Origin: an uncultured Oligoflexia bacterium
GTDB taxonomy: Bacteria; Bdellovibrionota; Bacteriovoracia; Bacteriovoracales; Bacteriovoracaceae
Direction of reading: 5' to 3'
NCBI GenBank assembly: GCA_913058265.1
Contig: CAJXPQ010000002.1
Coordinates: 186,001 to 250,000, forward strand
Length of the DNA stretch: 64,000 nt
How positions within the stretch are numbered: the first letter of the stretch is position 1; each line of letters starts with the position of its first letter. This document shows positions 1-64,000 of this stretch, piece by piece. The notes under the pieces are model-generated. The model saw only the letters and a list, made by a program, of their open reading frames with translations, was not told the origin of the DNA and did not search any database. Made by a program: the position numbers and the translations under genes.

Positions 1-147
1 CCAATCGATGAAAATTACTGTGAATCATCGTCCTATGAACGCGGGATTGGGCTCAGCTTTGTTACTGAAACCTCTAAAAAACTTGGTCTTACTTTTGAAG
101 TGAGTAGCGATGTTGAGTTCTGCTCAACAATATATTTTAAGAAATAG
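1..147 (+). CDS. C-terminal fragment of a sensor histidine kinase (HATPase domain)
   Basis: The open frame enters from the left edge and stops at TAG 145-147, giving 48 visible residues. They contain ERGIGLSFV followed by a short segment ending in STIYFKK. This matches the G2 box and last beta strands of the GHKL ATP-binding domain of histidine kinases, where the usual pattern is GxGL...GxGSxF. The final glycine-rich loop is altered (DVEFCST). Only the last part of the catalytic domain is in the window, so sensor and signal cannot be named. The gene ends 6 bp from the convergent dihydrouridine synthase gene. Confidence 0.55.
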   Translation, partial: PIDENYCESSSYERGIGLSFVTETSKKLGLTFEVSSDVEFCSTIYFKK

Positions 148-153
148 ACACAA

Positions 154-1125
154 TTAATAACGAAGGAATTCTTGAAAAATCTGCATTTGATCTGCAAATG
201 ATTTTGACAAAAGAAAGTGCTTCTTAATGGCAACACCATCTGGTAGGTCGTCAAATATATATCGGCTTACGCTTTTGAGTCTTTTAATTCTGGAAGCTTC
301 CTCTAAATTTTGTTTTAAAGTTTCTTGATAGAAAGCATGGAAGTATTTACTTGCTTCATGCATTCTAAGCTCAGGAGTATCATCTAGTTTTTGGTGATAC
401 ATCTTCGCAAGCCATGGAGTTTTTAGGGCAGATCTCGCAAGCATAATAGAGTGGCATCCTGTGTAGTCATAATACTTTTCAATATCATCGGTCGTCCAGA
501 TATCACCATTACCTATAATTGGGATATTAACCATTTTTACAGCGTCTTTAACATACTCCCAACGAGCTACGCCTTTATAGAGTTCGTCCCTAGTTCTTGC
601 ATGAATGGTAATCCCATCCACTCCTTCATCTTCAAGCATCTTTAAAATATTCTCAAAATTAGAGTCATCCCTGTATCCAACTCTTATCTTGCAAGTAAAG
701 GTGGACTTAAAATTCTCACGAATTAGTTTTATAATTGGCCTTAAGGTATCAAGATCACTTAAAAGATATGATCCACCTTGATTTCTACAAACAGTTTTTG
801 ATGGACAGCCAAGATTAAGGTCAAGCCAATGACTCCCAAGTTTTTGAATACTTTGTACTGTATCGAGAGTATGTGCATGAGGAGTTGTTAATATCTGATA
901 GATAGTCTTAGAGAACAGCTCTTTGTTTGCAATAACCCCTTCTCCCATATGTTTTCTAACGTGTTTGTACGGGTAGGGACCAGGAGTTGGAGCTCTTAAG
1001 AAATCACAAGAGAATGTATCCCATTCCGGATACAGCTTACCTACAAAGTTTCTGTAATATTCATCTGTTACACCCTCCATGGGTGCAAACATAAGTGAAT
1101 GGGGCTTTATGGGAAGCAATTTCAT
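154..1125 (-). CDS. tRNA-dihydrouridine synthase, DusC-like
   Basis: A 323-residue FMN-dependent enzyme that reduces uridine to dihydrouridine in tRNA, in the cytoplasm. Visible motifs in order are FAPMEGVTD at about 13-21 (FMN phosphate side), LNLGCPSKTV around 103-112 with the catalytic Cys at 107, CKIRVG, ITIHARTRDE, and IIGNGDIW. The GNGDIW form and the helical tail with RIKRLKSVSRY resemble the DusC branch more than DusA or DusB, but subfamily choice is by eye. Length is normal for the family. The ATG has an AGGAA-type ribosome site about 8 bases upstream. It is transcribed alone, convergent with the kinase fragment. Confidence 0.88.
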   Translation of the reverse strand: MKLLPIKPHSLMFAPMEGVTDEYYRNFVGKLYPEWDTFSCDFLRAPTPGPYPYKHVRKHMGEGVIANKELFSKTIYQILTTPHAHTLDTVQSIQKLGSHWLDLNLGCPSKTVCRNQGGSYLLSDLDTLRPIIKLIRENFKSTFTCKIRVGYRDDSNFENILKMLEDEGVDGITIHARTRDELYKGVARWEYVKDAVKMVNIPIIGNGDIWTTDDIEKYYDYTGCHSIMLARSALKTPWLAKMYHQKLDDTPELRMHEASKYFHAFYQETLKQNLEEASRIKRLKSVSRYIFDDLPDGVAIKKHFLLSKSFADQMQIFQEFLRY

Positions 1126-1231
1126 GAGCTAAATTCCTATAAATATTATCATGTTGCAAGTAATTTCTATCGCCAAGCATAAAATGACTATATAACCAAT
1201 AAAAAATTTTATTAATATGTACGGAGAATTT

Positions 1232-2644
1232 ATGAAATTTTTACTAGTAGGACTTTTATCAGTAAGTTCAGTTTTTGCTGCTTCAATAAAAGATTATGAT
1301 CATTATAACTATGATGTATTTTTCACAAATCCTTTATGCCAGGCATATGAATTTGAAGACACTGTTTACTCATTTGATGGAAAGCCACTAAATGCAAAGC
1401 CAGAGAATGTCTATTGTAAGTATAACGATGCTCGTAGTAACGAGAAAAGAAAATCTTCACCTCATTATAACCTCATTAAATTAATTTCTGATAAAGATGT
1501 TGTCGAACTTAGAATGGCCTACTTGTCATTTTCAAGTTCAGGAATCTTAAAAACTCTATGTGACACAACAATTAAGAAGAATAATACCAAACTAGTGTTA
1601 ATCGTAGATAAGGGCAATAAGTCAGACGAAAGAAAACTAGAAAAGCTAACAACTCTCGCAGCTTGTAAGCCTGCAAAGAAGTTCATTGATAATGGAACTG
1701 CAAACTATCCTATTATTGAGTATAGAGGACAAAATGGTGGACTTGGTTATGCTCATAATAAAATTATTATGGCCTCTTACAAATCGAATAAAGATAAAGT
1801 CACTTTAGTATATTCTTCGGCAAATATGTCTTCAGGAACAACTCTTCACCACGAGAACTGGCATTTCTTAACGACTTCAAAGAAATCTTACATGGCGCAA
1901 GCTCATGTATGTATCCTCGATGGTATGATGGATCATTCTAACTCAATTAGAGGTAGTCGAAGTGCTGGAAGAGCGAGTGTTACTGGAATAAATAACTTTA
2001 AAAACTTTGTAAACAAATGTCGTAAAGAAATTGATGTTGAGGAAGAGGAAGATATTAAGCTATCTATTGTTCCTGCTGATGGTAAGAAAACAATGGATAA
2101 TATTGTTGATAAAATTAAAAAATCAAAAAGAATTTCTGTCGCTGTTCATAGATTTTCACACAAGGATTTAAAGAGTGCTCTAATGAAAGCTGGGAAAAGA
2201 AAATCTCAAGAAGTTCGTTTTATCGCTGATGATGATATTTTCTGGTCAGGTAAAGCAAATGAAATGGAGAATGGAAGAATAGAGTGTAATCCAAAAAAGA
2301 ATCCAGGAGCAGTTCCTAGAGTTGGTGCTAATATGTGTAATGAATACTTTAATATTCAAAGCCTAGTTAGAAGTAAAGTTGATGTGAAGTATATGGAAAC
2401 AAATCAAAGCTTATTCTTACTTCACCATAACAAGTATATTGTATTTGAATTAAAGGATGGTACATCTGCTGTTCACTGTGGAGCAGGAAACTTTACACAC
2501 GCAGCCTTCTCTAAGAACTTTGAGAACTATTATTATATAACAATTCCTGAGGTTGTAGAGAAGTTCAAGGCTCAGTATGACTACGTTTGGAATGATCTTG
2601 CTACAGCTGAAAAAGATCTACCAGTTAAGCAAGTTCTACCTTAA
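1232..2644 (+). CDS. Exported phospholipase D-like protein (two HxK motifs)
   Basis: About 470 residues with an N-terminal signal peptide (MKFLLVGLLSVSSVFA). Two phospholipase-D superfamily half-sites are visible: HNKIIM at about 175-180 followed by SSANMSS near 195, and HHNKYIVF near 398-405 followed by GAGNFT near 417. In this superfamily the two HxK sites join to form one active centre that cuts phosphodiester bonds in lipids or nucleic acids. The canonical Asp of HxKx4D is not clear in either copy. An ATG at 1217 is in frame, but the GGAG at 1222 is well placed for ATG 1232, which also gives a clean signal peptide. The stop overlaps the next start by one base, so the two genes are probably translationally coupled. 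The substrate (lipid, DNA or RNA) cannot be told. Confidence 0.75.
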   Translation: MKFLLVGLLSVSSVFAASIKDYDHYNYDVFFTNPLCQAYEFEDTVYSFDGKPLNAKPENVYCKYNDARSNEKRKSSPHYNLIKLISDKDVVELRMAYLSFSSSGILKTLCDTTIKKNNTKLVLIVDKGNKSDERKLEKLTTLAACKPAKKFIDNGTANYPIIEYRGQNGGLGYAHNKIIMASYKSNKDKVTLVYSSANMSSGTTLHHENWHFLTTSKKSYMAQAHVCILDGMMDHSNSIRGSRSAGRASVTGINNFKNFVNKCRKEIDVEEEEDIKLSIVPADGKKTMDNIVDKIKKSKRISVAVHRFSHKDLKSALMKAGKRKSQEVRFIADDDIFWSGKANEMENGRIECNPKKNPGAVPRVGANMCNEYFNIQSLVRSKVDVKYMETNQSLFLLHHNKYIVFELKDGTSAVHCGAGNFTHAAFSKNFENYYYITIPEVVEKFKAQYDYVWNDLATAEKDLPVKQVLP

Positions 2645-3252
2645 TGTTTAAATCATTCTTTTTAATATTTGCAATGACTTCAATTGCATACGGATCAGAG
2701 GCGGTGCTAAAACTGCCTCTTTCTGTTTATAGCAAGATTCCTTTCTCATCTCAATTTATGGAGGATGGAGCGCTAATAAGAAACATCAACTATGATGCAG
2801 TTAAAAGACTTGTTCCTCAAATAGAAAAACTTAGAGGAATAAAGCTAACAACTAGAGGCGAATCTCATATCACTGTGATTTCTCCACCAGAGGCAAAAGG
2901 ATGGTTTCACCCTAGTCGAAAGGGAGTCGATTCACTGATTAGCTGGAAAGAGTTACACCGAAAGTATTTCAATACATTACAAAGTACTAAGTTCACTGTG
3001 AAGTGTATTGGTGAGAGCATGGAAGGGGATAAGCATGTCTTCTTTCTTATCGTGACATCTCCTGAGCTAAGGGCGATTCGGGCAGACATCCAGGATGAAC
3101 TTGAAAGTAGGGCCAAATTTTCAGGTATGAAAACACACTTTGATGCTGGTGCTTATGAACCTCATATTACTATTGGTTATATTGGGGGAGATGTTTTCTC
3201 AAATCCAAAGACTAAGTGTGTTGAAGATATAGTCCTTAATATTAGTAAGTAA
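2644..3252 (+). CDS. Exported 2H phosphoesterase-like protein
   Basis: A 202-residue protein with a signal peptide (MFKSFFLIFAMTSIAYG). It has two HxT motifs about 100 residues apart: HITV at 75-78 and HITIG at 174-178. This is the hallmark of the 2H phosphoesterase superfamily (LigT, cyclic phosphodiesterase and relatives), which acts on 2'-5' or cyclic phosphodiester bonds of RNA and nucleotides. An exported member is unusual because most known ones are cytoplasmic. The start shares one base with the stop of the PLD-like gene. The 3' end overlaps the convergent Nudix gene by 11 bp. The family call is motif-based; the substrate is unknown. Confidence 0.65.
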   Translation: MFKSFFLIFAMTSIAYGSEAVLKLPLSVYSKIPFSSQFMEDGALIRNINYDAVKRLVPQIEKLRGIKLTTRGESHITVISPPEAKGWFHPSRKGVDSLISWKELHRKYFNTLQSTKFTVKCIGESMEGDKHVFFLIVTSPELRAIRADIQDELESRAKFSGMKTHFDAGAYEPHITIGYIGGDVFSNPKTKCVEDIVLNISK

Positions 3253-3763
3253 GTTTTCCAGACTCTAGCATTTTTTGAATTCGAAAAATACCCAGAGCAT
3301 CAATATTCCACTGCATTTTACCTGTTTCAAAAAAAATTAGAATCTCAGCTATAGTGTAAGCTTTAACTGAGACAATTGTATCCTCGCCATCGGGGTTAGG
3401 GATTTTGGATGGTACTAGATTCGTAGCAATGATTTGATAAAAATGATTATTAAGAGTACCACTAGATTCCCTATGCATTAAGACTTCAAGATGGCTTGCT
3501 TTAAGGCCAATCTCTTCTTGCATTTCTCTATTGGCAGTATCAAGAGGGTCTTCATCCTCTTTGTCCATTAGGCCTGTGACAAATTTAAGTCGAACGGGGC
3601 TTTTCTCGTGAGGTCTTTTTTCTTCAATGAGGTATATTTTACCCTCTGATGTAATAGGAAAGACCTGGACACCACTTTGAATATAAGCTCGTTCCCAAAC
3701 AGCTCCGTCCATTATTTCTTCAGTTACCTTTATAAATCTACCTTCGTACTTTGTTATTTCCAT
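3242..3763 (-). CDS. Nudix hydrolase (ADP-ribose pyrophosphatase-like)
   Basis: A 173-residue cytoplasmic hydrolase of nucleoside diphosphate-linked compounds. The Nudix box starts with GLMDKED at about 65 and ends with REMQEEIGL. It fits Gx5Ex7REUxEExGU with one extra residue before the RE pair, and the catalytic EE pair is intact. The upstream beta strand with VFPI...IYLIEEKRP and the ADP-ribose-pyrophosphatase-like spacing suggest a nucleotide-sugar substrate, but this is not certain. It starts at ATG 3763, back to back with the zinc-ribbon gene. Its 3' end overlaps the 2H phosphoesterase gene. Confidence 0.8.
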   Translation of the reverse strand: MEITKYEGRFIKVTEEIMDGAVWERAYIQSGVQVFPITSEGKIYLIEEKRPHEKSPVRLKFVTGLMDKEDEDPLDTANREMQEEIGLKASHLEVLMHRESSGTLNNHFYQIIATNLVPSKIPNPDGEDTIVSVKAYTIAEILIFFETGKMQWNIDALGIFRIQKMLESGKLTY

Positions 3764-3778
3764 AAATATGACTATAAT
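3751..3778 (+). promoter_or_regulatory. Candidate sigma-70 promoter for the zinc-ribbon gene
   Basis: TTGTTA at 3751-3756 and TATAAT at 3773-3778 are separated by 16 bases. The -10 is a perfect match, and transcription would start about 17 bases before ATG 3802. The -35 lies inside the first codons of the opposite-strand Nudix gene. Confidence 0.4.
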
Positions 3779-3801
3779 ATAAAAAGCAATTGGAGAACAG
3801 C

Positions 3802-4143
3802 ATGGATTTAGTAAAAATAGCCGTTATGGGATTAAATGAAGCAAAACAGTTTCAAAAAGATTGTTCCGTTAAGGACATTGAGTTAGTTCTTAATCATGAT
3901 GACGCTTCGTGTACGCGTGGTTGTGCAGTAACAGTTGAGGTTCATGCTAAAGAAACTGACCTTCCAGTTGTTCAAGAAATTTACTCTTCAAATTATATGA
4001 AACTTCTCGAGGGGCATGACGTTGATCCAGAAACTCTCAATGCTGTTTTCGATCCATCTGCAGAGTCTGCTACATGTCCCGCATGTGGACATACTTTCTC
4101 AACGACAAATAGTGAATGCCCTGATTGTGGTCTGATGTTTTAA
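3802..4143 (+). CDS. Small protein with C-terminal zinc ribbon
   Basis: A 113-residue protein of unknown function. The last 25 residues carry CPAC and CPDC pairs (CxxC-x10-CxxC), a typical rubredoxin-like zinc ribbon. The N-terminal two thirds look like a small alpha/beta domain and contain a further C-TRGC pair. A TTG at 3790 is in frame, but TTGGAGAA at that position is better read as the ribosome site for ATG 3802. No enzyme motif is seen. It could be an adaptor or a metal or redox-sensing protein; this is not decided by the sequence. Confidence 0.7.
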   Translation: MDLVKIAVMGLNEAKQFQKDCSVKDIELVLNHDDASCTRGCAVTVEVHAKETDLPVVQEIYSSNYMKLLEGHDVDPETLNAVFDPSAESATCPACGHTFSTTNSECPDCGLMF

Positions 4144-4152
4144 AAGTCATTT

Positions 4153-6039
4153 TTATTCAGTACGACATTTAACAGGCTTGTAGATATGCTCATAACGTTT
4201 AAGAGTATCTCCACAACTAGCAGGTAACTCAATATCTCTATCAATAAGCTGATTTATAAGCCTAAAAAAACTAGGTGAGTGGGTATCAAATTCACTGTAG
4301 TCAAGGTTGATATATGCATAGGTCTTATTACTACTTGGTAGAAAGGCACATTGTTGAAAGTTGTTTGGATTACCAAGTTCGTTCTTTCCTCGATATATTC
4401 TATTTGATAAATAGTCTGCAAAGTCCTCCTCTGAGTTAAGATGATCCTCACTAAAGGTTTTATAGTTTAAATTATAGTTTGGAAGAAGAACTTTTCCATT
4501 TACACATTTTCTAAGTTTTTTAAATTGTTTCGCAGATGAACTTGAAGCTCCATCAGAGTTTATAAAATCACTAAGCATATGAGTTAGTTCATGGGTAAAA
4601 ATTTGCTCCCCATGTTCAGGATGATCACATGTGTAAGACGATATATTAAGAGTATTAGAGTATGGATTATAGTAATCATCTACTAGCAGTAGTGAGTCAT
4701 CGAATAGATTACAAGAAGCCTGTGTGGAAGATAGAAAGTCCCAGGGACTCAGAAGACTCTTGATGATTTTGCCATCTGAGTACTTGGTTATATCGGATGC
4801 TTTATATACTTTCGATTGATTGATTAAGTTTGTCGATTTCCAATACACCGGTTTTTGAGGACTCGACTGGCCTCTTATGGCGGTATTGGTAGCGTAAGTT
4901 AACTGTCCATTAAATTCCTCTGCTGTTTGCATAGAATAACTAAAAGCTATGTGATCAAGGAACTTCTTTAATGAATTCATCAAGTTGGCTTGAGTATTTC
5001 TAAGCGAAGCTTCTTCTACGGACTTTGCATTATATGCGTCTAAATAGAAGGCTGACTTACACGAGTCAATGATGGCATCAGGATCTTGTTCTATTTGATC
5101 AAGTGAGCCGCTAATCTTTTCAAGTTGAGACTGAATTTTATTCGTAAGAAAGTTTTTAAACAGTTCATCGCAACTATCTTTTTGACAAAAATCATACTTT
5201 GGTAAGAGATCGACTTTGTATTTATTCAGAACAGTATATCTTAGTTCTCTAAGGCGTAAAATAATATCTCTGTACATCGTTGGCTTATTTACGTTGTTGG
5301 CTTCGAGTGATTCAAGGTGTCTTTTAGTTCCATTGAAGTAGTCAATAAACTGCATGTCTATAATGCCCTTGTCTTCTATCACTGTATCTATCGCTTCTAA
5401 AACACTTTTACCATGGGACACGACTTCATTAAGGGATAACTGTTGATTAAGGTCAAATTTCAATTCAATATTCGAACCTATTTCATTATTGATATATTCG
5501 GCTAATTGATCGAACCCTTGTTTTACAACTTCGTTTTTTTGTTCATAGAGATCATAGGTAGAGTTTGCTTTACCTGTCTCTAGATTCATTTCAAAGTTAA
5601 GGTTCTTTTTAAAAACATCAAATAAAATATTTGATTTCTCAGAAGTACTTAATGAAAGCTCACCCTCTTTTTTATATTTTTCAATAATTTTTTTGATACT
5701 TACTAGAATTGCCTTCCTATTGGTTAGACTCGCTAGAATCGCTTTGCGCATATCTGGTCTGACCGATTCAAGGGATTTATCGGCGGCCTCAAAATTAAAA
5801 TTATCAAATTCTTCCCCTGAAAGGAAAGCCGATTTAACTTCTGCTGCAGGACCGCAAATTGTTTGGACGCATTCTTTTGCTTTCTGTTGTATGAAATTGC
5901 CTTGCTTTTCGCAAGTAAGATTTTCTAAAGGCTCTAAATTGTTTTCTATTGCATTCGTGGTAAGTAGGTTTGGATCAAAGTTTTGAGTGTAACCTAAACT
6001 TGCATAGAGAGAGAAAAAAATTGCGAGATATTTATTCAC
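4153..6039 (-). CDS. Exported zinc metalloprotease-like protein (HELTH)
   Basis: A 628-residue protein starting at GTG 6039 with a signal peptide (MNKYLAIFFSLYASLGYTQ). The HExxH zinc site is HELTH at 483-487. A downstream EEDFADY at about 537-543 could supply the third (Glu) ligand, as in gluzincins. The first 440 residues are mostly helical with coiled-coil character and scattered cysteines (for example C43, C57, C62, C285, C290), which suits a disulphide-bonded exported protein. No named peptidase family was recognised over the full length. It overlaps the upstream small exported gene by 8 bp, so the two are one transcript. A GGAG sits about 12 bases before the GTG. Confidence 0.65.
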   Translation of the reverse strand: MNKYLAIFFSLYASLGYTQNFDPNLLTTNAIENNLEPLENLTCEKQGNFIQQKAKECVQTICGPAAEVKSAFLSGEEFDNFNFEAADKSLESVRPDMRKAILASLTNRKAILVSIKKIIEKYKKEGELSLSTSEKSNILFDVFKKNLNFEMNLETGKANSTYDLYEQKNEVVKQGFDQLAEYINNEIGSNIELKFDLNQQLSLNEVVSHGKSVLEAIDTVIEDKGIIDMQFIDYFNGTKRHLESLEANNVNKPTMYRDIILRLRELRYTVLNKYKVDLLPKYDFCQKDSCDELFKNFLTNKIQSQLEKISGSLDQIEQDPDAIIDSCKSAFYLDAYNAKSVEEASLRNTQANLMNSLKKFLDHIAFSYSMQTAEEFNGQLTYATNTAIRGQSSPQKPVYWKSTNLINQSKVYKASDITKYSDGKIIKSLLSPWDFLSSTQASCNLFDDSLLLVDDYYNPYSNTLNISSYTCDHPEHGEQIFTHELTHMLSDFINSDGASSSSAKQFKKLRKCVNGKVLLPNYNLNYKTFSEDHLNSEEDFADYLSNRIYRGKNELGNPNNFQQCAFLPSSNKTYAYINLDYSEFDTHSPSFFRLINQLIDRDIELPASCGDTLKRYEHIYKPVKCRTE

Positions 6040-6403
6040 AGTTTATTTTCTCCGCAAGTTTTAGCCTTGATACATGCCTTTTTAAATTATAAAAGAAACT
6101 ACCCGTTGGGGAACTCTTGGATAGGCGAATAGATTTATTATTATATTTAAGCTGAAACGATTTTGAATCTGTTGCTACAGTTCGCAAACGTAGTTGTGCC
6201 TTAATTCTTTTTTTTAGTTGAAAAATATATTTCTGATTACAATCTGTGCTAAATATAAAGTATTCTGCAAACTGTGATTTGAATGAAACACCGTACTCAT
6301 CAATTTTAAAATCATAATTTCGCTTTTGGTCGCGGAACTTTAAGTCCATAGCATGTACTGTCGAACTAGTTAAAATGAAGAGTAAGATTATTTTATACAT
6401 CAC
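6032..6403 (-). CDS. Small exported protein of unknown function
   Basis: A 123-residue protein with a signal peptide (MMYKIILLFILTSSTVHA). The mature part is basic and rich in beta-prone stretches, with two cysteines (in STDCNQ and at the C-terminus, INCE) that could form a disulphide. No known family is recognised. Its 3' end overlaps the start of the HELTH metalloprotease gene by 8 bp, so the protein may be made together with it, for instance as a partner or inhibitor. That last point is only inference from context. Confidence 0.6.
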   Translation of the reverse strand: MMYKIILLFILTSSTVHAMDLKFRDQKRNYDFKIDEYGVSFKSQFAEYFIFSTDCNQKYIFQLKKRIKAQLRLRTVATDSKSFQLKYNNKSIRLSKSSPTGSFFYNLKRHVSRLKLAEKINCE

Positions 6404-6464
6404 AATCTCATCGGTATTTAAGTCTAGAATGTAGAAAAAGATATTAATGGCGGTAATCGCTACC

Positions 6465-7307
6465 TTACTTGAGTAATCCTCTTACCATCTTAGCATAATT
6501 GCCAGGCGCATCAGTACTGGTACTGAGGTATAAGCAAGGCTCTATCAACTCAACTTCAATGACTTGGTAGTTTCCATTATTATCTTGAAGTAGATCAACC
6601 CTGGCATAGTTAATAGGGTGCTTTAGTTCTGTGAATACTCTCGAGGCCACTTGAATAGCTTCTTTAGTTGGAGACCAATTACTAATATTAGATCCATACT
6701 CTTCTTGGCACCTAAATTCGCCTTGCTTTGGAAGTTTACATATTGCATGACTGAACTTTCCTTCAAAGAAAAATAAGGAGTGTTCACCGACCTCTTGAAT
6801 TTTTGGCTGAAGGGGTTGAATAAACCATTCTCCTTTTTGAACTTCTTTAAAGTCGGATACATCTTTGATGAATTGTATTCCAATGGAAGAAGCTCCTACA
6901 CAGGGTTTTATTACGATACCATCACTATATTTTGGATCAGATAGGAGAGAGGCAATTTCACTTCTTTCAATTTTTTCACGTAATAGACTTGGAATTGTAG
7001 GGATACCAATCTCACCCAACTCAAGAAGGTATTTCTTATTAGAATTCCAAATGAGAGTTTCTAAGGGATTAATCAGTTTTGTCTTCGAATCGATTTCAGC
7101 TAAAACTTTATGAAAGAGTTCAAGTTTCTCCATATAGTCCCAGGTCGTTCTTACGATGACCAAGTCATATTCTTCCCAGTTTTGAGGACTATCCCATATT
7201 AACTCATCGATGGAGTGTCCTTGGGCCCTGAGTAGCTCAAATGCTAAATAATCATCAACTGTCGTGTCTGGATTTACTTCTTTGCAAGTAAGGCTAGCTA
7301 TTTTCAT
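6465..7307 (-). CDS. ATP-grasp superfamily ligase (glutathione-synthetase-like)
   Basis: A 280-residue protein with the ATP-grasp fold. Visible are an N-terminal pre-ATP-grasp part (DLVIVRTTWDY), WNSNKKYLLEL.EIGIPTIP, the lysine-containing IVIKPCVGASSIG strand, WFIQPLQPKIQEVGEHS, and the metal-binding region YARVDLL...YQVIEVELIEP. This pattern matches the RimK/glutathione-synthetase-like set that includes O-ureido-serine cycloligase, enzymes that join a carboxylate to an amine using ATP. The substrate cannot be predicted. The start overlaps the stop of the MscS gene by 4 bp (ATGA), indicating coupled expression with a channel. Confidence 0.75.
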   Translation of the reverse strand: MKIASLTCKEVNPDTTVDDYLAFELLRAQGHSIDELIWDSPQNWEEYDLVIVRTTWDYMEKLELFHKVLAEIDSKTKLINPLETLIWNSNKKYLLELGEIGIPTIPSLLREKIERSEIASLLSDPKYSDGIVIKPCVGASSIGIQFIKDVSDFKEVQKGEWFIQPLQPKIQEVGEHSLFFFEGKFSHAICKLPKQGEFRCQEEYGSNISNWSPTKEAIQVASRVFTELKHPINYARVDLLQDNNGNYQVIEVELIEPCLYLSTSTDAPGNYAKMVRGLLK

Positions 7308-8134
7308 TCGTGATGACTCTTTTCAAGATAATCCTTAACTATCTCCTGCTCAATAAGACCTTTCATCTTTGCAGGTACTGTTATGCGAACAATAAGGTTA
7401 AGTGTTTCAGGGCTTAAAAATTTGATTGTAATCTTTGGTGCGATAGCAGGCATATCAACTTGCCTTTTGTTTGTTAATTCCTTAAAGAACTTTGTCGCCG
7501 GATCTGTGTACTTATCACAGATAAGGTTTGTACTCTCGTATAGTGTATCTTTATGATCATTCCAATGGGTATCATTCTTAATTGGCACCATAAAAACATG
7601 TAGAGTAAAATCGGTTTCATGATTAACAGAGTCGGTTTCATTAAGAATTTGTTTCGTCAGGAAAGTTGAATTAGGTATTGTGACTGTTCGCCCTGTAAAT
7701 TGATGAGTTAAGTCTTTGGGACCAACTTCAAGTAACTGAGTGCCAAATAGCCCTATATCTACGACATCACCACGAGTACCGTTAATTTCTATTCTATCAC
7801 CAACAACAAAGGGGCTAGCGAAACCTCGATAAAAAGATCCTCCTAAGCAGAGAAACACTTCTTTCGTAGCAATTGCAAAACCTGCAGCAATGGCTGCAAT
7901 AGAGATTATAAATTGATAGAGCTCAGTGGCCCAGAGAATAAATATGAGAATAAAGAGAGTAAAAAGAAATAGATACTTTAGCTTTGCTATCGTTCTTCTT
8001 TTTTGGTCATTATGCATTCTAGATTTTTTAATTGATTTTCCGCTTAGAACGTAAAGGAGTAATAGGATTAAAGCAGTAATGATAAAGATATAAACATCTT
8101 CAAGACTAAGTAGGTATTTTAAGTTTAGATTCAT
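7304..8134 (-). CDS. Small-conductance mechanosensitive channel (MscS family)
   Basis: An inner-membrane protein of about 276 residues. Two or three hydrophobic segments lie before residue 100, followed by the MscS pore and beta domain: AIATKEVFLCLGGSFYRGF, SPFVVGDRIEINGTRGDVVDIGLFGTQL, and TVTIPNSTFL. These are the classic signatures of the pore-lining helix end and the beta domain. Such channels open under membrane tension to release solutes. GTG 8140 is an alternative start two codons upstream; neither has a strong ribosome site. It overlaps the ATP-grasp gene by 4 bp. Confidence 0.85.
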   Translation of the reverse strand: MNLNLKYLLSLEDVYIFIITALILLLLYVLSGKSIKKSRMHNDQKRRTIAKLKYLFLFTLFILIFILWATELYQFIISIAAIAAGFAIATKEVFLCLGGSFYRGFASPFVVGDRIEINGTRGDVVDIGLFGTQLLEVGPKDLTHQFTGRTVTIPNSTFLTKQILNETDSVNHETDFTLHVFMVPIKNDTHWNDHKDTLYESTNLICDKYTDPATKFFKELTNKRQVDMPAIAPKITIKFLSPETLNLIVRITVPAKMKGLIEQEIVKDYLEKSHHE

Positions 8135-8181
8135 AGTCACATTATACTGAAGTTATGTGACTAGGTGAATAGTGGTAGATA

Positions 8182-9987
8182 TTAGCTATTCTCTTTTTCT
8201 GAGAAGAAACTAAGGGGTTGTCTAACTGCAACTCGTCCACCACCTTTTGGCTTCGGAAAGTCGATGATTGCCAGTACATCGGCCATACAGTTGGTTCCCT
8301 TTTTCGAAAATCTTGAGTCTTTTGCTCTAACTTTAATCTTTCCAACTTTACCAGAAGCAGATATTTCAAAGTTTAGGTCTACAATACCTTTTATATCGTC
8401 AGAGTTGTAAGCAAGTTCTTGCTGATAACAATGCCTAAATTGAGGTAAGTATTGTTGTAGTATTTTTCTAAGCAACTCTGGATCCATTGACCCAAGTACG
8501 ACAGTTTCAGTTTGAATATAAGCTGTATCTCTTCCTGACTTGGATGATAGTCCTTTCGACCCCATGCTGGCCGCTGCTCTCCCGGCAGAGTCAGATCCCA
8601 TATTACCAATAGCATTTGAACTCGTACCATTCACTTTAGTACTAAGGCTTCCAGATACTGAAGATGTTGTCTTGACAGTACTTGCTGAGTTACTGTTTGC
8701 AACCGCAACAGATTTAGAAGTATTGAATAGTGAGTTAACATTTGTGGCCATCTTAAAGTTATAAGCTTTCGTTTTAGCTTTTGCTTTACTTGCAGGCTTC
8801 TTAGCCGCTGACTTGGCAACTTTCTTTTGAGCCGATTTTTTAGGTTGAGACTTTTGACCTGATTTACTATGAGCAATTTTTTTATCGGGTTGCTTTGTAC
8901 TCTTATGACCAGTATTTTTCTTCGTATCATTCGGATTTGTACTCGCCATTTTTTTATTATCTTGAGTCGCCTTAGTAGGTTTCTTATAAATAATTGAAAG
9001 TTCTTTAATTGGCTTTTTCATTTCAATAGTGAAGTCAACTAACAATAGAAGTAGCATTGGTAGAATGACTGCTGCAAACCTCTTGGCCGTATCTTGTATA
9101 AAGGCTTTATCTCTTCTTAGTGATGAAATATGTATAAGTTTGTTAGGAACATTCGATGTCTCAATAAAGACCTGATAAGTCCCTCTTGAAAGAACAAGGA
9201 CTTTGTTATCTGTAAGGTTCATAGAAGTTTGACTTAAGTTGAAGTCTTCAACTTCAGATAGGGAAATTACTCCGTCTTGAACATTAAAAAGTGGTATTGG
9301 TTTTTCACTATTTAATATATCAACGACAACATGCCCTTTCTTTTCTTTATTGGAAGCTTTAATAACACCATCTGCGATGGGATAGTAGTACTGTTCGAGC
9401 ATACTACCGTTTAATGAAGTTGTAACTTGAATACATTGACCATCATTCTGTTCAACCATGTTAAATGAGTTTTCAAACTCTTCAGTCTCAACATAAGACT
9501 CTTTATCAATTTGAAAACCTAATAAAGGATTTGAATTTAATGTTTCAAAGTTCGAGTCATCAAAAACGACATCACAGTATTCATCATCAATAAGTATTTC
9601 ATTTTCATTGGCAGCAGCTGGAACATAAACTTTCTCAGCTTGAAGCTCTTCATAAACTTGAACTTCTCCGTCTTGATTTGCAAACTCTACAACTTCATTC
9701 GTTTCAATTAATTCACAATGAACCTTACCAAGAGATAGTGTATCTCCATCAAAGAGAGCATGTTTTGTACCAACTTTAACACCATTTATATATGTGCCAT
9801 TTTGACTTTCAAGATCCAAAATCATGGCCGTATTATTCTCAATAAAGGCCATGGCATGATAGTGAGATATACTATCGTGTTGAATTTTAATATCTGCATT
9901 CTCAGCTGATCCAATCAGAAGCTTATTCGTATTTAATGAATAAGACTCACCATTAATGATGAGCTTTAATGAGACTTTTGATTTCAT
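8182..9987 (-). CDS. FHA-domain protein with AgmX/TonB-like C-terminal domain (GltG/GltJ-like)
   Basis: A 601-residue inner-membrane protein. Residues 22-90 form an FHA phosphothreonine-binding domain (IGS at 25-27, SHYH at 41-44, NGTYING at 63-69). A single membrane helix lies at about 303-321. A long Lys/Ala/Ser-rich periplasmic spacer follows. The last 100 residues (from ILQQYLPQFRHCYQQEL to FPKPKGGG) match the AgmX/PglI C-terminal domain, a TonB-like fold. In Myxococcus, GltG and GltJ have this design and link the cytoplasmic motor side to the outer membrane. It is the last gene of the cluster, one base from the TPR lipoprotein gene. The family assignment is secure; the exact orthologue is not. 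Confidence 0.82.
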   Translation of the reverse strand: MKSKVSLKLIINGESYSLNTNKLLIGSAENADIKIQHDSISHYHAMAFIENNTAMILDLESQNGTYINGVKVGTKHALFDGDTLSLGKVHCELIETNEVVEFANQDGEVQVYEELQAEKVYVPAAANENEILIDDEYCDVVFDDSNFETLNSNPLLGFQIDKESYVETEEFENSFNMVEQNDGQCIQVTTSLNGSMLEQYYYPIADGVIKASNKEKKGHVVVDILNSEKPIPLFNVQDGVISLSEVEDFNLSQTSMNLTDNKVLVLSRGTYQVFIETSNVPNKLIHISSLRRDKAFIQDTAKRFAAVILPMLLLLLVDFTIEMKKPIKELSIIYKKPTKATQDNKKMASTNPNDTKKNTGHKSTKQPDKKIAHSKSGQKSQPKKSAQKKVAKSAAKKPASKAKAKTKAYNFKMATNVNSLFNTSKSVAVANSNSASTVKTTSSVSGSLSTKVNGTSSNAIGNMGSDSAGRAAASMGSKGLSSKSGRDTAYIQTETVVLGSMDPELLRKILQQYLPQFRHCYQQELAYNSDDIKGIVDLNFEISASGKVGKIKVRAKDSRFSKKGTNCMADVLAIIDFPKPKGGGRVAVRQPLSFFSEKENS

Positions 9988-10806
9988 TTATTTTCCTGTG
10001 GCCTTGTCTAATTTCTTTAAAATATCAACTTGGGCGGCCGAGTAAAAGCTATCTTCCTTATCGGCATTATTGAGAGTACTTTTAGCATTATCATAGAGAC
10101 CAAGCATAAAATATGTCATGGCCATATTAGTGGCAATATCATCACGTGATCTATAGGCCTTAGGGATCTTATTAAAAAATACTAGTGCCTGTTTATACCT
10201 GTTCTGCATAAGTTCAATATGAGCATAAGAGTTAAGGAAATCAATATCTTGGGCATTTCGCTTCAGAAGTGTCTTTATTTGCTCTTGTGCCTTGTTGTAG
10301 AGGCCAAACTTCATAAATACCTGGGAAAGGTTATATCTAGGGCTTAAAGCCGCTTTATTAAGGGCTATGGCCTTCTTGAAGTAGTCTTTAGCTTCCTGAT
10401 AGTTCTCTGTCTCTAACTGAACTACGCCAATATTATTAAGAATTAGAGATTTGTGTACCTTTGTTTTAGCTGTACTCATAGCAATATCCAGGAACTTTTT
10501 AGCCTGGGTATACTCCTTTTTTAAGATGTAACATGTACTAATCTGGTTCCAGTAATCATAGTTGTTTAGATTTTTATCTAATCTATCCTTAAAAATATCA
10601 TTTGCATCATTATACTCAGCTCTCTGACACAGGGCCACAGGATTTTGGAGTTTGACCTGTTTATCCAATCTGACTAAATCATAGCGATTAAATGACTCAA
10701 ATCTGAGCCCATCGTACTTATCCTCTTTAATCTGCCTCATATTGTTGTAAGAAGAACATGAGGCAATAAGAAAAAATAATGAAAGATTAATTAGGGGCTT
10801 GATCAT
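9988..10806 (-). CDS. TPR-repeat lipoprotein of the Agl-Glt-like cluster
   Basis: A 272-residue lipoprotein with lipobox LIASC (Cys17) followed by several tetratricopeptide repeats, visible as KSLILNNIGVVQLETENYQEAK, SPRYNLSQVFMKFGLYNKAQ and IATNMAMTYFMLGLYDNAK-type helix pairs. TPR lipoproteins such as GltE are part of the Myxococcus gliding complex, so a periplasmic or outer-membrane scaffold role is likely. It lies tightly between the 958-residue TPR protein and the FHA protein, with spacings of one base on each side, so it belongs to the same transcript. Confidence 0.78.
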   Translation of the reverse strand: MIKPLINLSLFFLIASCSSYNNMRQIKEDKYDGLRFESFNRYDLVRLDKQVKLQNPVALCQRAEYNDANDIFKDRLDKNLNNYDYWNQISTCYILKKEYTQAKKFLDIAMSTAKTKVHKSLILNNIGVVQLETENYQEAKDYFKKAIALNKAALSPRYNLSQVFMKFGLYNKAQEQIKTLLKRNAQDIDFLNSYAHIELMQNRYKQALVFFNKIPKAYRSRDDIATNMAMTYFMLGLYDNAKSTLNNADKEDSFYSAAQVDILKKLDKATGK

Positions 10807-10807
10807 A

Positions 10808-13684
10808 TTATTTACTCATTCCTATCGTTATGGCCATTTCACTCGCTTTCGGTCTTATATCAGAAATCCTTAGGATATCGTACGCTAGGTGACTCTCATC
10901 TCTTTGAGTGAGTAATAGCTCATATTTTTCAATTAAGCTTTGCGACTTTAACTTAAATCCATCACTTTGAGATGAAATATTCTTAGTAAGCATATTCATC
11001 TGTCCCTTAAATTGCTTTTGAAAGTTTTTATCGTTTATGGGAATAGAATAACTTGCAACTTCTCTAGAAAGGTCATTGGTAATTTTTGTAAGGACATCAT
11101 AGGTCATAACAGAAACTTGACCATGGCCTTTCTTGAGTATTGTATCAGCAAATGAAATGATTGGCTGAAGGTTTCCAAGTCGTCGTTGTAAACTTGCTGA
11201 AAAATTATTAGGATCTGGCTTCTCTTTATTAATACTAATGCGAACCTTAGAGAATGTATTTACTTTCTTTAGTATCTTTTTATAATCTTTCAACGCAGCT
11301 AAAAGTAATAATGAGTTCTTTGTTTTAATTTGCTTGAGTCGAGTAGAATACTTACTACTTTTTGATGGGGAAGATTCGTAGTACTTCCAGAACAGACGCT
11401 CATAATATGTACCAACAAGGTCTGGGAAAACAATATTCAGTTTATGTTGATCGATAAAGGAAATCATATCCGACTCATGTTTATTCTCATAAAGGTGATA
11501 AAGGATTTCTTGTTTTAAACTTTGTGGAACTAGCTTGATACATTTTTTATAAGATTTAATTGTATAAAAGACCTTGCTAATATAGTCATTGGCCAAGTCA
11601 TTACGTATTGCAGAAGTAAAGACTTTAAGATTCTTTTTCTTTTCAGAACAATAACTCTTTAAGATAAATTGATCTATTTTTGCTGCATAAAGAAAGTCAT
11701 GTAATAAAGTTGTTCTAAGTGACATTTTTTCTAAAAAGACTCTCTTTGAATTTATTTCTTTCTTCGAGTAAAATTTAAAGGACTTTTCATACCACTTTAT
11801 TGCATTGTTATGATCTTGGGTGTCAGTATATATCATTCCCATATTAAATGCAGCTTCAGCTTTAATTGATTTAGGATAATAATCAGTAAAATGAACTTTT
11901 TGATATCCGGCAAGGGCCTCATCAGGTTTTCCGTCGGTATTAAGCTTTTTGAAGCTATTGAAGAGAATATTAGCAAGAATTGTCTCTGACTTTTTAACTT
12001 CCTGCTTATCAAAAGCAAGATATCCTTTTTGCATTTGATTAATCTTTCCTGAAAGCAATGTCGTATTTTCTGTTTTAATTAGTAGATCAAGTTGTAAACG
12101 GTAAAGATCACGCTGTTTCTTTAAGTCTTTATTGAAGTTTGCGATATATCGATCTAAAGTAGACTGCATGTTTGAGAAGTCTTTTCTTGTAAGATATATT
12201 CCAAAAAGACGTGGGAAGATCGTTTGAGCTTTCTTGTCTTTAGGCCAATAAGAAAGATATTTATTGAAAGCAAAGACTAACTCTTTTGATTCTTCAACTT
12301 TATTAAACTCTATATAATCAATACATGAAAAGATCGCATCGATATTTTTCAATCTTAGATCTTCTGTGGCAAGTTTGTCTTCATAGTCAACTAGAGAAAT
12401 TTTATAATTCTTTAATGCATCTCTGAATCTATGGACAGAGTAATAAGTTTCTGCTTTATAGTATTCATAAAGCCCTTTTTCCTTGTTGTTTACAACAGCA
12501 AGGATATCAAAATAGGAGATTATCTCTGTTAAAATTCCTCTGTCATAAGATTGATCATGCTTAGAAAAATCTTTCTTTAAAATGACTTGTTTTGCTCCTA
12601 CAACTTCAGCGATTTTTGTTGTCGCATCTTCTTGCTGATAGTCTGAGAACTTTATTGTCTTGAACATTTGAGCAATATTCATTAGTTTTTTAGGCTTATG
12701 ATATTGATTGTATAAATCAAATTGAAATAACCTTAAATCAGCATATAGTTCAGTTTCTTTCTTGGCGCTAACTCTGTCTTCTAAGAGTGAAACAATTGTT
12801 TCAGTCTCTTTGTAATGACCTTTAGCAGACGATTTCCTTGCTAGTTTTAAGAACGAATTATTCTTTTCACTCTCAATTGTAAACTTATCAATGAATTTGA
12901 TACCTCGTTCTATTTGCTTTCCGAGAACATAAAAAGAAATAAGTCCCGTCATCGCTTGATCTCTAACATCTACGTAGAATTCATCACCACTTAGTTTGTA
13001 AGATTGTTCAAGAGATGTAATCGCAATTTCAAACTTTTGGCTTTTAAGTTTACACCAACCATAATTAAGTAAATTTTTTGAATACCATTCGTCATCTTTA
13101 TTATTGAGAACGATATCATATTGGTATATTGCTGCTTTCCAGTTTTTCTTATTGTAGTAATACTCCGCAAGGCTTGTTCTTGCTAAATAATTAACATTCC
13201 TCTGCCCTTTAGAGAATTCAATGGCCCTTCTTAGATAGGTTAGCTCTTTACTATCATAAGAGAAATCTCGTGAATTTAAGGCGAGAGTATAGTAAATTGC
13301 AGCTTTATATCTTGTTCTAGGATACTTTTTTAAGAGATTAAGGCCATATGCATTAGCACTCCTGTATAATTTTAATGTCTTTTTAAATATATCTTTTCTT
13401 TTAATTTTCTTTCCATATTTCATCTTTTTGATCATGAACTCTTTATTTTCTTTCTCTTTATATAATTTTACTTTTTCAGACTTTAGTTCAAACAATCTGT
13501 ACTGAAGCTTTTGTGATTTCTTTCTAACCTTCATGATTGTGGAGATTTCATCCTCTATCAGTTGGTGGATTTTAGTCCATCTTTTCTTTTCAAACTCTTC
13601 CTTTGACATTACCTTCTCAGGGCCTTTAGACAAAACACTAAAGCTAAGAGAGATTAAAAGAAGATAAAAAGAGGTGTACTTCAT
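10808..13684 (-). CDS. Large exported TPR protein of the Agl-Glt-like cluster
   Basis: A 958-residue protein with a signal peptide (MKYTSFYLLLISLSFSVLS), then a lysine-rich coiled-coil region (about 30-110) and many TPR-like helix pairs. The clearest ones are near 185-235 (WKAAIYQYDIVLNN, FEIAITSLEQSYKL), 410-430, and 605-640 (AAFNMGMIYTDTQDHNNAIKWYEK shows the consensus best). It is probably a periplasmic scaffold that bridges inner-membrane motor and outer-membrane parts, as proposed for the TPR proteins of the Glt complex. Its start overlaps the stop of the ExbD gene by one base. No catalytic motif is seen. Confidence 0.75.
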   Translation of the reverse strand: MKYTSFYLLLISLSFSVLSKGPEKVMSKEEFEKKRWTKIHQLIEDEISTIMKVRKKSQKLQYRLFELKSEKVKLYKEKENKEFMIKKMKYGKKIKRKDIFKKTLKLYRSANAYGLNLLKKYPRTRYKAAIYYTLALNSRDFSYDSKELTYLRRAIEFSKGQRNVNYLARTSLAEYYYNKKNWKAAIYQYDIVLNNKDDEWYSKNLLNYGWCKLKSQKFEIAITSLEQSYKLSGDEFYVDVRDQAMTGLISFYVLGKQIERGIKFIDKFTIESEKNNSFLKLARKSSAKGHYKETETIVSLLEDRVSAKKETELYADLRLFQFDLYNQYHKPKKLMNIAQMFKTIKFSDYQQEDATTKIAEVVGAKQVILKKDFSKHDQSYDRGILTEIISYFDILAVVNNKEKGLYEYYKAETYYSVHRFRDALKNYKISLVDYEDKLATEDLRLKNIDAIFSCIDYIEFNKVEESKELVFAFNKYLSYWPKDKKAQTIFPRLFGIYLTRKDFSNMQSTLDRYIANFNKDLKKQRDLYRLQLDLLIKTENTTLLSGKINQMQKGYLAFDKQEVKKSETILANILFNSFKKLNTDGKPDEALAGYQKVHFTDYYPKSIKAEAAFNMGMIYTDTQDHNNAIKWYEKSFKFYSKKEINSKRVFLEKMSLRTTLLHDFLYAAKIDQFILKSYCSEKKKNLKVFTSAIRNDLANDYISKVFYTIKSYKKCIKLVPQSLKQEILYHLYENKHESDMISFIDQHKLNIVFPDLVGTYYERLFWKYYESSPSKSSKYSTRLKQIKTKNSLLLLAALKDYKKILKKVNTFSKVRISINKEKPDPNNFSASLQRRLGNLQPIISFADTILKKGHGQVSVMTYDVLTKITNDLSREVASYSIPINDKNFQKQFKGQMNMLTKNISSQSDGFKLKSQSLIEKYELLLTQRDESHLAYDILRISDIRPKASEMAITIGMSK

Positions 13685-14148
13685 TAATAATTACCTTGAA
13701 CAATAAATTTAAACTCAGTATACCCAGCAATAGCAGACGTATGCATAACACCCTTCATAACTTTATAAGGAACCGATTTATCAAATACTAAGTTAACTGA
13801 CTTTGACTTCGCCTCTGCTGGTGATCTTATATTATCTTTTATACGTTTTAATTCAGCAAGTAAGTTTTGATGTTCTCCAGATGCTGTTATTTTTCCAATT
13901 TCTTTTTGATTAACAAAAATATTTTTATCAGCATCAATCTGTACAATTATTGCATGATTGCCTAACTTTCTTGCATCGGAGACAGGAACAGTTAAGTTCT
14001 TAATAAGGTCCAGCTTTAAATCTGATGCATTATAACTCTTAAGTAAGAAAACAAGTAAAATAACAAGAACATCTAGTAGAGATGTTATATCAATCTCCAT
14101 TGGCTCTTTTGCTCTTCTTTGTTTACCTTTAAAAAACATTCTATTCAT
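13684..14148 (-). CDS. ExbD/TolR family proton-channel subunit (second copy)
   Basis: A 154-residue protein with a short basic cytoplasmic N-terminus, one membrane helix (IDITSLLDVLVILLVFLL) with the conserved proton-carrying Asp26, and a periplasmic domain. This is the ExbD/TolR layout, in which the Asp works with a TolQ/ExbB partner to turn proton flow into mechanical work. In the Myxococcus gliding motor the two TolR-like subunits are AglQ and AglS; this cluster also has two. It overlaps the downstream TPR gene by one base and lies 2 bp after the other ExbD gene. Confidence 0.85.
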   Translation of the reverse strand: MNRMFFKGKQRRAKEPMEIDITSLLDVLVILLVFLLKSYNASDLKLDLIKNLTVPVSDARKLGNHAIIVQIDADKNIFVNQKEIGKITASGEHQNLLAELKRIKDNIRSPAEAKSKSVNLVFDKSVPYKVMKGVMHTSAIAGYTEFKFIVQGNY

Positions 14149-14150
14149 AA

Positions 14151-14645
14151 CTAGTCCTGTGTCTCAAATATTATTTTTTCAAATAATACTTTTGATGGAT
14201 ACTTCTTATTATCTTTATCTAAAGCCGTAATATAGTAATCTGGCTTAACAATTTCTCTTGTGTGGTCAATGACTTTTACAATCTTGTCATACTTGAAATT
14301 ATGCGCAGGCTTAAGGATGGCAGAAGTTTCAGTCGGGTTTTGCTTTTTAAGTTCGATGAGCGTATCGTTTAACTTTCCGAGGTCTGATACAGAAAAAGAC
14401 TTATATACATTTTCATCCAATCCTGTTTTTACAACAACTTTATTTCCACTTAGCACAATCGTTAAGTTTAATGGTGGCTTATCCATCTTCATGTTAGTAG
14501 TAGAGGTAATTGGAGCATCACTACCAATTTCATAAATATCGATAAACTGTGCCGACATAAGAAGGAAGAATATAAAAATAAATATCGCATCCAAAATCGG
14601 TATTAAGTTTAACTTTTGTGGTTTCTTTAATTTCCTACGCATCAT
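14151..14645 (-). CDS. ExbD/TolR family proton-channel subunit (first copy)
   Basis: A 164-residue protein with a basic N-terminus, one membrane helix (LIPILDAIFIFIFFLLMSA) carrying Asp19 at the ExbD/TolR proton position, and a periplasmic domain. It follows the TolQ-like gene by 29 bp and precedes a second ExbD-like gene by 2 bp. The two copies differ clearly in sequence, which suggests a hetero-oligomeric stator like AglQ/AglS rather than a recent duplication. Confidence 0.83.
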   Translation of the reverse strand: MMRRKLKKPQKLNLIPILDAIFIFIFFLLMSAQFIDIYEIGSDAPITSTTNMKMDKPPLNLTIVLSGNKVVVKTGLDENVYKSFSVSDLGKLNDTLIELKKQNPTETSAILKPAHNFKYDKIVKVIDHTREIVKPDYYITALDKDNKKYPSKVLFEKIIFETQD

Positions 14646-14674
14646 TTTCTCCTGCTTTCCTTGAGACGAATCTG

Positions 14675-15412
14675 TTAGGCAGCATCACTATGTTCAGGTT
14701 GTGCTTTATTAGTCTTTCTTGTGGATAATAGATCTACTAATTTTACAGAGTAGTGCTCTAGATCACCCATAATCTTTTCAGACTTAGTTGTCAGTATTTG
14801 ATGTGCAACCATAATTGTAATTGCCGATATTAGTCCAAATGCTGTCGTATTCATGGCCTTGGAAATTCCGAGTGCTAGTAACTCTGCTTTAGATGCTGCA
14901 TCTGCAGATGCAACCGCTGCGAATGACTGGATCAAACCATAAATTGTTCCTAATAGACCAATTAGAGTTGAAACGTTTGCAATTAATGAGAGATACCCAA
15001 GTCTCTTTTCAACATGAGGAATTGCCTCAAGCATCGAAGACTCCAGAGCATCTTGAATTTGCTCTTTGGATTGATTCGCTCTTTTTAATCCGTTTCTTAG
15101 CACACCGGCCAGAAGAGATTTATTTGTTGAGCAATCTTGTATTGATGTTTGAACTTCATTTGTAAGAACATTCTTCTTGATCTCACTCATTAAGCTTGTT
15201 CCATCAATATCAAATTTAAATAGATTTTTAAAACGCTCTACAGCGATGATAACTCCGAGTACCCATATGGCCAATATGATCCACATGAAAACCCCACCAT
15301 CATCCATAAACTTGGCAAATCCTTGAACTGAATTCAATTCTTCTTGTGGACTGCCGGGTACTTGTTCAACGGTCTCATTCCCCTGAACTGTTGCTTCTGT
15401 TGTTTCATTCAT
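14675..15412 (-). CDS. MotA/TolQ/ExbB family proton-channel protein (AglR-like)
   Basis: A 245-residue inner-membrane protein. The first helix is near 38-56 (VFMWIILAIWVLGVIIAVERF). A cytoplasmic loop follows, and then two helices near 140-165 (YLSLIANVSTLIGLLGTIYGLIQSF) and 180-205 (ALGISKAMNTTAFGLISAITIMVAH). The ANVSTLIGLLGTIYGLI segment is the family signature. It forms the ion channel with the two following ExbD-like genes. In the Agl-Glt gliding system AglR has this role. A GGAG-type ribosome site lies just upstream (AAGGAGC). Confidence 0.88.
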   Translation of the reverse strand: MNETTEATVQGNETVEQVPGSPQEELNSVQGFAKFMDDGGVFMWIILAIWVLGVIIAVERFKNLFKFDIDGTSLMSEIKKNVLTNEVQTSIQDCSTNKSLLAGVLRNGLKRANQSKEQIQDALESSMLEAIPHVEKRLGYLSLIANVSTLIGLLGTIYGLIQSFAAVASADAASKAELLALGISKAMNTTAFGLISAITIMVAHQILTTKSEKIMGDLEHYSVKLVDLLSTRKTNKAQPEHSDAA

Positions 15413-15427
15413 AATAATTGCTCCTTA

Positions 15428-15679
15428 TTACCTCAAAAATTTGATCTCATCGATTATTTTTTTATCAAAATCCTCTCTATTTAAGAGATCTCGCTCAAAC
15501 ACTTTTCTTCTTCTTTCTTTTACAGATATATCTCCAGGAGCAATTACACTCCCTTTAATTTCAAGGTCTCCAAGATCAAATTTCTCATATTCCTTGTACT
15601 TGTAAATGACTTTTTTCTTTTGGGCCCAGACAGGAAACGTGCAGCAGAAGGCGATAATTAATACGATTATCTTATTCAT
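15428..15679 (-). CDS. Small exported protein of the Agl-Glt-like cluster
   Basis: An 83-residue protein with a signal peptide (MNKIIVLIIAFCCTFPVWA). The mature part is about 64 residues, highly charged, with YKYKEYEKFDLGDLEIKG and PGDISVKERRRKVFERD-type segments and no cysteines. It overlaps the upstream TPR gene by 8 bp and precedes the TolQ-like gene by 15 bp, so it is made with the machine. Short proteins of this kind are easily missed. It is probably a periplasmic or outer-membrane-side adaptor. The function is inferred only from context. Confidence 0.65.
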   Translation of the reverse strand: MNKIIVLIIAFCCTFPVWAQKKKVIYKYKEYEKFDLGDLEIKGSVIAPGDISVKERRRKVFERDLLNREDFDKKIIDEIKFLR

Positions 15680-17048
15680 TTTTACTGATTCTCCTTGTTT
15701 TACACGTTGAACTTAAAGCAAGTGAATAATCTCCAAGCTCATCTGCCCAAAACTCTGTTTTGAATGTCCAGAACTCTTGATTTTTTTCACGCTTGATGTT
15801 TTTGAAATCACCACGACTTCTATCTTTATTAAATGTTCTATTCTTATAGGCGAGATCTCTTTTTCTAGATAGAATCTCTAGTTTTAAATTGAACATTTCT
15901 GTTGATAGAGAATGGATTTCATTTATAAACTTATACATTGACACTTTTACATAATGATTTATTTGCTCTTTTAAATCTCTCTTCATTCTTTCGAGTAACT
16001 TTAGGTTCGCACCTTTGTTTGCTCTTACAATCTCAGCGTTCATTTGGTAGTATGAATTTAAATCTAAGTTGTACTTAATTCTTTTTGAAGCTTGTGTTAT
16101 AAGGTTTCTTAGAAATTTGTTTTCTTTTTCTGATTCACTTATTGGAGAGAACATTAAATCAAAGAAATATAAATCTTTCTTGCCTTGACCATTGATCATA
16201 CGTTTCAATTTTTCACTTCGAGGTGCAAATGTCGTGTAATAATCATCTACGACCTTTAAAGCATCTTCATAAAGGCATAGCTTAAAATAGTTTAATGCTT
16301 TTAGTACTTCTGCTTCTGGCATAAAGTAACTCTCTAATAGGGGAGAGTTATATGTCATTAGTATGCCTAAAGAACGATTATAGTTACCAGTGTAATAATA
16401 GGCCCAAGCTTTTTCTAGTAATGTATATGGCCACTTAAACGATCTCTTTGGAATATTCTCATAGTTTCTTATCGCTTGCTTATAATTTTTTTCCTTAAAG
16501 TGGATTCTTGCAATATTTATAATGCAGGTCTCTTTAATTACTGAAAAGTAATTCTGCTGTCTATTGTCTGTTTTCTTTTCCCAACCGAATGCGTTTTCTG
16601 TACACTTCTTATATGTCTCAATCGCCTTCATATACTTTTTAGCCATTAAATATGCAGTACCTTTTACCAGAAGAGACTCAGCGTAAAGTCTATGACCTTT
16701 GGGCATTCTTTTTAACCTTTTATGTGTATATTTAAACTTTCTTAAATATAAATTCCTTTTGGCCATTATTAGGTCAGTTGTTGGGATATTCATTTTTCGT
16801 AGTTCTAGATCTGAGAACGTATTAAAGAAATGTGTTCCAGTATGTCCTACCAATTGTTCAATATAATATTGCATGTTCTGATCGGGAGTATTGTACTTGT
16901 ATTGTCTCGCCACTGTCTCTAAGGCAGTAAAGTAGTCTTCTTTCTGAAAGTGCTTTAAAGACTTTAGATATAGAGTATCTTTTTTAGACTTTTTTGCAAG
17001 TACAGTAAAACTACTCATAGTGAATATGATTATCAGTAGAAGTTTCAT
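15672..17048 (-). CDS. Exported TPR protein of the Agl-Glt-like cluster
   Basis: A 458-residue protein with a signal peptide (MKLLLIIIFTMSSFTVLA). TPR-like helix pairs cover about 25-290. The best are YMKAIETYKKCTENAF, CIINIARIHFKEKNYKQAIRNYE, and YTLLEKAWAYYYTGNYNRSL. The last 170 residues are helical and very basic, with coiled-coil character. The overall design resembles the Glt TPR proteins that sit in the periplasm beside the outer-membrane barrel. It starts on the last base of the barrel gene and overlaps the 83-residue gene, so the three are coupled. Confidence 0.72.
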   Translation of the reverse strand: MKLLLIIIFTMSSFTVLAKKSKKDTLYLKSLKHFQKEDYFTALETVARQYKYNTPDQNMQYYIEQLVGHTGTHFFNTFSDLELRKMNIPTTDLIMAKRNLYLRKFKYTHKRLKRMPKGHRLYAESLLVKGTAYLMAKKYMKAIETYKKCTENAFGWEKKTDNRQQNYFSVIKETCIINIARIHFKEKNYKQAIRNYENIPKRSFKWPYTLLEKAWAYYYTGNYNRSLGILMTYNSPLLESYFMPEAEVLKALNYFKLCLYEDALKVVDDYYTTFAPRSEKLKRMINGQGKKDLYFFDLMFSPISESEKENKFLRNLITQASKRIKYNLDLNSYYQMNAEIVRANKGANLKLLERMKRDLKEQINHYVKVSMYKFINEIHSLSTEMFNLKLEILSRKRDLAYKNRTFNKDRSRGDFKNIKREKNQEFWTFKTEFWADELGDYSLALSSTCKTRRISKNE

Positions 17049-17740
17049 TAGAATGAAGCTCCTATACTAAAAATAATATCATTATTATTTGTCCATGCTT
17101 TTGAATTAGGGTTCTTAGGAGTTCCAGCCTGGTAGTTTGTATTTAGGTATTCGATTCCCAAATGAACCGATCTATTTAAATGAAATTTGAAATTTGTTTT
17201 TAATTGAACTGGAGTATAAGTTTCAGACTTATAAACATCTCGTGTTTTTAATTGTGCTGTATCTAAATTACTTTCCATTATGTATTGACCAGTTCCTAAA
17301 CCAAAAGACCAGTCAAAGTAAAAAATTTGATTAAAGGTATTAATTTTTCCATAAAATGGAGACCAAATCATAAAAATAGAGGTTGAGCTTAAAGGCCTTC
17401 TTACAAAGGGTGCTAATCCAGAAACAATCTCAACGCTTTCATATGCAGCATTATCTGAGTTTGAGTATTGCATATAATTAAGTTCGATTGCCCACTCTTC
17501 ATGAAAATAGTACCCAAGCTTAAATTGACCACCAATAGTATCTTGAAAGTTCGAAGTAAGGTTTGAAATAAGACCTATATCCATATAAATGGATTTCTTT
17601 TTTTCAAAGATCTTATTTTGAAGAACATAAACAGACTTATCTGGATCTAGCCATAAAAAGTCGTAAAGATCTTTTTCACCAGCAAATACATTAGAAATTA
17701 GTAGAGAACTGAATATAAATAGAGATATAAATTTTTTCAT
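17048..17740 (-). CDS. Outer-membrane beta-barrel protein of the Agl-Glt-like cluster
   Basis: A 230-residue protein with a signal peptide (MKKFISLFIFSSLLISNVFA), then alternating hydrophobic/polar strands typical of small barrels (YMDIGLISNLTSNF, GQFKLGYYFHEEWAIELNYMQY, FYFDWSFGLGTGQY, SVHLGIEYLNTNYQ) and a C-terminal Phe (FSIGASF) as needed for outer-membrane insertion. It is the first gene of the cluster and likely the outer-membrane anchor, comparable in role to the GltA/GltB/GltH barrels. About 75 bp and a strong hairpin separate it from the upstream VWA lipoprotein gene. Confidence 0.75.
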   Translation of the reverse strand: MKKFISLFIFSSLLISNVFAGEKDLYDFLWLDPDKSVYVLQNKIFEKKKSIYMDIGLISNLTSNFQDTIGGQFKLGYYFHEEWAIELNYMQYSNSDNAAYESVEIVSGLAPFVRRPLSSTSIFMIWSPFYGKINTFNQIFYFDWSFGLGTGQYIMESNLDTAQLKTRDVYKSETYTPVQLKTNFKFHLNRSVHLGIEYLNTNYQAGTPKNPNSKAWTNNNDIIFSIGASF

Positions 17741-17816
17741 AGTTTTTAGTTTTCCTTAAGCTTACTTAACTTGTCGGCTAATAGAATTCATACTTGAGAT
17801 TTTCTCTAGACTAAAT

Positions 17817-17841
17817 GGGGGTGAAATCTGATTTCACCCCC
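17817..17841 (-). terminator. Strong hairpin between the VWA gene and the Agl-Glt-like operon
   Basis: Perfect 11-bp inverted repeat: GGGGGTGAAAT at 17817-17827 and its complement at 17831-17841, with loop CTG. It lies 36 bp after the stop of the VWA lipoprotein gene. No long T tract follows on either strand, so it may be a terminator, an RNA-stability element or an attenuator in the leader of the downstream operon. Confidence 0.55.
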
Positions 17842-17876
17842 AAGTTTAATAGTTTAAGACAGTTAGCCTACTTGGC

Positions 17877-19052
17877 TTATTTATCTTCTACTGAGTAAAT
17901 AACTTCTATTTGTGCGTTATCAGTTGGAGCTGCATCAACATTGAACTGAATTGAGTTAGAGGCTGAAACATAGTTCCATTCAGTAACTTCAACACCATCA
18001 ACAAGGACCCTTATATCTGTAGTATCATAAGGCACAGCTGATAAAGAGAATTGTGTTGTTAATGTAGCGATTTGAGATCCCATATCAAGAAGTGTTTCAT
18101 GAAAATCACCCTTGATACTAGAACTCGATCCACCAGTTCTTTCACTCATTTCTAAATATCTCTCATGACCTCTTTGAATACCTCTTCTGCCTTTGTAGCT
18201 TGAAGGATTCTGATTTTGATAAGAAAGATCCACAATACTGTAGGCCTTAATTAAATTGTCATTTTCTTTCCATTTAGAAATTTGCTTTAAATGCTCTGCA
18301 ACTTCTTTTTCAGACTGGTCAGCTTCATCTGATACATAAACTATTGCATAGTATGCATCATCTCTAAGCCACTTGTTTTGGAAACGGTTAGTAAAAACTT
18401 CAGAAGCTTTTAACCCTTTTTCCCATCCAGATCCTCTAACGCCAACTTTTACCATGTCTTTAAAGTCAGTCATGAACTGATCTTTGTCAGTATTAAGTTT
18501 AGTCGTTGTTAGTCTTGAAATTGAGTCTTTGAACTCTTTACCAGCATTATTACCCTGAGTATCGGTCGTCGTAACGGCCATTTGAAAATCGACACCTTTT
18601 TCCACAAATTCTTTGATAAAGGCATCAAAATTTTCACCTAAGGCTTTTTGCTCATCACCCATTGAACCAGAGTTATCAATAACCCAAAGGATATCGATTT
18701 TTTGTCCACTAGCTTCTTGCTTGAATTCATCACTCGCTGTTTTTAGGATAACCCCTGGAGGAGTTGTGTCATCGTCATCATTTCCGTCATCGTTTCCGTC
18801 ATCGTTTCCGTCATCATTTCCGTCATCATTTCCGTCATCGTTTCCGTCATCACCTGGAAGGTCAGGCTTTCCATCATCGTCAACGTCTTCCCAAGGAAGT
18901 TCCGCAATTTCATCTGGAAGATTCTCTGCATCGTATTGATCCTGAAGGGTATCAATATACTCTTTCTCGTAAAACTCTTCTTCCTTACATGAAGTAAGAC
19001 TGGTGCACAATAAGGTGACCAGTAGAAGACTTGCTAGTCCTTTTGTTTTCAT
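17877..19052 (-). CDS. Lipoprotein with von Willebrand factor A domain and GNDD repeat linker
   Basis: A 391-residue protein starting at ATG 19052. This start is supported by GGGAG about 12 bases upstream and gives a lipoprotein signal ending TSLTSC (Cys22). After an acidic stretch comes a linker of repeated Gly-Asn-Asp-Asp (about 68-95), then a VWA domain. Its MIDAS motif DNSGS is at about 126-130, inside ILWVIDNSGSMGDEQ, and YAIVYVSDEADQS lies later. VWA domains bind protein ligands through a metal ion. The C-terminal 60 residues look like a small beta domain. It reads in the same direction as the Agl-Glt-like operon but is separated by a hairpin. Exposed on a membrane surface, it could bind a partner or prey; this is inference. 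Confidence 0.8.
   Translation of the reverse strand: MKTKGLASLLLVTLLCTSLTSCKEEEFYEKEYIDTLQDQYDAENLPDEIAELPWEDVDDDGKPDLPGDDGNDDGNDDGNDDGNDDGNDDGNDDDDTTPPGVILKTASDEFKQEASGQKIDILWVIDNSGSMGDEQKALGENFDAFIKEFVEKGVDFQMAVTTTDTQGNNAGKEFKDSISRLTTTKLNTDKDQFMTDFKDMVKVGVRGSGWEKGLKASEVFTNRFQNKWLRDDAYYAIVYVSDEADQSEKEVAEHLKQISKWKENDNLIKAYSIVDLSYQNQNPSSYKGRRGIQRGHERYLEMSERTGGSSSSIKGDFHETLLDMGSQIATLTTQFSLSAVPYDTTDIRVLVDGVEVTEWNYVSASNSIQFNVDAAPTDNAQIEVIYSVEDK
18775..18846. repeat. 12-bp tandem repeat, six units, coding for Gly-Asn-Asp-Asp
   Basis: Six head-to-tail units of TCATCRTTTCCG on the plus strand (units start at 18775, 18787, 18799, 18811, 18823, 18835), differing only by A/G at one position. They encode the acidic linker of the VWA lipoprotein. 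Unit length is a multiple of three, so slippage would change linker length without breaking the frame. Confidence 0.9.
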
Positions 19053-19399
19053 AAACCGCTCCCGATTGGGCGTCATAGGCAAACAGAAGTAATAATACAA
19101 TAAAAAAAAGTATCAAAACTTTTGAATATAAAGGGTAGTCTGCCAAGCGGTTACTCTGATTTGATCCACATTAAACGAACAGCAACAACGTACGTACCAC
19201 ACAAGACCAGAGTGTTTTTTTGAATTCCCTCTATTTTCGACTATTTGAGTGTAATTATCAAGTATTACCTTTGTAATTCTTCTGATATTTAGGAATTACG
19301 TATGCTTAGGTATAAATTTCCGAGGAAAACTTTGCCAAAGCTAAAGTTTGGATAATGTTAAGTCAGACCTTCGACCGATAGAAATTGTGCGAGGTGAAT
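19053..19399. other. Divergent intergenic region
   Basis: About 350 bp between the VWA lipoprotein gene (minus) and the HExxH protein gene (plus). On the minus strand TTGATA with TATTAC 16 bases later, near 19100-19130, is a weak promoter candidate for the VWA gene. A short hairpin (AAACTTT, 9-base loop, AAAGTTT) lies near 19327-19350 before the plus-strand gene. No gene was found here. Confidence 0.4.
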
Positions 19400-19912
19400 A
19401 TGATTAATGTTGGAAAATTTTTAAAAAGAGAATTAAGTAAAGATGAAATGGTAAATTTTGTTTTAGAGCAAGAGGAGCATCGTTGGATATCTGAAAATAA
19501 TTATGTGAAAGCAAATTTTACTGATTTCCTGGAGAGGTTACCAAAAAGAGTTCTACAAAAAGTATTCTTTGAGAAGGTAACAACATTTGCTAGATCTAAT
19601 GGACGATATGCTTGTGCTGTAAGTCCTCTTCAGCAAAATGTAATCATTATATTTCCGGAACTATTTGAATTGTTAACAAAAACATTTGACGGGTGGGCCA
19701 GGGCAGTACTTGCTCATGAAGTAGGTCACATTATGTTAGAGCACTCTGAAAACTCTGATGACCCTATGGAAGCTCAGGTTGACGCAGATACTTTTGCATG
19801 CGACATGGGTTATCTAGACCAGTTGGAATCATTCTTACATGAACAACCCGAGACTGTTGAAAAAAGAGTGAGACTTACATTCTTAACGAATTACTATTTC
19901 GCTAATAACTAA
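19400..19912 (+). CDS. HExxH metallopeptidase-like protein
   Basis: A 170-residue protein without a signal peptide. HEVGH at 106-110, followed about 17 residues later by EAQVDADTFACDMG, gives the HExxH plus acidic ligand pattern seen in small M48- and ImmA/IrrE-like zinc peptidases. The rest is not recognised. A TTG at 19385 is in frame, but GAGGTG at 19391-19396 places the start at ATG 19400. It could be a regulatory protease or an inactive relative. It is transcribed alone, and its end overlaps the convergent MgtC gene by 4 bp. Confidence 0.65.
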   Translation: MINVGKFLKRELSKDEMVNFVLEQEEHRWISENNYVKANFTDFLERLPKRVLQKVFFEKVTTFARSNGRYACAVSPLQQNVIIIFPELFELLTKTFDGWARAVLAHEVGHIMLEHSENSDDPMEAQVDADTFACDMGYLDQLESFLHEQPETVEKRVRLTFLTNYYFANN

Positions 19913-20667
19913 AATTTTTCATTTGCTGTTAAAATAGATGGAACCGTTAGAATTTCTCTAGCGGTAACTTTCTTTACTCTAATGGCGTCAGTGGTGTCCG
20001 ATGTTAATCTTTCAATCGACCTTGGGTGACCATTAATATAGATATTTAGAATTCTCATTTCTTGAGTGAGATCATGTGTCTCTTCAGTCATGCTAATAAC
20101 TTTTACATTTTCCATTTCTAGAATATGAATAACTGTTTGCTGAACCGAACCGTATGATAGAACCTCAACATGATAATTATTTCTTTCATCTTCCCGTTCA
20201 ATTAATTTATTTATTGGATTAAGTAACCTAAGTACAACTAAAACGGTTAAAGAGAACATCGTTGCAACGAAAGGATAACCAACACCAATAGTGTACCCAA
20301 TGGCCGCTACAACCCAAATCGTTGCTGCTGTTGTAAGACCTGAAACACTCCCTCTTCCTTGAATAATAGCACCGGCTCCTAAAAAACCTATTCCACTTAC
20401 AATCTGAGCTGCGATTCGATTAGGATCAATCATATTACTATAGTCGGAAGTGTGAAGATTGAGTAAGGATATAGTGGTGTAGAGGGTTGCCCCAATACAA
20501 ATCATAATATTTGTTTTAAAACCTGCAGCTTTCATTTTGACTTCTCGGTCGTATCCTACAAGTCCACCTAGTAATAGTGCAAAAAGAATTTGGACACCAA
20601 TACCAAAGTAAATTGATACATTTCCAAAAACTTCCAATTCCATTGTTGTGTCAGCAAAGTTTATCAT
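19909..20667 (-). CDS. MgtC/SapB family membrane protein
   Basis: A 252-residue inner-membrane protein. The family signature GGLVGYDREVKMKAAGFKTN (about 35-54) is clear, followed by several membrane helices (GATLYTTISLL, IVSGIGFLGAGAI, TAATIWVVAAIGY, PFVATMFSLTVLVVL) and a soluble C-terminal domain of about 80 residues, likely ACT-like. MgtC proteins affect survival at low magnesium and, in several pathogens, life inside host cells. A role here in prey or stress is not shown. It is convergent with the HExxH gene. Confidence 0.88.
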   Translation of the reverse strand: MINFADTTMELEVFGNVSIYFGIGVQILFALLLGGLVGYDREVKMKAAGFKTNIMICIGATLYTTISLLNLHTSDYSNMIDPNRIAAQIVSGIGFLGAGAIIQGRGSVSGLTTAATIWVVAAIGYTIGVGYPFVATMFSLTVLVVLRLLNPINKLIEREDERNNYHVEVLSYGSVQQTVIHILEMENVKVISMTEETHDLTQEMRILNIYINGHPRSIERLTSDTTDAIRVKKVTAREILTVPSILTANEKF

Positions 20668-20761
20668 TGTTATTCCTTTGGTATTGATTGTAACTTATTT
20701 GTATAAGCTCGCAAAGGAGTATAAGATTTTTGCAATGATTTAATAAGTTATGGAGATGTAT

Positions 20762-21271
20762 ATGAGTATTTTTTCTTTTTTTAAAAATGAAAACGAGAGT
20801 GATGTAAAAAAATATAGTGCTCTTCATGAGAAGCTACAAAAAGAATACCCTTCTATGGAAGAGAAAGAATTGGTTATTACTAGTTGTGTTGCAGGCCTTC
20901 TGGCCAGAGTTGCATATGTGGACTTTGAGTTAGATCCAGGAGAGATGGAGCAAATTAAAGAGACTCTTAAGATTTGGAGTATTAGTAGTCTGGTTCACTC
21001 AGACTTAATCGCACTTATGGCGATTGACCACATTAAAGAGATGGCCGGCTTAGAGAATCATCTCTACGTTCATCCACTAAAAGAACATTTGAATAGTGAT
21101 GACCGGTTTATGTTACTTAAAGCATTATTTATACTAGCTGCAAGCGATGGTGAAGTAGCGTCAGTAGAGTCTGAAGAAATACGTACAATTACAAAAGGAC
21201 TTGAGCTTTCTAATCAACATTTCTTAGCAGCAAGAGCAGAAGTGGCCACGTTTCTTAAAGCATTGAAGTAA
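20762..21271 (+). CDS. TerB-like protein
   Basis: A 169-residue soluble, helical protein. The middle and end match the TerB/tellurite-resistance-like helical domain: CVAGLLARVAYVDFELDPGEMEQI early, then LLKALFILAASDGEVASVESEEI as the second acidic helix pair. TerB domains may bind metal ions near membranes. ATG 20750 is in frame, but TGGAG there is the ribosome site for ATG 20762. It stands alone with no other ter genes nearby, so tellurite resistance is not implied. Confidence 0.7.
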   Translation: MSIFSFFKNENESDVKKYSALHEKLQKEYPSMEEKELVITSCVAGLLARVAYVDFELDPGEMEQIKETLKIWSISSLVHSDLIALMAIDHIKEMAGLENHLYVHPLKEHLNSDDRFMLLKALFILAASDGEVASVESEEIRTITKGLELSNQHFLAARAEVATFLKALK

Positions 21272-21350
21272 GATTGTCATTTTTCTTTAAATTCTAAAGA
21301 GCTTTATGCTAGAATATAATTGACGATTGTAGAACTAGAACAGGATGTTC

Positions 21351-23162
21351 ATGGCATTAGCAAAGAAAGTTAAACAACAAGACGTTTATAAGCGATTTGA
21401 TCAACTGGATGGATCCCATCCATTTAAAAAAGTCCTGCCAGAAGGATTTGTAGATTATCCGGCACGAATTAGAAAGGGTGGTAAGGTATCCTACTTTAAC
21501 TTCACTCTTGCTAAAGAAATGGGACTAATTCCAGCAGATCATGATGGAAAGATAACTCCTGAACTTGAAGCTAAGATTCTACAGACTTTCAGTATCCAAA
21601 TCATTAATGAATTTGATCAAGAACAGGAAAGAAAATTTCCTGAGGCAGATATGAAGTCTGGGACTTATATGGCCACTAGATATCTCCAATTACAACATGA
21701 TAATAAACAAGGTAAAACTTCTGGTGACGGAAGAAGTGTTTGGAACGGCCAAGTCAAGTACAGAAGTAAAGTTTGGGATATTTCATCTGGCGGTACTGGG
21801 GCGACAAAATTAAGTCCAGCAACTAGTAAGTTTGGACGTTATTTTGAAACCGGAGATCCTACAATATCTTATGGTTGTGGATACGCTGAGGTCGATGAAG
21901 GCTTTGCGACCGCAATTTTAAGCCGAGTGTTTAATCAAAATAATTACTCTACAGAGAGATCTCTGGCAATTATTGAGTTCAAAAATAATATCTCCATAAA
22001 TATCAGAGCTCATAGAAATCTAATTCGCCCAAGTCATATGTTTTTATACTTAAAACAAGATGATCACCAATCCTTAAAGAGTATTGTGGATTACTATATC
22101 GAGAGACAGAGAGAATCTGAGGTGTGGAAAGATTGTCCTCAAAATTATCGTAAATATGACTTTTTCCTTAATCAAATCAAAGACACATTTGCAAAATTAT
22201 CTGCAAGGTTTGAAGATGATTATATTTTTTGTTGGCTTGACTGGGATGGAGATAATATTCTTATGGATGGTGGTATTATTGACTATGGGTCCGTAAGACA
22301 ATTTGGACTTTGCCATTATGAGTACAGGTATGATGATGTAGAACGTTTCTCTACCAATTTATATGAGCAAAAAACGAAAGCAAAATATATAGTTCAAACT
22401 TTTGCTCAGGTCGTAAACTATATACGAACCAAAGAGAAAGGCAGTATTACAGATTTTGCAAATCACGAAGTCCTTAATAGCTTTGAAGATGTATACGAGA
22501 ATCAAAAGGACTTAAACCTACTTCATCGATTAGGATTAAGCGAAAGAAAAGTAAAGCAAGTTCAAAAACGTGATCCTAAGTTGGTTGAAAACTTACGTAA
22601 ATCATTTTCATATTTTGAAAAAATGAAAACGAAAAAAGGTGAAGTTAAAATCTCTGATGGAAAAACTTGGGATGCTATCTTTAATATGCGTGATTTATTG
22701 AGAGAGTTACCTCAGGCTTTTATGCTGAGTGACTCTAACTTAGTTGCCGAGCAATTTGTCGAAATTATGACATCCTCGCTTGCTTCAAAAGAAGACTTAG
22801 AAATAAACTCATATAAAAAGCAGAAGATCGAAGAATTTCAAAAGTTGTATAAAGATATTATCAAGAAAACTGCAAAAATTTTTCAAGAAACAGAGAAAAA
22901 GACTCTGCTTGATATTTCACGAAGATCCCAAGTTATTAATAAGCCTAATCGTATAACTGGAGATGCTACGACCTTTATTATTAATGAAATATTGAAAAAA
23001 AGAAAAGAACTTTCAAACGAGAAGATTAATAACCTTCTAAATGCTCTTGAAGCAACTCAAAACCTTAACCCTGATCATAAAGTTAAATTTCCGCAAAAAT
23101 ATCCAGAAGGCATTTTGAATAAATTTATGGAAATCATAGAGGAACATAGAGAAGGGATATGA
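21351..23162 (+). CDS. Divergent SelO-like pseudokinase (protein AMPylase family)
   Basis: A 603-residue cytoplasmic protein. D301-N302 and the DYG Asp at 311 in WDGDNILMDGGIIDYGS have exactly the spacing of the SelO/YdiU catalytic and metal residues (TDN...DYG, ten residues apart). Upstream, FNFTLAKEMGL and SSGGTGATKLSP resemble the SelO N-terminus and glycine loop. Known SelO proteins attach AMP to proteins, often in redox control. The rest is very divergent, and the C-terminal 200 residues are helical and unlike typical SelO, with no selenocysteine-type tail. The start at 21351 has AGGA six bases upstream. It overlaps the S51 peptidase gene by 4 bp. Confidence 0.68.
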   Translation: MALAKKVKQQDVYKRFDQLDGSHPFKKVLPEGFVDYPARIRKGGKVSYFNFTLAKEMGLIPADHDGKITPELEAKILQTFSIQIINEFDQEQERKFPEADMKSGTYMATRYLQLQHDNKQGKTSGDGRSVWNGQVKYRSKVWDISSGGTGATKLSPATSKFGRYFETGDPTISYGCGYAEVDEGFATAILSRVFNQNNYSTERSLAIIEFKNNISINIRAHRNLIRPSHMFLYLKQDDHQSLKSIVDYYIERQRESEVWKDCPQNYRKYDFFLNQIKDTFAKLSARFEDDYIFCWLDWDGDNILMDGGIIDYGSVRQFGLCHYEYRYDDVERFSTNLYEQKTKAKYIVQTFAQVVNYIRTKEKGSITDFANHEVLNSFEDVYENQKDLNLLHRLGLSERKVKQVQKRDPKLVENLRKSFSYFEKMKTKKGEVKISDGKTWDAIFNMRDLLRELPQAFMLSDSNLVAEQFVEIMTSSLASKEDLEINSYKKQKIEEFQKLYKDIIKKTAKIFQETEKKTLLDISRRSQVINKPNRITGDATTFIINEILKKRKELSNEKINNLLNALEATQNLNPDHKVKFPQKYPEGILNKFMEIIEEHREGI

Positions 23163-23827
23163 AACTAGTCTTTTATGGTGGTGGTGATGCTGAGGAGAAT
23201 AGAACCTTAGATTCTAAGCTACTATCATTAATTAAAAATCAAAAAGAGCCTATCATCACCTTTATCCCAGCCTGTGGCCATGATTCGGATGAGTACTTTA
23301 ATGATATTGTCGATCAATATTCATCTCTCGGAGTTTCAAGAATTTTAAGATTAAATATTGACCAGCCATTTAGTGAATTTATGAAGGACAGTATTTTCTT
23401 ATCAGATATTATTCACCTTGGTGGGGGAAATACTTATTACTTCCTAAAACACTTAAAGAAATCAGGGATGATGCAAGGTCTTAAGGACTGGGCCCTCAAA
23501 GGAGGAATACTTTGCGGATTAAGTGCCGGCGCGATAATTATGACTCCTAGAATTGATACTGCTGGTTTTCCTGAATTTGATAAAGATGACAATGAGGAAA
23601 ATATTAAGAACTTAAACTCAATGAAATTAGTCAACTTTGACTTCTTTCCTCACTATAGAAATTCTAAGCGCTATGACGAAGCGCTAAGAAAGTACTCTCT
23701 TGGCAATAGCGCGCCAGTGTATGCTTGTCCAGACGGTGTAGGTATCATCGTGGAGGGCGAAGAGGTCCGATTTGTTGGAAAAGTTGCCTGTTTTTACGAA
23801 GGTAAAAAGCATTTTATAAATAAATAA
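23159..23827 (+). CDS. Peptidase S51 family protein (dipeptidase E-like)
   Basis: A 222-residue cytoplasmic hydrolase. GLSAGA at 120-125 holds the nucleophile Ser122, HLGGGNTYYF at 86-95 is the conserved glycine loop, and FFPHYRN holds the likely catalytic His165. The family includes peptidase E (cuts Asp-X dipeptides) and cyanophycinase. Length fits peptidase E. ATGA overlap with the SelO-like gene makes the two translationally coupled. Confidence 0.82.
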   Translation: MKLVFYGGGDAEENRTLDSKLLSLIKNQKEPIITFIPACGHDSDEYFNDIVDQYSSLGVSRILRLNIDQPFSEFMKDSIFLSDIIHLGGGNTYYFLKHLKKSGMMQGLKDWALKGGILCGLSAGAIIMTPRIDTAGFPEFDKDDNEENIKNLNSMKLVNFDFFPHYRNSKRYDEALRKYSLGNSAPVYACPDGVGIIVEGEEVRFVGKVACFYEGKKHFINK

Positions 23828-23874
23828 GATCCTGAATTCATTAAGTTTTAGTACATATTTTCGATAAGTTATTC

Positions 23875-24972
23875 ATGGCGATTACAAAAGAAAATTTTTT
23901 AAAGTTAGTTAAGTCAGCAGTCGTGAATGGTGTCAGTGATATCCATATTCGGACAGATGAAAAACCTTGTTTCCGAATGAGAGGAGATCTTATTCCTGTT
24001 AAGATGGATGACCTTACAGCTGTTGATCTTAAAACGATTGCTCGCATCTTGGTAAAGAGTGAAGAAGCAAAGGCAGACTTGGATAATTTGAAAGAACTTG
24101 ATGGTTCATTCCAGATCCTTAAACTATGTAGACTTAGATATAATCTTCTTAGGTATCAGGGAAAGCTTGGTATCATCCTACGAATTATCGATGTTGATGT
24201 ACCAACTACTGAGGCCTTAGGAATACCACTCGTGGTTAATAAAATAGCAAGTACTCATAATGGACTTGTCCTTGTAACCGGAGCAACGGGATCGGGAAAA
24301 AGTTCTACACTTGCAGCAATGATCAATCATGTGAATAGGACTAAACCACTGCATATTCTTACATTGGAAGATCCAGTTGAGTATATACATACGCCAATAA
24401 AAGCTCGCATAACTCAACGTGAAATTGGCGAAGACACCGAGGACTTTGCATCTGCTCTTAGATCTGCTTTAAGGCAAGATCCAGATATTATCTTAATTGG
24501 TGAGATGAGAGATGCTGAAACAATTGGTATCGCCTTAAAAGCTGCTGAGACGGGGCATCTCGTTTTTGGAACTGTCCATACCACAGATGCACTTAATACA
24601 ATTGGAAGACTTATTTCCATGTTTCCTCCTGAAGAGCAGGATGCTGTACGCGCAAGAATTGCAGATAATCTCTATGCCACAATTTCTCAGAGACTGCTAA
24701 AAACTATTGATGGGAAGGGGAGAGTTGCTGCTCAGGAAATTATGATTACTTCTCCAGGTATCAAAGAGGCCATTGCTGATGCAAACCGTATTGGTGAAAT
24801 TTATACCTATATCAAGAAAGGAAAAAATGGATCTGGAAGTCAAACCTTTGATCAGCATATCACTGACTTGTATAAGGCTAAAAAAATCACTATGGAAGAA
24901 GCCAAAATCAATGCGAGTAGCCCAGATGACTTTGAAAGAAACCTGATGTTTGGCGATGATGATGATGAATAG
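23875..24972 (+). CDS. pilT: Type IV pilus retraction ATPase PilT
   Basis: A 365-residue cytoplasmic hexameric ATPase that powers pilus retraction. Walker A GATGSGKSS is at 136-144, an Asp box precedes it, Walker B ILIGEMRD is at 206-213, and AETGHLVFGTVHT at 224-236 is a PilT/GspE hallmark with the His box. The N-terminal VSDIHIRTDEKP (PilT-N domain) is typical. The C-terminus is acidic (DDDDE). Predatory bacteria need type IV pili for prey entry, so pilus motors matter if the host guess is right. It ends 4 bp from the convergent broken dtd gene. It could be PilU, since the two are hard to tell apart. Confidence 0.9.
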   Translation: MAITKENFLKLVKSAVVNGVSDIHIRTDEKPCFRMRGDLIPVKMDDLTAVDLKTIARILVKSEEAKADLDNLKELDGSFQILKLCRLRYNLLRYQGKLGIILRIIDVDVPTTEALGIPLVVNKIASTHNGLVLVTGATGSGKSSTLAAMINHVNRTKPLHILTLEDPVEYIHTPIKARITQREIGEDTEDFASALRSALRQDPDIILIGEMRDAETIGIALKAAETGHLVFGTVHTTDALNTIGRLISMFPPEEQDAVRARIADNLYATISQRLLKTIDGKGRVAAQEIMITSPGIKEAIADANRIGEIYTYIKKGKNGSGSQTFDQHITDLYKAKKITMEEAKINASSPDDFERNLMFGDDDDE

Positions 24973-24976
24973 TTCT

Positions 24977-25414
24977 TTAGAAGTTTAGTATAAAAGTAAC
25001 CGGTCCATCATTGGTTGAGACAACTTTCATTTCTGCCCCAAACAATCCACTCCCTACATTCAATCCAGACTCCTTTAATTTGTCATTAAAGGTAGGATAA
25101 AAAATTTTAGCTTGCTGTGGAGGCATCGATTTTTCTAAACTCGGGCGATGGCCTTTAGATGCATCCCAACTGAGTGTGAATTGGCTAATGGATAAAATCG
25201 CTCCCTTCTTTTCAAAAATATCATGGTTCATTTTCGAATTTTCATCTTCAATGATTCTAAGCTTTTTTATCTTGTTAACAGCTTATTCAATGCTATTAAC
25301 GATATCTTGATTTTCAAAACAAACATAGAGTAGATAGCCATGTTCAATACTTCCAATCACCTCTTCATTAACAGTGACTGATGCTGATAAAACCCGTTGT
25401 ACTAAAACCTTCAT
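24977..25414 (-). pseudogene. dtd: D-aminoacyl-tRNA deacylase gene interrupted by one in-frame stop
   Basis: Read from ATG 25414 the frame gives 145 codons, the usual Dtd length. It begins MKVLVQRVLSASVTVNEEV and ends with the two catalytic signatures SQFTL and NDGPVTFI. Codon 44 (25285-25283) is TAA instead of a residue in the helix before AVNKIKKLRI. No frameshift is present and all other positions look conserved. Dtd removes D-amino acids and glycine wrongly attached to tRNA. Possible explanations are a recent mutation (TTA or CAA to TAA), an assembly error, or restart at ATG 25231 that would make only the C-terminal half. The ATG overlaps the stop of the ChaN-like gene by one base. Confidence 0.8.
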
Positions 25415-26994
25415 TAGAACATCCTCTTTTGATGATCTTTGTATTGAAAGTCTAGTAGGATCTTTAGACGCATTTCTTCAAAGAAACCCTTGTTTACTTT
25501 GAGCTTTTCTAAAATATCTTTTAAATTAAAATCATTCGATATATTCTTTTGTGTCCTAAGGTATAGATACTCACCAAAAAGATGCCCAACTCTGACAGAG
25601 ATTTCAAAGCGATTATTAGTATTAACTCCCTTGAGAACTTGGCTTAGTGTGTTGCCATCAATAACCTCTATGACTTTTTTACTGATATCATCATCTGACT
25701 TTTTATAGTCAAGGTATAGATCACACTTTCTGTGAGGATTTATAACCTTAGAGAAGAAGTAAGCCACGATTGTTTCAAGAGTGATGAGAATGAATTTTTG
25801 TACAGAGCTTTTTGATTGTATAATCTGATCGGTATCGATATCTTTTCGCTGAAAAAAAACATGAAGAATATGTATCCCTGCTAGATATGAAATTCGATTC
25901 ATAGAATAGCTAGAGCAATAAAAGGTATTTGTCTTGGGAAGTCGAAAGGATTTATTTGTTGAAATAAGATAATTGTAAAACTGGAAGGGACTTGGTTTAA
26001 GTACTTGTCCTAGCTTTTCCTCAACATATTCGAGGTTGGTATGATCGTAAAGGTTAAAGTCTTCAAGGTCATTCTTATCAATGTCCAACTTTAAGTGCTC
26101 AACCAGCATTGTGGATATATTATAAAAATTATCATTGGTATCTTCAGAAAATATTTTCTTACCGTTTTCAATAATGTATTCGTGGATGTCGAACTCAGGG
26201 TCATCACAGAGGTTCTCGTACCAATAAATCATACTCTCGTACTTAATCCAAGGGGGAGCGGAGACAATGCAGTACTCATTACTTGAAAATGAAACAACTC
26301 CCGACTCAATATTCTGTCTAATCAATTTCCAATAAACTTCATCTAAATTTTGATGAATAATTAAGGCGTTTATTTCGGGACAAACTTTTTTTAACAATGC
26401 TGGAATTTTATTTAAAGAGATGTGTAGCTCTCCGTAAAGAACTAGCATTATTGTCGATGGATTTTCGAGGTGTATATGTTTGAGCTTTTCAGCTGCAAAC
26501 TCATCTCTTTCAATTAAAGATCCCTTCGTATTTAATCCAACCACTTTTAACTTGAACTCTTTTGCTAGCTCAAAGATTAGTTTGTAATGAGTCCAAGGAA
26601 ACCTCCAAGAGCTATGATAGTTTACGCTCTCTAGGAACTCTAGGTCTGTCAGGTGACCTTGAATGTAAGCATCAATATAGACTTGGTCCTCAGCCGCAAC
26701 CATCTCTAAACCTAAGATACATTCAGATTTTTGCGAAATAATATAACGAAGAATTCTTAAAACAGTTCTTACGTTTTGATTAAATGTATGAAAATCTCCA
26801 ATAAAGAGAACATCATTATCTGTGACTCTTTCTTTTAGTGAATCCATATCTGACATTTTAAATTTTCTCTTTGAGTATTCTTTCTGATTGTTTGCGTATT
26901 CACTAAGTTCAGAGTTAAAAGACTCGTAAGACATAGCTTTGTCTTTCAAGTTCTTATAAATCTTTTTTCGTAATCGTATGATATCTGATTTCAA
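25414..26994 (-). CDS. ChaN-like haem-binding-family protein with an extra C-terminal domain
   Basis: A 526-residue protein without a signal peptide. Residues 60-200 match the ChaN/DUF399 fold: VLFIGDFH at 62-69, GLEMV near 95-99, HSSWRFPWTHYKLIFELAKE near 127-146, and LYGELHIS near 187-193. Known ChaN proteins are lipoproteins that bind haem; this one looks cytoplasmic. The C-terminal 300 residues match no family I know. The last codon overlaps the first base of the dtd pseudogene, so the two are one transcript. Confidence 0.65.
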   Translation of the reverse strand: MKSDIIRLRKKIYKNLKDKAMSYESFNSELSEYANNQKEYSKRKFKMSDMDSLKERVTDNDVLFIGDFHTFNQNVRTVLRILRYIISQKSECILGLEMVAAEDQVYIDAYIQGHLTDLEFLESVNYHSSWRFPWTHYKLIFELAKEFKLKVVGLNTKGSLIERDEFAAEKLKHIHLENPSTIMLVLYGELHISLNKIPALLKKVCPEINALIIHQNLDEVYWKLIRQNIESGVVSFSSNEYCIVSAPPWIKYESMIYWYENLCDDPEFDIHEYIIENGKKIFSEDTNDNFYNISTMLVEHLKLDIDKNDLEDFNLYDHTNLEYVEEKLGQVLKPSPFQFYNYLISTNKSFRLPKTNTFYCSSYSMNRISYLAGIHILHVFFQRKDIDTDQIIQSKSSVQKFILITLETIVAYFFSKVINPHRKCDLYLDYKKSDDDISKKVIEVIDGNTLSQVLKGVNTNNRFEISVRVGHLFGEYLYLRTQKNISNDFNLKDILEKLKVNKGFFEEMRLKILLDFQYKDHQKRMF

Positions 26995-27054
26995 GTGCTT
27001 AGCTCCCTATTTAAAGTTTATAGGGAATTAGGGAATTATCAATAGATGGAAGTA

Positions 27055-29883
27055 TCAGCCTTGAATGATGGCCCTATTTAAGTAGATATTGAAGTCATTA
27101 TTAAGCTGAGTGTAGACCTCGGTCAATGACCGACTTAGAGACTGGTAAGAAGATATAATAGACTTCAGATCATCAAGCTTTGGAACTTGTACCCCTTGAA
27201 GAATCTTAGAGATTGGTACGTCGATAACATTTGCAAGAATAAACTCTAAAAACTGAATAACAACCTCATCACTATAAAGCGTGGCAACCAGATCTTGTCC
27301 AGAGTAAAGAGCAATACCATAAGTCGTATACTGATCTTTCTTTACCATTGTACGCTTCACAGATGAGAGGTTGTTATGGATAAGGTTTATAGCTTCAGAG
27401 TGGAACTCTGTGTATATATCAGTATTATCCGGATAAATAGAGTACGTCTTAGAAAGCAAGAGAGGCGACTTTAATACGGGATTATTAAAGTTAATAGCGC
27501 TTCTATTTGCTTCCGATATCTCTACAGATCTTTGAATAACTCGTTTGAAGTTTGCCAGTTTAGAGAGCACCTCTGAAGGATAAGTTGTAATCACAGTATT
27601 TAGGAATTGCGATATTTCTTCATAACTTTTTATGAGTTGAGTCGGGTGAGTATCGAATACTTTCTCTACATCGAGATCAAGGAAGGAAAAAGCTGAGTGT
27701 AAGTGATGGGGTAGTTCTTTATTTTCATTAAAGAATTTAGGAACTAAGAGCTTAGAAAGATTCGCTTTAACTTTTGTATGCTCATTGTGAAATGTAAGTC
27801 CGGTCAACTGCATACCAATAGAGGAGCTAAAGAATTCTTTGAAAGTATTGATGTTGATACCATTCCACTTTGGATATATATGAAAGTAAGAACATAGCGC
27901 ATGTCCATAATCATAAGCTTTAGCTTCAAGTGACTTTGTCGGTATGATCTCAAGTTTGACAGAGCTTTTCTGACGTTGATCGACTATGATCGTAAACTCA
28001 GAACTATCTCGAGTAAAACTCTGGGATAAATCGAAAAGAGAGTTTGAATCATCTTTTGTAAGTCCGTGATTAAAGTCAACACTTTGAATATCAAAGAAAT
28101 AGTCAAATGAATTACAAACACTCATTAATTTATTGAAGTAGTTTGGGTGAGTCACTTGCGTTGAGTCTTTATTTGCTGAATTGATGAGTTTTCCTTCAAC
28201 GATTGCATCTTGAAAGAATTCCAATCTAAAACCTTGATAGGATTTTTGGTAAAGAGGGGGGGTCTCATCAAAATTGTCATGAAAGAACATTTGTGTGAGA
28301 TTTGTAAGGCATGAAAACTCATGGAATGACTGTAAGTCTCCATGATACCTTAAGCGATAGCAAGACTGTTTTTCTTCTGTTCTAGGAAGAAACTCTGGTT
28401 GTCTTTTTAGGATATAAATATAAGATCCAAGTTCACCCTTTCCTTCTAAGCTACTTAAGCTAACTATACATTCAACTTTAAAGTCTTTTAGAAGAGTTGT
28501 GACTTTTGTTTTTTGGCTTGGAACAAATATTTTTTTGGAAGTATGGAGGTAAATAAAACCATTCTCTTTTAAGTATTGTTTCTGGGCCGTGACCTGGTTA
28601 AGTATATAGTGCTGAGGATTACTCTTAGGTATTATATTTAAGTTCAGTACAATCCTGTCATAGGTAGACTGCTGTGACTGAGAATCGCTAAGCAGTGTTC
28701 TTTGAATATCATCAGTATTCTTACGGTTGTACAAATGAGAGCGTGTTATTTGACTTACAAAAAGCTTAGGCTCTCTACCTTGAATATTAGCTATCTGGGA
28801 TAAGAAGGTAAGAAACTGAATTTGGTTTATAACTTTTAAATAGCTACCTGTTGTAAATTCAAAGCCCTTAAAGTCTGGACATAGAATTTGATTCCACTTT
28901 ATATTTTTATTAGCATCTTGTGCCAGCCAGTGAGACAAAGAGAGTGATTCGATAAAGTCACCTGCAAACTTACAACTTATAATCTCCATTTCATTGTTCA
29001 ATGCCATGTAAGCATTAGGAGTTTTACTTTGTTGGTTATTTAGCCAGGCAGGGAAGTTTATAAGCATACAATTTGTAAACAAACCGAAATTTTTGTGACT
29101 AAGAGAGTGTGAATAGTCTGAGCTTGAGAGGCCCAATATTTTTTCTGACTTTGTCGAAATAGTTTTTACGATTTCCGTAATATTTAAATCATGGCAAATT
29201 ATTGAGAATTTTTTTAAAGCATCACCCATACACTCATTAGGTCGGTACCAGCTGAATATATTCTGTTCAAACGCTGTAGCTTTAAGTTCAAATGAACTAC
29301 CGGGTCTAAACTCTTTTGAGATTGTGGCGTTAGGGTTAAATAAATCTGTTTTTGTAATCTCAACCTTACGCTGCTCTTTCATTGTAATTAAGAAGCGAAC
29401 CTTAAGTAAGTAAATAACAGCAATTCGAAAGCTTAGAATTTCTACAAACTCTTCAAAGGCCTGAGCGTATTCTGACTCAGGATTTTTTAGTTCAGTCCAA
29501 AAACTAGTGTAGTGATCGATATTGGCACAATTTATATTTTTAAATTCCGCAAAAGCCAAGAATTCATTATAAAGGCCTAGTTTTAGTTTTCGGGATAACT
29601 CATCTTTTGAGTTGAAGGTTTTCTTAGCATCCGCTTTGAGCTCATCAAGAATTTTTGTGAATACATTTACATTTCTTGATGTAAGAGACTCACCTTTCCA
29701 ACCAGGAACAAAGTATTTATTAAAAGAATTATCTTCAAGGGGCGGAGTAGAAGAGTTGTGATAAAAAGGTGCTAGAATGTTTTCGACAGAGTCCACGGCT
29801 GCAGCTTGAGTTGCGACCTTTTTGGGCTCAGCACTCTCATCTTGAATGAACCAATTACTGGCCGTAAAATTCTTCTTATCCAA
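27055..29883 (-). CDS. Large protein with a degenerate N6-adenine methyltransferase-like domain
   Basis: A 942-residue cytoplasmic protein. Residues 408-494 follow the pattern of the second half of a type I HsdM/N6-adenine methyltransferase. YDRIVLNLNI stands where active enzymes have FDxIxxNPPF, then come QYLKENGFIYLHTSKKIF, LLKDFKVECIVSLSS, and GSYIYILKRQ. The catalytic NPPF tetrapeptide is absent, and no clear SAM-binding glycine motif is seen before it. The remaining 800 residues are not recognised. It may be a catalytically dead methyltransferase used for DNA or protein binding. It stands alone, without HsdS or HsdR partners. Confidence 0.55.
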   Translation of the reverse strand: MDKKNFTASNWFIQDESAEPKKVATQAAAVDSVENILAPFYHNSSTPPLEDNSFNKYFVPGWKGESLTSRNVNVFTKILDELKADAKKTFNSKDELSRKLKLGLYNEFLAFAEFKNINCANIDHYTSFWTELKNPESEYAQAFEEFVEILSFRIAVIYLLKVRFLITMKEQRKVEITKTDLFNPNATISKEFRPGSSFELKATAFEQNIFSWYRPNECMGDALKKFSIICHDLNITEIVKTISTKSEKILGLSSSDYSHSLSHKNFGLFTNCMLINFPAWLNNQQSKTPNAYMALNNEMEIISCKFAGDFIESLSLSHWLAQDANKNIKWNQILCPDFKGFEFTTGSYLKVINQIQFLTFLSQIANIQGREPKLFVSQITRSHLYNRKNTDDIQRTLLSDSQSQQSTYDRIVLNLNIIPKSNPQHYILNQVTAQKQYLKENGFIYLHTSKKIFVPSQKTKVTTLLKDFKVECIVSLSSLEGKGELGSYIYILKRQPEFLPRTEEKQSCYRLRYHGDLQSFHEFSCLTNLTQMFFHDNFDETPPLYQKSYQGFRLEFFQDAIVEGKLINSANKDSTQVTHPNYFNKLMSVCNSFDYFFDIQSVDFNHGLTKDDSNSLFDLSQSFTRDSSEFTIIVDQRQKSSVKLEIIPTKSLEAKAYDYGHALCSYFHIYPKWNGININTFKEFFSSSIGMQLTGLTFHNEHTKVKANLSKLLVPKFFNENKELPHHLHSAFSFLDLDVEKVFDTHPTQLIKSYEEISQFLNTVITTYPSEVLSKLANFKRVIQRSVEISEANRSAINFNNPVLKSPLLLSKTYSIYPDNTDIYTEFHSEAINLIHNNLSSVKRTMVKKDQYTTYGIALYSGQDLVATLYSDEVVIQFLEFILANVIDVPISKILQGVQVPKLDDLKSIISSYQSLSRSLTEVYTQLNNDFNIYLNRAIIQG

Positions 29884-30102
29884 TTCTCACTCTCTCTAAA
29901 AAGTAAATAAAATTAGTTGCTTGTGCGATTTTTTAGTGGAGTAATTTGTATAAGTTTAGGGCTATTTTGTCATCTAAAAAGAAAAATTTTCCCTACTATA
30001 AATCTTGCTAAATAACGCAGTTCGTTCTTCCGAAAGGCTTAGTGATAATGATCTTAGGGGGATAACCTTCTAGACAAGGATATTTATTTAGAGGAGCGTA
30101 GC

Positions 30103-30636
30103 ATGGATAAAGGATTTAACGATGATGAATTAGCAGACATCATGAATGAAATTGAAAATTTGGAACAAGAATTTACAGAAGAAGTTGTAGCAGCAGCTCC
30201 AACTCCAGCTCCAACTGAAGAGGTTGAATTGACAGCGGAGGCTGAAGCGAAAGTTGAGGAACCTGTGGCATCGACTCCACATGTCGAAGTTGACCAGGAA
30301 ATGGAAGATGTTCTTAATGAGCTTTCTGAAATGTCGGTTGAAGAAGTATCTGGCGATACAGTTCAGGCCCACGATGACAATGTAGTTTCACTTCATGACA
30401 CATCGGCTAATACGCCAAGCTCAGAGCATACTGCTCCAGCAGAATTTGCTCCAAGTGGAGGACATTCTCAAATGAGCTTCAGTGTAGAAGGTGATATGAG
30501 ACTTGATCTTTCATTTAATGTTTCTGGGAAAATTGTCCATTTACATATTGGTGAAAACGGCTTTGAACTAGAACTTGATAGCGGAATGAAATTTAGTATT
30601 CCTCTTGATGAGAGTGCTCACAAAAAAGCTGCCTAA
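30103..30636 (+). CDS. Acidic protein of unknown function
   Basis: A 177-residue protein. The first 120 residues are very acidic and low in complexity (Glu/Ala/Pro/Val, with APTPAPTEEV and similar). The last 50 (from QMSFSVEGDMRLDLSFNV to FSIPLDES) look like a folded small beta domain. It starts at ATG 30103 with a strong GAGGAG site, so it is well expressed. It is followed 7 bp later by rsmD. No named family is recognised; the acidic arm suggests a binding or anchoring role. Confidence 0.65.
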   Translation: MDKGFNDDELADIMNEIENLEQEFTEEVVAAAPTPAPTEEVELTAEAEAKVEEPVASTPHVEVDQEMEDVLNELSEMSVEEVSGDTVQAHDDNVVSLHDTSANTPSSEHTAPAEFAPSGGHSQMSFSVEGDMRLDLSFNVSGKIVHLHIGENGFELELDSGMKFSIPLDESAHKKAA

Positions 30637-30643
30637 TAAATAA

Positions 30644-31216
30644 ATGTCCTTAAATATTCTAGGAGGCGTGGCCAAGGGATTTTCCTTGGTCACCCCCAAA
30701 TCTTTTAAAACCAGACCCACATCGATTCTACTTAAAAGAAGATTGTTTGATTCAATTCAGGACTTTTCTGGTTGTACCTTTATTGATCTCTGCGCAGGAT
30801 CCGGCAGTATAGGCCTTGAAGCTTTATCTCGTAATGCACACACTACATACTTAGTAGAATTAAACTCTCAAGCCTTGAGTTGTATAAAGACAAATACTAA
30901 GAAATTGAATGAAAAATATCTCGAATTGGGAGAATGTTTTGTGCATAAGGATGATTGCATTAAATGGTTAAACAAAAATCAAGGAATCCTAAGCTCTAAT
31001 GATAACCTTTTATTCTTTGATCCTCCATATGAGATGATAGAACTCTATAAGAAATTCTTTGTAACTATTCGAGGCCTGAATTATCAAGGGAAAATAATTG
31101 TTGAGGCATGTACTCAGAAAACCATGGGTTTAAATGAGTTTGGTGACCTCTTTGGTGAACCAGATAAAATTTTTAAACAGGGCACAAGTTTCTTTGCCAT
31201 TTATGATTTCAAATAA
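30644..31216 (+). CDS. rsmD: 16S rRNA (guanine-966 N2) methyltransferase RsmD
   Basis: A 190-residue SAM-dependent enzyme that methylates G966 of 16S rRNA in the 30S subunit. The N-terminal start (LGGVAKGFSL), TRPTSILLKRRLFDSI, SAM-binding DLCAGSGSIGLEALSRNA, and catalytic FFDPPYE are all visible and in the expected order and spacing. It lies directly before coaD, as in many bacteria, where rsmD and coaD are often adjacent. Confidence 0.9.
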   Translation: MSLNILGGVAKGFSLVTPKSFKTRPTSILLKRRLFDSIQDFSGCTFIDLCAGSGSIGLEALSRNAHTTYLVELNSQALSCIKTNTKKLNEKYLELGECFVHKDDCIKWLNKNQGILSSNDNLLFFDPPYEMIELYKKFFVTIRGLNYQGKIIVEACTQKTMGLNEFGDLFGEPDKIFKQGTSFFAIYDFK

Positions 31217-31256
31217 TTAGCTATAATGATCTAGTAAACCTAAAATAGGAAACTAT

Positions 31257-31736
31257 ATGAGAAAATCAGCATTATATGCAGGTTCATTTGATCCATTTAC
31301 TAATGGTCACTTTGATATTGTACAAAGAGCACTAACTATCTTTGATGAAATAACAATTGTTGTTGCCGTCTCTCCTTCAAAAAAACATTTTTTAAGTAAG
31401 GAAGAACGCAAGGAAATTTTAGTGAAATTATATGCAGATAACGAACGAGTTAAGATTGATACATGGGACGGATTGATTGTAGACTATGTTGATAAGCATA
31501 AAATATCTGCAATCGTGAGAGGACTAAGACCTACTGGAGACTTTGAGATAGAATTCCAGATGGCATCAATGAACAGAAGACTTAATGAAAATGTTGAAAC
31601 GGTATTTTTAATGACAGGTGAGAACTTGTATTATATTTCTTCATCTCTTGTAAAAGAAGTTTTTAATCACGGTGGGGATATTAAAAAGTTTGTTCCGGAA
31701 GTGATCTATGAAGAGTTAAAGAAGAGGAAACAATGA
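31257..31736 (+). CDS. coaD: Phosphopantetheine adenylyltransferase
   Basis: A 159-residue enzyme for the fourth step of coenzyme A synthesis (4'-phosphopantetheine + ATP to dephospho-CoA). The nucleotidyltransferase motif YAGSFDPFTNGHFDI is near the N-terminus, and the second motif YISSSLVKEV is near 125-135. AIVRGLRPTGDFE fits the substrate-binding loop. A TATAAT at 31222-31227 could serve as a promoter inside the rsmD end. It overlaps the aminotransferase gene by 4 bp. Confidence 0.92.
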   Translation: MRKSALYAGSFDPFTNGHFDIVQRALTIFDEITIVVAVSPSKKHFLSKEERKEILVKLYADNERVKIDTWDGLIVDYVDKHKISAIVRGLRPTGDFEIEFQMASMNRRLNENVETVFLMTGENLYYISSSLVKEVFNHGGDIKKFVPEVIYEELKKRKQ

Positions 31737-32953
31737 TACTAAGTGAAAGAATAAAAGATACTAAAGCAAGTATAACTCTTAAAGTTAATGAGAAAATAAA
31801 TGTTTTAATTCAACAGGGAAAGCATGTCTACAATATGACCAGTGGACAGTTACCGTTTAAACCCTCTAGTGAATTTGTTAGTGCTCTTGGTAAACAATTA
31901 AACTTTTTAAAGAGTTATCAATATAGTCCTATTGCAGGGATGAGTGGGCTAAGAGTTAAGTTTTTAAATTACTATGAGGAAAAAAGAAATTTAAAATTCT
32001 CTGATTGTACGCAAGAATTTGACTGCGTTATTAGTAATGGTTCAAAGCATTCCATTTACAACCTTCTAGGGGTTTTGATCAACCCTGGGGATGAAGTTAT
32101 TCTTCTTACACCATATTGGGTTTCATACCCTGAGATGATTAAGTTTTGGGGAGGAACTCCAGTTGTTGTTAAGTCTCATGCCTTTGATGCTTACACTCCA
32201 TATATTGAAGAGATCGAAAAAGCGATAAGCCCAAAAACAAAAGCTATTATTGTTAATAGTCCAAATAATCCAGCTGGTATTCATTACTCTGAGGAGTGGA
32301 TGAAGAGCTTTGGTACTTTTTTGAAAAACTATCCCGACCTATTGGTCATATCAGATGAAATATACTCTGAGCTAAGTTACTTTGACCCTGAGCCAAGCTA
32401 TTTCTATCAGTTTGATAAAAGTCTCTTAGCGCAAACAGTAATTATAAATGGTATCTCTAAATCTTTTGCAGCAACGGGTTTAAGAGTTGGATATTGTATC
32501 GCTGATGCAAGAATTACTAAGGCGATGGCAAAGATTCAAAGTCAGACAACTTCAGGCCCTAATAGTCTTGTGCAAAGAGCTTTACTTGATTTTAATTTTA
32601 GCGATCTAGATAATTACTTTGACCCTGTTAAGGCACAGCTACGTGATTGTGCTCAAATGATACGGGCAGCTTTTAGGGAAGCGAACCTTCCTCATTGTTA
32701 TTACCAGACAACCTCGGCCTTCTATTATTTATTAGATTTCTCGCGTATGCCAATCTATGAGAAATTTAAAGATGATAAAAATAGTGATTGTAGCAAAGAA
32801 ATAGTTGAGGATATACTTGAAAAAACAGGTGTGGCACTTGTTCCTGGATCAGCTTTTGGTTATCCAAACTCTGCCAGAATGAGTATGACACTTGATTCAG
32901 CTCCTTTTAAAGAGGCCATTAACAAACTTGTTACCTATGTCGCACAGAAATAG
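31733..32953 (+). CDS. Class I pyridoxal-phosphate aminotransferase (aspartate-type)
   Basis: A 406-residue cytoplasmic enzyme. PYWVSYPEM at 127-135, NSPNNPAG at 175-182, SDEIYSEL at 207-214, the PLP lysine in SKSFAATGLRVGY (Lys243), and the substrate-carboxylate Arg near the C-terminus (NSARMSM) all fit fold-type I aminotransferases such as aspartate aminotransferase of the Thermus/Bacillus branch. The exact amino-acid substrate is not readable. ATGA overlap with coaD shows co-translation. Confidence 0.88.
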   Translation: MILSERIKDTKASITLKVNEKINVLIQQGKHVYNMTSGQLPFKPSSEFVSALGKQLNFLKSYQYSPIAGMSGLRVKFLNYYEEKRNLKFSDCTQEFDCVISNGSKHSIYNLLGVLINPGDEVILLTPYWVSYPEMIKFWGGTPVVVKSHAFDAYTPYIEEIEKAISPKTKAIIVNSPNNPAGIHYSEEWMKSFGTFLKNYPDLLVISDEIYSELSYFDPEPSYFYQFDKSLLAQTVIINGISKSFAATGLRVGYCIADARITKAMAKIQSQTTSGPNSLVQRALLDFNFSDLDNYFDPVKAQLRDCAQMIRAAFREANLPHCYYQTTSAFYYLLDFSRMPIYEKFKDDKNSDCSKEIVEDILEKTGVALVPGSAFGYPNSARMSMTLDSAPFKEAINKLVTYVAQK

Positions 32954-33026
32954 TCGGACTTAGCGGCTAATATTGCTCTATACATTTAATGCGTATGCTT
33001 CTGTAAAATGAATAGTGGAGAGTTGT

Positions 33027-34022
33027 ATGCAATTTTGTAAAATTTTTCTATTATTCACAGTTTTATTTCAATTCATGTCTTGTGCAAAAACTGAAGATGA
33101 AGAGGTTCGCTCTGCCATCAATGAAGCAAACTACCACCTCAATTCTATGAGCTGTTCTGATGCTCAGGATGTACTTGATGATGTAGATTTTCAAGATGAC
33201 AATGCAGATTACCTTTCAGTTTATGCTGCAAGTCTTGCTTGTTATGCAGGCTACAAAGAGCTAGATATTCTCTTTGGTGGAAACCTTGATGATATTAATT
33301 CAACAAGTTTAATTGCTTCATTAGCAGGCTTTTCTAGTTCTAATGAGACTGAAGCTGATAGCTCCGACTTTACCTATTTATTACAAGCGATAAAAACTCT
33401 CATCGAAAATGATGGTGGAGATCAGCCTAGCACAGTAACAAGAAACAGTAAGTTTGGCATTAAGGAGAGTGGAGATTTAAGTCTTCAGGCACTGTACCTT
33501 ATCTTTGTTAGCATGGGGAAGTTCTATGCTTACTATGGTAATGCAGACAACACCGGAACAAAGGGTGGGGGGACACAATCCAACTCCTGTTTATTTTCTT
33601 ATACAACCCAGGATGCAGTTGACTGGATTGGTGATACGAATCCTGGATCCTGTATTGCTGCAACCGGATCTGAAGGAAGTGATGATTTGGAATTACCAGT
33701 TACGGCCGCGGTAATAAAAAGAAGAATGTGTGAAGGCATATATCTTTATCAAAATATGATGAACATTTTAAGTAATATCACTCTACCAGGTAGTTCAGAG
33801 TTAGGTGATGTTGGAAATGTGCAAACCACTCTAGCAACACTCTATACAGCAGGGATAACAGCAGAAACAACTGCCGGAGGCGGAATCTACAATAATGGTG
33901 CCGCTGCTGGACAAAATGCGATGACAACGTTTCAAGATATTACCGGCGTCGATGAGTGTGAAGCTGAAGCAATTGAAAAAATTGAAAAGTTTTATGCCAT
34001 CTTTTTGGAGACAATCTTTTAG
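33027..34022 (+). CDS. Lipoprotein of unknown function
   Basis: A 331-residue lipoprotein with lipobox QFMSC (Cys19). An in-frame GTG at 33015 overlaps the GGAG that serves as the ribosome site, so ATG 33027 is chosen. The mature part is Asp/Ser/Gly-rich and partly helical (SVYAASLACYAGYKELD), with several cysteines. It has a TPR-like feel early on but no firm family. It shares its last base with the first base of the next gene, an outer-membrane barrel, so the two probably act together at the outer membrane. Confidence 0.7.
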   Translation: MQFCKIFLLFTVLFQFMSCAKTEDEEVRSAINEANYHLNSMSCSDAQDVLDDVDFQDDNADYLSVYAASLACYAGYKELDILFGGNLDDINSTSLIASLAGFSSSNETEADSSDFTYLLQAIKTLIENDGGDQPSTVTRNSKFGIKESGDLSLQALYLIFVSMGKFYAYYGNADNTGTKGGGTQSNSCLFSYTTQDAVDWIGDTNPGSCIAATGSEGSDDLELPVTAAVIKRRMCEGIYLYQNMMNILSNITLPGSSELGDVGNVQTTLATLYTAGITAETTAGGGIYNNGAAAGQNAMTTFQDITGVDECEAEAIEKIEKFYAIFLETIF

Positions 34023-35122
34023 TGAAAAGAAACCTGATCATCCTATTTGTTTTTAGCTTATGTGCATTTAATACTAATGCAGGATATGAACGTTCACTTG
34101 GTAAGAGTGCCAAAGGTTTATTGATGGGCGATGCCTTTACGACCTTAGCTTACGAAGATAGAACACTCTTTTATAATCCGGCCTTACTTGCAAGACATAA
34201 AGGATTTAGCTTTTACCCTCTAAACCCTATCTTTTCGGCACCGAATGTTGTGAATGACATGGATACTTATACAGATCTTGGTTCGGACCCCGCTGATGTC
34301 GCAGATGTCTTACTTGGGACTCCCATCCATCTTGGAATTGACTACGCTCCAGGCTTTAAGATGGGACAATTTGGGCTTAGTGCTATTATGAATTACGATT
34401 CAAATTTTTCCTTACAAAACCAAGTCACACCCTCTTTAAATGTTGATCATCGTTATGATAAAGGGTTTATAGCTGGAGTAGGTTTCAATGTTACAAATGA
34501 GATTGCTGCGGGAGCGAGCATTAAATATATTAAGCGAGAATCGATATATGGGTCTTATAACCTAACGGGATATACTTTACTTGATGCTTTAAATGCTGGA
34601 GAGATTACCGATGTACTAGATTCTTTGGGTAAAATTCAAGGATCAGGCTGGGGAGTTGATGCTGGTATAGATTATAGAAAAATTACTGATGGTGATAGCT
34701 TCTTTAGTATGGGCTTTGTTCTTCAAGATATTTATACAATTCTTCAGACAGAAGAAAACGAAGATGATTTAGAGGTTCAAGCACAGCCATTAGTTGCAAG
34801 TTTCGGAACAGCATGGAGTTCGAAGGTCGGTGGAGGCTTTGGGCTAACTCTTTCTGCAGATATCAAGCACCTTGAAAAACAAATGGAATTTATGCAGAGA
34901 GTTCACCTCGGAATGGAGCTTGCACTTTCACCTGCCCTGACTTTATTTGCAGGAGTGAACGCAATCGATAATTATAGCTATGGTTTTAAAGTTAACCTTT
35001 TTATCGTAGATGTCTTTATAGGAGCGTACTCACGGGAGATTGGTGAGAAGTTGCAACAACAACAGTCTGATGAAGTCCTAGTTTATGTAAGCCTGTTCGA
35101 TTTCACCTTTGACACTCTTTAG
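34022..35122 (+). CDS. Outer-membrane beta-barrel protein (PorV/TraF/FadL-like)
   Basis: A 366-residue protein starting at GTG 34022 with a signal peptide (MKRNLIILFVFSLCAFNTNA). The N-terminal SAKGLLMGDAFTTLAYEDRTLFYNPALLAR matches the start of FadL/PorV/conjugal-TraF-type barrels, where a helix and an NPAxL motif precede the strands. Amphipathic strands follow (for example FGLSAIMNYDSNFSL, VHLGMELALSPALTLFAGV). Transport of lipids or surface proteins is possible. It is coupled to the lipoprotein gene. The final residue pattern (FDFTFDTL) is not the classic terminal Phe. Confidence 0.68.
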   Translation: MKRNLIILFVFSLCAFNTNAGYERSLGKSAKGLLMGDAFTTLAYEDRTLFYNPALLARHKGFSFYPLNPIFSAPNVVNDMDTYTDLGSDPADVADVLLGTPIHLGIDYAPGFKMGQFGLSAIMNYDSNFSLQNQVTPSLNVDHRYDKGFIAGVGFNVTNEIAAGASIKYIKRESIYGSYNLTGYTLLDALNAGEITDVLDSLGKIQGSGWGVDAGIDYRKITDGDSFFSMGFVLQDIYTILQTEENEDDLEVQAQPLVASFGTAWSSKVGGGFGLTLSADIKHLEKQMEFMQRVHLGMELALSPALTLFAGVNAIDNYSYGFKVNLFIVDVFIGAYSREIGEKLQQQQSDEVLVYVSLFDFTFDTL

Positions 35123-35219
35123 TTGACTATTTGTCACGGTTACCATTAGTTTATGGCCATACACTTATTTTTTCCTTAAAATTTGCTTAAAGACAAAATC
35201 CAAATCGGGGAGAATATTT

Positions 35220-36545
35220 TTGGCAAATAATGATAAAAAGACTTTTGTTCTAGACACTAACGTACTTCTTTTTGATCCACTATCAATTAATAAATTTGGT
35301 AATAATAAAGTATATATACCTCTGATTGTCGTTGAAGAGTTAGATCGATTTAAAAAAGATCAAAATGAAAACGGACGAAATGCCAGACATTTTGCCAGAC
35401 TAGTAGATGGTCTTCGAGCTAAAGGTTCTCTCGTTAAAGGTGTCGCTTTAGACGGAGCAGGAATATTACAGATAAGTATTCTTAGAGACCCTTCAACGAC
35501 TCATGTCGGAATTGATCTAAGCATTAATGATAATCTCATCTTGGCAAATGCACTTTATTTAAAAGAAAATAATGAAAGCGTTGTTCTTATTACAAAAGAT
35601 ATCAATCTACGTTTAAAAGCTGATGCTCTTGGACTTGAAGCTGAAGACTACGAAACTTCAGAGATGACTATTGATGAATTATACTCAGGACAAAGATCAT
35701 TTGAAGTTGATGTTCAGCGTTTAGTAGATTTTGAAAAAAATAGATATTTAGGTCTCTCCGAAGAGGAAAAGAAACAATTCTTTGCCAATGAGTACCTAAT
35801 TATTCACGAAGAGGGTAATCCTCAGCACAGACAACTTGGAAGATATCACGAGAAGAAGGGAGGAATTGTTCCTTTAATTAAAAGTCGTGAAGGTGTTTGG
35901 GGTGTTCATCCAAAAAATATCGAGCAGCAGTTTGCGTTTGATGCTTTATTGAATCATGAAATTAGTTTGGTTTCTCTTGTTGGAAAAGCTGGAACGGGTA
36001 AAACCTTACTTGCAATTGCCGCAGGTCTTGAGGTCGCCATTGGTCAGCAACACTTTTCAAGAGTTCTTGTCTCTAGACCTATTGTACCTATGGGAAGAGA
36101 CTTAGGTTATTTACCTGGAGATGTTAATGAAAAGTTAGCGCCATGGATGCAGCCAATCTTTGATAATATTGATTTTCTTTTTGGAAATCAACGAGCGAAT
36201 AACCAAACTACGACTTGGGACGAATTAATTAATCAGGGCTTGCTTCATGTTGAACCGCTTACTTATATTCGAGGGAGATCCCTTCCGGGACAATACATGA
36301 TTGTCGATGAAGCTCAGAACTTAACTCCTCATGAAATTAAAACAATTATTACCAGAGCAGGAGAAGGAACTAAAATCGTACTTACTGGAGACAGTGAGCA
36401 AATTGATAATCCTTACCTTGACTCAATTAATAATGGTCTTGTTTATTGTATTGATAGACTTAAAAAAGAAGATATTGTGGCCCACACTCGATTAGTACAA
36501 GGAGAGAGATCGCCACTATCTGAGATAGCAAGTGAGCTTCTATAG
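35220..36545 (+). CDS. PhoH-family ATPase with N-terminal PIN domain
   Basis: A 441-residue protein (TTG start, strong GGGGAG upstream). A PIN nuclease domain covers 8-140 (FVLDTNVLLFDP with D12, VVEELD near 38-42, DLSINDNLIL, ITKDINLRLKA). A PhoH ATPase domain with P-loop VGKAGTGKT (254-262) follows, plus RPIVPMGRDLGYLPGDVNEKLAPW and a Walker B-like IVDEAQN. The layout is that of the YlaK/PhoH2 type, which couples RNA unwinding with cutting. It is followed directly by a PilZ gene, 0 bp apart. Confidence 0.88.
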   Translation: MANNDKKTFVLDTNVLLFDPLSINKFGNNKVYIPLIVVEELDRFKKDQNENGRNARHFARLVDGLRAKGSLVKGVALDGAGILQISILRDPSTTHVGIDLSINDNLILANALYLKENNESVVLITKDINLRLKADALGLEAEDYETSEMTIDELYSGQRSFEVDVQRLVDFEKNRYLGLSEEEKKQFFANEYLIIHEEGNPQHRQLGRYHEKKGGIVPLIKSREGVWGVHPKNIEQQFAFDALLNHEISLVSLVGKAGTGKTLLAIAAGLEVAIGQQHFSRVLVSRPIVPMGRDLGYLPGDVNEKLAPWMQPIFDNIDFLFGNQRANNQTTTWDELINQGLLHVEPLTYIRGRSLPGQYMIVDEAQNLTPHEIKTIITRAGEGTKIVLTGDSEQIDNPYLDSINNGLVYCIDRLKKEDIVAHTRLVQGERSPLSEIASELL

Positions 36546-37121
36546 ATGGAATATCAATCTACTGGATATCAACGTAGATATTTAAGAGCACCTTTCAAGC
36601 ATGATATTTTGTATGTTGATCAAGATTTCTCATTTAAGGGGAGCGCATTAAATATATCTGAGGGGGGCCTGCTGCTGAATAGCGTTGGTCATTTTCCAGA
36701 TGGGGACAGAGTTCAATTTATGCTTTGTTTACCGCAGTATCCTTTGTTTAAGAATTTCTCTCTAGAACGTTTAAGTAATTATACTCCAAGTACACTTGAG
36801 TCTAGGACGATTCGATTTAAAGCTAAAATGGTGAGAAAGCTTTCTAGTAATTCAAAGGCTGAGGGTGTTCTCCTGCATAAAATGGGACTTATGATCCAAG
36901 AGATTGATCCTGTAAGCCAGGCTAAGATTGCACAATATGTTGAAGACTTTTCTAGCAATCTCATTTATCTGCAAGTCCTTATTGACTCAATAAATGATGA
37001 TAAGAAGAATCTTCCAAAGATACGACTTGTCTCTAGGTTTTTAGGTTATGAAACAGATATTAAGGTTGCACTTTTAAGAACCTTTGTAGAGCATGACTAT
37101 AAAAGTTTGCAATGGCTCTAG
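36546..37121 (+). CDS. PilZ-domain protein
   Basis: A 191-residue protein. QRRYLRAPF at the start supplies the RxxxR half of the c-di-GMP site, and ALNISEGGLLLNS (about 37-49) is the second half, with Asn where Asp is most common in DxSxxG. Binding of cyclic di-GMP is likely but weakened by this change. The C-terminal half is helical and unlike known partners. It begins right after the PhoH stop codon, so it is probably co-transcribed with it. Confidence 0.72.
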   Translation: MEYQSTGYQRRYLRAPFKHDILYVDQDFSFKGSALNISEGGLLLNSVGHFPDGDRVQFMLCLPQYPLFKNFSLERLSNYTPSTLESRTIRFKAKMVRKLSSNSKAEGVLLHKMGLMIQEIDPVSQAKIAQYVEDFSSNLIYLQVLIDSINDDKKNLPKIRLVSRFLGYETDIKVALLRTFVEHDYKSLQWL

Positions 37122-37122
37122 T

Positions 37123-37299
37123 CTAAGAAAATTTATTTAAATAATTTATATGGTCTTGTAGAAATTTTTTTAAGTCGTTTAAGTACTCTTTATCAATAGC
37201 TTCTTTTTGCTCAAACTTATCAGTGATCATTTTATTAATAACTTCTATGCGAATGGCATTGTTGGCGAAGTCATGTTTTAGTTGATCACTGATTTTCAT
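37123..37299 (-). CDS. Small helical protein (58 residues)
   Basis: ATG 37299 to TAG 37123, coding for 58 residues (starts MKISDQLKHDFANNAIRIEV, rich in Lys, Asn, Asp, Ile). The ATG lies 4 bp after the stop of the next upstream minus-strand gene, which suggests translational coupling. The predicted helix is amphipathic and could pair with the helical 96-residue partner. No family is recognised. The case rests on the tight spacing, the full length and the plausible composition. Confidence 0.45.
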   Translation of the reverse strand: MKISDQLKHDFANNAIRIEVINKMITDKFEQKEAIDKEYLNDLKKFLQDHINYLNKFS

Positions 37300-37303
37300 A
37301 AAG

Positions 37304-37594
37304 TTATTGCAGCTTCTTATCTAAGCGGGCCCTAATATTGGTTGAAAACTTTGTAATAGTGTTAGACATCTTAGTTGCCTCCACTCTATTCGCTAGTTCT
37401 TCCATTAATAGTGCACTCTTTAATAGAAACTCTTCTGAAAGGTTTTCTTCATGAACCTTATTAATAATATGATTTGCCTCATATTGAAGCTCTTCATGTT
37501 TCAGCTGTGTCAGGTAACCTTTAAAGCTCACTTCTTGCTCTTTAAGGCTCTTAAGTCTACGCTGTTGATCTAAGGATATAATATTTGAACTCAT
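37304..37594 (-). CDS. Small helical, coiled-coil-prone protein
   Basis: A 96-residue protein, almost all helix, with heptad-like Leu/Lys/Glu runs (SLKEQEVSFKGYLTQLKHEELQ and FLLKSALLMEELANRVEA). It has an AGGAG site about 11 bases before ATG 37594. It is followed 4 bp later by a 58-residue gene. It resembles small regulators or adaptors, but no family was recognised. Confidence 0.6.
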   Translation of the reverse strand: MSSNIISLDQQRRLKSLKEQEVSFKGYLTQLKHEELQYEANHIINKVHEENLSEEFLLKSALLMEELANRVEATKMSNTITKFSTNIRARLDKKLQ

Positions 37595-37814
37595 AACTGT
37601 ACGTACTCCTGTCGCTCGTAATAATGAACCATCGTTGATTCATCTCTCTCTCTATGAAGCAAAAAGAATGCCAAAAATTTTGTCTCTCAAATTTCTTTTA
37701 ACTTGATCCTTTTATAGGTATTTGGGTGCACTTCTTCAAGGATACCCTGAAAATTATTCCGTTATTTTAATTAATAAGTGTTTTTCGTGTAATTTTTATA
37801 AACGCAACGTGATA

Positions 37815-37831
37815 CCAGCAATATTTGCTGG
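37815..37831. promoter_or_regulatory. Inverted repeat, possible operator or hairpin upstream of clpP
   Basis: CCAGCAA at 37815-37821 and TTGCTGG at 37825-37831 with a 3-base middle. Located about 95 bp before the candidate promoter of clpP. It may be an operator or a small hairpin; there is no T tract. Confidence 0.3.
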
Positions 37832-37920
37832 AGATGGTTTGACCCTGAGTAAATTAGTGCGTTTATTTTGTAAATCGAAAAGATTTAGAAGGTCAAGTGC
37901 TCAATATTATTGAAGTATTT

Positions 37921-37949
37921 TTGCTATTATAAAAAAATATCATTAGAAT
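37921..37949 (+). promoter_or_regulatory. Candidate sigma-70 promoter of clpP-clpX
   Basis: TTGCTA at 37921-37926 and TAGAAT at 37944-37949, separated by 17 bases, about 70 bp before the clpP start. No convincing heat-shock (sigma-32) motif was seen. Confidence 0.4.
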
Positions 37950-38020
37950 AAATTCTTAAGTTATTTGTGACTTAGCCGAAAAGTTTACTGTTAAACCAAA
38001 CTATTTTAAAAGGAAATTTA

Positions 38021-38650
38021 ATGAGTACTCCTAAAATGTACATTCCAAATCCAGTCGTAATTGAACAAACTGCTCGCGGTGAAAGACAATATGATATCTA
38101 TTCAAGACTCTTGTTAGATAGAATTATTTTCTTGGGGACAGAGGTTAATGACACAGTTTCTAACCTATTAATTGCGCAAATGCTTTTCTTGGAGCAATCA
38201 GATAGTGAAGCTCCAATACATTTTTATATTAATAGTCCTGGGGGATCTGTGTACGCGGGTCTTGGTATCTACGATATTATGCAACATATCTCATGCCCAG
38301 TTTATACTTACTGTGTAGGACTGGCAGCCTCTATGGGATCATTGCTTCTATCTGCGGGACATAAAGGCAATAGACACTCACTACCACATTCAAGAATTAT
38401 GATTCACCAACCATTAGGTGGAGCACGTGGGCAAGCAAGTGATATACAAATCCAGGCTCAAGAAATTCAAGATCTAAAGCAACAATTAACTCAAATCTAT
38501 GTTGATCATACCTCTGAAGGTAAGTCGTATTCTGATTACGAGACAGCTATGGATAGAGATAATTACTTAAGTCCAGGTTCAGCAAAAGAGATGGGACTTA
38601 TTGATAAGATCATTTTACCTAAGGGTAAAGCAGAGCCAAAAGAAGAATAA
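38021..38650 (+). CDS. clpP: ATP-dependent Clp protease proteolytic subunit
   Basis: A 209-residue serine protease that forms the tetradecameric barrel of Clp. The catalytic triad is visible: Ser104 in [11 protein letters not shown], His129 in [11 protein letters not shown], and an Asp in MDRDNYLSP (about 178-180). NSPGGSV (71-77) forms the oxyanion region. The ribosome site AAAAGGAAA lies before ATG. The clpX gene follows 16 bp downstream, the usual order. Confidence 0.96.
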
Positions 38651-38666
38651 AAAAAGGATAGTATAT

Positions 38667-39983
38667 ATGACAACGAAAAAAGGTGCTGAAAACGCAGGAA
38701 ACCTAAACTGTAACTTTTGTGGGAAATCACAAAAGGAAGTTAAGAAGCTTATTGCTGGACCAGGAGTCTACATTTGTGATGAATGTATTGAGTTATGTAA
38801 TGATATTATTTTTGAAGACTCAGTAAAGTCAGTCTCAAAAACAGCGTTAGATAATGTTCCAAAGCCACATGAGATTAAAGAACATCTAGACACCTATGTT
38901 ATTGGGCAAGAGAGAGCTAAAAAGATTATCTCTGTAGCTGTTCATAATCACTATAAAAGAATTGCTCACAAGCCATCGTCTAAGAAAGGTAATGAGGTTG
39001 AATTAGCTAAATCAAATATTCTTTTAGCAGGACCAACTGGTTCTGGTAAAACATTAATTGCTCAATCTCTTGCTAAGTACTTAAATGTTCCTTTCGCAAT
39101 TGCAGATGCAACCTCATTAACTGAGGCCGGATATGTTGGAGAAGATGTTGAGAATATTATTCTTAATCTTTTACAGTCTTGTGATTACGATATTGAAAGA
39201 GCCGAGAGAGGGATTGTCTATATTGATGAGATCGATAAGATTGCTAGAAAGTCTGAGAACCCTTCCATCACCAGAGATGTTTCTGGAGAGGGTGTGCAGC
39301 AAGCACTACTTAAGCTTGTAGAGGGAACAGTTGCTTCTGTACCACCTAAAGGCGGAAGAAAGCATCCACAGCAAGAGTTTTTACAGGTAAATACAAAGAA
39401 TATCTTATTCATTGTAGCTGGAGCTTTTGTGGGGCTTGATAAAATTATTGAAAAGAGACAAGTCAAAAAGCCAGCACTAGGTCTTGCTGGAAAAGTTGAA
39501 AAGAGTAAAACAAAAGTAGAGGTAACAGCAGTAGAGACTTTAGGTGGAATCGAGCCTGAAGATTTATCTAAATTCGGCTTAATTCCAGAATTTATTGGGC
39601 GTCTTCCAGTAAATGCTCTGCTTGAAGAGCTGGATGAAGAGGCTTTAGTGAGAATTCTCACTGAACCAAAGAATGCGATTACAAAGCAGTATCAAAAGTT
39701 ATTTGAATTTGATGGAATTGAAATTGAATTTGAAGAAGATGCTCTTCTTCAAGTGGCAAAAACGGCGATTAAGAAGAAAACTGGTGCTAGGGGACTTCGG
39801 TCTATACTTGAGCAAACTATGTTGGATGTGATGTATGAAATTCCGTCAAACGATAAGATCTGTAAGTGTATTGTCACAAAAGCATCTATAGAGGGAAAAG
39901 AGCAACCGAAGCTCATAGAGGGGGAAAAGAAAGATTTTGGTGCTGTATCGAAAGGTAAAGCAACAGTAAATACCGCCTCTTAA
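38667..39983 (+). CDS. clpX: ATP-dependent Clp protease ATP-binding subunit ClpX
   Basis: A 438-residue AAA+ unfoldase. The N-terminal zinc finger is CNFC at 15-18 and CDEC at 37-40. Walker [10 protein letters not shown] is near 122-130, Walker [12 protein letters not shown] follows, and IGRLPV (pore and sensor region) is further on. Start at ATG 38667 (AAAGGATA about 10 bases upstream) rather than an upstream TTG, because the zinc finger begins 14 residues later as in other ClpX. A strong terminator follows. Confidence 0.96.
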
Positions 39984-40011
39984 AATAATGATTACAACTT
40001 AAAAAGGTACC

Positions 40012-40037
40012 GGGCCCATGAATATGGGCCCTTTTTT
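40012..40037 (+). terminator. Rho-independent terminator after clpX
   Basis: GGGCCCAT at 40012-40019, loop GAAT, complement at 40024-40031, followed by six T at 40032-40037. Classic stem and U tract, 29 bp after the clpX stop. Confidence 0.92.
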
Positions 40038-40222
40038 ATTGTAAAATTTTCAATTAGTGAAACCTTGTCTAAGTCCATTGAATCTATGGTGTGCCGCATA
40101 TAAACAAGAACGTTTTTTCCTTATAAAAGACATTTGATCTGAAAGCCGATACATGGGAAAATATTTGTAAGTTTAGGTTTTCATAATTTAAACGATTAAA
40201 AAGTAAAAGCGCAGGAGGTGCT

Positions 40223-42649
40223 ATGTCGGACAAGAAGTCAGCAAACTCAAAAAACTATCCGTTATTACCATTACGGGATGTTATTATTTTTCCTCATATG
40301 GTCGTACCTCTCTTTGTAGGTCGTGAGAAGTCCATTTCAGCTCTTGAAAAAGCAGCTAAGGAAGGGAACGAATTATTCCTAGTCACTCAAAAAGATGCAA
40401 GTGTACTAAATCCTGAGAGGGATGACGTTTATACGATTGGTACGGTTGTAAATATTATTCAAATGCTTAGGCTGCCAGATAATACAGTAAAAGTTCTTAT
40501 CGAGGGGAAGCATAGGGCCTCGATTGATAATTTTGAATGTAAACCTGAAGGTTACTTTGCTGACGTAACTGAATGTGTAGACATTACTGAGAATGAAGTT
40601 GCGCTTGAAGCAACAGTAAGATCAGTTAAAAATATTTTTGAGCAATATGTAAAACTAAATAAAAGAATCCCACCTGAATTATTGATGAGTATTTCTTCAA
40701 TAACAGATCCTTCAAGACTTGCAGATATTATTGTTGCCCACCTCACAATGAAAATACCTGAAAAACAAGAAATCCTTGATGCTGTAGATGTGGAATCAAG
40801 ACTGAAACTTCTCCTTGAAAAAATGCAAGGTGAGATAGAAGTTATTAATGTAGAAAAGAAAATCAGATCACGTGTTAAAGCGCAGATGGAAAAATCTCAA
40901 AAAGAGTACTATTTAAATGAGCAAATGAATGCCATTCAAAAAGAACTTGGTAACAAGGATGATGGTAAATCTGAATCCGGGGAAATGGAAGATAAGCTTG
41001 CAGCGAAAAATATGCCAAAAGAGGCTCGCGACAAGGTTGAAAAAGAAGTTAAGAAACTTAAGTCGATGTCACCTATGTCTGCAGAATCAGCAGTCGTAAG
41101 AAACTATATTGATTGGATGCTTAACCTTCCTTGGGATGAGTACTCTGAAGAAGATAATAGTGTAAAACATGCTAAGAAAGTTTTAGATGAAGATCACTTT
41201 GGTTTAGAAGACGTTAAAGATAGAATTATTGAATATCTTGCCGTTAAAAATCTAGTTGGTGATAATAGTAAAACAACAGGAACAATCCTATGTTTAGCTG
41301 GACCTCCAGGAGTTGGTAAGACTTCAATTTGTAAGTCACTTGCAACATCAATGGGAAGAGAATTTGTAAGAGTTTCTCTCGGTGGTGTAAGAGATGAAGC
41401 TGAGATTCGTGGACACAGAAGAACATATGTTGGAGCAATGCCTGGTAAGATCATGCAAGCGATGAAAAAAGCGGGAACTGGAAATCCAGTTATCCTTCTA
41501 GATGAAATCGACAAAATGAGTTCTGATCAAAGAGGGGATCCATCTTCAGCTATGCTAGAAGTTCTAGATCCTGCACAAAATAAAAACTTTGCAGATCACT
41601 ATATTGAAGTTGAGTACGACTTATCCAAAGTTATGTTTGTTATGACTGCTAATGATATCGGAAGAATCCCAGGACCACTTAGAGATAGAATGGAAATTAT
41701 CAATATCCCTGGATATACTCCTGATGAAAAATTACAAATAGCTAAGAAGTACCTTATTAATAGATCGGTTGAAAATCACGGACTAGGTGATTATCCAGTA
41801 AGCTTATCTGATAAAACTTTTATGAAAATTATCAGAGGTTATACGAAAGAGGCCGGTGTAAGGGGACTTGAAAGACAAATGAATACAATCGCTAGAAAAA
41901 TAGCAACTGATGTTGTTACTAACGATATTGAAAAAGGTAAGAAGTACAAAGTGACTGATAAGGTTGTTGAGAAATACTTAGGACCTATGAAGTTTGAGGG
42001 AACAGTAATTGAAACGACACCTCAAATTGGACTTGTTAACGGTTTAGCTTGGACAAGTGTGGGTGGAGAACTTTTAAATATTGAAGTGGTCACAGTTCCT
42101 GGAAATGGAAAGATTCAGGTTACTGGTAAATTAGGTGACGTTATGCAGGAATCAGCTAAAGCAGCTCTTTCTTGGGTAAGATCTATCTCAGACCTTATTG
42201 AAGTGGATCACAAGTGGTACTCTGAGCATGATATCCATATACATGTACCAGATGGTGCAACACCAAAAGATGGACCATCTGCTGGTATTACAATGGCAAC
42301 AGCTCTAACTTCAGCAATTACGAATATCCCAGTAAGACAGGATGTGGCGATGACTGGAGAGATTTCTCTTAGAGGGAGAGTTCTTCCGATTGGTGGCCTT
42401 AAAGAGAAGCTACTTGCTGCTAAGCAAGCCGGAATTCAGACAATTGTTATTCCTCAGAAAAATGAGAAAGACTTAGCTGATATCCCCGAAGAAATTAAGA
42501 GCGGACTTTCAATTCACCCTGTATCAAATGCTGATAGAGTCTTAAAGATAGCATTAGACCTTGAGCATCCAGAGGAATTCTTGAAAGAAAGACATCTTAA
42601 TCTTATTAAAGATAAAGAGTCAGGACAAGATCAAGCAGTTGCAAACTAG
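40223..42649 (+). CDS. lon: ATP-dependent protease Lon
   Basis: An 808-residue cytoplasmic AAA+ serine protease of the bacterial LonA type. The N-terminal substrate domain begins YPLLPLRDVIIFPHMVVPL. A coiled-coil middle follows (EYYLNEQMNAIQKELG), then Walker A GPPGVGKTS and a Walker B-type ILLDEIDKM. The C-terminal protease domain has PKDGPSAG (Ser686) and GGLKEKLLAAK (Lys729), with the same spacing as the Lon Ser-Lys dyad. The ribosome site AGGAGG before ATG 40223 is the strongest in the window. A strong terminator follows. Confidence 0.96.
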   Translation: MSDKKSANSKNYPLLPLRDVIIFPHMVVPLFVGREKSISALEKAAKEGNELFLVTQKDASVLNPERDDVYTIGTVVNIIQMLRLPDNTVKVLIEGKHRASIDNFECKPEGYFADVTECVDITENEVALEATVRSVKNIFEQYVKLNKRIPPELLMSISSITDPSRLADIIVAHLTMKIPEKQEILDAVDVESRLKLLLEKMQGEIEVINVEKKIRSRVKAQMEKSQKEYYLNEQMNAIQKELGNKDDGKSESGEMEDKLAAKNMPKEARDKVEKEVKKLKSMSPMSAESAVVRNYIDWMLNLPWDEYSEEDNSVKHAKKVLDEDHFGLEDVKDRIIEYLAVKNLVGDNSKTTGTILCLAGPPGVGKTSICKSLATSMGREFVRVSLGGVRDEAEIRGHRRTYVGAMPGKIMQAMKKAGTGNPVILLDEIDKMSSDQRGDPSSAMLEVLDPAQNKNFADHYIEVEYDLSKVMFVMTANDIGRIPGPLRDRMEIINIPGYTPDEKLQIAKKYLINRSVENHGLGDYPVSLSDKTFMKIIRGYTKEAGVRGLERQMNTIARKIATDVVTNDIEKGKKYKVTDKVVEKYLGPMKFEGTVIETTPQIGLVNGLAWTSVGGELLNIEVVTVPGNGKIQVTGKLGDVMQESAKAALSWVRSISDLIEVDHKWYSEHDIHIHVPDGATPKDGPSAGITMATALTSAITNIPVRQDVAMTGEISLRGRVLPIGGLKEKLLAAKQAGIQTIVIPQKNEKDLADIPEEIKSGLSIHPVSNADRVLKIALDLEHPEEFLKERHLNLIKDKESGQDQAVAN

Positions 42650-42675
42650 TTAAAGTTAAATTTACAAATAATTGA

Positions 42676-42703
42676 GGGAGAGCTTAGGTTCTCCCTTTTT
42701 TTT
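42676..42703 (+). terminator. Rho-independent terminator after lon
   Basis: GGGAGA at 42676-42681 and TCTCCC at 42690-42695 with an 8-base loop, followed by a run of eight T. Confidence 0.85.
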
Positions 42704-42733
42704 GGACAATATGCTAATAACTCTAAAATTATA

Positions 42734-42762
42734 TTGACAGAAAATTGGTAATTGACTAAATT
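42734..42762 (+). promoter_or_regulatory. Strong promoter before the tRNA genes
   Basis: TTGACA (perfect -35) at 42734-42739, 17-base spacer, TAAATT at 42757-42762. Transcription would start about 12 bases before tRNA-Val at 42781. Confidence 0.65.
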
Positions 42763-42780
42763 AACAGCTCGAGAACTAGT

Positions 42781-42856
42781 GGGCGTTTAGCTCAGCTGGG
42801 AGAGCGCTACCCTTACAAGGTAGATGTCGGGGGTTCGATCCCCTCAACGCCCACCA
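42781..42856 (+). tRNA. tRNA-Val (anticodon TAC)
   Basis: A 76-base tRNA with CCA encoded. The acceptor pair GGGCGTT/AACGCCC, the D loop with AGCTGGGAGA, the anticodon TAC at positions 34-36 and the T loop GTTCGATC are all present. It decodes GTA and probably other Val codons by wobble. Confidence 0.96.
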
Positions 42857-42871
42857 CTTTTTCTATAATAG

Positions 42872-42896
42872 AGACCTTTTTAAGGTCTTTTTTTTT
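42872..42896 (+). terminator. Terminator-like hairpin after tRNA-Val
   Basis: AGACCTT (42872-42878), loop TTT, AAGGTCT (42882-42888), followed by eight more T. It sits between tRNA-Val and tRNA-Ala, 16 bp after the first CCA. If it stops transcription, tRNA-Ala would need read-through or its own promoter. Confidence 0.8.
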
Positions 42897-42912
42897 GTCT
42901 GAAATTTTTCCC

Positions 42913-42988
42913 GGGCCTTTAGCTCAGCTGGGAGAGCGCTTCGCTGGCAGTGAAGAGGTCAGCGGTTCGATCCCGCTAAGGTCCACCA
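42913..42988 (+). tRNA. tRNA-Ala (anticodon GGC)
   Basis: A 76-base tRNA with CCA encoded. The acceptor stem GGGCCTT/AAGGTCC has one G-U pair. Anticodon GGC (34-36) reads GCC and GCT. The D and T loops are standard. Five bases separate it from the end of the convergent small exported gene. Confidence 0.95.
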
Positions 42989-42993
42989 TTCTC

Positions 42994-43377
42994 TTAGTAA
43001 ACACCTAGCTGCTTGATACAATTATACTTAGCAATTAAAGTCATATTCTGAACTAGAACCAGCTCCATTGTTTCGAGATTAAGCTTAGCAGTGACTCTAA
43101 AGTCATTTTGATAAGTTGATAGCTCGCTAGAGTTATTTGTGTAAATTATAAAGTCTCTATCACTATCTACTGAACCGCTTACATATTGTTCAGGTGAAAC
43201 AATTCTTAACTCTTCACTCCAGTCAATCTCTGGGATTTGCGGAAATTCATTGCCAATTAGAATATGATGAATTTCACCAGTACTAATGTCTGAACACTTG
43301 TATTGAGGACTATGCATTTCTTGTGCAAATGAGTTAAAGCTCATAAGTAGTGAAGCCATTATTAGTAGTTTTTTCAT
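42994..43377 (-). CDS. Small exported protein of unknown function
   Basis: A 127-residue protein from ATG 43377, preceded by TGGAG and followed by a signal peptide (MKKLLIMASLLMSFNSFAQ). The mature part is about 108 residues with two cysteines (YKCSDI and YNCIKQ) that could pair, and beta-like alternation. A longer frame to 43443 exists, but it has no ribosome site and adds no signal. No family is recognised. Its end is 5 bp from tRNA-Ala. Confidence 0.6.
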   Translation of the reverse strand: MKKLLIMASLLMSFNSFAQEMHSPQYKCSDISTGEIHHILIGNEFPQIPEIDWSEELRIVSPEQYVSGSVDSDRDFIIYTNNSSELSTYQNDFRVTAKLNLETMELVLVQNMTLIAKYNCIKQLGVY

Positions 43378-43582
43378 ATTAAATCTCCAGATTAGCCAGG
43401 TTTTACCACTTATTAGTCGTTTTGCGCAGTGCGAATGTAACAATTACTGACATGCTCGAGTATTTTGCTCGTATTTCACCTATGTTAAAAGGTAATACCG
43501 GAAAATTTTGTTAGACTGATATAAACCTTATTTGCGGGTAAAATAGTCTTAATTATGGATTGATAAAGATTTAGGAATTTTC

Positions 43583-45955
43583 ATGAAGAAAATATTAATA
43601 CAAATAGCATTGCTCTTATCACTTGTTTCATGTGGTGATCTATTCACAAAGGCAACAGACTCTGGAGAGGTTGCCTTAAGCCAACTCGGCTCTTGTGAGC
43701 TCAATATGGACGCCTTCAGCTATATCCTTGAAAAGAACATTAAAGGTGACATCAAATGTCTTGAAGAGAAACTAAATGTCTTTATGGACTTTGTAAGGAC
43801 TGAACGCCCTGGCTATATGTCTAAAGCAGCATTAAAAGATTTTCTACTCAACGGACCGATGGATGTTGATCCTGATATCGCAGATATAGTTGATTCTGTA
43901 TTTGATCTAAGTTTTCTTATTAGAGGAACAGAGAAAGAATTTATAAAAAGGGCCGATGTAGGTGTCTTGCTTGATTTCCTTGTTAAATTTAATGAGCATA
44001 TTTGGAAATCAAATCAGCTCTTTAAGTCTGAAGACAAAGTTAACTACTATCGACATTTGAGTGAGAGAAGTACCATCTTTAATGAATTTGCCATTATTGC
44101 AGAGGAGCTAGAGGCGATCTACATACCAAATAGAAGTCAGTTGGATCGAATTGATACTCAACAGTTTATTTATAATTTTTTTCAGGGAGATATATCAAAT
44201 TTAGAAAAACTAAGAAGTCTTATGTTTCTTAAAAGAGTTTTTCTTGGTGGTGATATATGGGACCTAACTCATATCGAGTTTAAAGACTCACTATCGACCT
44301 TGCCTTATTTGGCCCAAGCAGCTTTTGATATCGTAAAGATGGATCGCTATGAATTTGCAGACAAACAAAGTTCACTTATTAAAATTTTTATGAAAGATAT
44401 TGAAATTGTAAAAAGACTTATGTTTTTTGATGGCTCTTCTCATGAGCCAGTGTTCTCTATCACAAGTGCCACAAATGCTATTAAGATTGCAGCACCAGAT
44501 CTTTTACCCGTTGACATCACAGACTATGAAAATGAAATTAGAAAGCTAAAGGATGTCTTGGTAGGGAGTGACTCTGATGACGTTTCTGCAAGAGAGTTAA
44601 TCGCTTTTCTTGATTTGGGAATGGATGTCTTTCAAGAAGGAGATCTTTTCTACCGTGCTTATGAAATGTATGCAGACGAACTTAACTCTAAAGAACCTAT
44701 CACTCATAGCTTTGAAGACTTTCCTGTTCGAAATTCATTAGAGCAAGAGTTTTTAGATAACTTTGCAACCATTGCTCAAAACTATAAATTTATTAAAGGA
44801 AGTTTTACCTCTCCATTCTTTACCTACGAATTTAATCGTAATGCAAATGCATTTTTTCAAATAGGAGTACTTGAATACTTTGTAAAGAAGGTTATGGGAC
44901 ACTATGGAAATGCTAACCCTAATGCACGAGGTGGCTTCGATATGTCTCTCGATCAAACCGTTGGAGTTATTGATGATTTTAAATGGTTTTTAAAGGATCA
45001 AGGAATCATCACTATTGGTAGAACTGGCGGTGGGGAAGTTGCCGGAGTTGCTGATAACTTGGTTTTAATGTCTACTTTGTTTCAATACCAATCTGACGGT
45101 TGTGGCGACCTTTCCTGTATGGAGGTACCAGAGATTACAGAATTCTTGATTGGTCTGCTTACCGCCTTAGAAGTTAAGGATTATTTTACAGATACAATGA
45201 TGGAGTTATGTAAAGATCACCTTGATCAGTTTGATCGTATTGCTCCTGCTTGTTTTAGAAATAACTTTGTTAAGGTTTTGGAGAATCCAATTCCAGAAGA
45301 TGGGAGATCCATTTCTGATTATATGCCGTATCTTTATCAGTATGTGAATGAGCTTACCAAAGATGTTCCGGCCGGCTCGCCCATAACAGATTCTGAGGGC
45401 TATATGACTTTTATCACTGAAACAGAGTCGTTTACAAGAACTTGTACTTACTACGATGAAGAAGAAACTGACGAAGTGTATCTAAGAGTAAACGATGCCT
45501 TTGCCGTTTTTGCGGGATTACTAAATGTAGAGTCAACCTTGATAAGATTTGATCAAGATCAAAACAATATTATTGATTCAACAAATTCGAGTAAAAAGAA
45601 TGAAGTGATGACCGCCTATAGTGAAGTTTATAAGGGCGCTCTTATTGCACTTGCTGAGCAAAAGTTAGGGAATGCAACACTTGCAAAGGTTTTAGCGAAG
45701 CCGATCTTTAAATACTTAGTTAAATACGGAGATGTACCAGACACAAGTAATTTCGGATCTATTTGGAAGTTCGTGAAATTTATTTTAAAGCGTAATCAAA
45801 GTGCAGATATATCTAGAACAACAGTTGCTACGATTTTAAAAATTATAAGTGAACAATCTGAAAATGCTGATCTTCACCCGTTTAAATGTGAAGAGTGTCT
45901 AAGGGATCCAAATATTGAATGTCTTCCTGAGGGAGAGCCTTGGGATCCTAGGTAA
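43583..45955 (+). CDS. Large lipoprotein of unknown function
   Basis: A 790-residue lipoprotein with lipobox LVSC (Cys17). The mature part is mainly helical and acidic and has no repeat I can define. A cysteine cluster near the end (CEECLRDPNIEC) suggests disulphides. It could be a surface or periplasmic component of this group of bacteria. The ribosome site TAGGA is moderate. It stands alone before the accessory region. Confidence 0.7.
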   Translation: MKKILIQIALLLSLVSCGDLFTKATDSGEVALSQLGSCELNMDAFSYILEKNIKGDIKCLEEKLNVFMDFVRTERPGYMSKAALKDFLLNGPMDVDPDIADIVDSVFDLSFLIRGTEKEFIKRADVGVLLDFLVKFNEHIWKSNQLFKSEDKVNYYRHLSERSTIFNEFAIIAEELEAIYIPNRSQLDRIDTQQFIYNFFQGDISNLEKLRSLMFLKRVFLGGDIWDLTHIEFKDSLSTLPYLAQAAFDIVKMDRYEFADKQSSLIKIFMKDIEIVKRLMFFDGSSHEPVFSITSATNAIKIAAPDLLPVDITDYENEIRKLKDVLVGSDSDDVSARELIAFLDLGMDVFQEGDLFYRAYEMYADELNSKEPITHSFEDFPVRNSLEQEFLDNFATIAQNYKFIKGSFTSPFFTYEFNRNANAFFQIGVLEYFVKKVMGHYGNANPNARGGFDMSLDQTVGVIDDFKWFLKDQGIITIGRTGGGEVAGVADNLVLMSTLFQYQSDGCGDLSCMEVPEITEFLIGLLTALEVKDYFTDTMMELCKDHLDQFDRIAPACFRNNFVKVLENPIPEDGRSISDYMPYLYQYVNELTKDVPAGSPITDSEGYMTFITETESFTRTCTYYDEEETDEVYLRVNDAFAVFAGLLNVESTLIRFDQDQNNIIDSTNSSKKNEVMTAYSEVYKGALIALAEQKLGNATLAKVLAKPIFKYLVKYGDVPDTSNFGSIWKFVKFILKRNQSADISRTTVATILKIISEQSENADLHPFKCEECLRDPNIECLPEGEPWDPR

Positions 45956-45975
45956 TCAATCTAGGTAGGAGAGGA

Positions 45976-47397
45976 ATGAGAACAGCACTAGTCTTAATGC
46001 CAATGTAGAGCGTTGACACGGCACCTTTGGCGTTGGCATATCTATAGCGGTCAGTATGAGAAAAGCTGAGCTTGAGACCCTAATCTTTGATATTAACCAA
46101 GAAATTTGGAATGAATCTGTCAAAGAAGATAGTATTAATTCTAATTATTGGGGTGAGACTTTAGCGAAAAAACTGGGAGTTTAAAGCTAGCTACTTTGAG
46201 GTCATTCATCCTAAGCTATCGAATAAAATAAAAAAGAAAACAACAAAATTAATTAAAACTTTAATCAAAAATAAGGTGGAAGTGGTAGGCTTCACTGTAT
46301 ATGACACAGCCTTATACCCTACAGTATTTGCTATTAGTATGAATAAAGAATTTCTTCCTCATGTAAAAGTAGTGCTTGGGGGTCCTTCGATGTCTTTAGA
46401 TTATTGTCAAACACATCTCTTGAAAGAATTTAAAGCCGGGCTAATTGATGTGGCCGTTTTAAAGGAAGGTGAAATTACTTTAGTTGAACTCGTTAAAAAG
46501 TGGCGTGTTGACGAGAATATAAATGAAGTGACTGGATTATTGATGCCTAAACAGGGGAGTATAGTTTCAACAGGATCTCGTATTCTGGCCAATCTAAATG
46601 AAACCCCAATGCCCGACTTTAGTGATCTTAATCTAAATAATTATAGGTATAAAGCAATTCCCACCTTAATGTCTAAGGGATGTGTGGCCCAGTGTATTTT
46701 TTGCAGTGAGGTAACATACTGGGAGCGCTTTAGGTTTAGAGATACTGATTTGATATTGGAAGAAATAAAAAATCATGTAGCAGAATATAATATCAATCAT
46801 GTGATGTTCCTTGATTCATTAATTAATGGCCATCACCGTCACCTTGAAGAGCTCGTCGGCTTAATTTTAGACGACGGCTTAAAGATATCATTTAATGGAA
46901 ACGCAAGAGTATCTAATAGACTTACAAAGAGCCTGATAGAACAAATGAGCGCTGCCGGGTGTTCTGACTTAGTTTTCGGCCTTGAGAGTGGTTCACAAAA
47001 AGTTTCAGATTTAATGAAAAAAGGAATAAAGCTTGAATGGGCAGATGAAAACTTTAAAGATTGCTTCAAAAATAATATTGGGGTTATTTTGAATATAATT
47101 ATTGGCTATCCAGGGGAAAGTGAAGAGGACTTTCAACAAACATTGGACTTAATTGATCGTTATAAAAAATGTATTACACATGTTAATGTTGGTAATGGTT
47201 TAGCGATCTATAAGGGAATGTCGTTGTATCCAATCGCTGCTAAACTCGGTGTTGCAAGCGATGAGCAAGGTGAAGTTATTTTTGATGAAAATGAGAATTG
47301 GAGTATGGCAGACGGTTCGAGTGACATTAATACTAGAAGATTAAGGATTTCTAGATTGCGTAATTTTCTTGCTAGTAAGAATATGAACTATTCTTAG
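45976..47397 (+). pseudogene. B12-binding radical SAM gene with a destroyed 5' end
   Basis: From ATG 45976 the frame reads MRTALVLMPM then TAG (46006), then SVDTAPLALAYL and another TAG. The sequence then continues in a second frame (MRKAELETLIFDINQEIW to AKKLGV, TAA at about 46184) and returns to the first frame at FKASYFEVIHPKLSN. From GTG 46276 an intact 373-residue part remains, with CVAQCIFC cluster motif and a paralogous match to the gene at 50077 along its length. Compared with that paralogue (MKVCLVLLPQWDTQ...), the first TAG replaces a Trp codon. At least two stops and two frame changes are needed, so the N-terminal cobalamin-binding part is lost. Restart at GTG 46276 would make a truncated protein. 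Confidence 0.85.
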
Positions 47398-48476
47398 ATA
47401 TCAAGAATGTTATTTTTTACTAAAATATCTAAAATCAATTCAGACATTACTTTCTCTCCCTTAGGGGAGTAGTGATAACTTTTTGGATACTCATAATCGA
47501 TAAGAGTATTGCCGTCCAACTTATAAATTTCTATTTGCTCTTCTTTCGATTTATTATATAGATCTGTTAGGAATTTGTGCCCAAAAAAATGTAGGAGTAC
47601 TACGAGTTTTGATTTAGGGAAAGATTCTTTTATCACTTTTTCAAGCTCTTTAAAAACTGTAATAATTAACATCATCTCATCTTCATCTAAGGTATCTTTT
47701 ACTCCGTAAACACCGAACTGATCCTTGAGCATTCTTTTCCAGCAATGATTCATAAGACTGGCTTTAAATGTTCTAGGTAAGACTTTTATTAAAGTTGATT
47801 GAAGTAATTCTGATTCATTAAAAGTCCCCTGATATTTAAGACGTTTGTTTGTTAACGAATATTTCGGTGCGTTGATATTGGAGTCATGTACGTTAAAGCA
47901 TATATCACCCAGAATACCTCTTGCATGAGAAGTATTAAACAATAGAAGAGCAATTCCTTCTTCTTGGGGAATTTCTTCTTTTAAGGGAAAGTTTCGAAAT
48001 CGTCTCAAGTGCTGTGTTGGAGCGTACCACCAACCTCCGTAGACATAGGGACTAAAGTTTTTAAGTTTTTTTGCGATGTGATAGGCATAGGTTTCATTAT
48101 CATTAACAGTGTCAGAAAGAACATATGAGCCTCCAATGAATAAGAGAAATTTACTTCTCTTATTAAGATTTTCTATGGGGATTACTCTTCTCCCAAAGTG
48201 ATCAATACTCAAAGTCGCATCAAATATTTTTTTTCCATTTTGAACTGACCAATGTCTTCTCTTCGAATCGAACTCAAATCCCCAACCTAGAAGCTCGTTA
48301 ACTGCGATTCTTCTTTTTCTAACTTCCTTAGATTCATTGTTTTCCGAAACATCAGCATTATAATTGATCGCTCTCTCTTCCTGTAACGCAATTGTGTACT
48401 GAGTAAAGGCGAAGAATACACAGATGATAACTAAACAACAAAGGGACAAAATCATTAATGATTTTTTTTTTAACAT
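47394..48476 (-). CDS. Membrane-anchored SGNH/GDSL-like hydrolase
   Basis: A 360-residue protein with an N-terminal membrane helix (residues 7-27). FLLFIGGSYVLSDTVND near 110-125 resembles the SGNH block I (GxS in place of GDS). SYHYSPKGEKVMSE near the C-terminus resembles block V (DxxH with HxSxxG). Such enzymes transfer or remove acyl groups, often acetyl groups on polysaccharides. It overlaps the radical SAM gene upstream by 7 bp, so the two are one transcript. Block II and III residues are not clear, so the call is moderate. Confidence 0.55.
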   Translation of the reverse strand: MLKKKSLMILSLCCLVIICVFFAFTQYTIALQEERAINYNADVSENNESKEVRKRRIAVNELLGWGFEFDSKRRHWSVQNGKKIFDATLSIDHFGRRVIPIENLNKRSKFLLFIGGSYVLSDTVNDNETYAYHIAKKLKNFSPYVYGGWWYAPTQHLRRFRNFPLKEEIPQEEGIALLLFNTSHARGILGDICFNVHDSNINAPKYSLTNKRLKYQGTFNESELLQSTLIKVLPRTFKASLMNHCWKRMLKDQFGVYGVKDTLDEDEMMLIITVFKELEKVIKESFPKSKLVVLLHFFGHKFLTDLYNKSKEEQIEIYKLDGNTLIDYEYPKSYHYSPKGEKVMSELILDILVKNNILDI

Positions 48477-49966
48477 TTTGAAGGTTCTCTTTGTGTCGAT
48501 GAGATGTTTTTATTATTCAATCCTAATTCAAATGTTATAAGGTCTTCTCTAAACTGTTGTCTTGATTCAGGATACTTATTGAAGTTGTAGTATCCCGTAT
48601 TTCCAAAAATGTTAACGAAAAGATCATTTTCGAGGGCCAGGTAAGAGCAGTCGATGTAAACAGCGTCATCAATTGATGTACTAGAAAGTGCATTGTGGTT
48701 TAGTGTTTCCTGAAGGTTACTATTCCTCTGAAGATAAAATCTTTGTACGAGAATTCCAGAGCATAAATCAGCAACCCTTTTAAGGTGTTTAATTGTTAGA
48801 AGTGCATCTTCAATACTTTCATCTGGATAGCCAAACATATACATTGGTTGAACATTAATACCAGCTTGATGCAGTCTCTCAATGAACGGTTCAATATTCT
48901 CAGAGATAACCCCTTTTCTCATTCCATTTAAAGTTTTTTGACTATAGCTTTCAACCCCTAAATATAGTTCCTTACATCCACTCTTACTTAGGAGACTTAT
49001 GAGCGCTGAGTCCATTCTTGGATCGACTCTACACATCGAGTACCACTCGATTTCTAATTTTTTTTCAACAACCTTAGTTGCGACCTCTTTGAGCCAATTA
49101 AGATCTCCATTTATTAGAGAATCAACAAAGTTGAACTTTCGGATACCATATTTAGAATTCATATGTTGTAAGAGCTCAATAACCTTGTCTGGACTGAGCT
49201 TTCTAAATGTTCTCCAATAGTTCACTTCTGAACAAAATCTACATCTTGCGATGCAACCTCTGGTCAGGCTTAAGGCCGCGGTACTTTTAGAAGAACTAAA
49301 AAATGTCTCCTTGAAATCACTAAAATCAGGAAAAGGTAAGTCATCCATTTTAACTTGAATTTGAACTTTATTTTCTATAATATTGCCATTCTCTCTGATA
49401 ATTGAGCTCGAAATCGGCCCTGTAAAGTCACCGTTTAAACTATCTATATATTGTTTGAAGCCAATTTCTCCTTCTCCAACGATGACTGCATCGATAAAAG
49501 GGAAGTCTAGCATGACATTCTTTACTTGGGTCAAGTTACCCCATTGTGGTCCACCGCATACAATTTTAAGTTGAGGCATCAAATCTTTTAGGAATGAAGC
49601 TACAAGTAGACTCATTAAGTAGTCATCCTCGTAGAGTGAAAAACCGATAACAGCAGGTTTTAATTCTAGAATTTTTTTACTGTAGTAAATTATACTTTTG
49701 TAGAGATTTTCATTCTTTTTATAAGACTCTAGAATGCCTTGAATATTAGATTTACTCTCTTTTTGTACCGTTTCTGTAATGAGGCTTGAAATTTCACCCG
49801 ATAGATAAAAAACATTTGTATTACATGTAATATTTTTGGATTGGATATAAGCCTTTAGAGACGCTATTCCCAGCGGAGGTTCAACAGCAAAACCTGTTGG
49901 AATCTCGTAATCAGACCTCCAGTTCGTATGATAAAATTTAACTAGTTGAACATGCATAAAAGCCAT
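48470..49966 (-). CDS. B12-binding-type radical SAM protein
   Basis: A 498-residue enzyme. The N-terminal half has a cobalamin-binding-like Rossmann fold (IVCGGPQWGNL, DAVIVGEGEIGF). Cys238-x3-Cys242-x2-Cys245 in LTRGCIARCRFCSE binds the 4Fe-4S cluster. NFVDSLINGDLNWLKEV, YLGVESYSQKTLNGMRKGV and MYMFGYPDESIEDALL follow the rSAM barrel. B12-dependent members often methylate unactivated carbons or do ring changes; others only keep the fold. It is a paralogue of the genes at 45976 and 50077, with the same DSLING motif. Overlaps the SGNH-like gene. Confidence 0.85.
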   Translation of the reverse strand: MAFMHVQLVKFYHTNWRSDYEIPTGFAVEPPLGIASLKAYIQSKNITCNTNVFYLSGEISSLITETVQKESKSNIQGILESYKKNENLYKSIIYYSKKILELKPAVIGFSLYEDDYLMSLLVASFLKDLMPQLKIVCGGPQWGNLTQVKNVMLDFPFIDAVIVGEGEIGFKQYIDSLNGDFTGPISSSIIRENGNIIENKVQIQVKMDDLPFPDFSDFKETFFSSSKSTAALSLTRGCIARCRFCSEVNYWRTFRKLSPDKVIELLQHMNSKYGIRKFNFVDSLINGDLNWLKEVATKVVEKKLEIEWYSMCRVDPRMDSALISLLSKSGCKELYLGVESYSQKTLNGMRKGVISENIEPFIERLHQAGINVQPMYMFGYPDESIEDALLTIKHLKRVADLCSGILVQRFYLQRNSNLQETLNHNALSSTSIDDAVYIDCSYLALENDLFVNIFGNTGYYNFNKYPESRQQFREDLITFELGLNNKNISSTQREPSKC

Positions 49967-50076
49967 TATAGCTTAGATTTATCTGAATGAAACCTCGTAA
50001 GTAGGCTAAAAGTATTGTGATCCATTAGGTAATGATATATGTTAAGCTATGTTTATTAACTGACATGTGGAGTTGA

Positions 50077-51504
50077 ATGAAAGTATGTCTTGTTTTATTG
50101 CCTCAGTGGGATACACAATCGCCACCCTTGGGAATCAACTATGTTGGAAAAGCCTTACGAGAAGCTAACCATAGTGTGAGTTTATTGGACTATAATAATG
50201 AAATGAGACTAAGGGCCAACCAACTCAATGATATTGAGGCTATTAGTCTGTGGGATGATACACATCTTGCTTATTGGTTTACTCAAGAGTCCTATAATTC
50301 CAGAGTCTTTCCCGTATTAAGAAATTTATTTGCAGAATTTGAGCATAAGCTGATTGCTTATATTGAAAAGCATAATATTGAGGTGTTAGGCTTTTCAATG
50401 TTTTATACTAATCGATTTGTATCACTAGATTTTATTAAAAGGATTAAGAAAGAGTTCCCTCAGTTGTTGGTCGTTTTGGGAGGACCTTCCGCGTCATTAA
50501 CTCAGGAGATACTAAAGTTTCTCTATGCTGGTTTAATCGATGCTATTATACCGAACGAGGGTGATCAGTCTATTGTCGATCTAATAGACGCCTGGGAGTC
50601 CGGAAAGCCAATTGATTCTATTGCTGGAGTTAGGGGGAGAGAAACTAAGAGGTTTCAACCACGTCCAGCTATGGACATGAATGAGTTACCAATAATTGAT
50701 TATGTAGACTTCAACTTTGAAGAATATCAAGAGATTCAAATACCCATTATGATGTCTCGAGGCTGTGTAGCTAAATGTACTTTTTGTGATGAACCAGGGT
50801 ACTGGGGGAAATTTAGATTTCGAAAACCCGAGGGTATCTTAAACGAGATGAAGCTTAATGCCGAAAAATACGGAATAAAAGATTTTGAGTTTATGGATTC
50901 ATTAATAAATGGACATATTAGATACTTAAAAGAATTGGCCAGCCTGCTAAGAGATGAGAAACTAGACCTTGCTTTCGGTGGTAATGCTAGAGTTTCAAAT
51001 AAGATGGACTATGAATTTCTTAAGTTACTTAAGGAAGCAGGGTGTAGTCATCTTGTGTTTGGTATGGAAAGCGGCTCTCAAGCAATACTAGATTTAATGA
51101 AAAAAAATATTAAAACTGAGTGGGCATATGAAAATTTTAAGAACTGTTTTGAATTAGGAATAGAAGTCCATATCAACCTAATTGTTGGTTTTCCAGGTGA
51201 AACAGAGAAAGACTTTCAGGAGACAATTAAATTTGTTAGATCAGTTCAGAAATATTTGAAAAGAACATTTGTGATGAATATGGAACTTTTACCTGGAACG
51301 GATGTTTTTATGAACCCTCAGAAATATGATATTAAGCTAAATGATGATGGTTCAATATTCTTCGACTCCTATGTTGATAGCTGGATTAATAAAGACGGTT
51401 TAAATAACTTAGATATAAGATTGAAGCGCAGATCTCAACTTCAACAGGTTATTGCGGAAAACCCAAATATTATTAATTATCCTTTATATCTGAATGAGAA
51501 GTAA
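50077..51504 (+). CDS. B12-binding-type radical SAM protein
   Basis: A 475-residue enzyme. The N-terminal part (CLVLLPQWDTQSPPLGINYVGKAL, VLGGPSASL, IIPNEGDQSIVDL) is the cobalamin-binding-like domain. Cys230-x3-Cys234-x2-Cys237 in MSRGCVAKCTFCDEP binds the cluster. FMDSLINGHIRYLKEL and FGMESGSQAILDLMKKNI follow. TGGAG precedes the ATG. It is the intact full-length paralogue of the broken gene at 45976. Divergent from the 48470 gene, it probably serves the same pathway. The substrate is unknown. Confidence 0.87.
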   Translation: MKVCLVLLPQWDTQSPPLGINYVGKALREANHSVSLLDYNNEMRLRANQLNDIEAISLWDDTHLAYWFTQESYNSRVFPVLRNLFAEFEHKLIAYIEKHNIEVLGFSMFYTNRFVSLDFIKRIKKEFPQLLVVLGGPSASLTQEILKFLYAGLIDAIIPNEGDQSIVDLIDAWESGKPIDSIAGVRGRETKRFQPRPAMDMNELPIIDYVDFNFEEYQEIQIPIMMSRGCVAKCTFCDEPGYWGKFRFRKPEGILNEMKLNAEKYGIKDFEFMDSLINGHIRYLKELASLLRDEKLDLAFGGNARVSNKMDYEFLKLLKEAGCSHLVFGMESGSQAILDLMKKNIKTEWAYENFKNCFELGIEVHINLIVGFPGETEKDFQETIKFVRSVQKYLKRTFVMNMELLPGTDVFMNPQKYDIKLNDDGSIFFDSYVDSWINKDGLNNLDIRLKRRSQLQQVIAENPNIINYPLYLNEK

Positions 51505-51527
51505 TAGCTAAGTCCTTAATTTTACTC

Positions 51528-51555
51528 TTGTGTAAACTCAGGCATAAGTTATAAT
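51528..51555 (+). promoter_or_regulatory. Candidate sigma-70 promoter for the TRAP-type gene
   Basis: TTGTGT at 51528-51533, 16-base spacer, perfect TATAAT at 51550-51555, about 32 bp before ATG 51588. Confidence 0.5.
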
Positions 51556-51587
51556 TAACACGATCAGACTATTAGGGGAAAATCTAT

Positions 51588-52679
51588 ATGAAAACTGTCT
51601 CATTTCCATTACTTACATCTTTACTCTTTTCAATCAACTCTGCCATGGCGCTAGATGTGCCACAGAAAGATAATAAAGCCCTGCATGTTATTAAATGGAA
51701 AATAGCACATGCTCCTAAAGAATACTTTGAGCACACAGCTAAAGAATTTAAAAAAAGAATTGAAAGAAGAACTGAAGGTAGAGTAAAAGTTGAAATTGAA
51801 TCGGCACTATTTGATAAGGTTAATCATGATTTTCAGGCTCAAGTAGATGATGTTCGGAGTAATAAGAATCAGGTGAGCCAGGTGTACCTTTCACAACTAT
51901 ATAAAGTTCAGCCAGATTTTAAAGTATTAAACCTGCCATTTTTATTTAAAAATAATCTTCATGTTGATAAAGTGGTCGATGGAAAAATCGGTAAAGAGTT
52001 ACTTGCCAGTATGAAGGATGATAAAATTGAAGGACTGTCTTATACTTATTCAGGTGGCTTTATTAATGTTGTATCAGTTAAGCCCCTAGAGATCGTTGAA
52101 GATTTTAAGAATTTAGCTTACAGGGCGTTTAGCGGTGAAGTAAATTCTTTAGTTCAGTCTCAAATGAAGACAGATGTCACGAATGAATATATTAAAAACA
52201 AAGATGGTACTTATAGCTATCTTACTATAGATAAAATGCTTGAAAGAGGCTTGATTTCTGCTGGTGATGCTACATCTAATGATGCAAGATGGGCCACTAG
52301 TATCCCAAAGAACAACCAGGCTAAGTACTTAACTAAAACAGAACATTTTGTTCTTTTTACGGCCTTAATTATTAATAAAGAGTTTATATCGAGTTTAAGT
52401 CAGAAGGATGGCGAGATCGTAAGATCAACAGCTAAAGAAGTTTCCAAAATAGAAAGAGATTATGTTGTTAGAGACGGGTTAAAAGCAGAGATTGAATTAG
52501 CTAAAGCCGGCGTGAGTGTTTCTTCCTTCCCTCAAAGTGAGCGTATGAAATTAAAAAAAAGAATGGTTAAAGAAATTTATCCAATAATTGAAAGTCAGGT
52601 AAGTAAAGGATTAATTATTAAAGTTAGAGATGCTTATACCCCTAAAGTATACAAACCTAGACTCATTACAGAAAACTAA
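51588..52679 (+). CDS. TRAP-transporter-type substrate-binding protein (DctP family)
   Basis: A 363-residue exported protein with a signal peptide (MKTVSFPLLTSLLFSINSAMA). WKIAHAPKEYFEHTAKEFKKRIERRT at the start, PFLFKNNLHVDKVVDGKIGKEL in the middle, and FKNLAYRAFSGEVNSL fit the DctP/TRAP solute-binding family, which captures small carboxylates and other ligands in the periplasm. No DctQ or DctM membrane genes are nearby. The carboxylate-binding Arg seems to be R134-like in the AYRAFSG part. It overlaps the amidohydrolase frame and is probably co-transcribed with it. Confidence 0.8.
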   Translation: MKTVSFPLLTSLLFSINSAMALDVPQKDNKALHVIKWKIAHAPKEYFEHTAKEFKKRIERRTEGRVKVEIESALFDKVNHDFQAQVDDVRSNKNQVSQVYLSQLYKVQPDFKVLNLPFLFKNNLHVDKVVDGKIGKELLASMKDDKIEGLSYTYSGGFINVVSVKPLEIVEDFKNLAYRAFSGEVNSLVQSQMKTDVTNEYIKNKDGTYSYLTIDKMLERGLISAGDATSNDARWATSIPKNNQAKYLTKTEHFVLFTALIINKEFISSLSQKDGEIVRSTAKEVSKIERDYVVRDGLKAEIELAKAGVSVSSFPQSERMKLKKRMVKEIYPIIESQVSKGLIIKVRDAYTPKVYKPRLITEN

Positions 52680-54459
52680 TATTAAAAATTCTCTTATGAT
52701 TAGCATATTGATAGTCACATCCAACCTGTGTTATTCACAGGTTGCAGACACGGTTTTTTTGAATTCAAAAGTTTACAACAGCGATCTCAGGAATTTCTCA
52801 CAAGCATTTGCCATTAAAAAAGGAAAGTTTCTTCACGTGGGAACAAATGCACAAGTTCAAAAATATATTGGTAAAAATACACAGATATTAGATGGTAAGG
52901 GCAAGTTAGCTTTACCAAGTTTCTTTGATTCCCATCTTCACTTTCTAGATATTATCTGGAGTAGGAAAGGTTGTTCTTTAGATAATAAGCCTTTGGGTAC
53001 AAAAGAAGTGATCACGAATATAAAAAATTGTATAAAAAAACAAAATACTCAAAGAATACTACTCGTAAAAAACTGGAACTATTCACATACAGCAAAACGA
53101 CATAAAGAATTGATAAACGAGTTAAATAAATTGAAGTTAGGGCTACCCATACTATTAGTAGGCTCAGATCAACTGCATTACTCCGGAAACTCTCAGTTAT
53201 TATCTTTAGTAAATAACAAGAACTCACTTGGAGTTTTTGGTTTTGAGTCATTAAAAGACCTAAGCGGCTATGAGAAAGAATTATTTTTCAAGCCAAATAT
53301 AGAAGAAGCAAAATCTTTAATAGCAGAGCTAAATTCACAAGGTATCACGTCTGTTTTAGATGCATTTGTAATTTATAAACATTTAGATTTTTATGAAAAG
53401 CTGTTTCGTGAACCGGACGCAACTCTTAATTTTAATATGGCGCTGCACCCTTACTTTAGTAAAGAGGAGCTTGGAAGCACTAAGCTACTAGGATCACATT
53501 TGAACGCAATCACAATGTTAAGAAAAAAGTATTCAAAAGAGTCAAAGATGACACTCAGTTCATTGAAAATTGTATTAGATGGATCGCTTGAGGGAAACCC
53601 CTATAGTAAACCAGTTACCTACCCAACTGCAGCAGTGAAAAATCCTTATTTTTCCCCACATATCGATACACATGGAGATCTAACTTATGATCTCCAAAAA
53701 GATAAAAAAGGCGTATTACTATATACAGAAGGAGAACTCAAAAGCTTAATAACAATGGCAAATAAAGAGAAGCTTTCAACTCATATTCATGTCATGGGAA
53801 ATCGATCGTATAAAGTTTTAATTGATATTTTCGAAAGTATAGGAGATTTAAAAGCACCACATTCCCTTGCTCACGTTCAATTTGCTGACATTGAGGATGT
53901 TAAACGAGCTGGTAAACTTGGATTATTTCAAACAATGACCTATTCTTGGATAGATACTGATCTAGAATATGATTCACTTGTCTTTCCTTTTGTTAGTAAG
54001 TTCAAGACTGTCAGGGATTTATATAAAGGGAGCAGTCATATTTTTAAATCCAGCTATCCTGTAAAGAATTTTCAACACTTTGGAGGAACTTTAACTTTTG
54101 GTAGTGATGCACCTGTTGAGTCCAATAAAATTAGTCCTTTTCTTAACATCTACCATGCTTTGAAAAGAAGAAGTCCAAAAAAGAAAATCAGCTTAAATAC
54201 GAAAGAATCAATAGATATTTATGATGCTGTTGATAGCCTTACCATTAATGGAGCTCGACTTGTAAGGCAAGCACACAGGACAGGATCTATTACTAAGGGA
54301 AAGGATGCCGACTTTCTTTTAGTTGATCGAGATATATTTCAACTATATAAAACTCAGAAATTTGAATTAATAGCGAAAACAAAGATTTTAAAAACTTTTT
54401 ATCGAGGTAAACTTGTTTTTAATCAAGTAGATACTCATTCTCAAGACGGTAAGCACTAA
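52630..54459 (+). CDS. Exported amidohydrolase (YtcJ-like, amidohydrolase_3)
   Basis: A protein of about 609 residues. The metal motif HLH is at 102-104 in FFDSHLHFLD. Other family marks are STHIHVMGNR, HSLAHVQFAD, LTFGSDAPVE and the C-terminal GSITKGKDADFLLVD, all as in YtcJ-like amidohydrolases, which cut C-N bonds of cyclic or amide substrates. The N-terminal helix (SLMISILIVTSNLCYS) is a signal peptide. With ATG 52630 it has Lys residues before it; ATG 52696 is the alternative, with no overlap but a weaker signal n-region. It overlaps the TRAP-type gene by 50 bp and the MBL gene (convergent) by 41 bp. Confidence 0.8.
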   Translation: MLIPLKYTNLDSLQKTNIKNSLMISILIVTSNLCYSQVADTVFLNSKVYNSDLRNFSQAFAIKKGKFLHVGTNAQVQKYIGKNTQILDGKGKLALPSFFDSHLHFLDIIWSRKGCSLDNKPLGTKEVITNIKNCIKKQNTQRILLVKNWNYSHTAKRHKELINELNKLKLGLPILLVGSDQLHYSGNSQLLSLVNNKNSLGVFGFESLKDLSGYEKELFFKPNIEEAKSLIAELNSQGITSVLDAFVIYKHLDFYEKLFREPDATLNFNMALHPYFSKEELGSTKLLGSHLNAITMLRKKYSKESKMTLSSLKIVLDGSLEGNPYSKPVTYPTAAVKNPYFSPHIDTHGDLTYDLQKDKKGVLLYTEGELKSLITMANKEKLSTHIHVMGNRSYKVLIDIFESIGDLKAPHSLAHVQFADIEDVKRAGKLGLFQTMTYSWIDTDLEYDSLVFPFVSKFKTVRDLYKGSSHIFKSSYPVKNFQHFGGTLTFGSDAPVESNKISPFLNIYHALKRRSPKKKISLNTKESIDIYDAVDSLTINGARLVRQAHRTGSITKGKDADFLLVDRDIFQLYKTQKFELIAKTKILKTFYRGKLVFNQVDTHSQDGKH

Positions 54460-55723
54460 TCGGGTTCCACCCAATCCAACCATCAATCATTTTTTCGGGC
54501 TCAAACCCCATTAATTCTAGAATAGAAATATCTTTTTTAAGCTTATTATAGAAACCTGTAAAAGGTAGTAAGAGATCTTTAGATGAAAGGAATTCATTTA
54601 TCTCCAGTGCATTATAGTTAAAGCGGATATCCCAATCTTCTGATATGTGAGTTTCTTTAAGTGTAAGCTCTCCATTTTCTAGGATCAGAAAATCATAGTG
54701 ATCTTTACCATTCAAGACACGAACAAATACAGTACAATTCGATGTTATAATGTTAGTCCACATCCTGTGTCTACAGTCTTTTAAATTTTTAAGCAAAGAC
54801 TCTTGTACAAAAACCCTCCAATTTAAGTGACTTGTTAACAATCCATGATTTTTTAATATAGATTGTTTAAATTTTGTAGGATTAAAGGGGTGCTTTACTG
54901 GGCCTTTCTTTTCACAGGTAACTATGCTTGAATCCGAGAAACTAATTTCTGCTTCCGCTATTTCAAATTTCTCTCCAGGGTGACCACAATGAACTTTGAA
55001 TGAGCAATGTTCTTTCTCTAAATCCTTTTTAAAATCCAATATATTAATCGGATAAAGACCATAATTCATTCTTTCATCAAGTGATTTTAAACCTGAAGAA
55101 CTTGGAATTAAGTATTTAGTATTAAAAGACCTTGTAATCATCTTTAGTCGTTCATATCTTCTAGTAGGAAATTCACACTCCTGAGGCCAGTTGGCAGCGT
55201 GCTCAAGTAATAGTTGATAAGGACAGAAAATAAGACTGAACTTAGACGTCACTCTTTCTGAAACTTGTTTCAAAATTGATGGAGTGATGACTGTATCAAC
55301 TTGATTCCATATATATAAACCTTTTACAGATAATATAAAGCCATACTCAAGATGAATCGGAGAGTCAGAGGGGGTAGGTGTAATGGTCAGACTTTCAAGC
55401 TTTATTGGAGAGAATTTAGAAATAGCTTTAATGTTTTTAAATCCCTCTTTTTTTAGGAATAAAATGTGATACGCACTCTTCGGACAGTAAATTGGTGTTT
55501 CAAGCCCGACTATCTTTAAGGATTGAATGTCGAAATGGTCATCATGAAAGTGAGAAAGAAAAACGGCATCTATCTTTGGTATTTGATTAACATGAATCTT
55601 TCGATCGGGGAATGGTATTGATTCTCCGTTTTCAAATGTGCTTCCGAAAACAGGATCGATAAGAATATTTATATTGTTGCTTTGAATAAGATAACTTGCA
55701 TGACCTAATGCTGTAATCCTCAT
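54419..55723 (-). CDS. MBL-fold metallo-hydrolase
   Basis: A 434-residue cytoplasmic protein. ITALGHASYLIQSNNINILIDPVF and HFHDDHFD (58-65) are the metallo-beta-lactamase fold start and zinc motif HxHxDH. VHCGHPGEKF gives a later His. The fold part (1-250) resembles UlaG/NAPE-PLD-like enzymes; the C-terminal 150 residues are an extra domain of unknown role. It is one base downstream of the JmjC-like gene, which suggests a shared transcript. The substrate is not known. Confidence 0.8.
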   Translation of the reverse strand: MRITALGHASYLIQSNNINILIDPVFGSTFENGESIPFPDRKIHVNQIPKIDAVFLSHFHDDHFDIQSLKIVGLETPIYCPKSAYHILFLKKEGFKNIKAISKFSPIKLESLTITPTPSDSPIHLEYGFILSVKGLYIWNQVDTVITPSILKQVSERVTSKFSLIFCPYQLLLEHAANWPQECEFPTRRYERLKMITRSFNTKYLIPSSSGLKSLDERMNYGLYPINILDFKKDLEKEHCSFKVHCGHPGEKFEIAEAEISFSDSSIVTCEKKGPVKHPFNPTKFKQSILKNHGLLTSHLNWRVFVQESLLKNLKDCRHRMWTNIITSNCTVFVRVLNGKDHYDFLILENGELTLKETHISEDWDIRFNYNALEINEFLSSKDLLLPFTGFYNKLKKDISILELMGFEPEKMIDGWIGWNPISAYRLENEYLLD

Positions 55724-55724
55724 A

Positions 55725-56522
55725 TTATTCCAGTGCCTTTCTAAGAGCGTCCCAACGAACTCCTACTTGATTAACTTCACAATTAACTGAAATATTCACC
55801 CCAAAGCTTTTGGTAGCATGCCACCAATCTTTAGGCATTATTAATAGATCTCCGGGATTGAGAGTAATTTCGAAACCTGTAATTGATTCTATCAAATTGC
55901 TATTATCATTAAAAGCCAAGACATCTGACCAGACCGTTTCTTCTCCATATGACTTGGCAACTTTTGTGTGATTTAAAAATTTAAAGAGTGCATCTATTTT
56001 TTGTTTGGTAATTATTTTCATTTTATCATCAAAGGACGGTGCAACGAACCTCACTACTTTTTTTCCATAAATTTGTAATAAAAAAGCACTTTTTGAATCT
56101 TTGTGAAAATCAATAACTCTATTATTTCCATTAATCCAAAGTGTAAGCGCGTCTGGCCCAAGAGATGATGAGGTAAATCGGGATAGATCTATTAAGTCAC
56201 TATTTAATTCAGGGTTCTCAATAATGACTCTAGGACACTCCTCAACAGCTTTATTCTCAAACAAACCGTTTTTCATCTGACAATTGACTTCCTTAATTGA
56301 TAAAAATTCTGTATTTGAAAAACTTTGTATAAAGTTCATTGCACTGTGTGAGGGCAGGTATTTACTAACACTAACCTTTTGATGAGGGCAAATGCTATTT
56401 AGGTAATCCATATTCCACTTTTGTACTGCAGGACTATCTTTCATTACACGCGGAAATATCTGAGGATATTGGAGAGTTTCAACATTAAATAGCGGTAATG
56501 ATTTAAACATAAGTTGGCTCAT
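55725..56522 (-). CDS. JmjC/cupin-like Fe(II)/2-oxoglutarate oxygenase (copy A)
   Basis: A protein of about 265 residues. FHKD (metal HxD) is followed by the AFLLQIYGKKVVRFVAP strand, and LNPGDLLIMPKDWWHATKSFG gives the distal metal His. These are the marks of the FIH-like JmjC/cupin_8 family, which hydroxylates protein or small-molecule side chains. An upstream TTG frame reaches 56537, but ATG 56522 is more natural. Its partner genes are the MBL-fold gene downstream and a divergent glycosyltransferase. It is paralogous with the genes at 57728 and 59275. Confidence 0.75.
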   Translation of the reverse strand: MSQLMFKSLPLFNVETLQYPQIFPRVMKDSPAVQKWNMDYLNSICPHQKVSVSKYLPSHSAMNFIQSFSNTEFLSIKEVNCQMKNGLFENKAVEECPRVIIENPELNSDLIDLSRFTSSSLGPDALTLWINGNNRVIDFHKDSKSAFLLQIYGKKVVRFVAPSFDDKMKIITKQKIDALFKFLNHTKVAKSYGEETVWSDVLAFNDNSNLIESITGFEITLNPGDLLIMPKDWWHATKSFGVNISVNCEVNQVGVRWDALRKALE

Positions 56523-56556
56523 TTTGAAATGATACAAGGAAATTTAGACTTTTCCA

Positions 56557-57696
56557 ATGACTATCATGAATGTTAGGCTAAGTCTGATGAGCATAGTAAT
56601 TTATGAAAATTCAGATCAAGCTTGGCTGAGCATGAAGAAGATTGTACCTGGACTTAGCTCTTGTTATCGCGAATTCCTTTCTGGTCAGGATTCTTTATTT
56701 ATTACAAATTTATCCGAGTTAAGTTCTGAGAATTATAGTACCGTTGTAAGTTTAGATGGTAAACTTGAGAAGCTGTATTTGATCTGCGAAAACTGTACTT
56801 TTGGGCAATTAATTATCCATATTCATGGTGACTTTATGGATAGGCTATCCGATTGGATGGATTTTCTTGAATCACAGATAAAAGAGAATATTAAACTTGT
56901 TTGTTCTACAACCGCACAGCAGCGCTTAATTTTTAATCTCATGAGGTATGAGAGCTATATTCTTCCACCATTCCAATTAAACGATAAAAAAATTAGTCTG
57001 TTGAAGAAAGACTCATATAAATTTATATATTTTGGACGTATTAGCGAAAATAAAAATATCGACTGGTTGATCCAATACTTTGATAAATTTCAACGTCTGA
57101 CTAATAGGTCTGATGAGCTCATCATTCGCGGTCCAGTTGATGATATAAAATGTATGCTTAAAGATATGTCTCGAATCCCTACTAAACTTGATGCTTACCT
57201 TGAGCGATTATGTGCAGAAGCTCACGGCCATATTGATTTGAAGTTCGGTCAGTTTCCACTATCAGAGTTGGATGGCTCCGATTTCTTTATAAGTCTCAGT
57301 ACATATCATGATGAAGATTATGGGCTTGCAGCTTTTGAGGCAATAGAAAAAAACCTTATTCCTATCCTTACCAACTGGGGCGGTTATAAGAGTTTCAACC
57401 GGGCATGTGGAGTGGATGGTATTAATGTTAAACTTACCACGAATGGCGCAACTCTGAATGTTATGAGCTTCACAAAGCAAATGTTATTCTTTCTTAATGG
57501 TCTGGATTTAAAGGTTTCAAGTCTGGAACAAGATGACTTGGAGACGATAATAACCGGCGAAAGATTTTTTACGAAAGAAAATTTCATTGAGCTAAAAAAA
57601 GCGGATACATTTAAAAATGATATTGGAATCACGGATTTTTTTAGTGAGGTAGAAGCTCTCACTTATTTTAAACTATACAATAGTTCATATTGCTAA
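56557..57696 (+). CDS. Glycosyltransferase, GT4-like (copy A)
   Basis: A protein of about 379 residues (ATG 56587 is a possible start, giving 369). FIYFGRISENKNIDWLIQYF is the usual GT4 hinge motif with EN-K, and SLSTYHDEDYGLAAFEAIEKNLIPIL corresponds to the ExxxGxxxxEA region. TNWGGY follows. Such enzymes add a sugar from a nucleotide-sugar donor. The gene is a clear paralogue of the 60054 gene: both have ISLS...DEDxGxxxxE and NWxGY. A JmjC gene follows after 31 bp. The donor and acceptor cannot be told. Confidence 0.72.
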   Translation: MTIMNVRLSLMSIVIYENSDQAWLSMKKIVPGLSSCYREFLSGQDSLFITNLSELSSENYSTVVSLDGKLEKLYLICENCTFGQLIIHIHGDFMDRLSDWMDFLESQIKENIKLVCSTTAQQRLIFNLMRYESYILPPFQLNDKKISLLKKDSYKFIYFGRISENKNIDWLIQYFDKFQRLTNRSDELIIRGPVDDIKCMLKDMSRIPTKLDAYLERLCAEAHGHIDLKFGQFPLSELDGSDFFISLSTYHDEDYGLAAFEAIEKNLIPILTNWGGYKSFNRACGVDGINVKLTTNGATLNVMSFTKQMLFFLNGLDLKVSSLEQDDLETIITGERFFTKENFIELKKADTFKNDIGITDFFSEVEALTYFKLYNSSYC

Positions 57697-57727
57697 TATA
57701 AGTAGAGATTACATAGAGGTCAAAGGG

Positions 57728-58471
57728 ATGAGTCTGGTAAAGTGTAGTGACATCGTATTTCCAAAGTTAATCTCAAGGATGGGTATTAAGTGGCAAGCTC
57801 TAAAAAAATGGGATGGTAACTATTTTATTCGCAAGGTTCCAAATCATGAGTTTCTTGTTTCATTCTATAGTTCAGACGTTTCATATTTAGACTCCGCTTA
57901 TAAAAACTTAAAAAAGATGAGAACTACTGAGTTCGTAAAAAAATTATCAAGCGAGCAGGTTGATAGTTTTGCTGCAGAAGAGTCAACAGGATTAATTTTC
58001 ACCCATACCGACTTAATTAAGGATTTAGATTTTTTCAAACCAATTCTAAGTGGAGAGGTGGGAGAGCGGATGATTTCACTATGGTGGTCATCTAAGAATA
58101 AAGTTACAGACTGGCATACCGACAATATCCCTTTAGTTCTTTGCCAAATTAAGGGAACAAAAACAATAAAACTCCTTTCTCCTGAGAATGAGGCCGATAT
58201 TAAGCCCATTACTGCTCGTGATTTTATGAAAAGGTTAATTTCCTTAGGGTGGGATAAGAGCGATGCCTATCAAGAAGTGCAAAGTACTCGATTTGCTGAT
58301 AAAAAAGCATTTTTTGAAAATTCACAATCTCAAAATATTTTAAGCTATGAGTTATCCCCAGGCGATTGTATTTATATTCCTAAAGGGTGGTGGCATGCTA
58401 CCAGAGCTGAGGAGGAGTCAATGGCAATTAATTTTGAAGTTTTTGAATCCGACCAACTAAACTTGGGCTAA
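57728..58471 (+). CDS. JmjC/cupin-like Fe(II)/2-oxoglutarate oxygenase (copy B)
   Basis: A 247-residue protein. WHTD at 129-132 (His130, Asp132) and His223 in IPKGWWHATRAE give the facial triad; IKGTKTIKLLSP gives the 2-oxoglutarate strand. LSPGDCIYIPKGWWHAT is the canonical end motif. It is well related to the copies at 55725 and 59275 (same N-terminal layout: a proline-rich start then KW.xxY). It begins with AGAGGTCAAAGGG 5-7 bases before the ATG and follows a glycosyltransferase gene. Cytoplasmic by lack of signal. Confidence 0.8.
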   Translation: MSLVKCSDIVFPKLISRMGIKWQALKKWDGNYFIRKVPNHEFLVSFYSSDVSYLDSAYKNLKKMRTTEFVKKLSSEQVDSFAAEESTGLIFTHTDLIKDLDFFKPILSGEVGERMISLWWSSKNKVTDWHTDNIPLVLCQIKGTKTIKLLSPENEADIKPITARDFMKRLISLGWDKSDAYQEVQSTRFADKKAFFENSQSQNILSYELSPGDCIYIPKGWWHATRAEEESMAINFEVFESDQLNLG

Positions 58472-58524
58472 ACTCTTTTTTCAAGACCCTAGTATACTTA
58501 TCAAACTCTTGGTAAGGTTTGAGC

Positions 58525-59286
58525 ATGGACTATATTGCTTATAATAAAAAAATTTGGAATTTTTTATCTCAAAAGAAAAATCTCTTAAATATAGAGCCAA
58601 CAGAAGAGCTTCTCGAGAAAGCTAGATCTGGTAAACCAGAAATATATACCGCATTTGAAAGTCCCATTGCTCAGGATTGGTTTCCTAGCTCCAATTGGAA
58701 AGACTCAAGTATTTTACTACTTGGAGCTGGAGGTGGAAATGTATCTCCTTTACTGGCCTTAGCTGGGGCAAATGTACACTTAGTCGACTTTTCTAAGGGG
58801 CAGTTAGATATTGATCGTGCTCTAAACAAAAAACTTGGCCAAGATGTTTGTTATTATGAACAAGACTTTCAAGACTTATCTTCTTTTTCAGATAATCAAT
58901 TTGACCTAATTATACAGCCTTCCTCAACTTTTTACATTGAAGACACTGAACGACTTTGGAGAGAGACCTACAGAGTTTTAAAAGAGGGAGGAACTTATAT
59001 TACAACTGTTGTTAATCCTATCTATTATATGGCCGACTTAGATACCTTGAAAGGAAGTCAGGTCCTTATTAGACCTCAGGGTAAAACTAAACCTGAAATT
59101 AGCTCAACGAAATTCGACGGAATACAATTTGCGGAGTTTGGTCACAGTCTTAATAGTTTAATTGGAGAACCTTTAAAGACCGGCTTTAAGCTAGCGCGCT
59201 TCGAGGAGAGTGGCTGGGGGAAGTATGACGATATTGGAATTGATAAAGCCTTTCAGTCATTTATCACTATGAAACTAATAAAGTAA
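58525..59286 (+). CDS. SAM-dependent methyltransferase
   Basis: A 253-residue protein. ILLLGAGGGNVSPLLALAGANVHLVDFS is motif I and the acidic loop, followed by FDLIIQPSSTFYIEDTERLWRETYRVLKEGG as motif IV-VI of class I methyltransferases. The fold is typical of small-molecule or sugar methylases. ATG 58525 has AAGG upstream at the right spacing; a TTG two codons earlier is too close. It follows the JmjC gene by about 50 bp and overlaps the convergent JmjC gene by 12 bp. Confidence 0.78.
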   Translation: MDYIAYNKKIWNFLSQKKNLLNIEPTEELLEKARSGKPEIYTAFESPIAQDWFPSSNWKDSSILLLGAGGGNVSPLLALAGANVHLVDFSKGQLDIDRALNKKLGQDVCYYEQDFQDLSSFSDNQFDLIIQPSSTFYIEDTERLWRETYRVLKEGGTYITTVVNPIYYMADLDTLKGSQVLIRPQGKTKPEISSTKFDGIQFAEFGHSLNSLIGEPLKTGFKLARFEESGWGKYDDIGIDKAFQSFITMKLIK

Positions 59287-60057
59287 ATTTGACTTTAACT
59301 TATTCCAATCAATCAGATTATTATCGACTTCAAGGTTTACTGCAAAAGAGTAATCTAGGGATTTCGTTGAGTGCCACCAATCTTTTGGTATAAATAATAC
59401 ATCCCCAGGTTGTAATAATACTTCATAATAATCAAAGTTTTCTAGTTCATCAGAAAATGATTTTAGCTTTGAATAGTTAGATGTATTAAGTTGAATGGTA
59501 GCAGCTATCTTTTCATTCATAGGTAAATTATTTTCTTTAAAGAAGTTCATTGCTTCACTTTTTGAAATGGCTTGTAATGAATTTTGATCAGTAGCCTTGT
59601 CAAGAAGTCGGACTCTTTTTTCTGAAGAGATCTGGAATAAAAAAAGATCAACATTATCGGTATGAAGATCTGTAATGCTATCTTTACTACCATACCAAAA
59701 GGAATAAAAAGTTTCTGCTGGTATCGTCTCTGTATTACAAAAAGGTGAAAAATATTTTAGATCTTCAAATAATTTAGTATTTTGTTTTAAGAGGTCAGTA
59801 GATTCATGAATTGAGTAGGAGTCTGGCTTAGACATAATCTCTTGAAAAGATTTTGCTTTTGAATCCAGGTAGTTTTGGTAGAAGTATGGAAGTTCTACTT
59901 CTTCATTATAATGATTAATATTTAATTGAGCCTTAGGAAACTCTTCTTTAAAGTAATCAATGGACCATTTTCTTATTGCCGGCCAATGAGAACAGGCCTG
60001 GGGAAAATACTGGGGGATGCACAGGTCAAGAGGGATGGATGCCTTTGGTACTTTCAT
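59275..60057 (-). CDS. JmjC/cupin-like Fe(II)/2-oxoglutarate oxygenase (copy C)
   Basis: A 260-residue protein. LHTD at 131-134 (His132, Asp134) and His229 in IPKDWWHSTKSL give the metal triad; LFQISSEKRVRLLDK the neighbouring strand. Copy C is similar in layout to copies A and B. It overlaps the upstream glycosyltransferase gene by 4 bp (ATGA) and is the last gene of an agmatinase, deoxyhypusine-synthase-like, glycosyltransferase, JmjC operon. Its 3' end overlaps the methyltransferase gene. Confidence 0.8.
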   Translation of the reverse strand: MKVPKASIPLDLCIPQYFPQACSHWPAIRKWSIDYFKEEFPKAQLNINHYNEEVELPYFYQNYLDSKAKSFQEIMSKPDSYSIHESTDLLKQNTKLFEDLKYFSPFCNTETIPAETFYSFWYGSKDSITDLHTDNVDLFLFQISSEKRVRLLDKATDQNSLQAISKSEAMNFFKENNLPMNEKIAATIQLNTSNYSKLKSFSDELENFDYYEVLLQPGDVLFIPKDWWHSTKSLDYSFAVNLEVDNNLIDWNKLKSNLLY

Positions 60058-61478
60058 CTTTTAACCTTGGACACTATATACCCATGACTCATTAGCCATT
60101 GATTTTGATGTTCATCTTTTGGAATTAATGTACTTCCTCTATGGGGATCTTTAATTTCAATGCATGTTTCCTTGATGCTGACCCAGGGTGCCAGTTCAAA
60201 CTTAGTATATTGAGTATCAACTAATTTAAGCTTTTTAGCACCATAGATTTCAAAGATCTTTTGTACCAAAGCATCAGCATATGAGTGATAAATGACTCCG
60301 TGTTGGGGCCATTCACGGTCTCCAAGTTTAACTTGCGGACTGATAACAGCTTGCTTGTGTATTTTTCTGGCAAAATCCGTATACATCATAGGGGATTTAT
60401 TCTCTTCTAGAGCTTCTAGCTCAATCAAAGGGGGAGATATATACTTTTTAAATTCTGTTTCAGTAGCAACTTCAAAATGAAGCTGCTCAATGGTAGACAG
60501 TACGAGTTCGGAGGTTTTTTGTGGGTCAATAAAGGGACCTGCTTCTGATTGATTTACCGTAACTCCTTCAACTAAACCTGGAAAGTCATCAATGAAGTTT
60601 GAATATCCTTCCCAGTTACTAATAATACTGGGGATACCAAGCGTACAACACTCCAAAATTGAAAAACCAAAATCTTCATCAGAGTGTAAACTTAGTGAAA
60701 TATTTAAGCAGTTTAATGCGAGAATTCTTTTATAAAGAAGTTCTATTTTTGGCTGAAACTCTTCGAAGATAACTAAATCAAGAATTCCCATTTTTGTACA
60801 GTAAGAATAGAGTTCCTCAAGATAGGCGCCACTGGGCAGGCCCATGTTAGGACTTCCTAAGTTATCTTGATGGCCAAAGACGTATAATTTAATTCCTTTT
60901 TCTCTCAGATCTCGTTGTATTAAACCTATAGTCCAAAGAGTAGTATGCAAGTTTTTTTGTGGGGAGATTCTTCCAATATAGCAAAGATTCTTTATAGGTC
61001 CTTTAAATTTACCAAGAGATAACAGGTCCTTATTAATCATACCTGGAACATGAAAGGATGGCATATTTGTTAGTAAGGAAATCAAGGCTTGATCTCTCTT
61101 ATTTTGAGCGATTAATATATCACTAGTTTTTAGTACTAATTCAAGATGAAGACTTTTATAGTTAAAAAAACCTATTGAAGGAGATTCTTCAGTATATGAA
61201 ATGACTCTTGCTGTTGTATTAATACTTTTTCTAACGGCTTCAAGGAATGGAGCTGTCTTAGCATCAAGTCTTAAAAAAATGAGGAAATCCATTCCAGCAG
61301 TTTTAATTAAGTCAGATGGGAGAAATGGGTAATTGATATGATCTAAAGTGGTTATTTGATAATTGTCTTTATATTGGGTCCAGTAATCTATAAAACTATT
61401 TCGCAAAGAAGAAATACTCGTCCAGAGGTCATCTTCATGACAGGTGATAAGTAAGATTCTTTTTTTTTGATCAGTCAT
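60054..61478 (-). CDS. Glycosyltransferase, GT4-like (copy B)
   Basis: A 474-residue protein with the GT-B fold: LCYIGRISPQKNLHTTLW near 185-205 is the hinge and second-domain start, and LSLHSDEDFGFSILECCTLGIPSII the donor-binding region. NWEGY follows. It is paralogous with the 56557 gene but about 100 residues longer, with a basic C-terminus. It overlaps the deoxyhypusine-synthase-like gene by 8 bp and the JmjC gene by 4 bp, so the four genes are clearly one translational unit. Donor and acceptor are unknown. Confidence 0.8.
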   Translation of the reverse strand: MTDQKKRILLITCHEDDLWTSISSLRNSFIDYWTQYKDNYQITTLDHINYPFLPSDLIKTAGMDFLIFLRLDAKTAPFLEAVRKSINTTARVISYTEESPSIGFFNYKSLHLELVLKTSDILIAQNKRDQALISLLTNMPSFHVPGMINKDLLSLGKFKGPIKNLCYIGRISPQKNLHTTLWTIGLIQRDLREKGIKLYVFGHQDNLGSPNMGLPSGAYLEELYSYCTKMGILDLVIFEEFQPKIELLYKRILALNCLNISLSLHSDEDFGFSILECCTLGIPSIISNWEGYSNFIDDFPGLVEGVTVNQSEAGPFIDPQKTSELVLSTIEQLHFEVATETEFKKYISPPLIELEALEENKSPMMYTDFARKIHKQAVISPQVKLGDREWPQHGVIYHSYADALVQKIFEIYGAKKLKLVDTQYTKFELAPWVSIKETCIEIKDPHRGSTLIPKDEHQNQWLMSHGYIVSKVKR

Positions 61479-62439
61479 ACTTTAGATTATTCTCTACATA
61501 TTTGAGTAAAATAGGAGCAACAATAGTTGCATCAGACTCGATCATAAATGATTTACTTTCAAGGTTTAGTTTTCCCCAACTAATTTTCTCATTAGGTGGG
61601 GCTCCGCTATAGCTTCCAAAACTTGTAGTACTCTCAGATATTTGACAAAAATATTTCCACCTCTTGGTTTCTTTCTTGCTCATTAGAGTTAACATTGGGA
61701 CAACACATATACTAAAGTCTCCAGCTATTCCCCCTCCAAGTTGTAAAAATCCTAGGTCATGTTGAGTCGACTTTTGGATATAAAAAAGAGCTAAGTGTTT
61801 CATGTACTCAAGACCGGATTTAATATTATTAGTATTTATCTTTTTATTTCCAGCGAGATGTTTTGCAATCAGATAGTTACTAAAGGTACAGTCCTCAAAT
61901 CCTGGGACATAGATTGGAGTTTTTGTTTTATAGCAGTTGTAAACCCAGCTTTCTTTGGCGAGTCTATTTTCGTCAATTCTTCCCTCTTTTATAAGCTTCT
62001 CAAGGAGCAGGTACACGGCCTCATGTGGGAAAATAGGGTTTTGTAAAGATTCAACGATAAGGATAAATTCTTCTGCTAATTCGTTAAAGGTTCCGCCATC
62101 TAGAAGTGTATCAGTAACTCTTAGTTCGTCTCTTTTATAGAATGCCATCTCTTCTTCTGGCTTAAGCTCTCGCCAGTCAACTTTTTGATATTTTCCAGTG
62201 AAGACCCGTAAGATATCTTCTTCAAGGTTTGCAGCTGTTGAAGTAATGGCACTGATCTTTCCATTTTTAATTAAACCAGAAAGACTTTTCCCTATTCCCG
62301 CAGTTGATAGTGCTCCTGCAATCGTTACCATTATACTGTTGCCTGAGTTAAAGTGCTCAACTAGTTCATCACCAGCTGATTTTAACTCCCTGGAGTTAAA
62401 AGATTCAAAACAATCAAAAATATCATTTATAGTATTCAT
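61471..62439 (-). CDS. Deoxyhypusine-synthase-like enzyme
   Basis: A 322-residue protein. The family's NAD-binding start (TIAGALSTAGIGKSLSGLI) and ITSTAANLEEDI are present, and the enzyme's key lysine is Lys290 in EKISWGKLNLES, as in the AVSWGKI motif of deoxyhypusine synthase. The glycine motif LGGGIAGDF lacks the His that acts as a base in the eukaryotic enzyme. Bacteria have no hypusinated eIF5A, and bacterial relatives often make homospermidine from putrescine or carry out similar aminobutyl transfer. It is 1 base overlapped with an agmatinase-type gene upstream, which would supply putrescine. Confidence 0.8.
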   Translation of the reverse strand: MNTINDIFDCFESFNSRELKSAGDELVEHFNSGNSIMVTIAGALSTAGIGKSLSGLIKNGKISAITSTAANLEEDILRVFTGKYQKVDWRELKPEEEMAFYKRDELRVTDTLLDGGTFNELAEEFILIVESLQNPIFPHEAVYLLLEKLIKEGRIDENRLAKESWVYNCYKTKTPIYVPGFEDCTFSNYLIAKHLAGNKKINTNNIKSGLEYMKHLALFYIQKSTQHDLGFLQLGGGIAGDFSICVVPMLTLMSKKETKRWKYFCQISESTTSFGSYSGAPPNEKISWGKLNLESKSFMIESDATIVAPILLKYVENNLKYD

Positions 62440-63314
62440 TACTTAAAACCTTTATTTGCGAGCTTAATTACTAATTCTTTTAAAAGTGTTCCAACAAACA
62501 CGGTACTTATAGAACTCTTATCTAGCGGAGGAGATAACTCAGTTATGTCAGCGCCTACGATCTGGCCTAAACTAAAAAAATCTATGATTTTGAGGAAGGT
62601 ATTGTAATCCTGTCCGCCTGGTACTGGACAACCTGTACCGGGAACAAAAGCAGGATCGAAAAAATCTACATCAATTGAAAGGTACCAAGGATCATTATTT
62701 GAGCTAATCATTTCTTCAAGGCCCGCTAGGGATTCAACGATGTGAATTTGTGGATGATTTTTAACGTAGTTATATTCATCTTTAAGTGCTGCACGGATAC
62801 CATATTGGTAAATGTGTTGATCTTCATTAAGCTCTTTAGAGGCATGACGGAAAACGGTCGCATTAGAGTGTGGCTTTCCCATATAGTCATCAATACAATC
62901 AGTATGTGCGTCAAGGTGTAGAATATTAAGTTTATTAAAGTGACTCTTGTAGAGAGATAGAGGGTTTATAGCAATTGAATGGTCCCCTCCAAGTGTAATC
63001 AGGCAATGACTCTCTGGAGCGAAATTCTGGGTGAGGTCACTAAATTTTTCCTTAATGTCTAGGTAGGCGTCAGCATCGTTGAGACTTGCAGCAGCTTTGA
63101 TGTCCCCAAGATCGAAAATACTTGAAATATCACTAAGGCAGAGGTTCTGTTGAATTGAGAAGGTTTCATTCACTTTTGAATAAAGCCTTAATGCACTAGG
63201 AGCAAATCTGGCCCCTCGTCCTACCTCGCAGCCCCCATCGTATGGAACACCTAGTAGGTAGACCCCAGGCTCGTTAAAACTGCCAATTTTCTGAGCAAAT
63301 TCGAATGCATTCAT
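62439..63314 (-). CDS. Agmatinase/arginase family ureohydrolase
   Basis: A 291-residue enzyme with all manganese ligands of the family: GGDHS (109-113), DAHTD (135-139), KPHSN (147-151), DVDFFDP (215-221), and GTGCPVPGG (227-235). These place it with agmatinase, arginase and relatives, which release urea from guanidino compounds. With the next gene being deoxyhypusine-synthase-like, agmatine to putrescine is the most likely reaction, but formiminoglutamase or guanidinobutyrase cannot be excluded. It is the first gene of the operon; no clear ribosome site is seen. Confidence 0.85.
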   Translation of the reverse strand: MNAFEFAQKIGSFNEPGVYLLGVPYDGGCEVGRGARFAPSALRLYSKVNETFSIQQNLCLSDISSIFDLGDIKAAASLNDADAYLDIKEKFSDLTQNFAPESHCLITLGGDHSIAINPLSLYKSHFNKLNILHLDAHTDCIDDYMGKPHSNATVFRHASKELNEDQHIYQYGIRAALKDEYNYVKNHPQIHIVESLAGLEEMISSNNDPWYLSIDVDFFDPAFVPGTGCPVPGGQDYNTFLKIIDFFSLGQIVGADITELSPPLDKSSISTVFVGTLLKELVIKLANKGFK

Positions 63315-63421
63315 ATGTGAACATTAGCACGCAAGTGAATTAAAAGGCAAAGTTAGGGAGGGGGGCGACTTATATCATTACCTAGATTGACTGTAATGCA
63401 ATCTGTTGATAAAGTGACTAT

Positions 63422-63946
63422 ATGGAAAATAAAAGCGAAACTTTAGCCGATTATGGCAAATTTGGAAAAATCGAGAAAGTTGACCTTCAAGAAGTGTTTA
63501 ATGAGTCAGTGTTATTAGCGGCAGCTTGTTTTCATCCTTCTAGTTTAGTCGCTATGGAAGATGGTACGAATAAGTCTCTTGCTAGTATTGAGATTGGCGA
63601 CATAACGAAAGTTGGCGGCAAAGTCTATATGAAGTTGGAGTCTATCTCGAACGATCTTTACCTTTTGGATGATATACTTGTTTCTGGTAATCATGCAGTA
63701 TTTGATGAAGAGGGACGAGGTGAGTGGATATACGTGAAAGATTTTAGTCGTGCAAAATCTGTTCCCGGCGCTTGTCAGGTCATAAGTATAGCGACTGAGA
63801 ACCATGTTATTAAAGCCGCTTCAGGAAAAATGTATTCTGATTATTATATGACAGACAACTTTTCAAATTTACTAAATAAAGAGTTGCTATATTGCATTCA
63901 AAAAGAGCTCCCGGCATCTAAGCTCGCTAAGCTGGGTGGCAAATGA
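63422..63946 (+). CDS. Hint-domain (intein-like) protein
   Basis: A 174-residue protein. After a 35-residue N-terminal part comes CFHPSSLVAMEDGTNKSLASIEIGD, the Hint block A with Cys36 as first residue. SGNHAVFDEEGRGEWIYVKDF resembles the block with the conserved His, and TENHVIKAASGKMYSDYYMTDN resembles the last Hint blocks. Hint domains can cut or splice proteins; this one has no clear C-terminal His-Asn. It may be a processing domain or a stand-alone relative. A possible promoter (TTGACT at 63387, TAAAGT 17 bases later) lies so close that the transcript may lack a leader. It overlaps the next gene by 4 bp. Confidence 0.55.
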   Translation: MENKSETLADYGKFGKIEKVDLQEVFNESVLLAAACFHPSSLVAMEDGTNKSLASIEIGDITKVGGKVYMKLESISNDLYLLDDILVSGNHAVFDEEGRGEWIYVKDFSRAKSVPGACQVISIATENHVIKAASGKMYSDYYMTDNFSNLLNKELLYCIQKELPASKLAKLGGK

Positions 63947-64000
63947 AGTTAAGTAAGTTAAGCAGTGATGTTTTAGTACATGATGACGGCGAAGTAATTA
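63943..64000 (+). CDS. 5' fragment of a gene following the Hint-domain gene
   Basis: ATG 63943 overlaps the stop of the Hint gene (ATGA). The visible 19 codons read MKLSKLSSDVLVHDDGEVI and run off the right edge. The short fragment cannot be assigned. The 4-bp overlap shows it is translated with the Hint-domain protein and may be its partner or substrate. Confidence 0.5.
   Translation, partial: MKLSKLSSDVLVHDDGEVI

Follow-up and report, generated by a model that had tools for sequence, protein, structure and literature searches.

A group of about 20 genes, previously unstudied and probably directing the synthesis of an unknown natural product, carries at one end a trio of genes for B12-type radical SAM (rSAM) proteins in the DNA analysed here, a 64,000-nucleotide stretch from an uncultured Oligoflexia bacterium (the window). 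The interval 46276-51504 contains three rSAM genes together with one gene for an SGNH-fold protein, as the preliminary description had reported, and the cluster runs beyond the window's right end (locus L001 is the part just past that end). The best explanation of the whole, which we offer tentatively and at somewhat short of even confidence, is that rSAM2 and rSAM3 are cobalamin-dependent, C-methylating tailoring enzymes, that rSAM1 is decayed, and that rSAM2 is coupled to the SGNH-fold protein within the cluster.

The domain composition of the three proteins would suit B12-type enzymes. All exceed the Pfam Radical_SAM cut-off of 29.5 bits: rSAM1 (46276..47397, plus strand) scores 73.6, rSAM2 (48470..49966, minus strand) 59.7, and rSAM3 (50077..51504, plus strand), which is intact, 90.9. 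The N-terminal B12-binding domain is above its cut-off of 32.1 bits in rSAM3 (50.1) and below it in rSAM2 (23.3) and in the truncated rSAM1 (20.7). The CX3CX2C and DSLING motifs are kept in all three, and the shared ESGSQ/ESYSQ segments are present as claimed. None of the three contains a DxHxxG motif, in line with the class, which is described in PMC13331322 as binding cobalamin "base-off, not His-on". An above-cut-off match to MetH suggests that the source genome uses cobalamin.

The proposal that these motifs mark a specific subfamily holds for DSLING and fails for ESGSQ. The pattern DSxxNG occurs in 20 of 22 clade members and in 0 of the 79 other B12-rSAMs examined, and DSLING is thus not general to such proteins. 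ESGS, by contrast, was found in 22 of the 79 proteins outside the clade, and ES[GY]SQ in 8 of those 79 as against 8 of the 22 inside; because it occurs in B12-rSAMs outside the clade, ESGSQ was rejected as a subfamily mark. rSAM2 and rSAM3 are assigned to an uncharacterised clade marked by DSLxNG. Clade rSAMs scoring above 230 bits are encoded in 25 of 368 genomes of the phylum. For 18 of the 38 clade members censused, none of the neighbours sought (an SGNH-like gene, a twitch-type rSAM or a second copy) lay within three genes, a point against the explanation preferred here; the SGNH part of this census is partly circular, its reference set having been built from those very neighbours, and for this reason it is not used as evidence.

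Repeated local duplication, proposed earlier to explain the trio, is supported for only part of it. rSAM1 and rSAM3 are sisters at 39-40% identity, with tree support (90/94) just under the tool's starred level. rSAM2 forms a long branch with no supported neighbour. A recent triplication was rejected because rSAM2 shares just 27-33% identity with the other two and does not group with them; a topology uniting the three as one clade differs from the best tree and is not rejected (p-AU 0.376).

Judging from its reading frame, rSAM1 is probably a pseudogene, and it would have arisen by duplication within the rSAM3 lineage and then decayed. Upstream of the GTG at 46276, where the open remainder of the gene begins, the frame stays open only as far back as 46165, and this interval contains no ATG. 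The N-terminal part survives at 45974..46275 (plus strand) as pieces in two frames separated by one stop, recognised by three-frame translation and tblastn, the upstream frames having been assigned by visual comparison with rSAM3. The genome is a draft of 25 contigs, a kind of assembly in which false frame changes are common, so that rSAM1 might be intact in the organism; nevertheless, one stop and two frame changes are packed into some 200 bases, and the long frames next to them are uninterrupted, which makes assembly error quite improbable. Since the N-terminus of rSAM1 is decayed, probably two of the three rSAMs are working enzymes. The retention of CX3CX2C and DSLING in all three, identities of 30-39% that would permit different specificities, and adjacent pairs of DSLING genes in two other genomes (G217 and G216) would suit three active paralogues that carry out one radical step after another or serve several substrates. 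We consider this unlikely: rSAM1 lacks an intact N-terminal part, and the sole related cluster found, that of genome G057, has one B12-rSAM, from another clade, as its single CX3CX2C gene within the 19.5 kb read. The earlier suggestion of successive radical steps is weakened accordingly.

As to chemistry, rSAM2 and rSAM3 are most likely C-methyltransferases, cobalamin-dependent tailoring enzymes predicted to methylate a biosynthetic intermediate at an unactivated carbon, with methylcobalamin as the methyl donor. Among the best 25 NCBIfam matches per window rSAM, every one is below its cut-off. The RiPP C-methyltransferase model TIGR03975 (rSAM_ocin_1) is the best curated match of rSAM2 (131.7 bits), rSAM3 (144.3) and three other clade proteins scanned, with rSAM1 at 96.9; the scores are, however, far under the cut-off of 281.85, and a peptide substrate would here be hypothetical. 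The model of PhpK-type P-methyltransferases, TIGR04479, matches rSAM1 (100 bits) and the G057 rSAM best and also matches rSAM2 (93.5) and rSAM3 (142.8), but the range of 88.8-142.8 bits compares with a cut-off of 600, and no phosphinate genes were recognised in the cluster. Among solved structures, the clade profile matches 9ccb_A best (88.1 bits; named merely as a radical SAM protein), followed by AprD4 (64.1), TokK (63.3, over parts of the B12 and rSAM domains), OxsB (62.4) and CysS (52). The likeness to the B12-rSAMs TokK, OxsB and CysS amounts to only 52-63 bits, and the DS of the clade is DA in the TokK alignment. The match to OxsB, together with rSAM3 scores for HpnJ (TIGR03471, 138.1 bits) and BchE (TIGR02026, 108.2 bits) near those of the methyltransferase models, would also fit B12-rSAMs that, like BchE or OxsB, close a ring, oxidise their substrate or rearrange it. 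Such an activity is in our opinion improbable, given that the top NCBIfam match of both proteins is a C-methyltransferase subfamily, with PhpK second for rSAM3, and that methylation is described in PMC11659888 as the commonest reaction of the class.

The SGNH gene (47394..48476, minus strand) overlaps that of rSAM2 by 7 nt. Its product, which begins with a hydrophobic helix, has no above-cut-off match in Pfam or NCBIfam; the designation "SGNH-like" is right at the level of fold. An AlphaFold2 model of moderate confidence, built from two sequences (pLDDT 62.9), retrieves GDSL/SGNH hydrolases from the PDB in Foldseek (best E 3.8e-4), with several GDSL, CE2 and TesA matches. The protein keeps the Ser motif, GGSYVLS, and the C-terminal His. 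The Asp of an Asp-His pair near the C-terminus is absent from it, the residue three before the His being Lys in the window and Asp in the G057 homologue (34% over 352 aa); the catalytic roles assigned to these residues are putative. rSAM2 would be coupled to this membrane-anchored protein, whose probable role would be to deacylate the product, or to shift one of its acyl groups, beyond the inner membrane. SGNH-related genes also touch clade rSAM genes in G099 (21% to the window's, E 7e-5) and G065:C2 (Lipase_GDSL_2, E 0.0014, below cut-off). Two further DSLING rSAMs are encoded on contig C6 of the same genome. A repetition of the rSAM-SGNH module there was considered and dropped, the C6 neighbours having been called SGNH by eye only: the two genes after these rSAMs have no SGNH match in Pfam, no BLAST relation to the window SGNH and an hhalign probability of 2.6%. 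The C6 pairs are not counted as the same pairing because they lack a Pfam or profile match to SGNH.

G057, a Halobacteriovoraceae MAG, is the one other genome in which a related cluster was found. The source organism is itself related to the Halobacteriovoraceae. Fifteen of the window or L001 genes, not counting the rSAM slot, have a homologue in G057, from families that include the Hint-like, PqqD-like, di-iron, carbamoyltransferase, deoxyhypusine-synthase-like, ureohydrolase, Cupin_8/JmjC and glycosyltransferase proteins. The G057 rSAM is 25% identical and lacks DSLING; because the slot holds another clade, the cluster is not tied to the chemistry of DSLING enzymes. The DSLING rSAMs might instead tailor a surface glycan (a polysaccharide or glycolipid) and merely abut the cluster. 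The C6 rSAMs lie near an MBOAT protein, a carbamoyltransferase, twitch-type rSAMs and PMT_2-like proteins (weak, below cut-off), and the Hint gene reaches a high score in only 2 of the 368 phylum genomes, as against 25 for clade rSAMs. We regard this as possible but doubtful, since in G057 the SGNH gene lies inside the cluster, overlaps a B12-rSAM gene and sits between the ureohydrolase and Cupin_8 genes. In our preferred explanation, the rSAM2-SGNH pair would be part of the conserved cluster, making a heavily tailored product, and rSAM3 a probable accessory to it.

The genes that follow rSAM3 encode, in order, a DctP-type TRAP solute-binding protein (51588..52679, plus; 35% to G057), an Amidohydro_3 protein (52630..54459, plus; 30%), a metallo-beta-lactamase-fold protein (54419..55723, minus; no homologue labelled in locus L095), the first of three Cupin_8/JmjC oxygenase-like proteins (55725..56537, minus), a GT1-type glycosyltransferase (56557..57696, plus; 35%), the second Cupin_8/JmjC protein (57728..58471, plus), a SAM-dependent methyltransferase (58519..59286, plus; 40%), the third Cupin_8/JmjC protein (59275..60057, minus) and a second GT1-type glycosyltransferase (60054..61478, minus; 43%). 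HxD...H is kept in all three Cupin_8/JmjC proteins. Next are a deoxyhypusine-synthase (DHS) homologue that keeps WGK (61471..62439, minus; 63%), the sole PF01916 match in the genome, and an agmatinase-like ureohydrolase of the arginase family that keeps DAHxD and DxDxxDP (62439..63314, minus). In NCBIfam the best match, which falls below its cut-off, is to a model for homospermidine biosynthesis. The arrangement resembles the euryarchaeal deoxyhypusine synthase-agmatinase clusters as summarised in PMC5178350, in that a DHS homologue adjoins an agmatinase-family gene, but no IF5A gene was recognised beside the pair here. A Hint-like protein (63422..63946, plus; 53%) is followed, past the window's end, by PqqD-like, di-iron-type, carbamoyltransferase and 312-aa genes.

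The Hint-like protein is named from weak, below-cut-off matches (Hint, E 0.0095; Hom_end_hint, E 0.0019 for the G057 copy; intein chains, E 0.18); its model (pLDDT 34.9) is too poor for a fold search, and no match to plasmids was found. A conserved N-terminal stretch of about 35 aa precedes a Cys with a block-A-like motif and GNH, and the gene may encode a RiPP precursor. The PqqD-like gene is recognised through its G057 copy (PF05402, E 0.013, below cut-off), the source genome's own copy having no PqqD match. Hypusination of the Hint N-terminal stretch is disfavoured, the lysines of that stretch falling at different alignment positions in the two copies. A bolder proposal, and frankly a long shot, is that the cluster makes a new class of natural product, a glycosylated, carbamoylated peptide-polyamine conjugate. 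The conserved peptide of about 35 residues carried ahead of the Hint domain would be tailored by PqqD-guided, radical SAM, Cupin_8 and di-iron enzymes, and Hint chemistry would release it onto a small nucleophile, perhaps a polyamine made from agmatine by the DHS homologue and the ureohydrolase. Were this true, the rSAMs would constitute a swappable C-methylation module.

No such cluster was found in the literature searched, most subscription journals being outside its reach. The results have, in our opinion, two consequences. One motif identifies a clade of B12-rSAMs that reaches the cut-off of none of the NCBIfam models among the matches listed and that is spread over several families of one phylum. 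Moreover, one clade member is now tied to a biosynthetic cluster that is conserved and apparently new to the literature, parts of which, namely the Hint-like protein, the DHS-ureohydrolase pair and the SGNH partner, are open to testing.

The three B12-type radical SAM genes, rSAM1 (46276–47397, + strand), rSAM2 (48470–49966, − strand) and rSAM3 (50077–51504, + strand), are carried by a 3.23-Mb genome in 25 contigs, and the SGNH gene (47394–48476, − strand) lies between rSAM1 and rSAM2, overlapping the latter by 7 nt. All three products are radical SAM proteins by Pfam, with Radical_SAM E-values (5e-16 to 1e-25) well past chance, and are classed as B12-type from their predicted domains; no NCBIfam model reaches its cut-off among the 25 best matches per protein. 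They have CX3CX2C and DSLING in common, and their BLAST identities over aligned parts are 39% (rSAM1 and rSAM3), 33% (rSAM2 and rSAM3) and 30% (rSAM1 and rSAM2).

The preliminary description took DSLING as the mark of a specific subfamily, and this view is borne out by 101 B12-type proteins scoring >80 bits against profile A1 (seven sequences), with duplicates removed; the set was drawn from ORFs of the window and collected loci, including part of the whole-genome search matches. At 230 bits, a line placed at a score gap, DSxxNG is found in 20 of the 22 higher-scoring proteins, 11 of them with exact DSLING, versus none of the 79 others, although A1 was itself made from DSLxNG proteins, so that clade and motif are not independent. 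Within this set, the motif is not general to B12-type enzymes. The two exceptions above the line read DDLVNG and DDSLIS, while below it DD or DL is common at this position and DALIN occurs in three proteins. DSxxNG is likewise present in 33/38 clade members scoring >225 bits, including those from other families of the phylum. A phylum search scoring four candidates per genome gave a match at E ≤ 1e-62 in 32 of 368 genomes, 25 of which, from seven families, exceed 230 bits. DSLING presumably occupies the position at which other radical SAM enzymes contact SAM.

Repeated local duplication, also proposed initially, holds in part. In a tree of 45 rows (22 clade members and 23 others), rSAM1 and rSAM3 are sisters (support 90/94), which makes a single old local duplication likely. 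Triplication is not established: the branch leading to rSAM2 is long and groups with nothing at good support. A constraint uniting all three costs 2.86 log units and is not rejected (p-AU 0.376). Adjacent DSLING pairs in another family of the phylum (L164:5314-8213 in genome G217 and L165:3173-6140 in G216) indicate that the clade has given rise to local pairs in other lineages too.

The frame of rSAM1 is open from 46165 only, with a GTG at 46276 and no ATG upstream of it, and its in-frame homology starts at residue 67 of rSAM3. Three-frame reading by eye, without an aligner, places remnants of the missing part upstream in two frames with a stop, and whole-genome searches also returned in-frame stops here. 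A draft-assembly error could produce such lesions, but it is less likely than decay of rSAM1 because the adjacent long frames are open.

The SGNH protein has no match above cut-off in Pfam or NCBIfam. At E 3.8e-4 its AlphaFold2 model (pLDDT 62.9) matches 3bzw, a putative GDSL lipase, and further matches are to CE2 carbohydrate esterases and TesA; a hydrophobic N-terminal helix suggests membrane anchoring. Comparable pairings occur at other clade radical SAM genes: a relative of the SGNH gene (BLAST E 7e-5) touches the one in G099, and a GDSL-like gene, at E 0.0014 short of the Lipase_GDSL_2 cut-off, touches the one in G065:C2. In G097, where the contig holds no more than the end of the neighbouring gene, a related or GDSL-like gene was recognised by eye. 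Neighbours of the two DSLING genes on contig C6 of the source genome look alike by eye and were not counted among these pairings because Pfam, BLAST and profile comparison relate neither to the SGNH protein. A twitch-type radical SAM relative (query L004:950-2185, 315.9 bits to NF033640, cut-off 170) lies within three genes of 12/38 clade members; many members stand alone.

Other radical SAM arrays were observed. The C6 region (180000–206000; L003 and L004) is a glycan-like locus that has an MBOAT gene, a carbamoyltransferase gene and seven genes for radical SAM proteins. Two of the seven encode DSLING, and the gene behind each of these two is of unassigned family. On contig C4 (L002:2569-9974), five radical SAM genes alternate in strand and by eye include two similar sets; all three that were scanned are of the twitch type (NF033640, 336–400 bits). 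In loci L166, L167, L168 and L079, a DSLxNG radical SAM gene stands in recurring arrays together with twitch-type genes, further radical SAM genes and genes that look PP-loop-like by eye.

A family search with the SGNH protein matched 40 of the 129 genomes at E ≤ 0.01, and the sole strong match besides itself (240 bits, 34%; runner-up 62 bits) is in G057, a Halobacteriovoraceae MAG (contig PAMZ01000018.1). Within the 19.5 kb around that gene (L095), 15 cluster genes, counted on the window side and excluding the radical SAM slot, have homologues: SGNH (34%), Hint-like (53%), PqqD-like (38%), di-iron-type (59%), carbamoyltransferase (60%), deoxyhypusine synthase (DHS) homologue (63%), methyltransferase (40%), glycosyltransferases (43% and 35%), amidohydrolase (30%), DctP (35%), ureohydrolase (two copies, 31%), two Cupin_8 proteins (25–35%) and the start of the 312-aa ORF (37% over 70 aa). 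The Hint-to-ORF312 block is collinear and preceded in both by a divergent ureohydrolase gene; outside it, gene order is rearranged. Not found within the 19.5 kb are the MBL-fold gene, the third Cupin_8 copy and any DSLING radical SAM gene. The only CX3CX2C gene there, a B12-type gene without DSLING (25% to rSAM2), overlaps the SGNH gene of G057.

Residues that we take to be functional are present as follows: HxD...H in 5/5 Cupin_8 proteins of the two clusters, WGK in both DHS homologues, and ureohydrolase metal motifs in the window copy and one of two G057 copies. In the other G057 copy (L095:14819-15667) SAHSF replaces DAHxD, and this is likely a non-catalytic paralogue. Both di-iron-type proteins, which have no Pfam or NCBIfam match and are therefore named from this motif, carry two ExxH motifs each. 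SpeA, a possible agmatine source, and MetH are above cut-off in the source genome, where PF01916 matches nothing besides the cluster DHS homologue.

Hint matches (E ≤ 1e-4) occur in 4/368 phylum genomes, the source genome and G057 at >330 bits and two others at 23 bits. The di-iron-type protein recurs across the genome collection at six loci, that of G057 and five in Myxococcota MAGs (L112–L116). In 5/5 of the latter a NodU-type carbamoyltransferase directly adjoins it (tblastn), forming a two-gene module; the other cluster matches at E ≤ 1e-5 in these loci (≤20.7 kb, one of 3.4 kb) are just a weak Cupin_8 match (L115) and weak radical SAM matches (L114).

Most likely, rSAM2 would methylate a carbon of a cluster intermediate via methylcobalamin, rSAM3 would probably do likewise, and the SGNH protein would, most likely, act on an acyl group of the product outside the inner membrane. 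That the two clusters carry radical SAM genes of different clades suggests that this step is replaceable.
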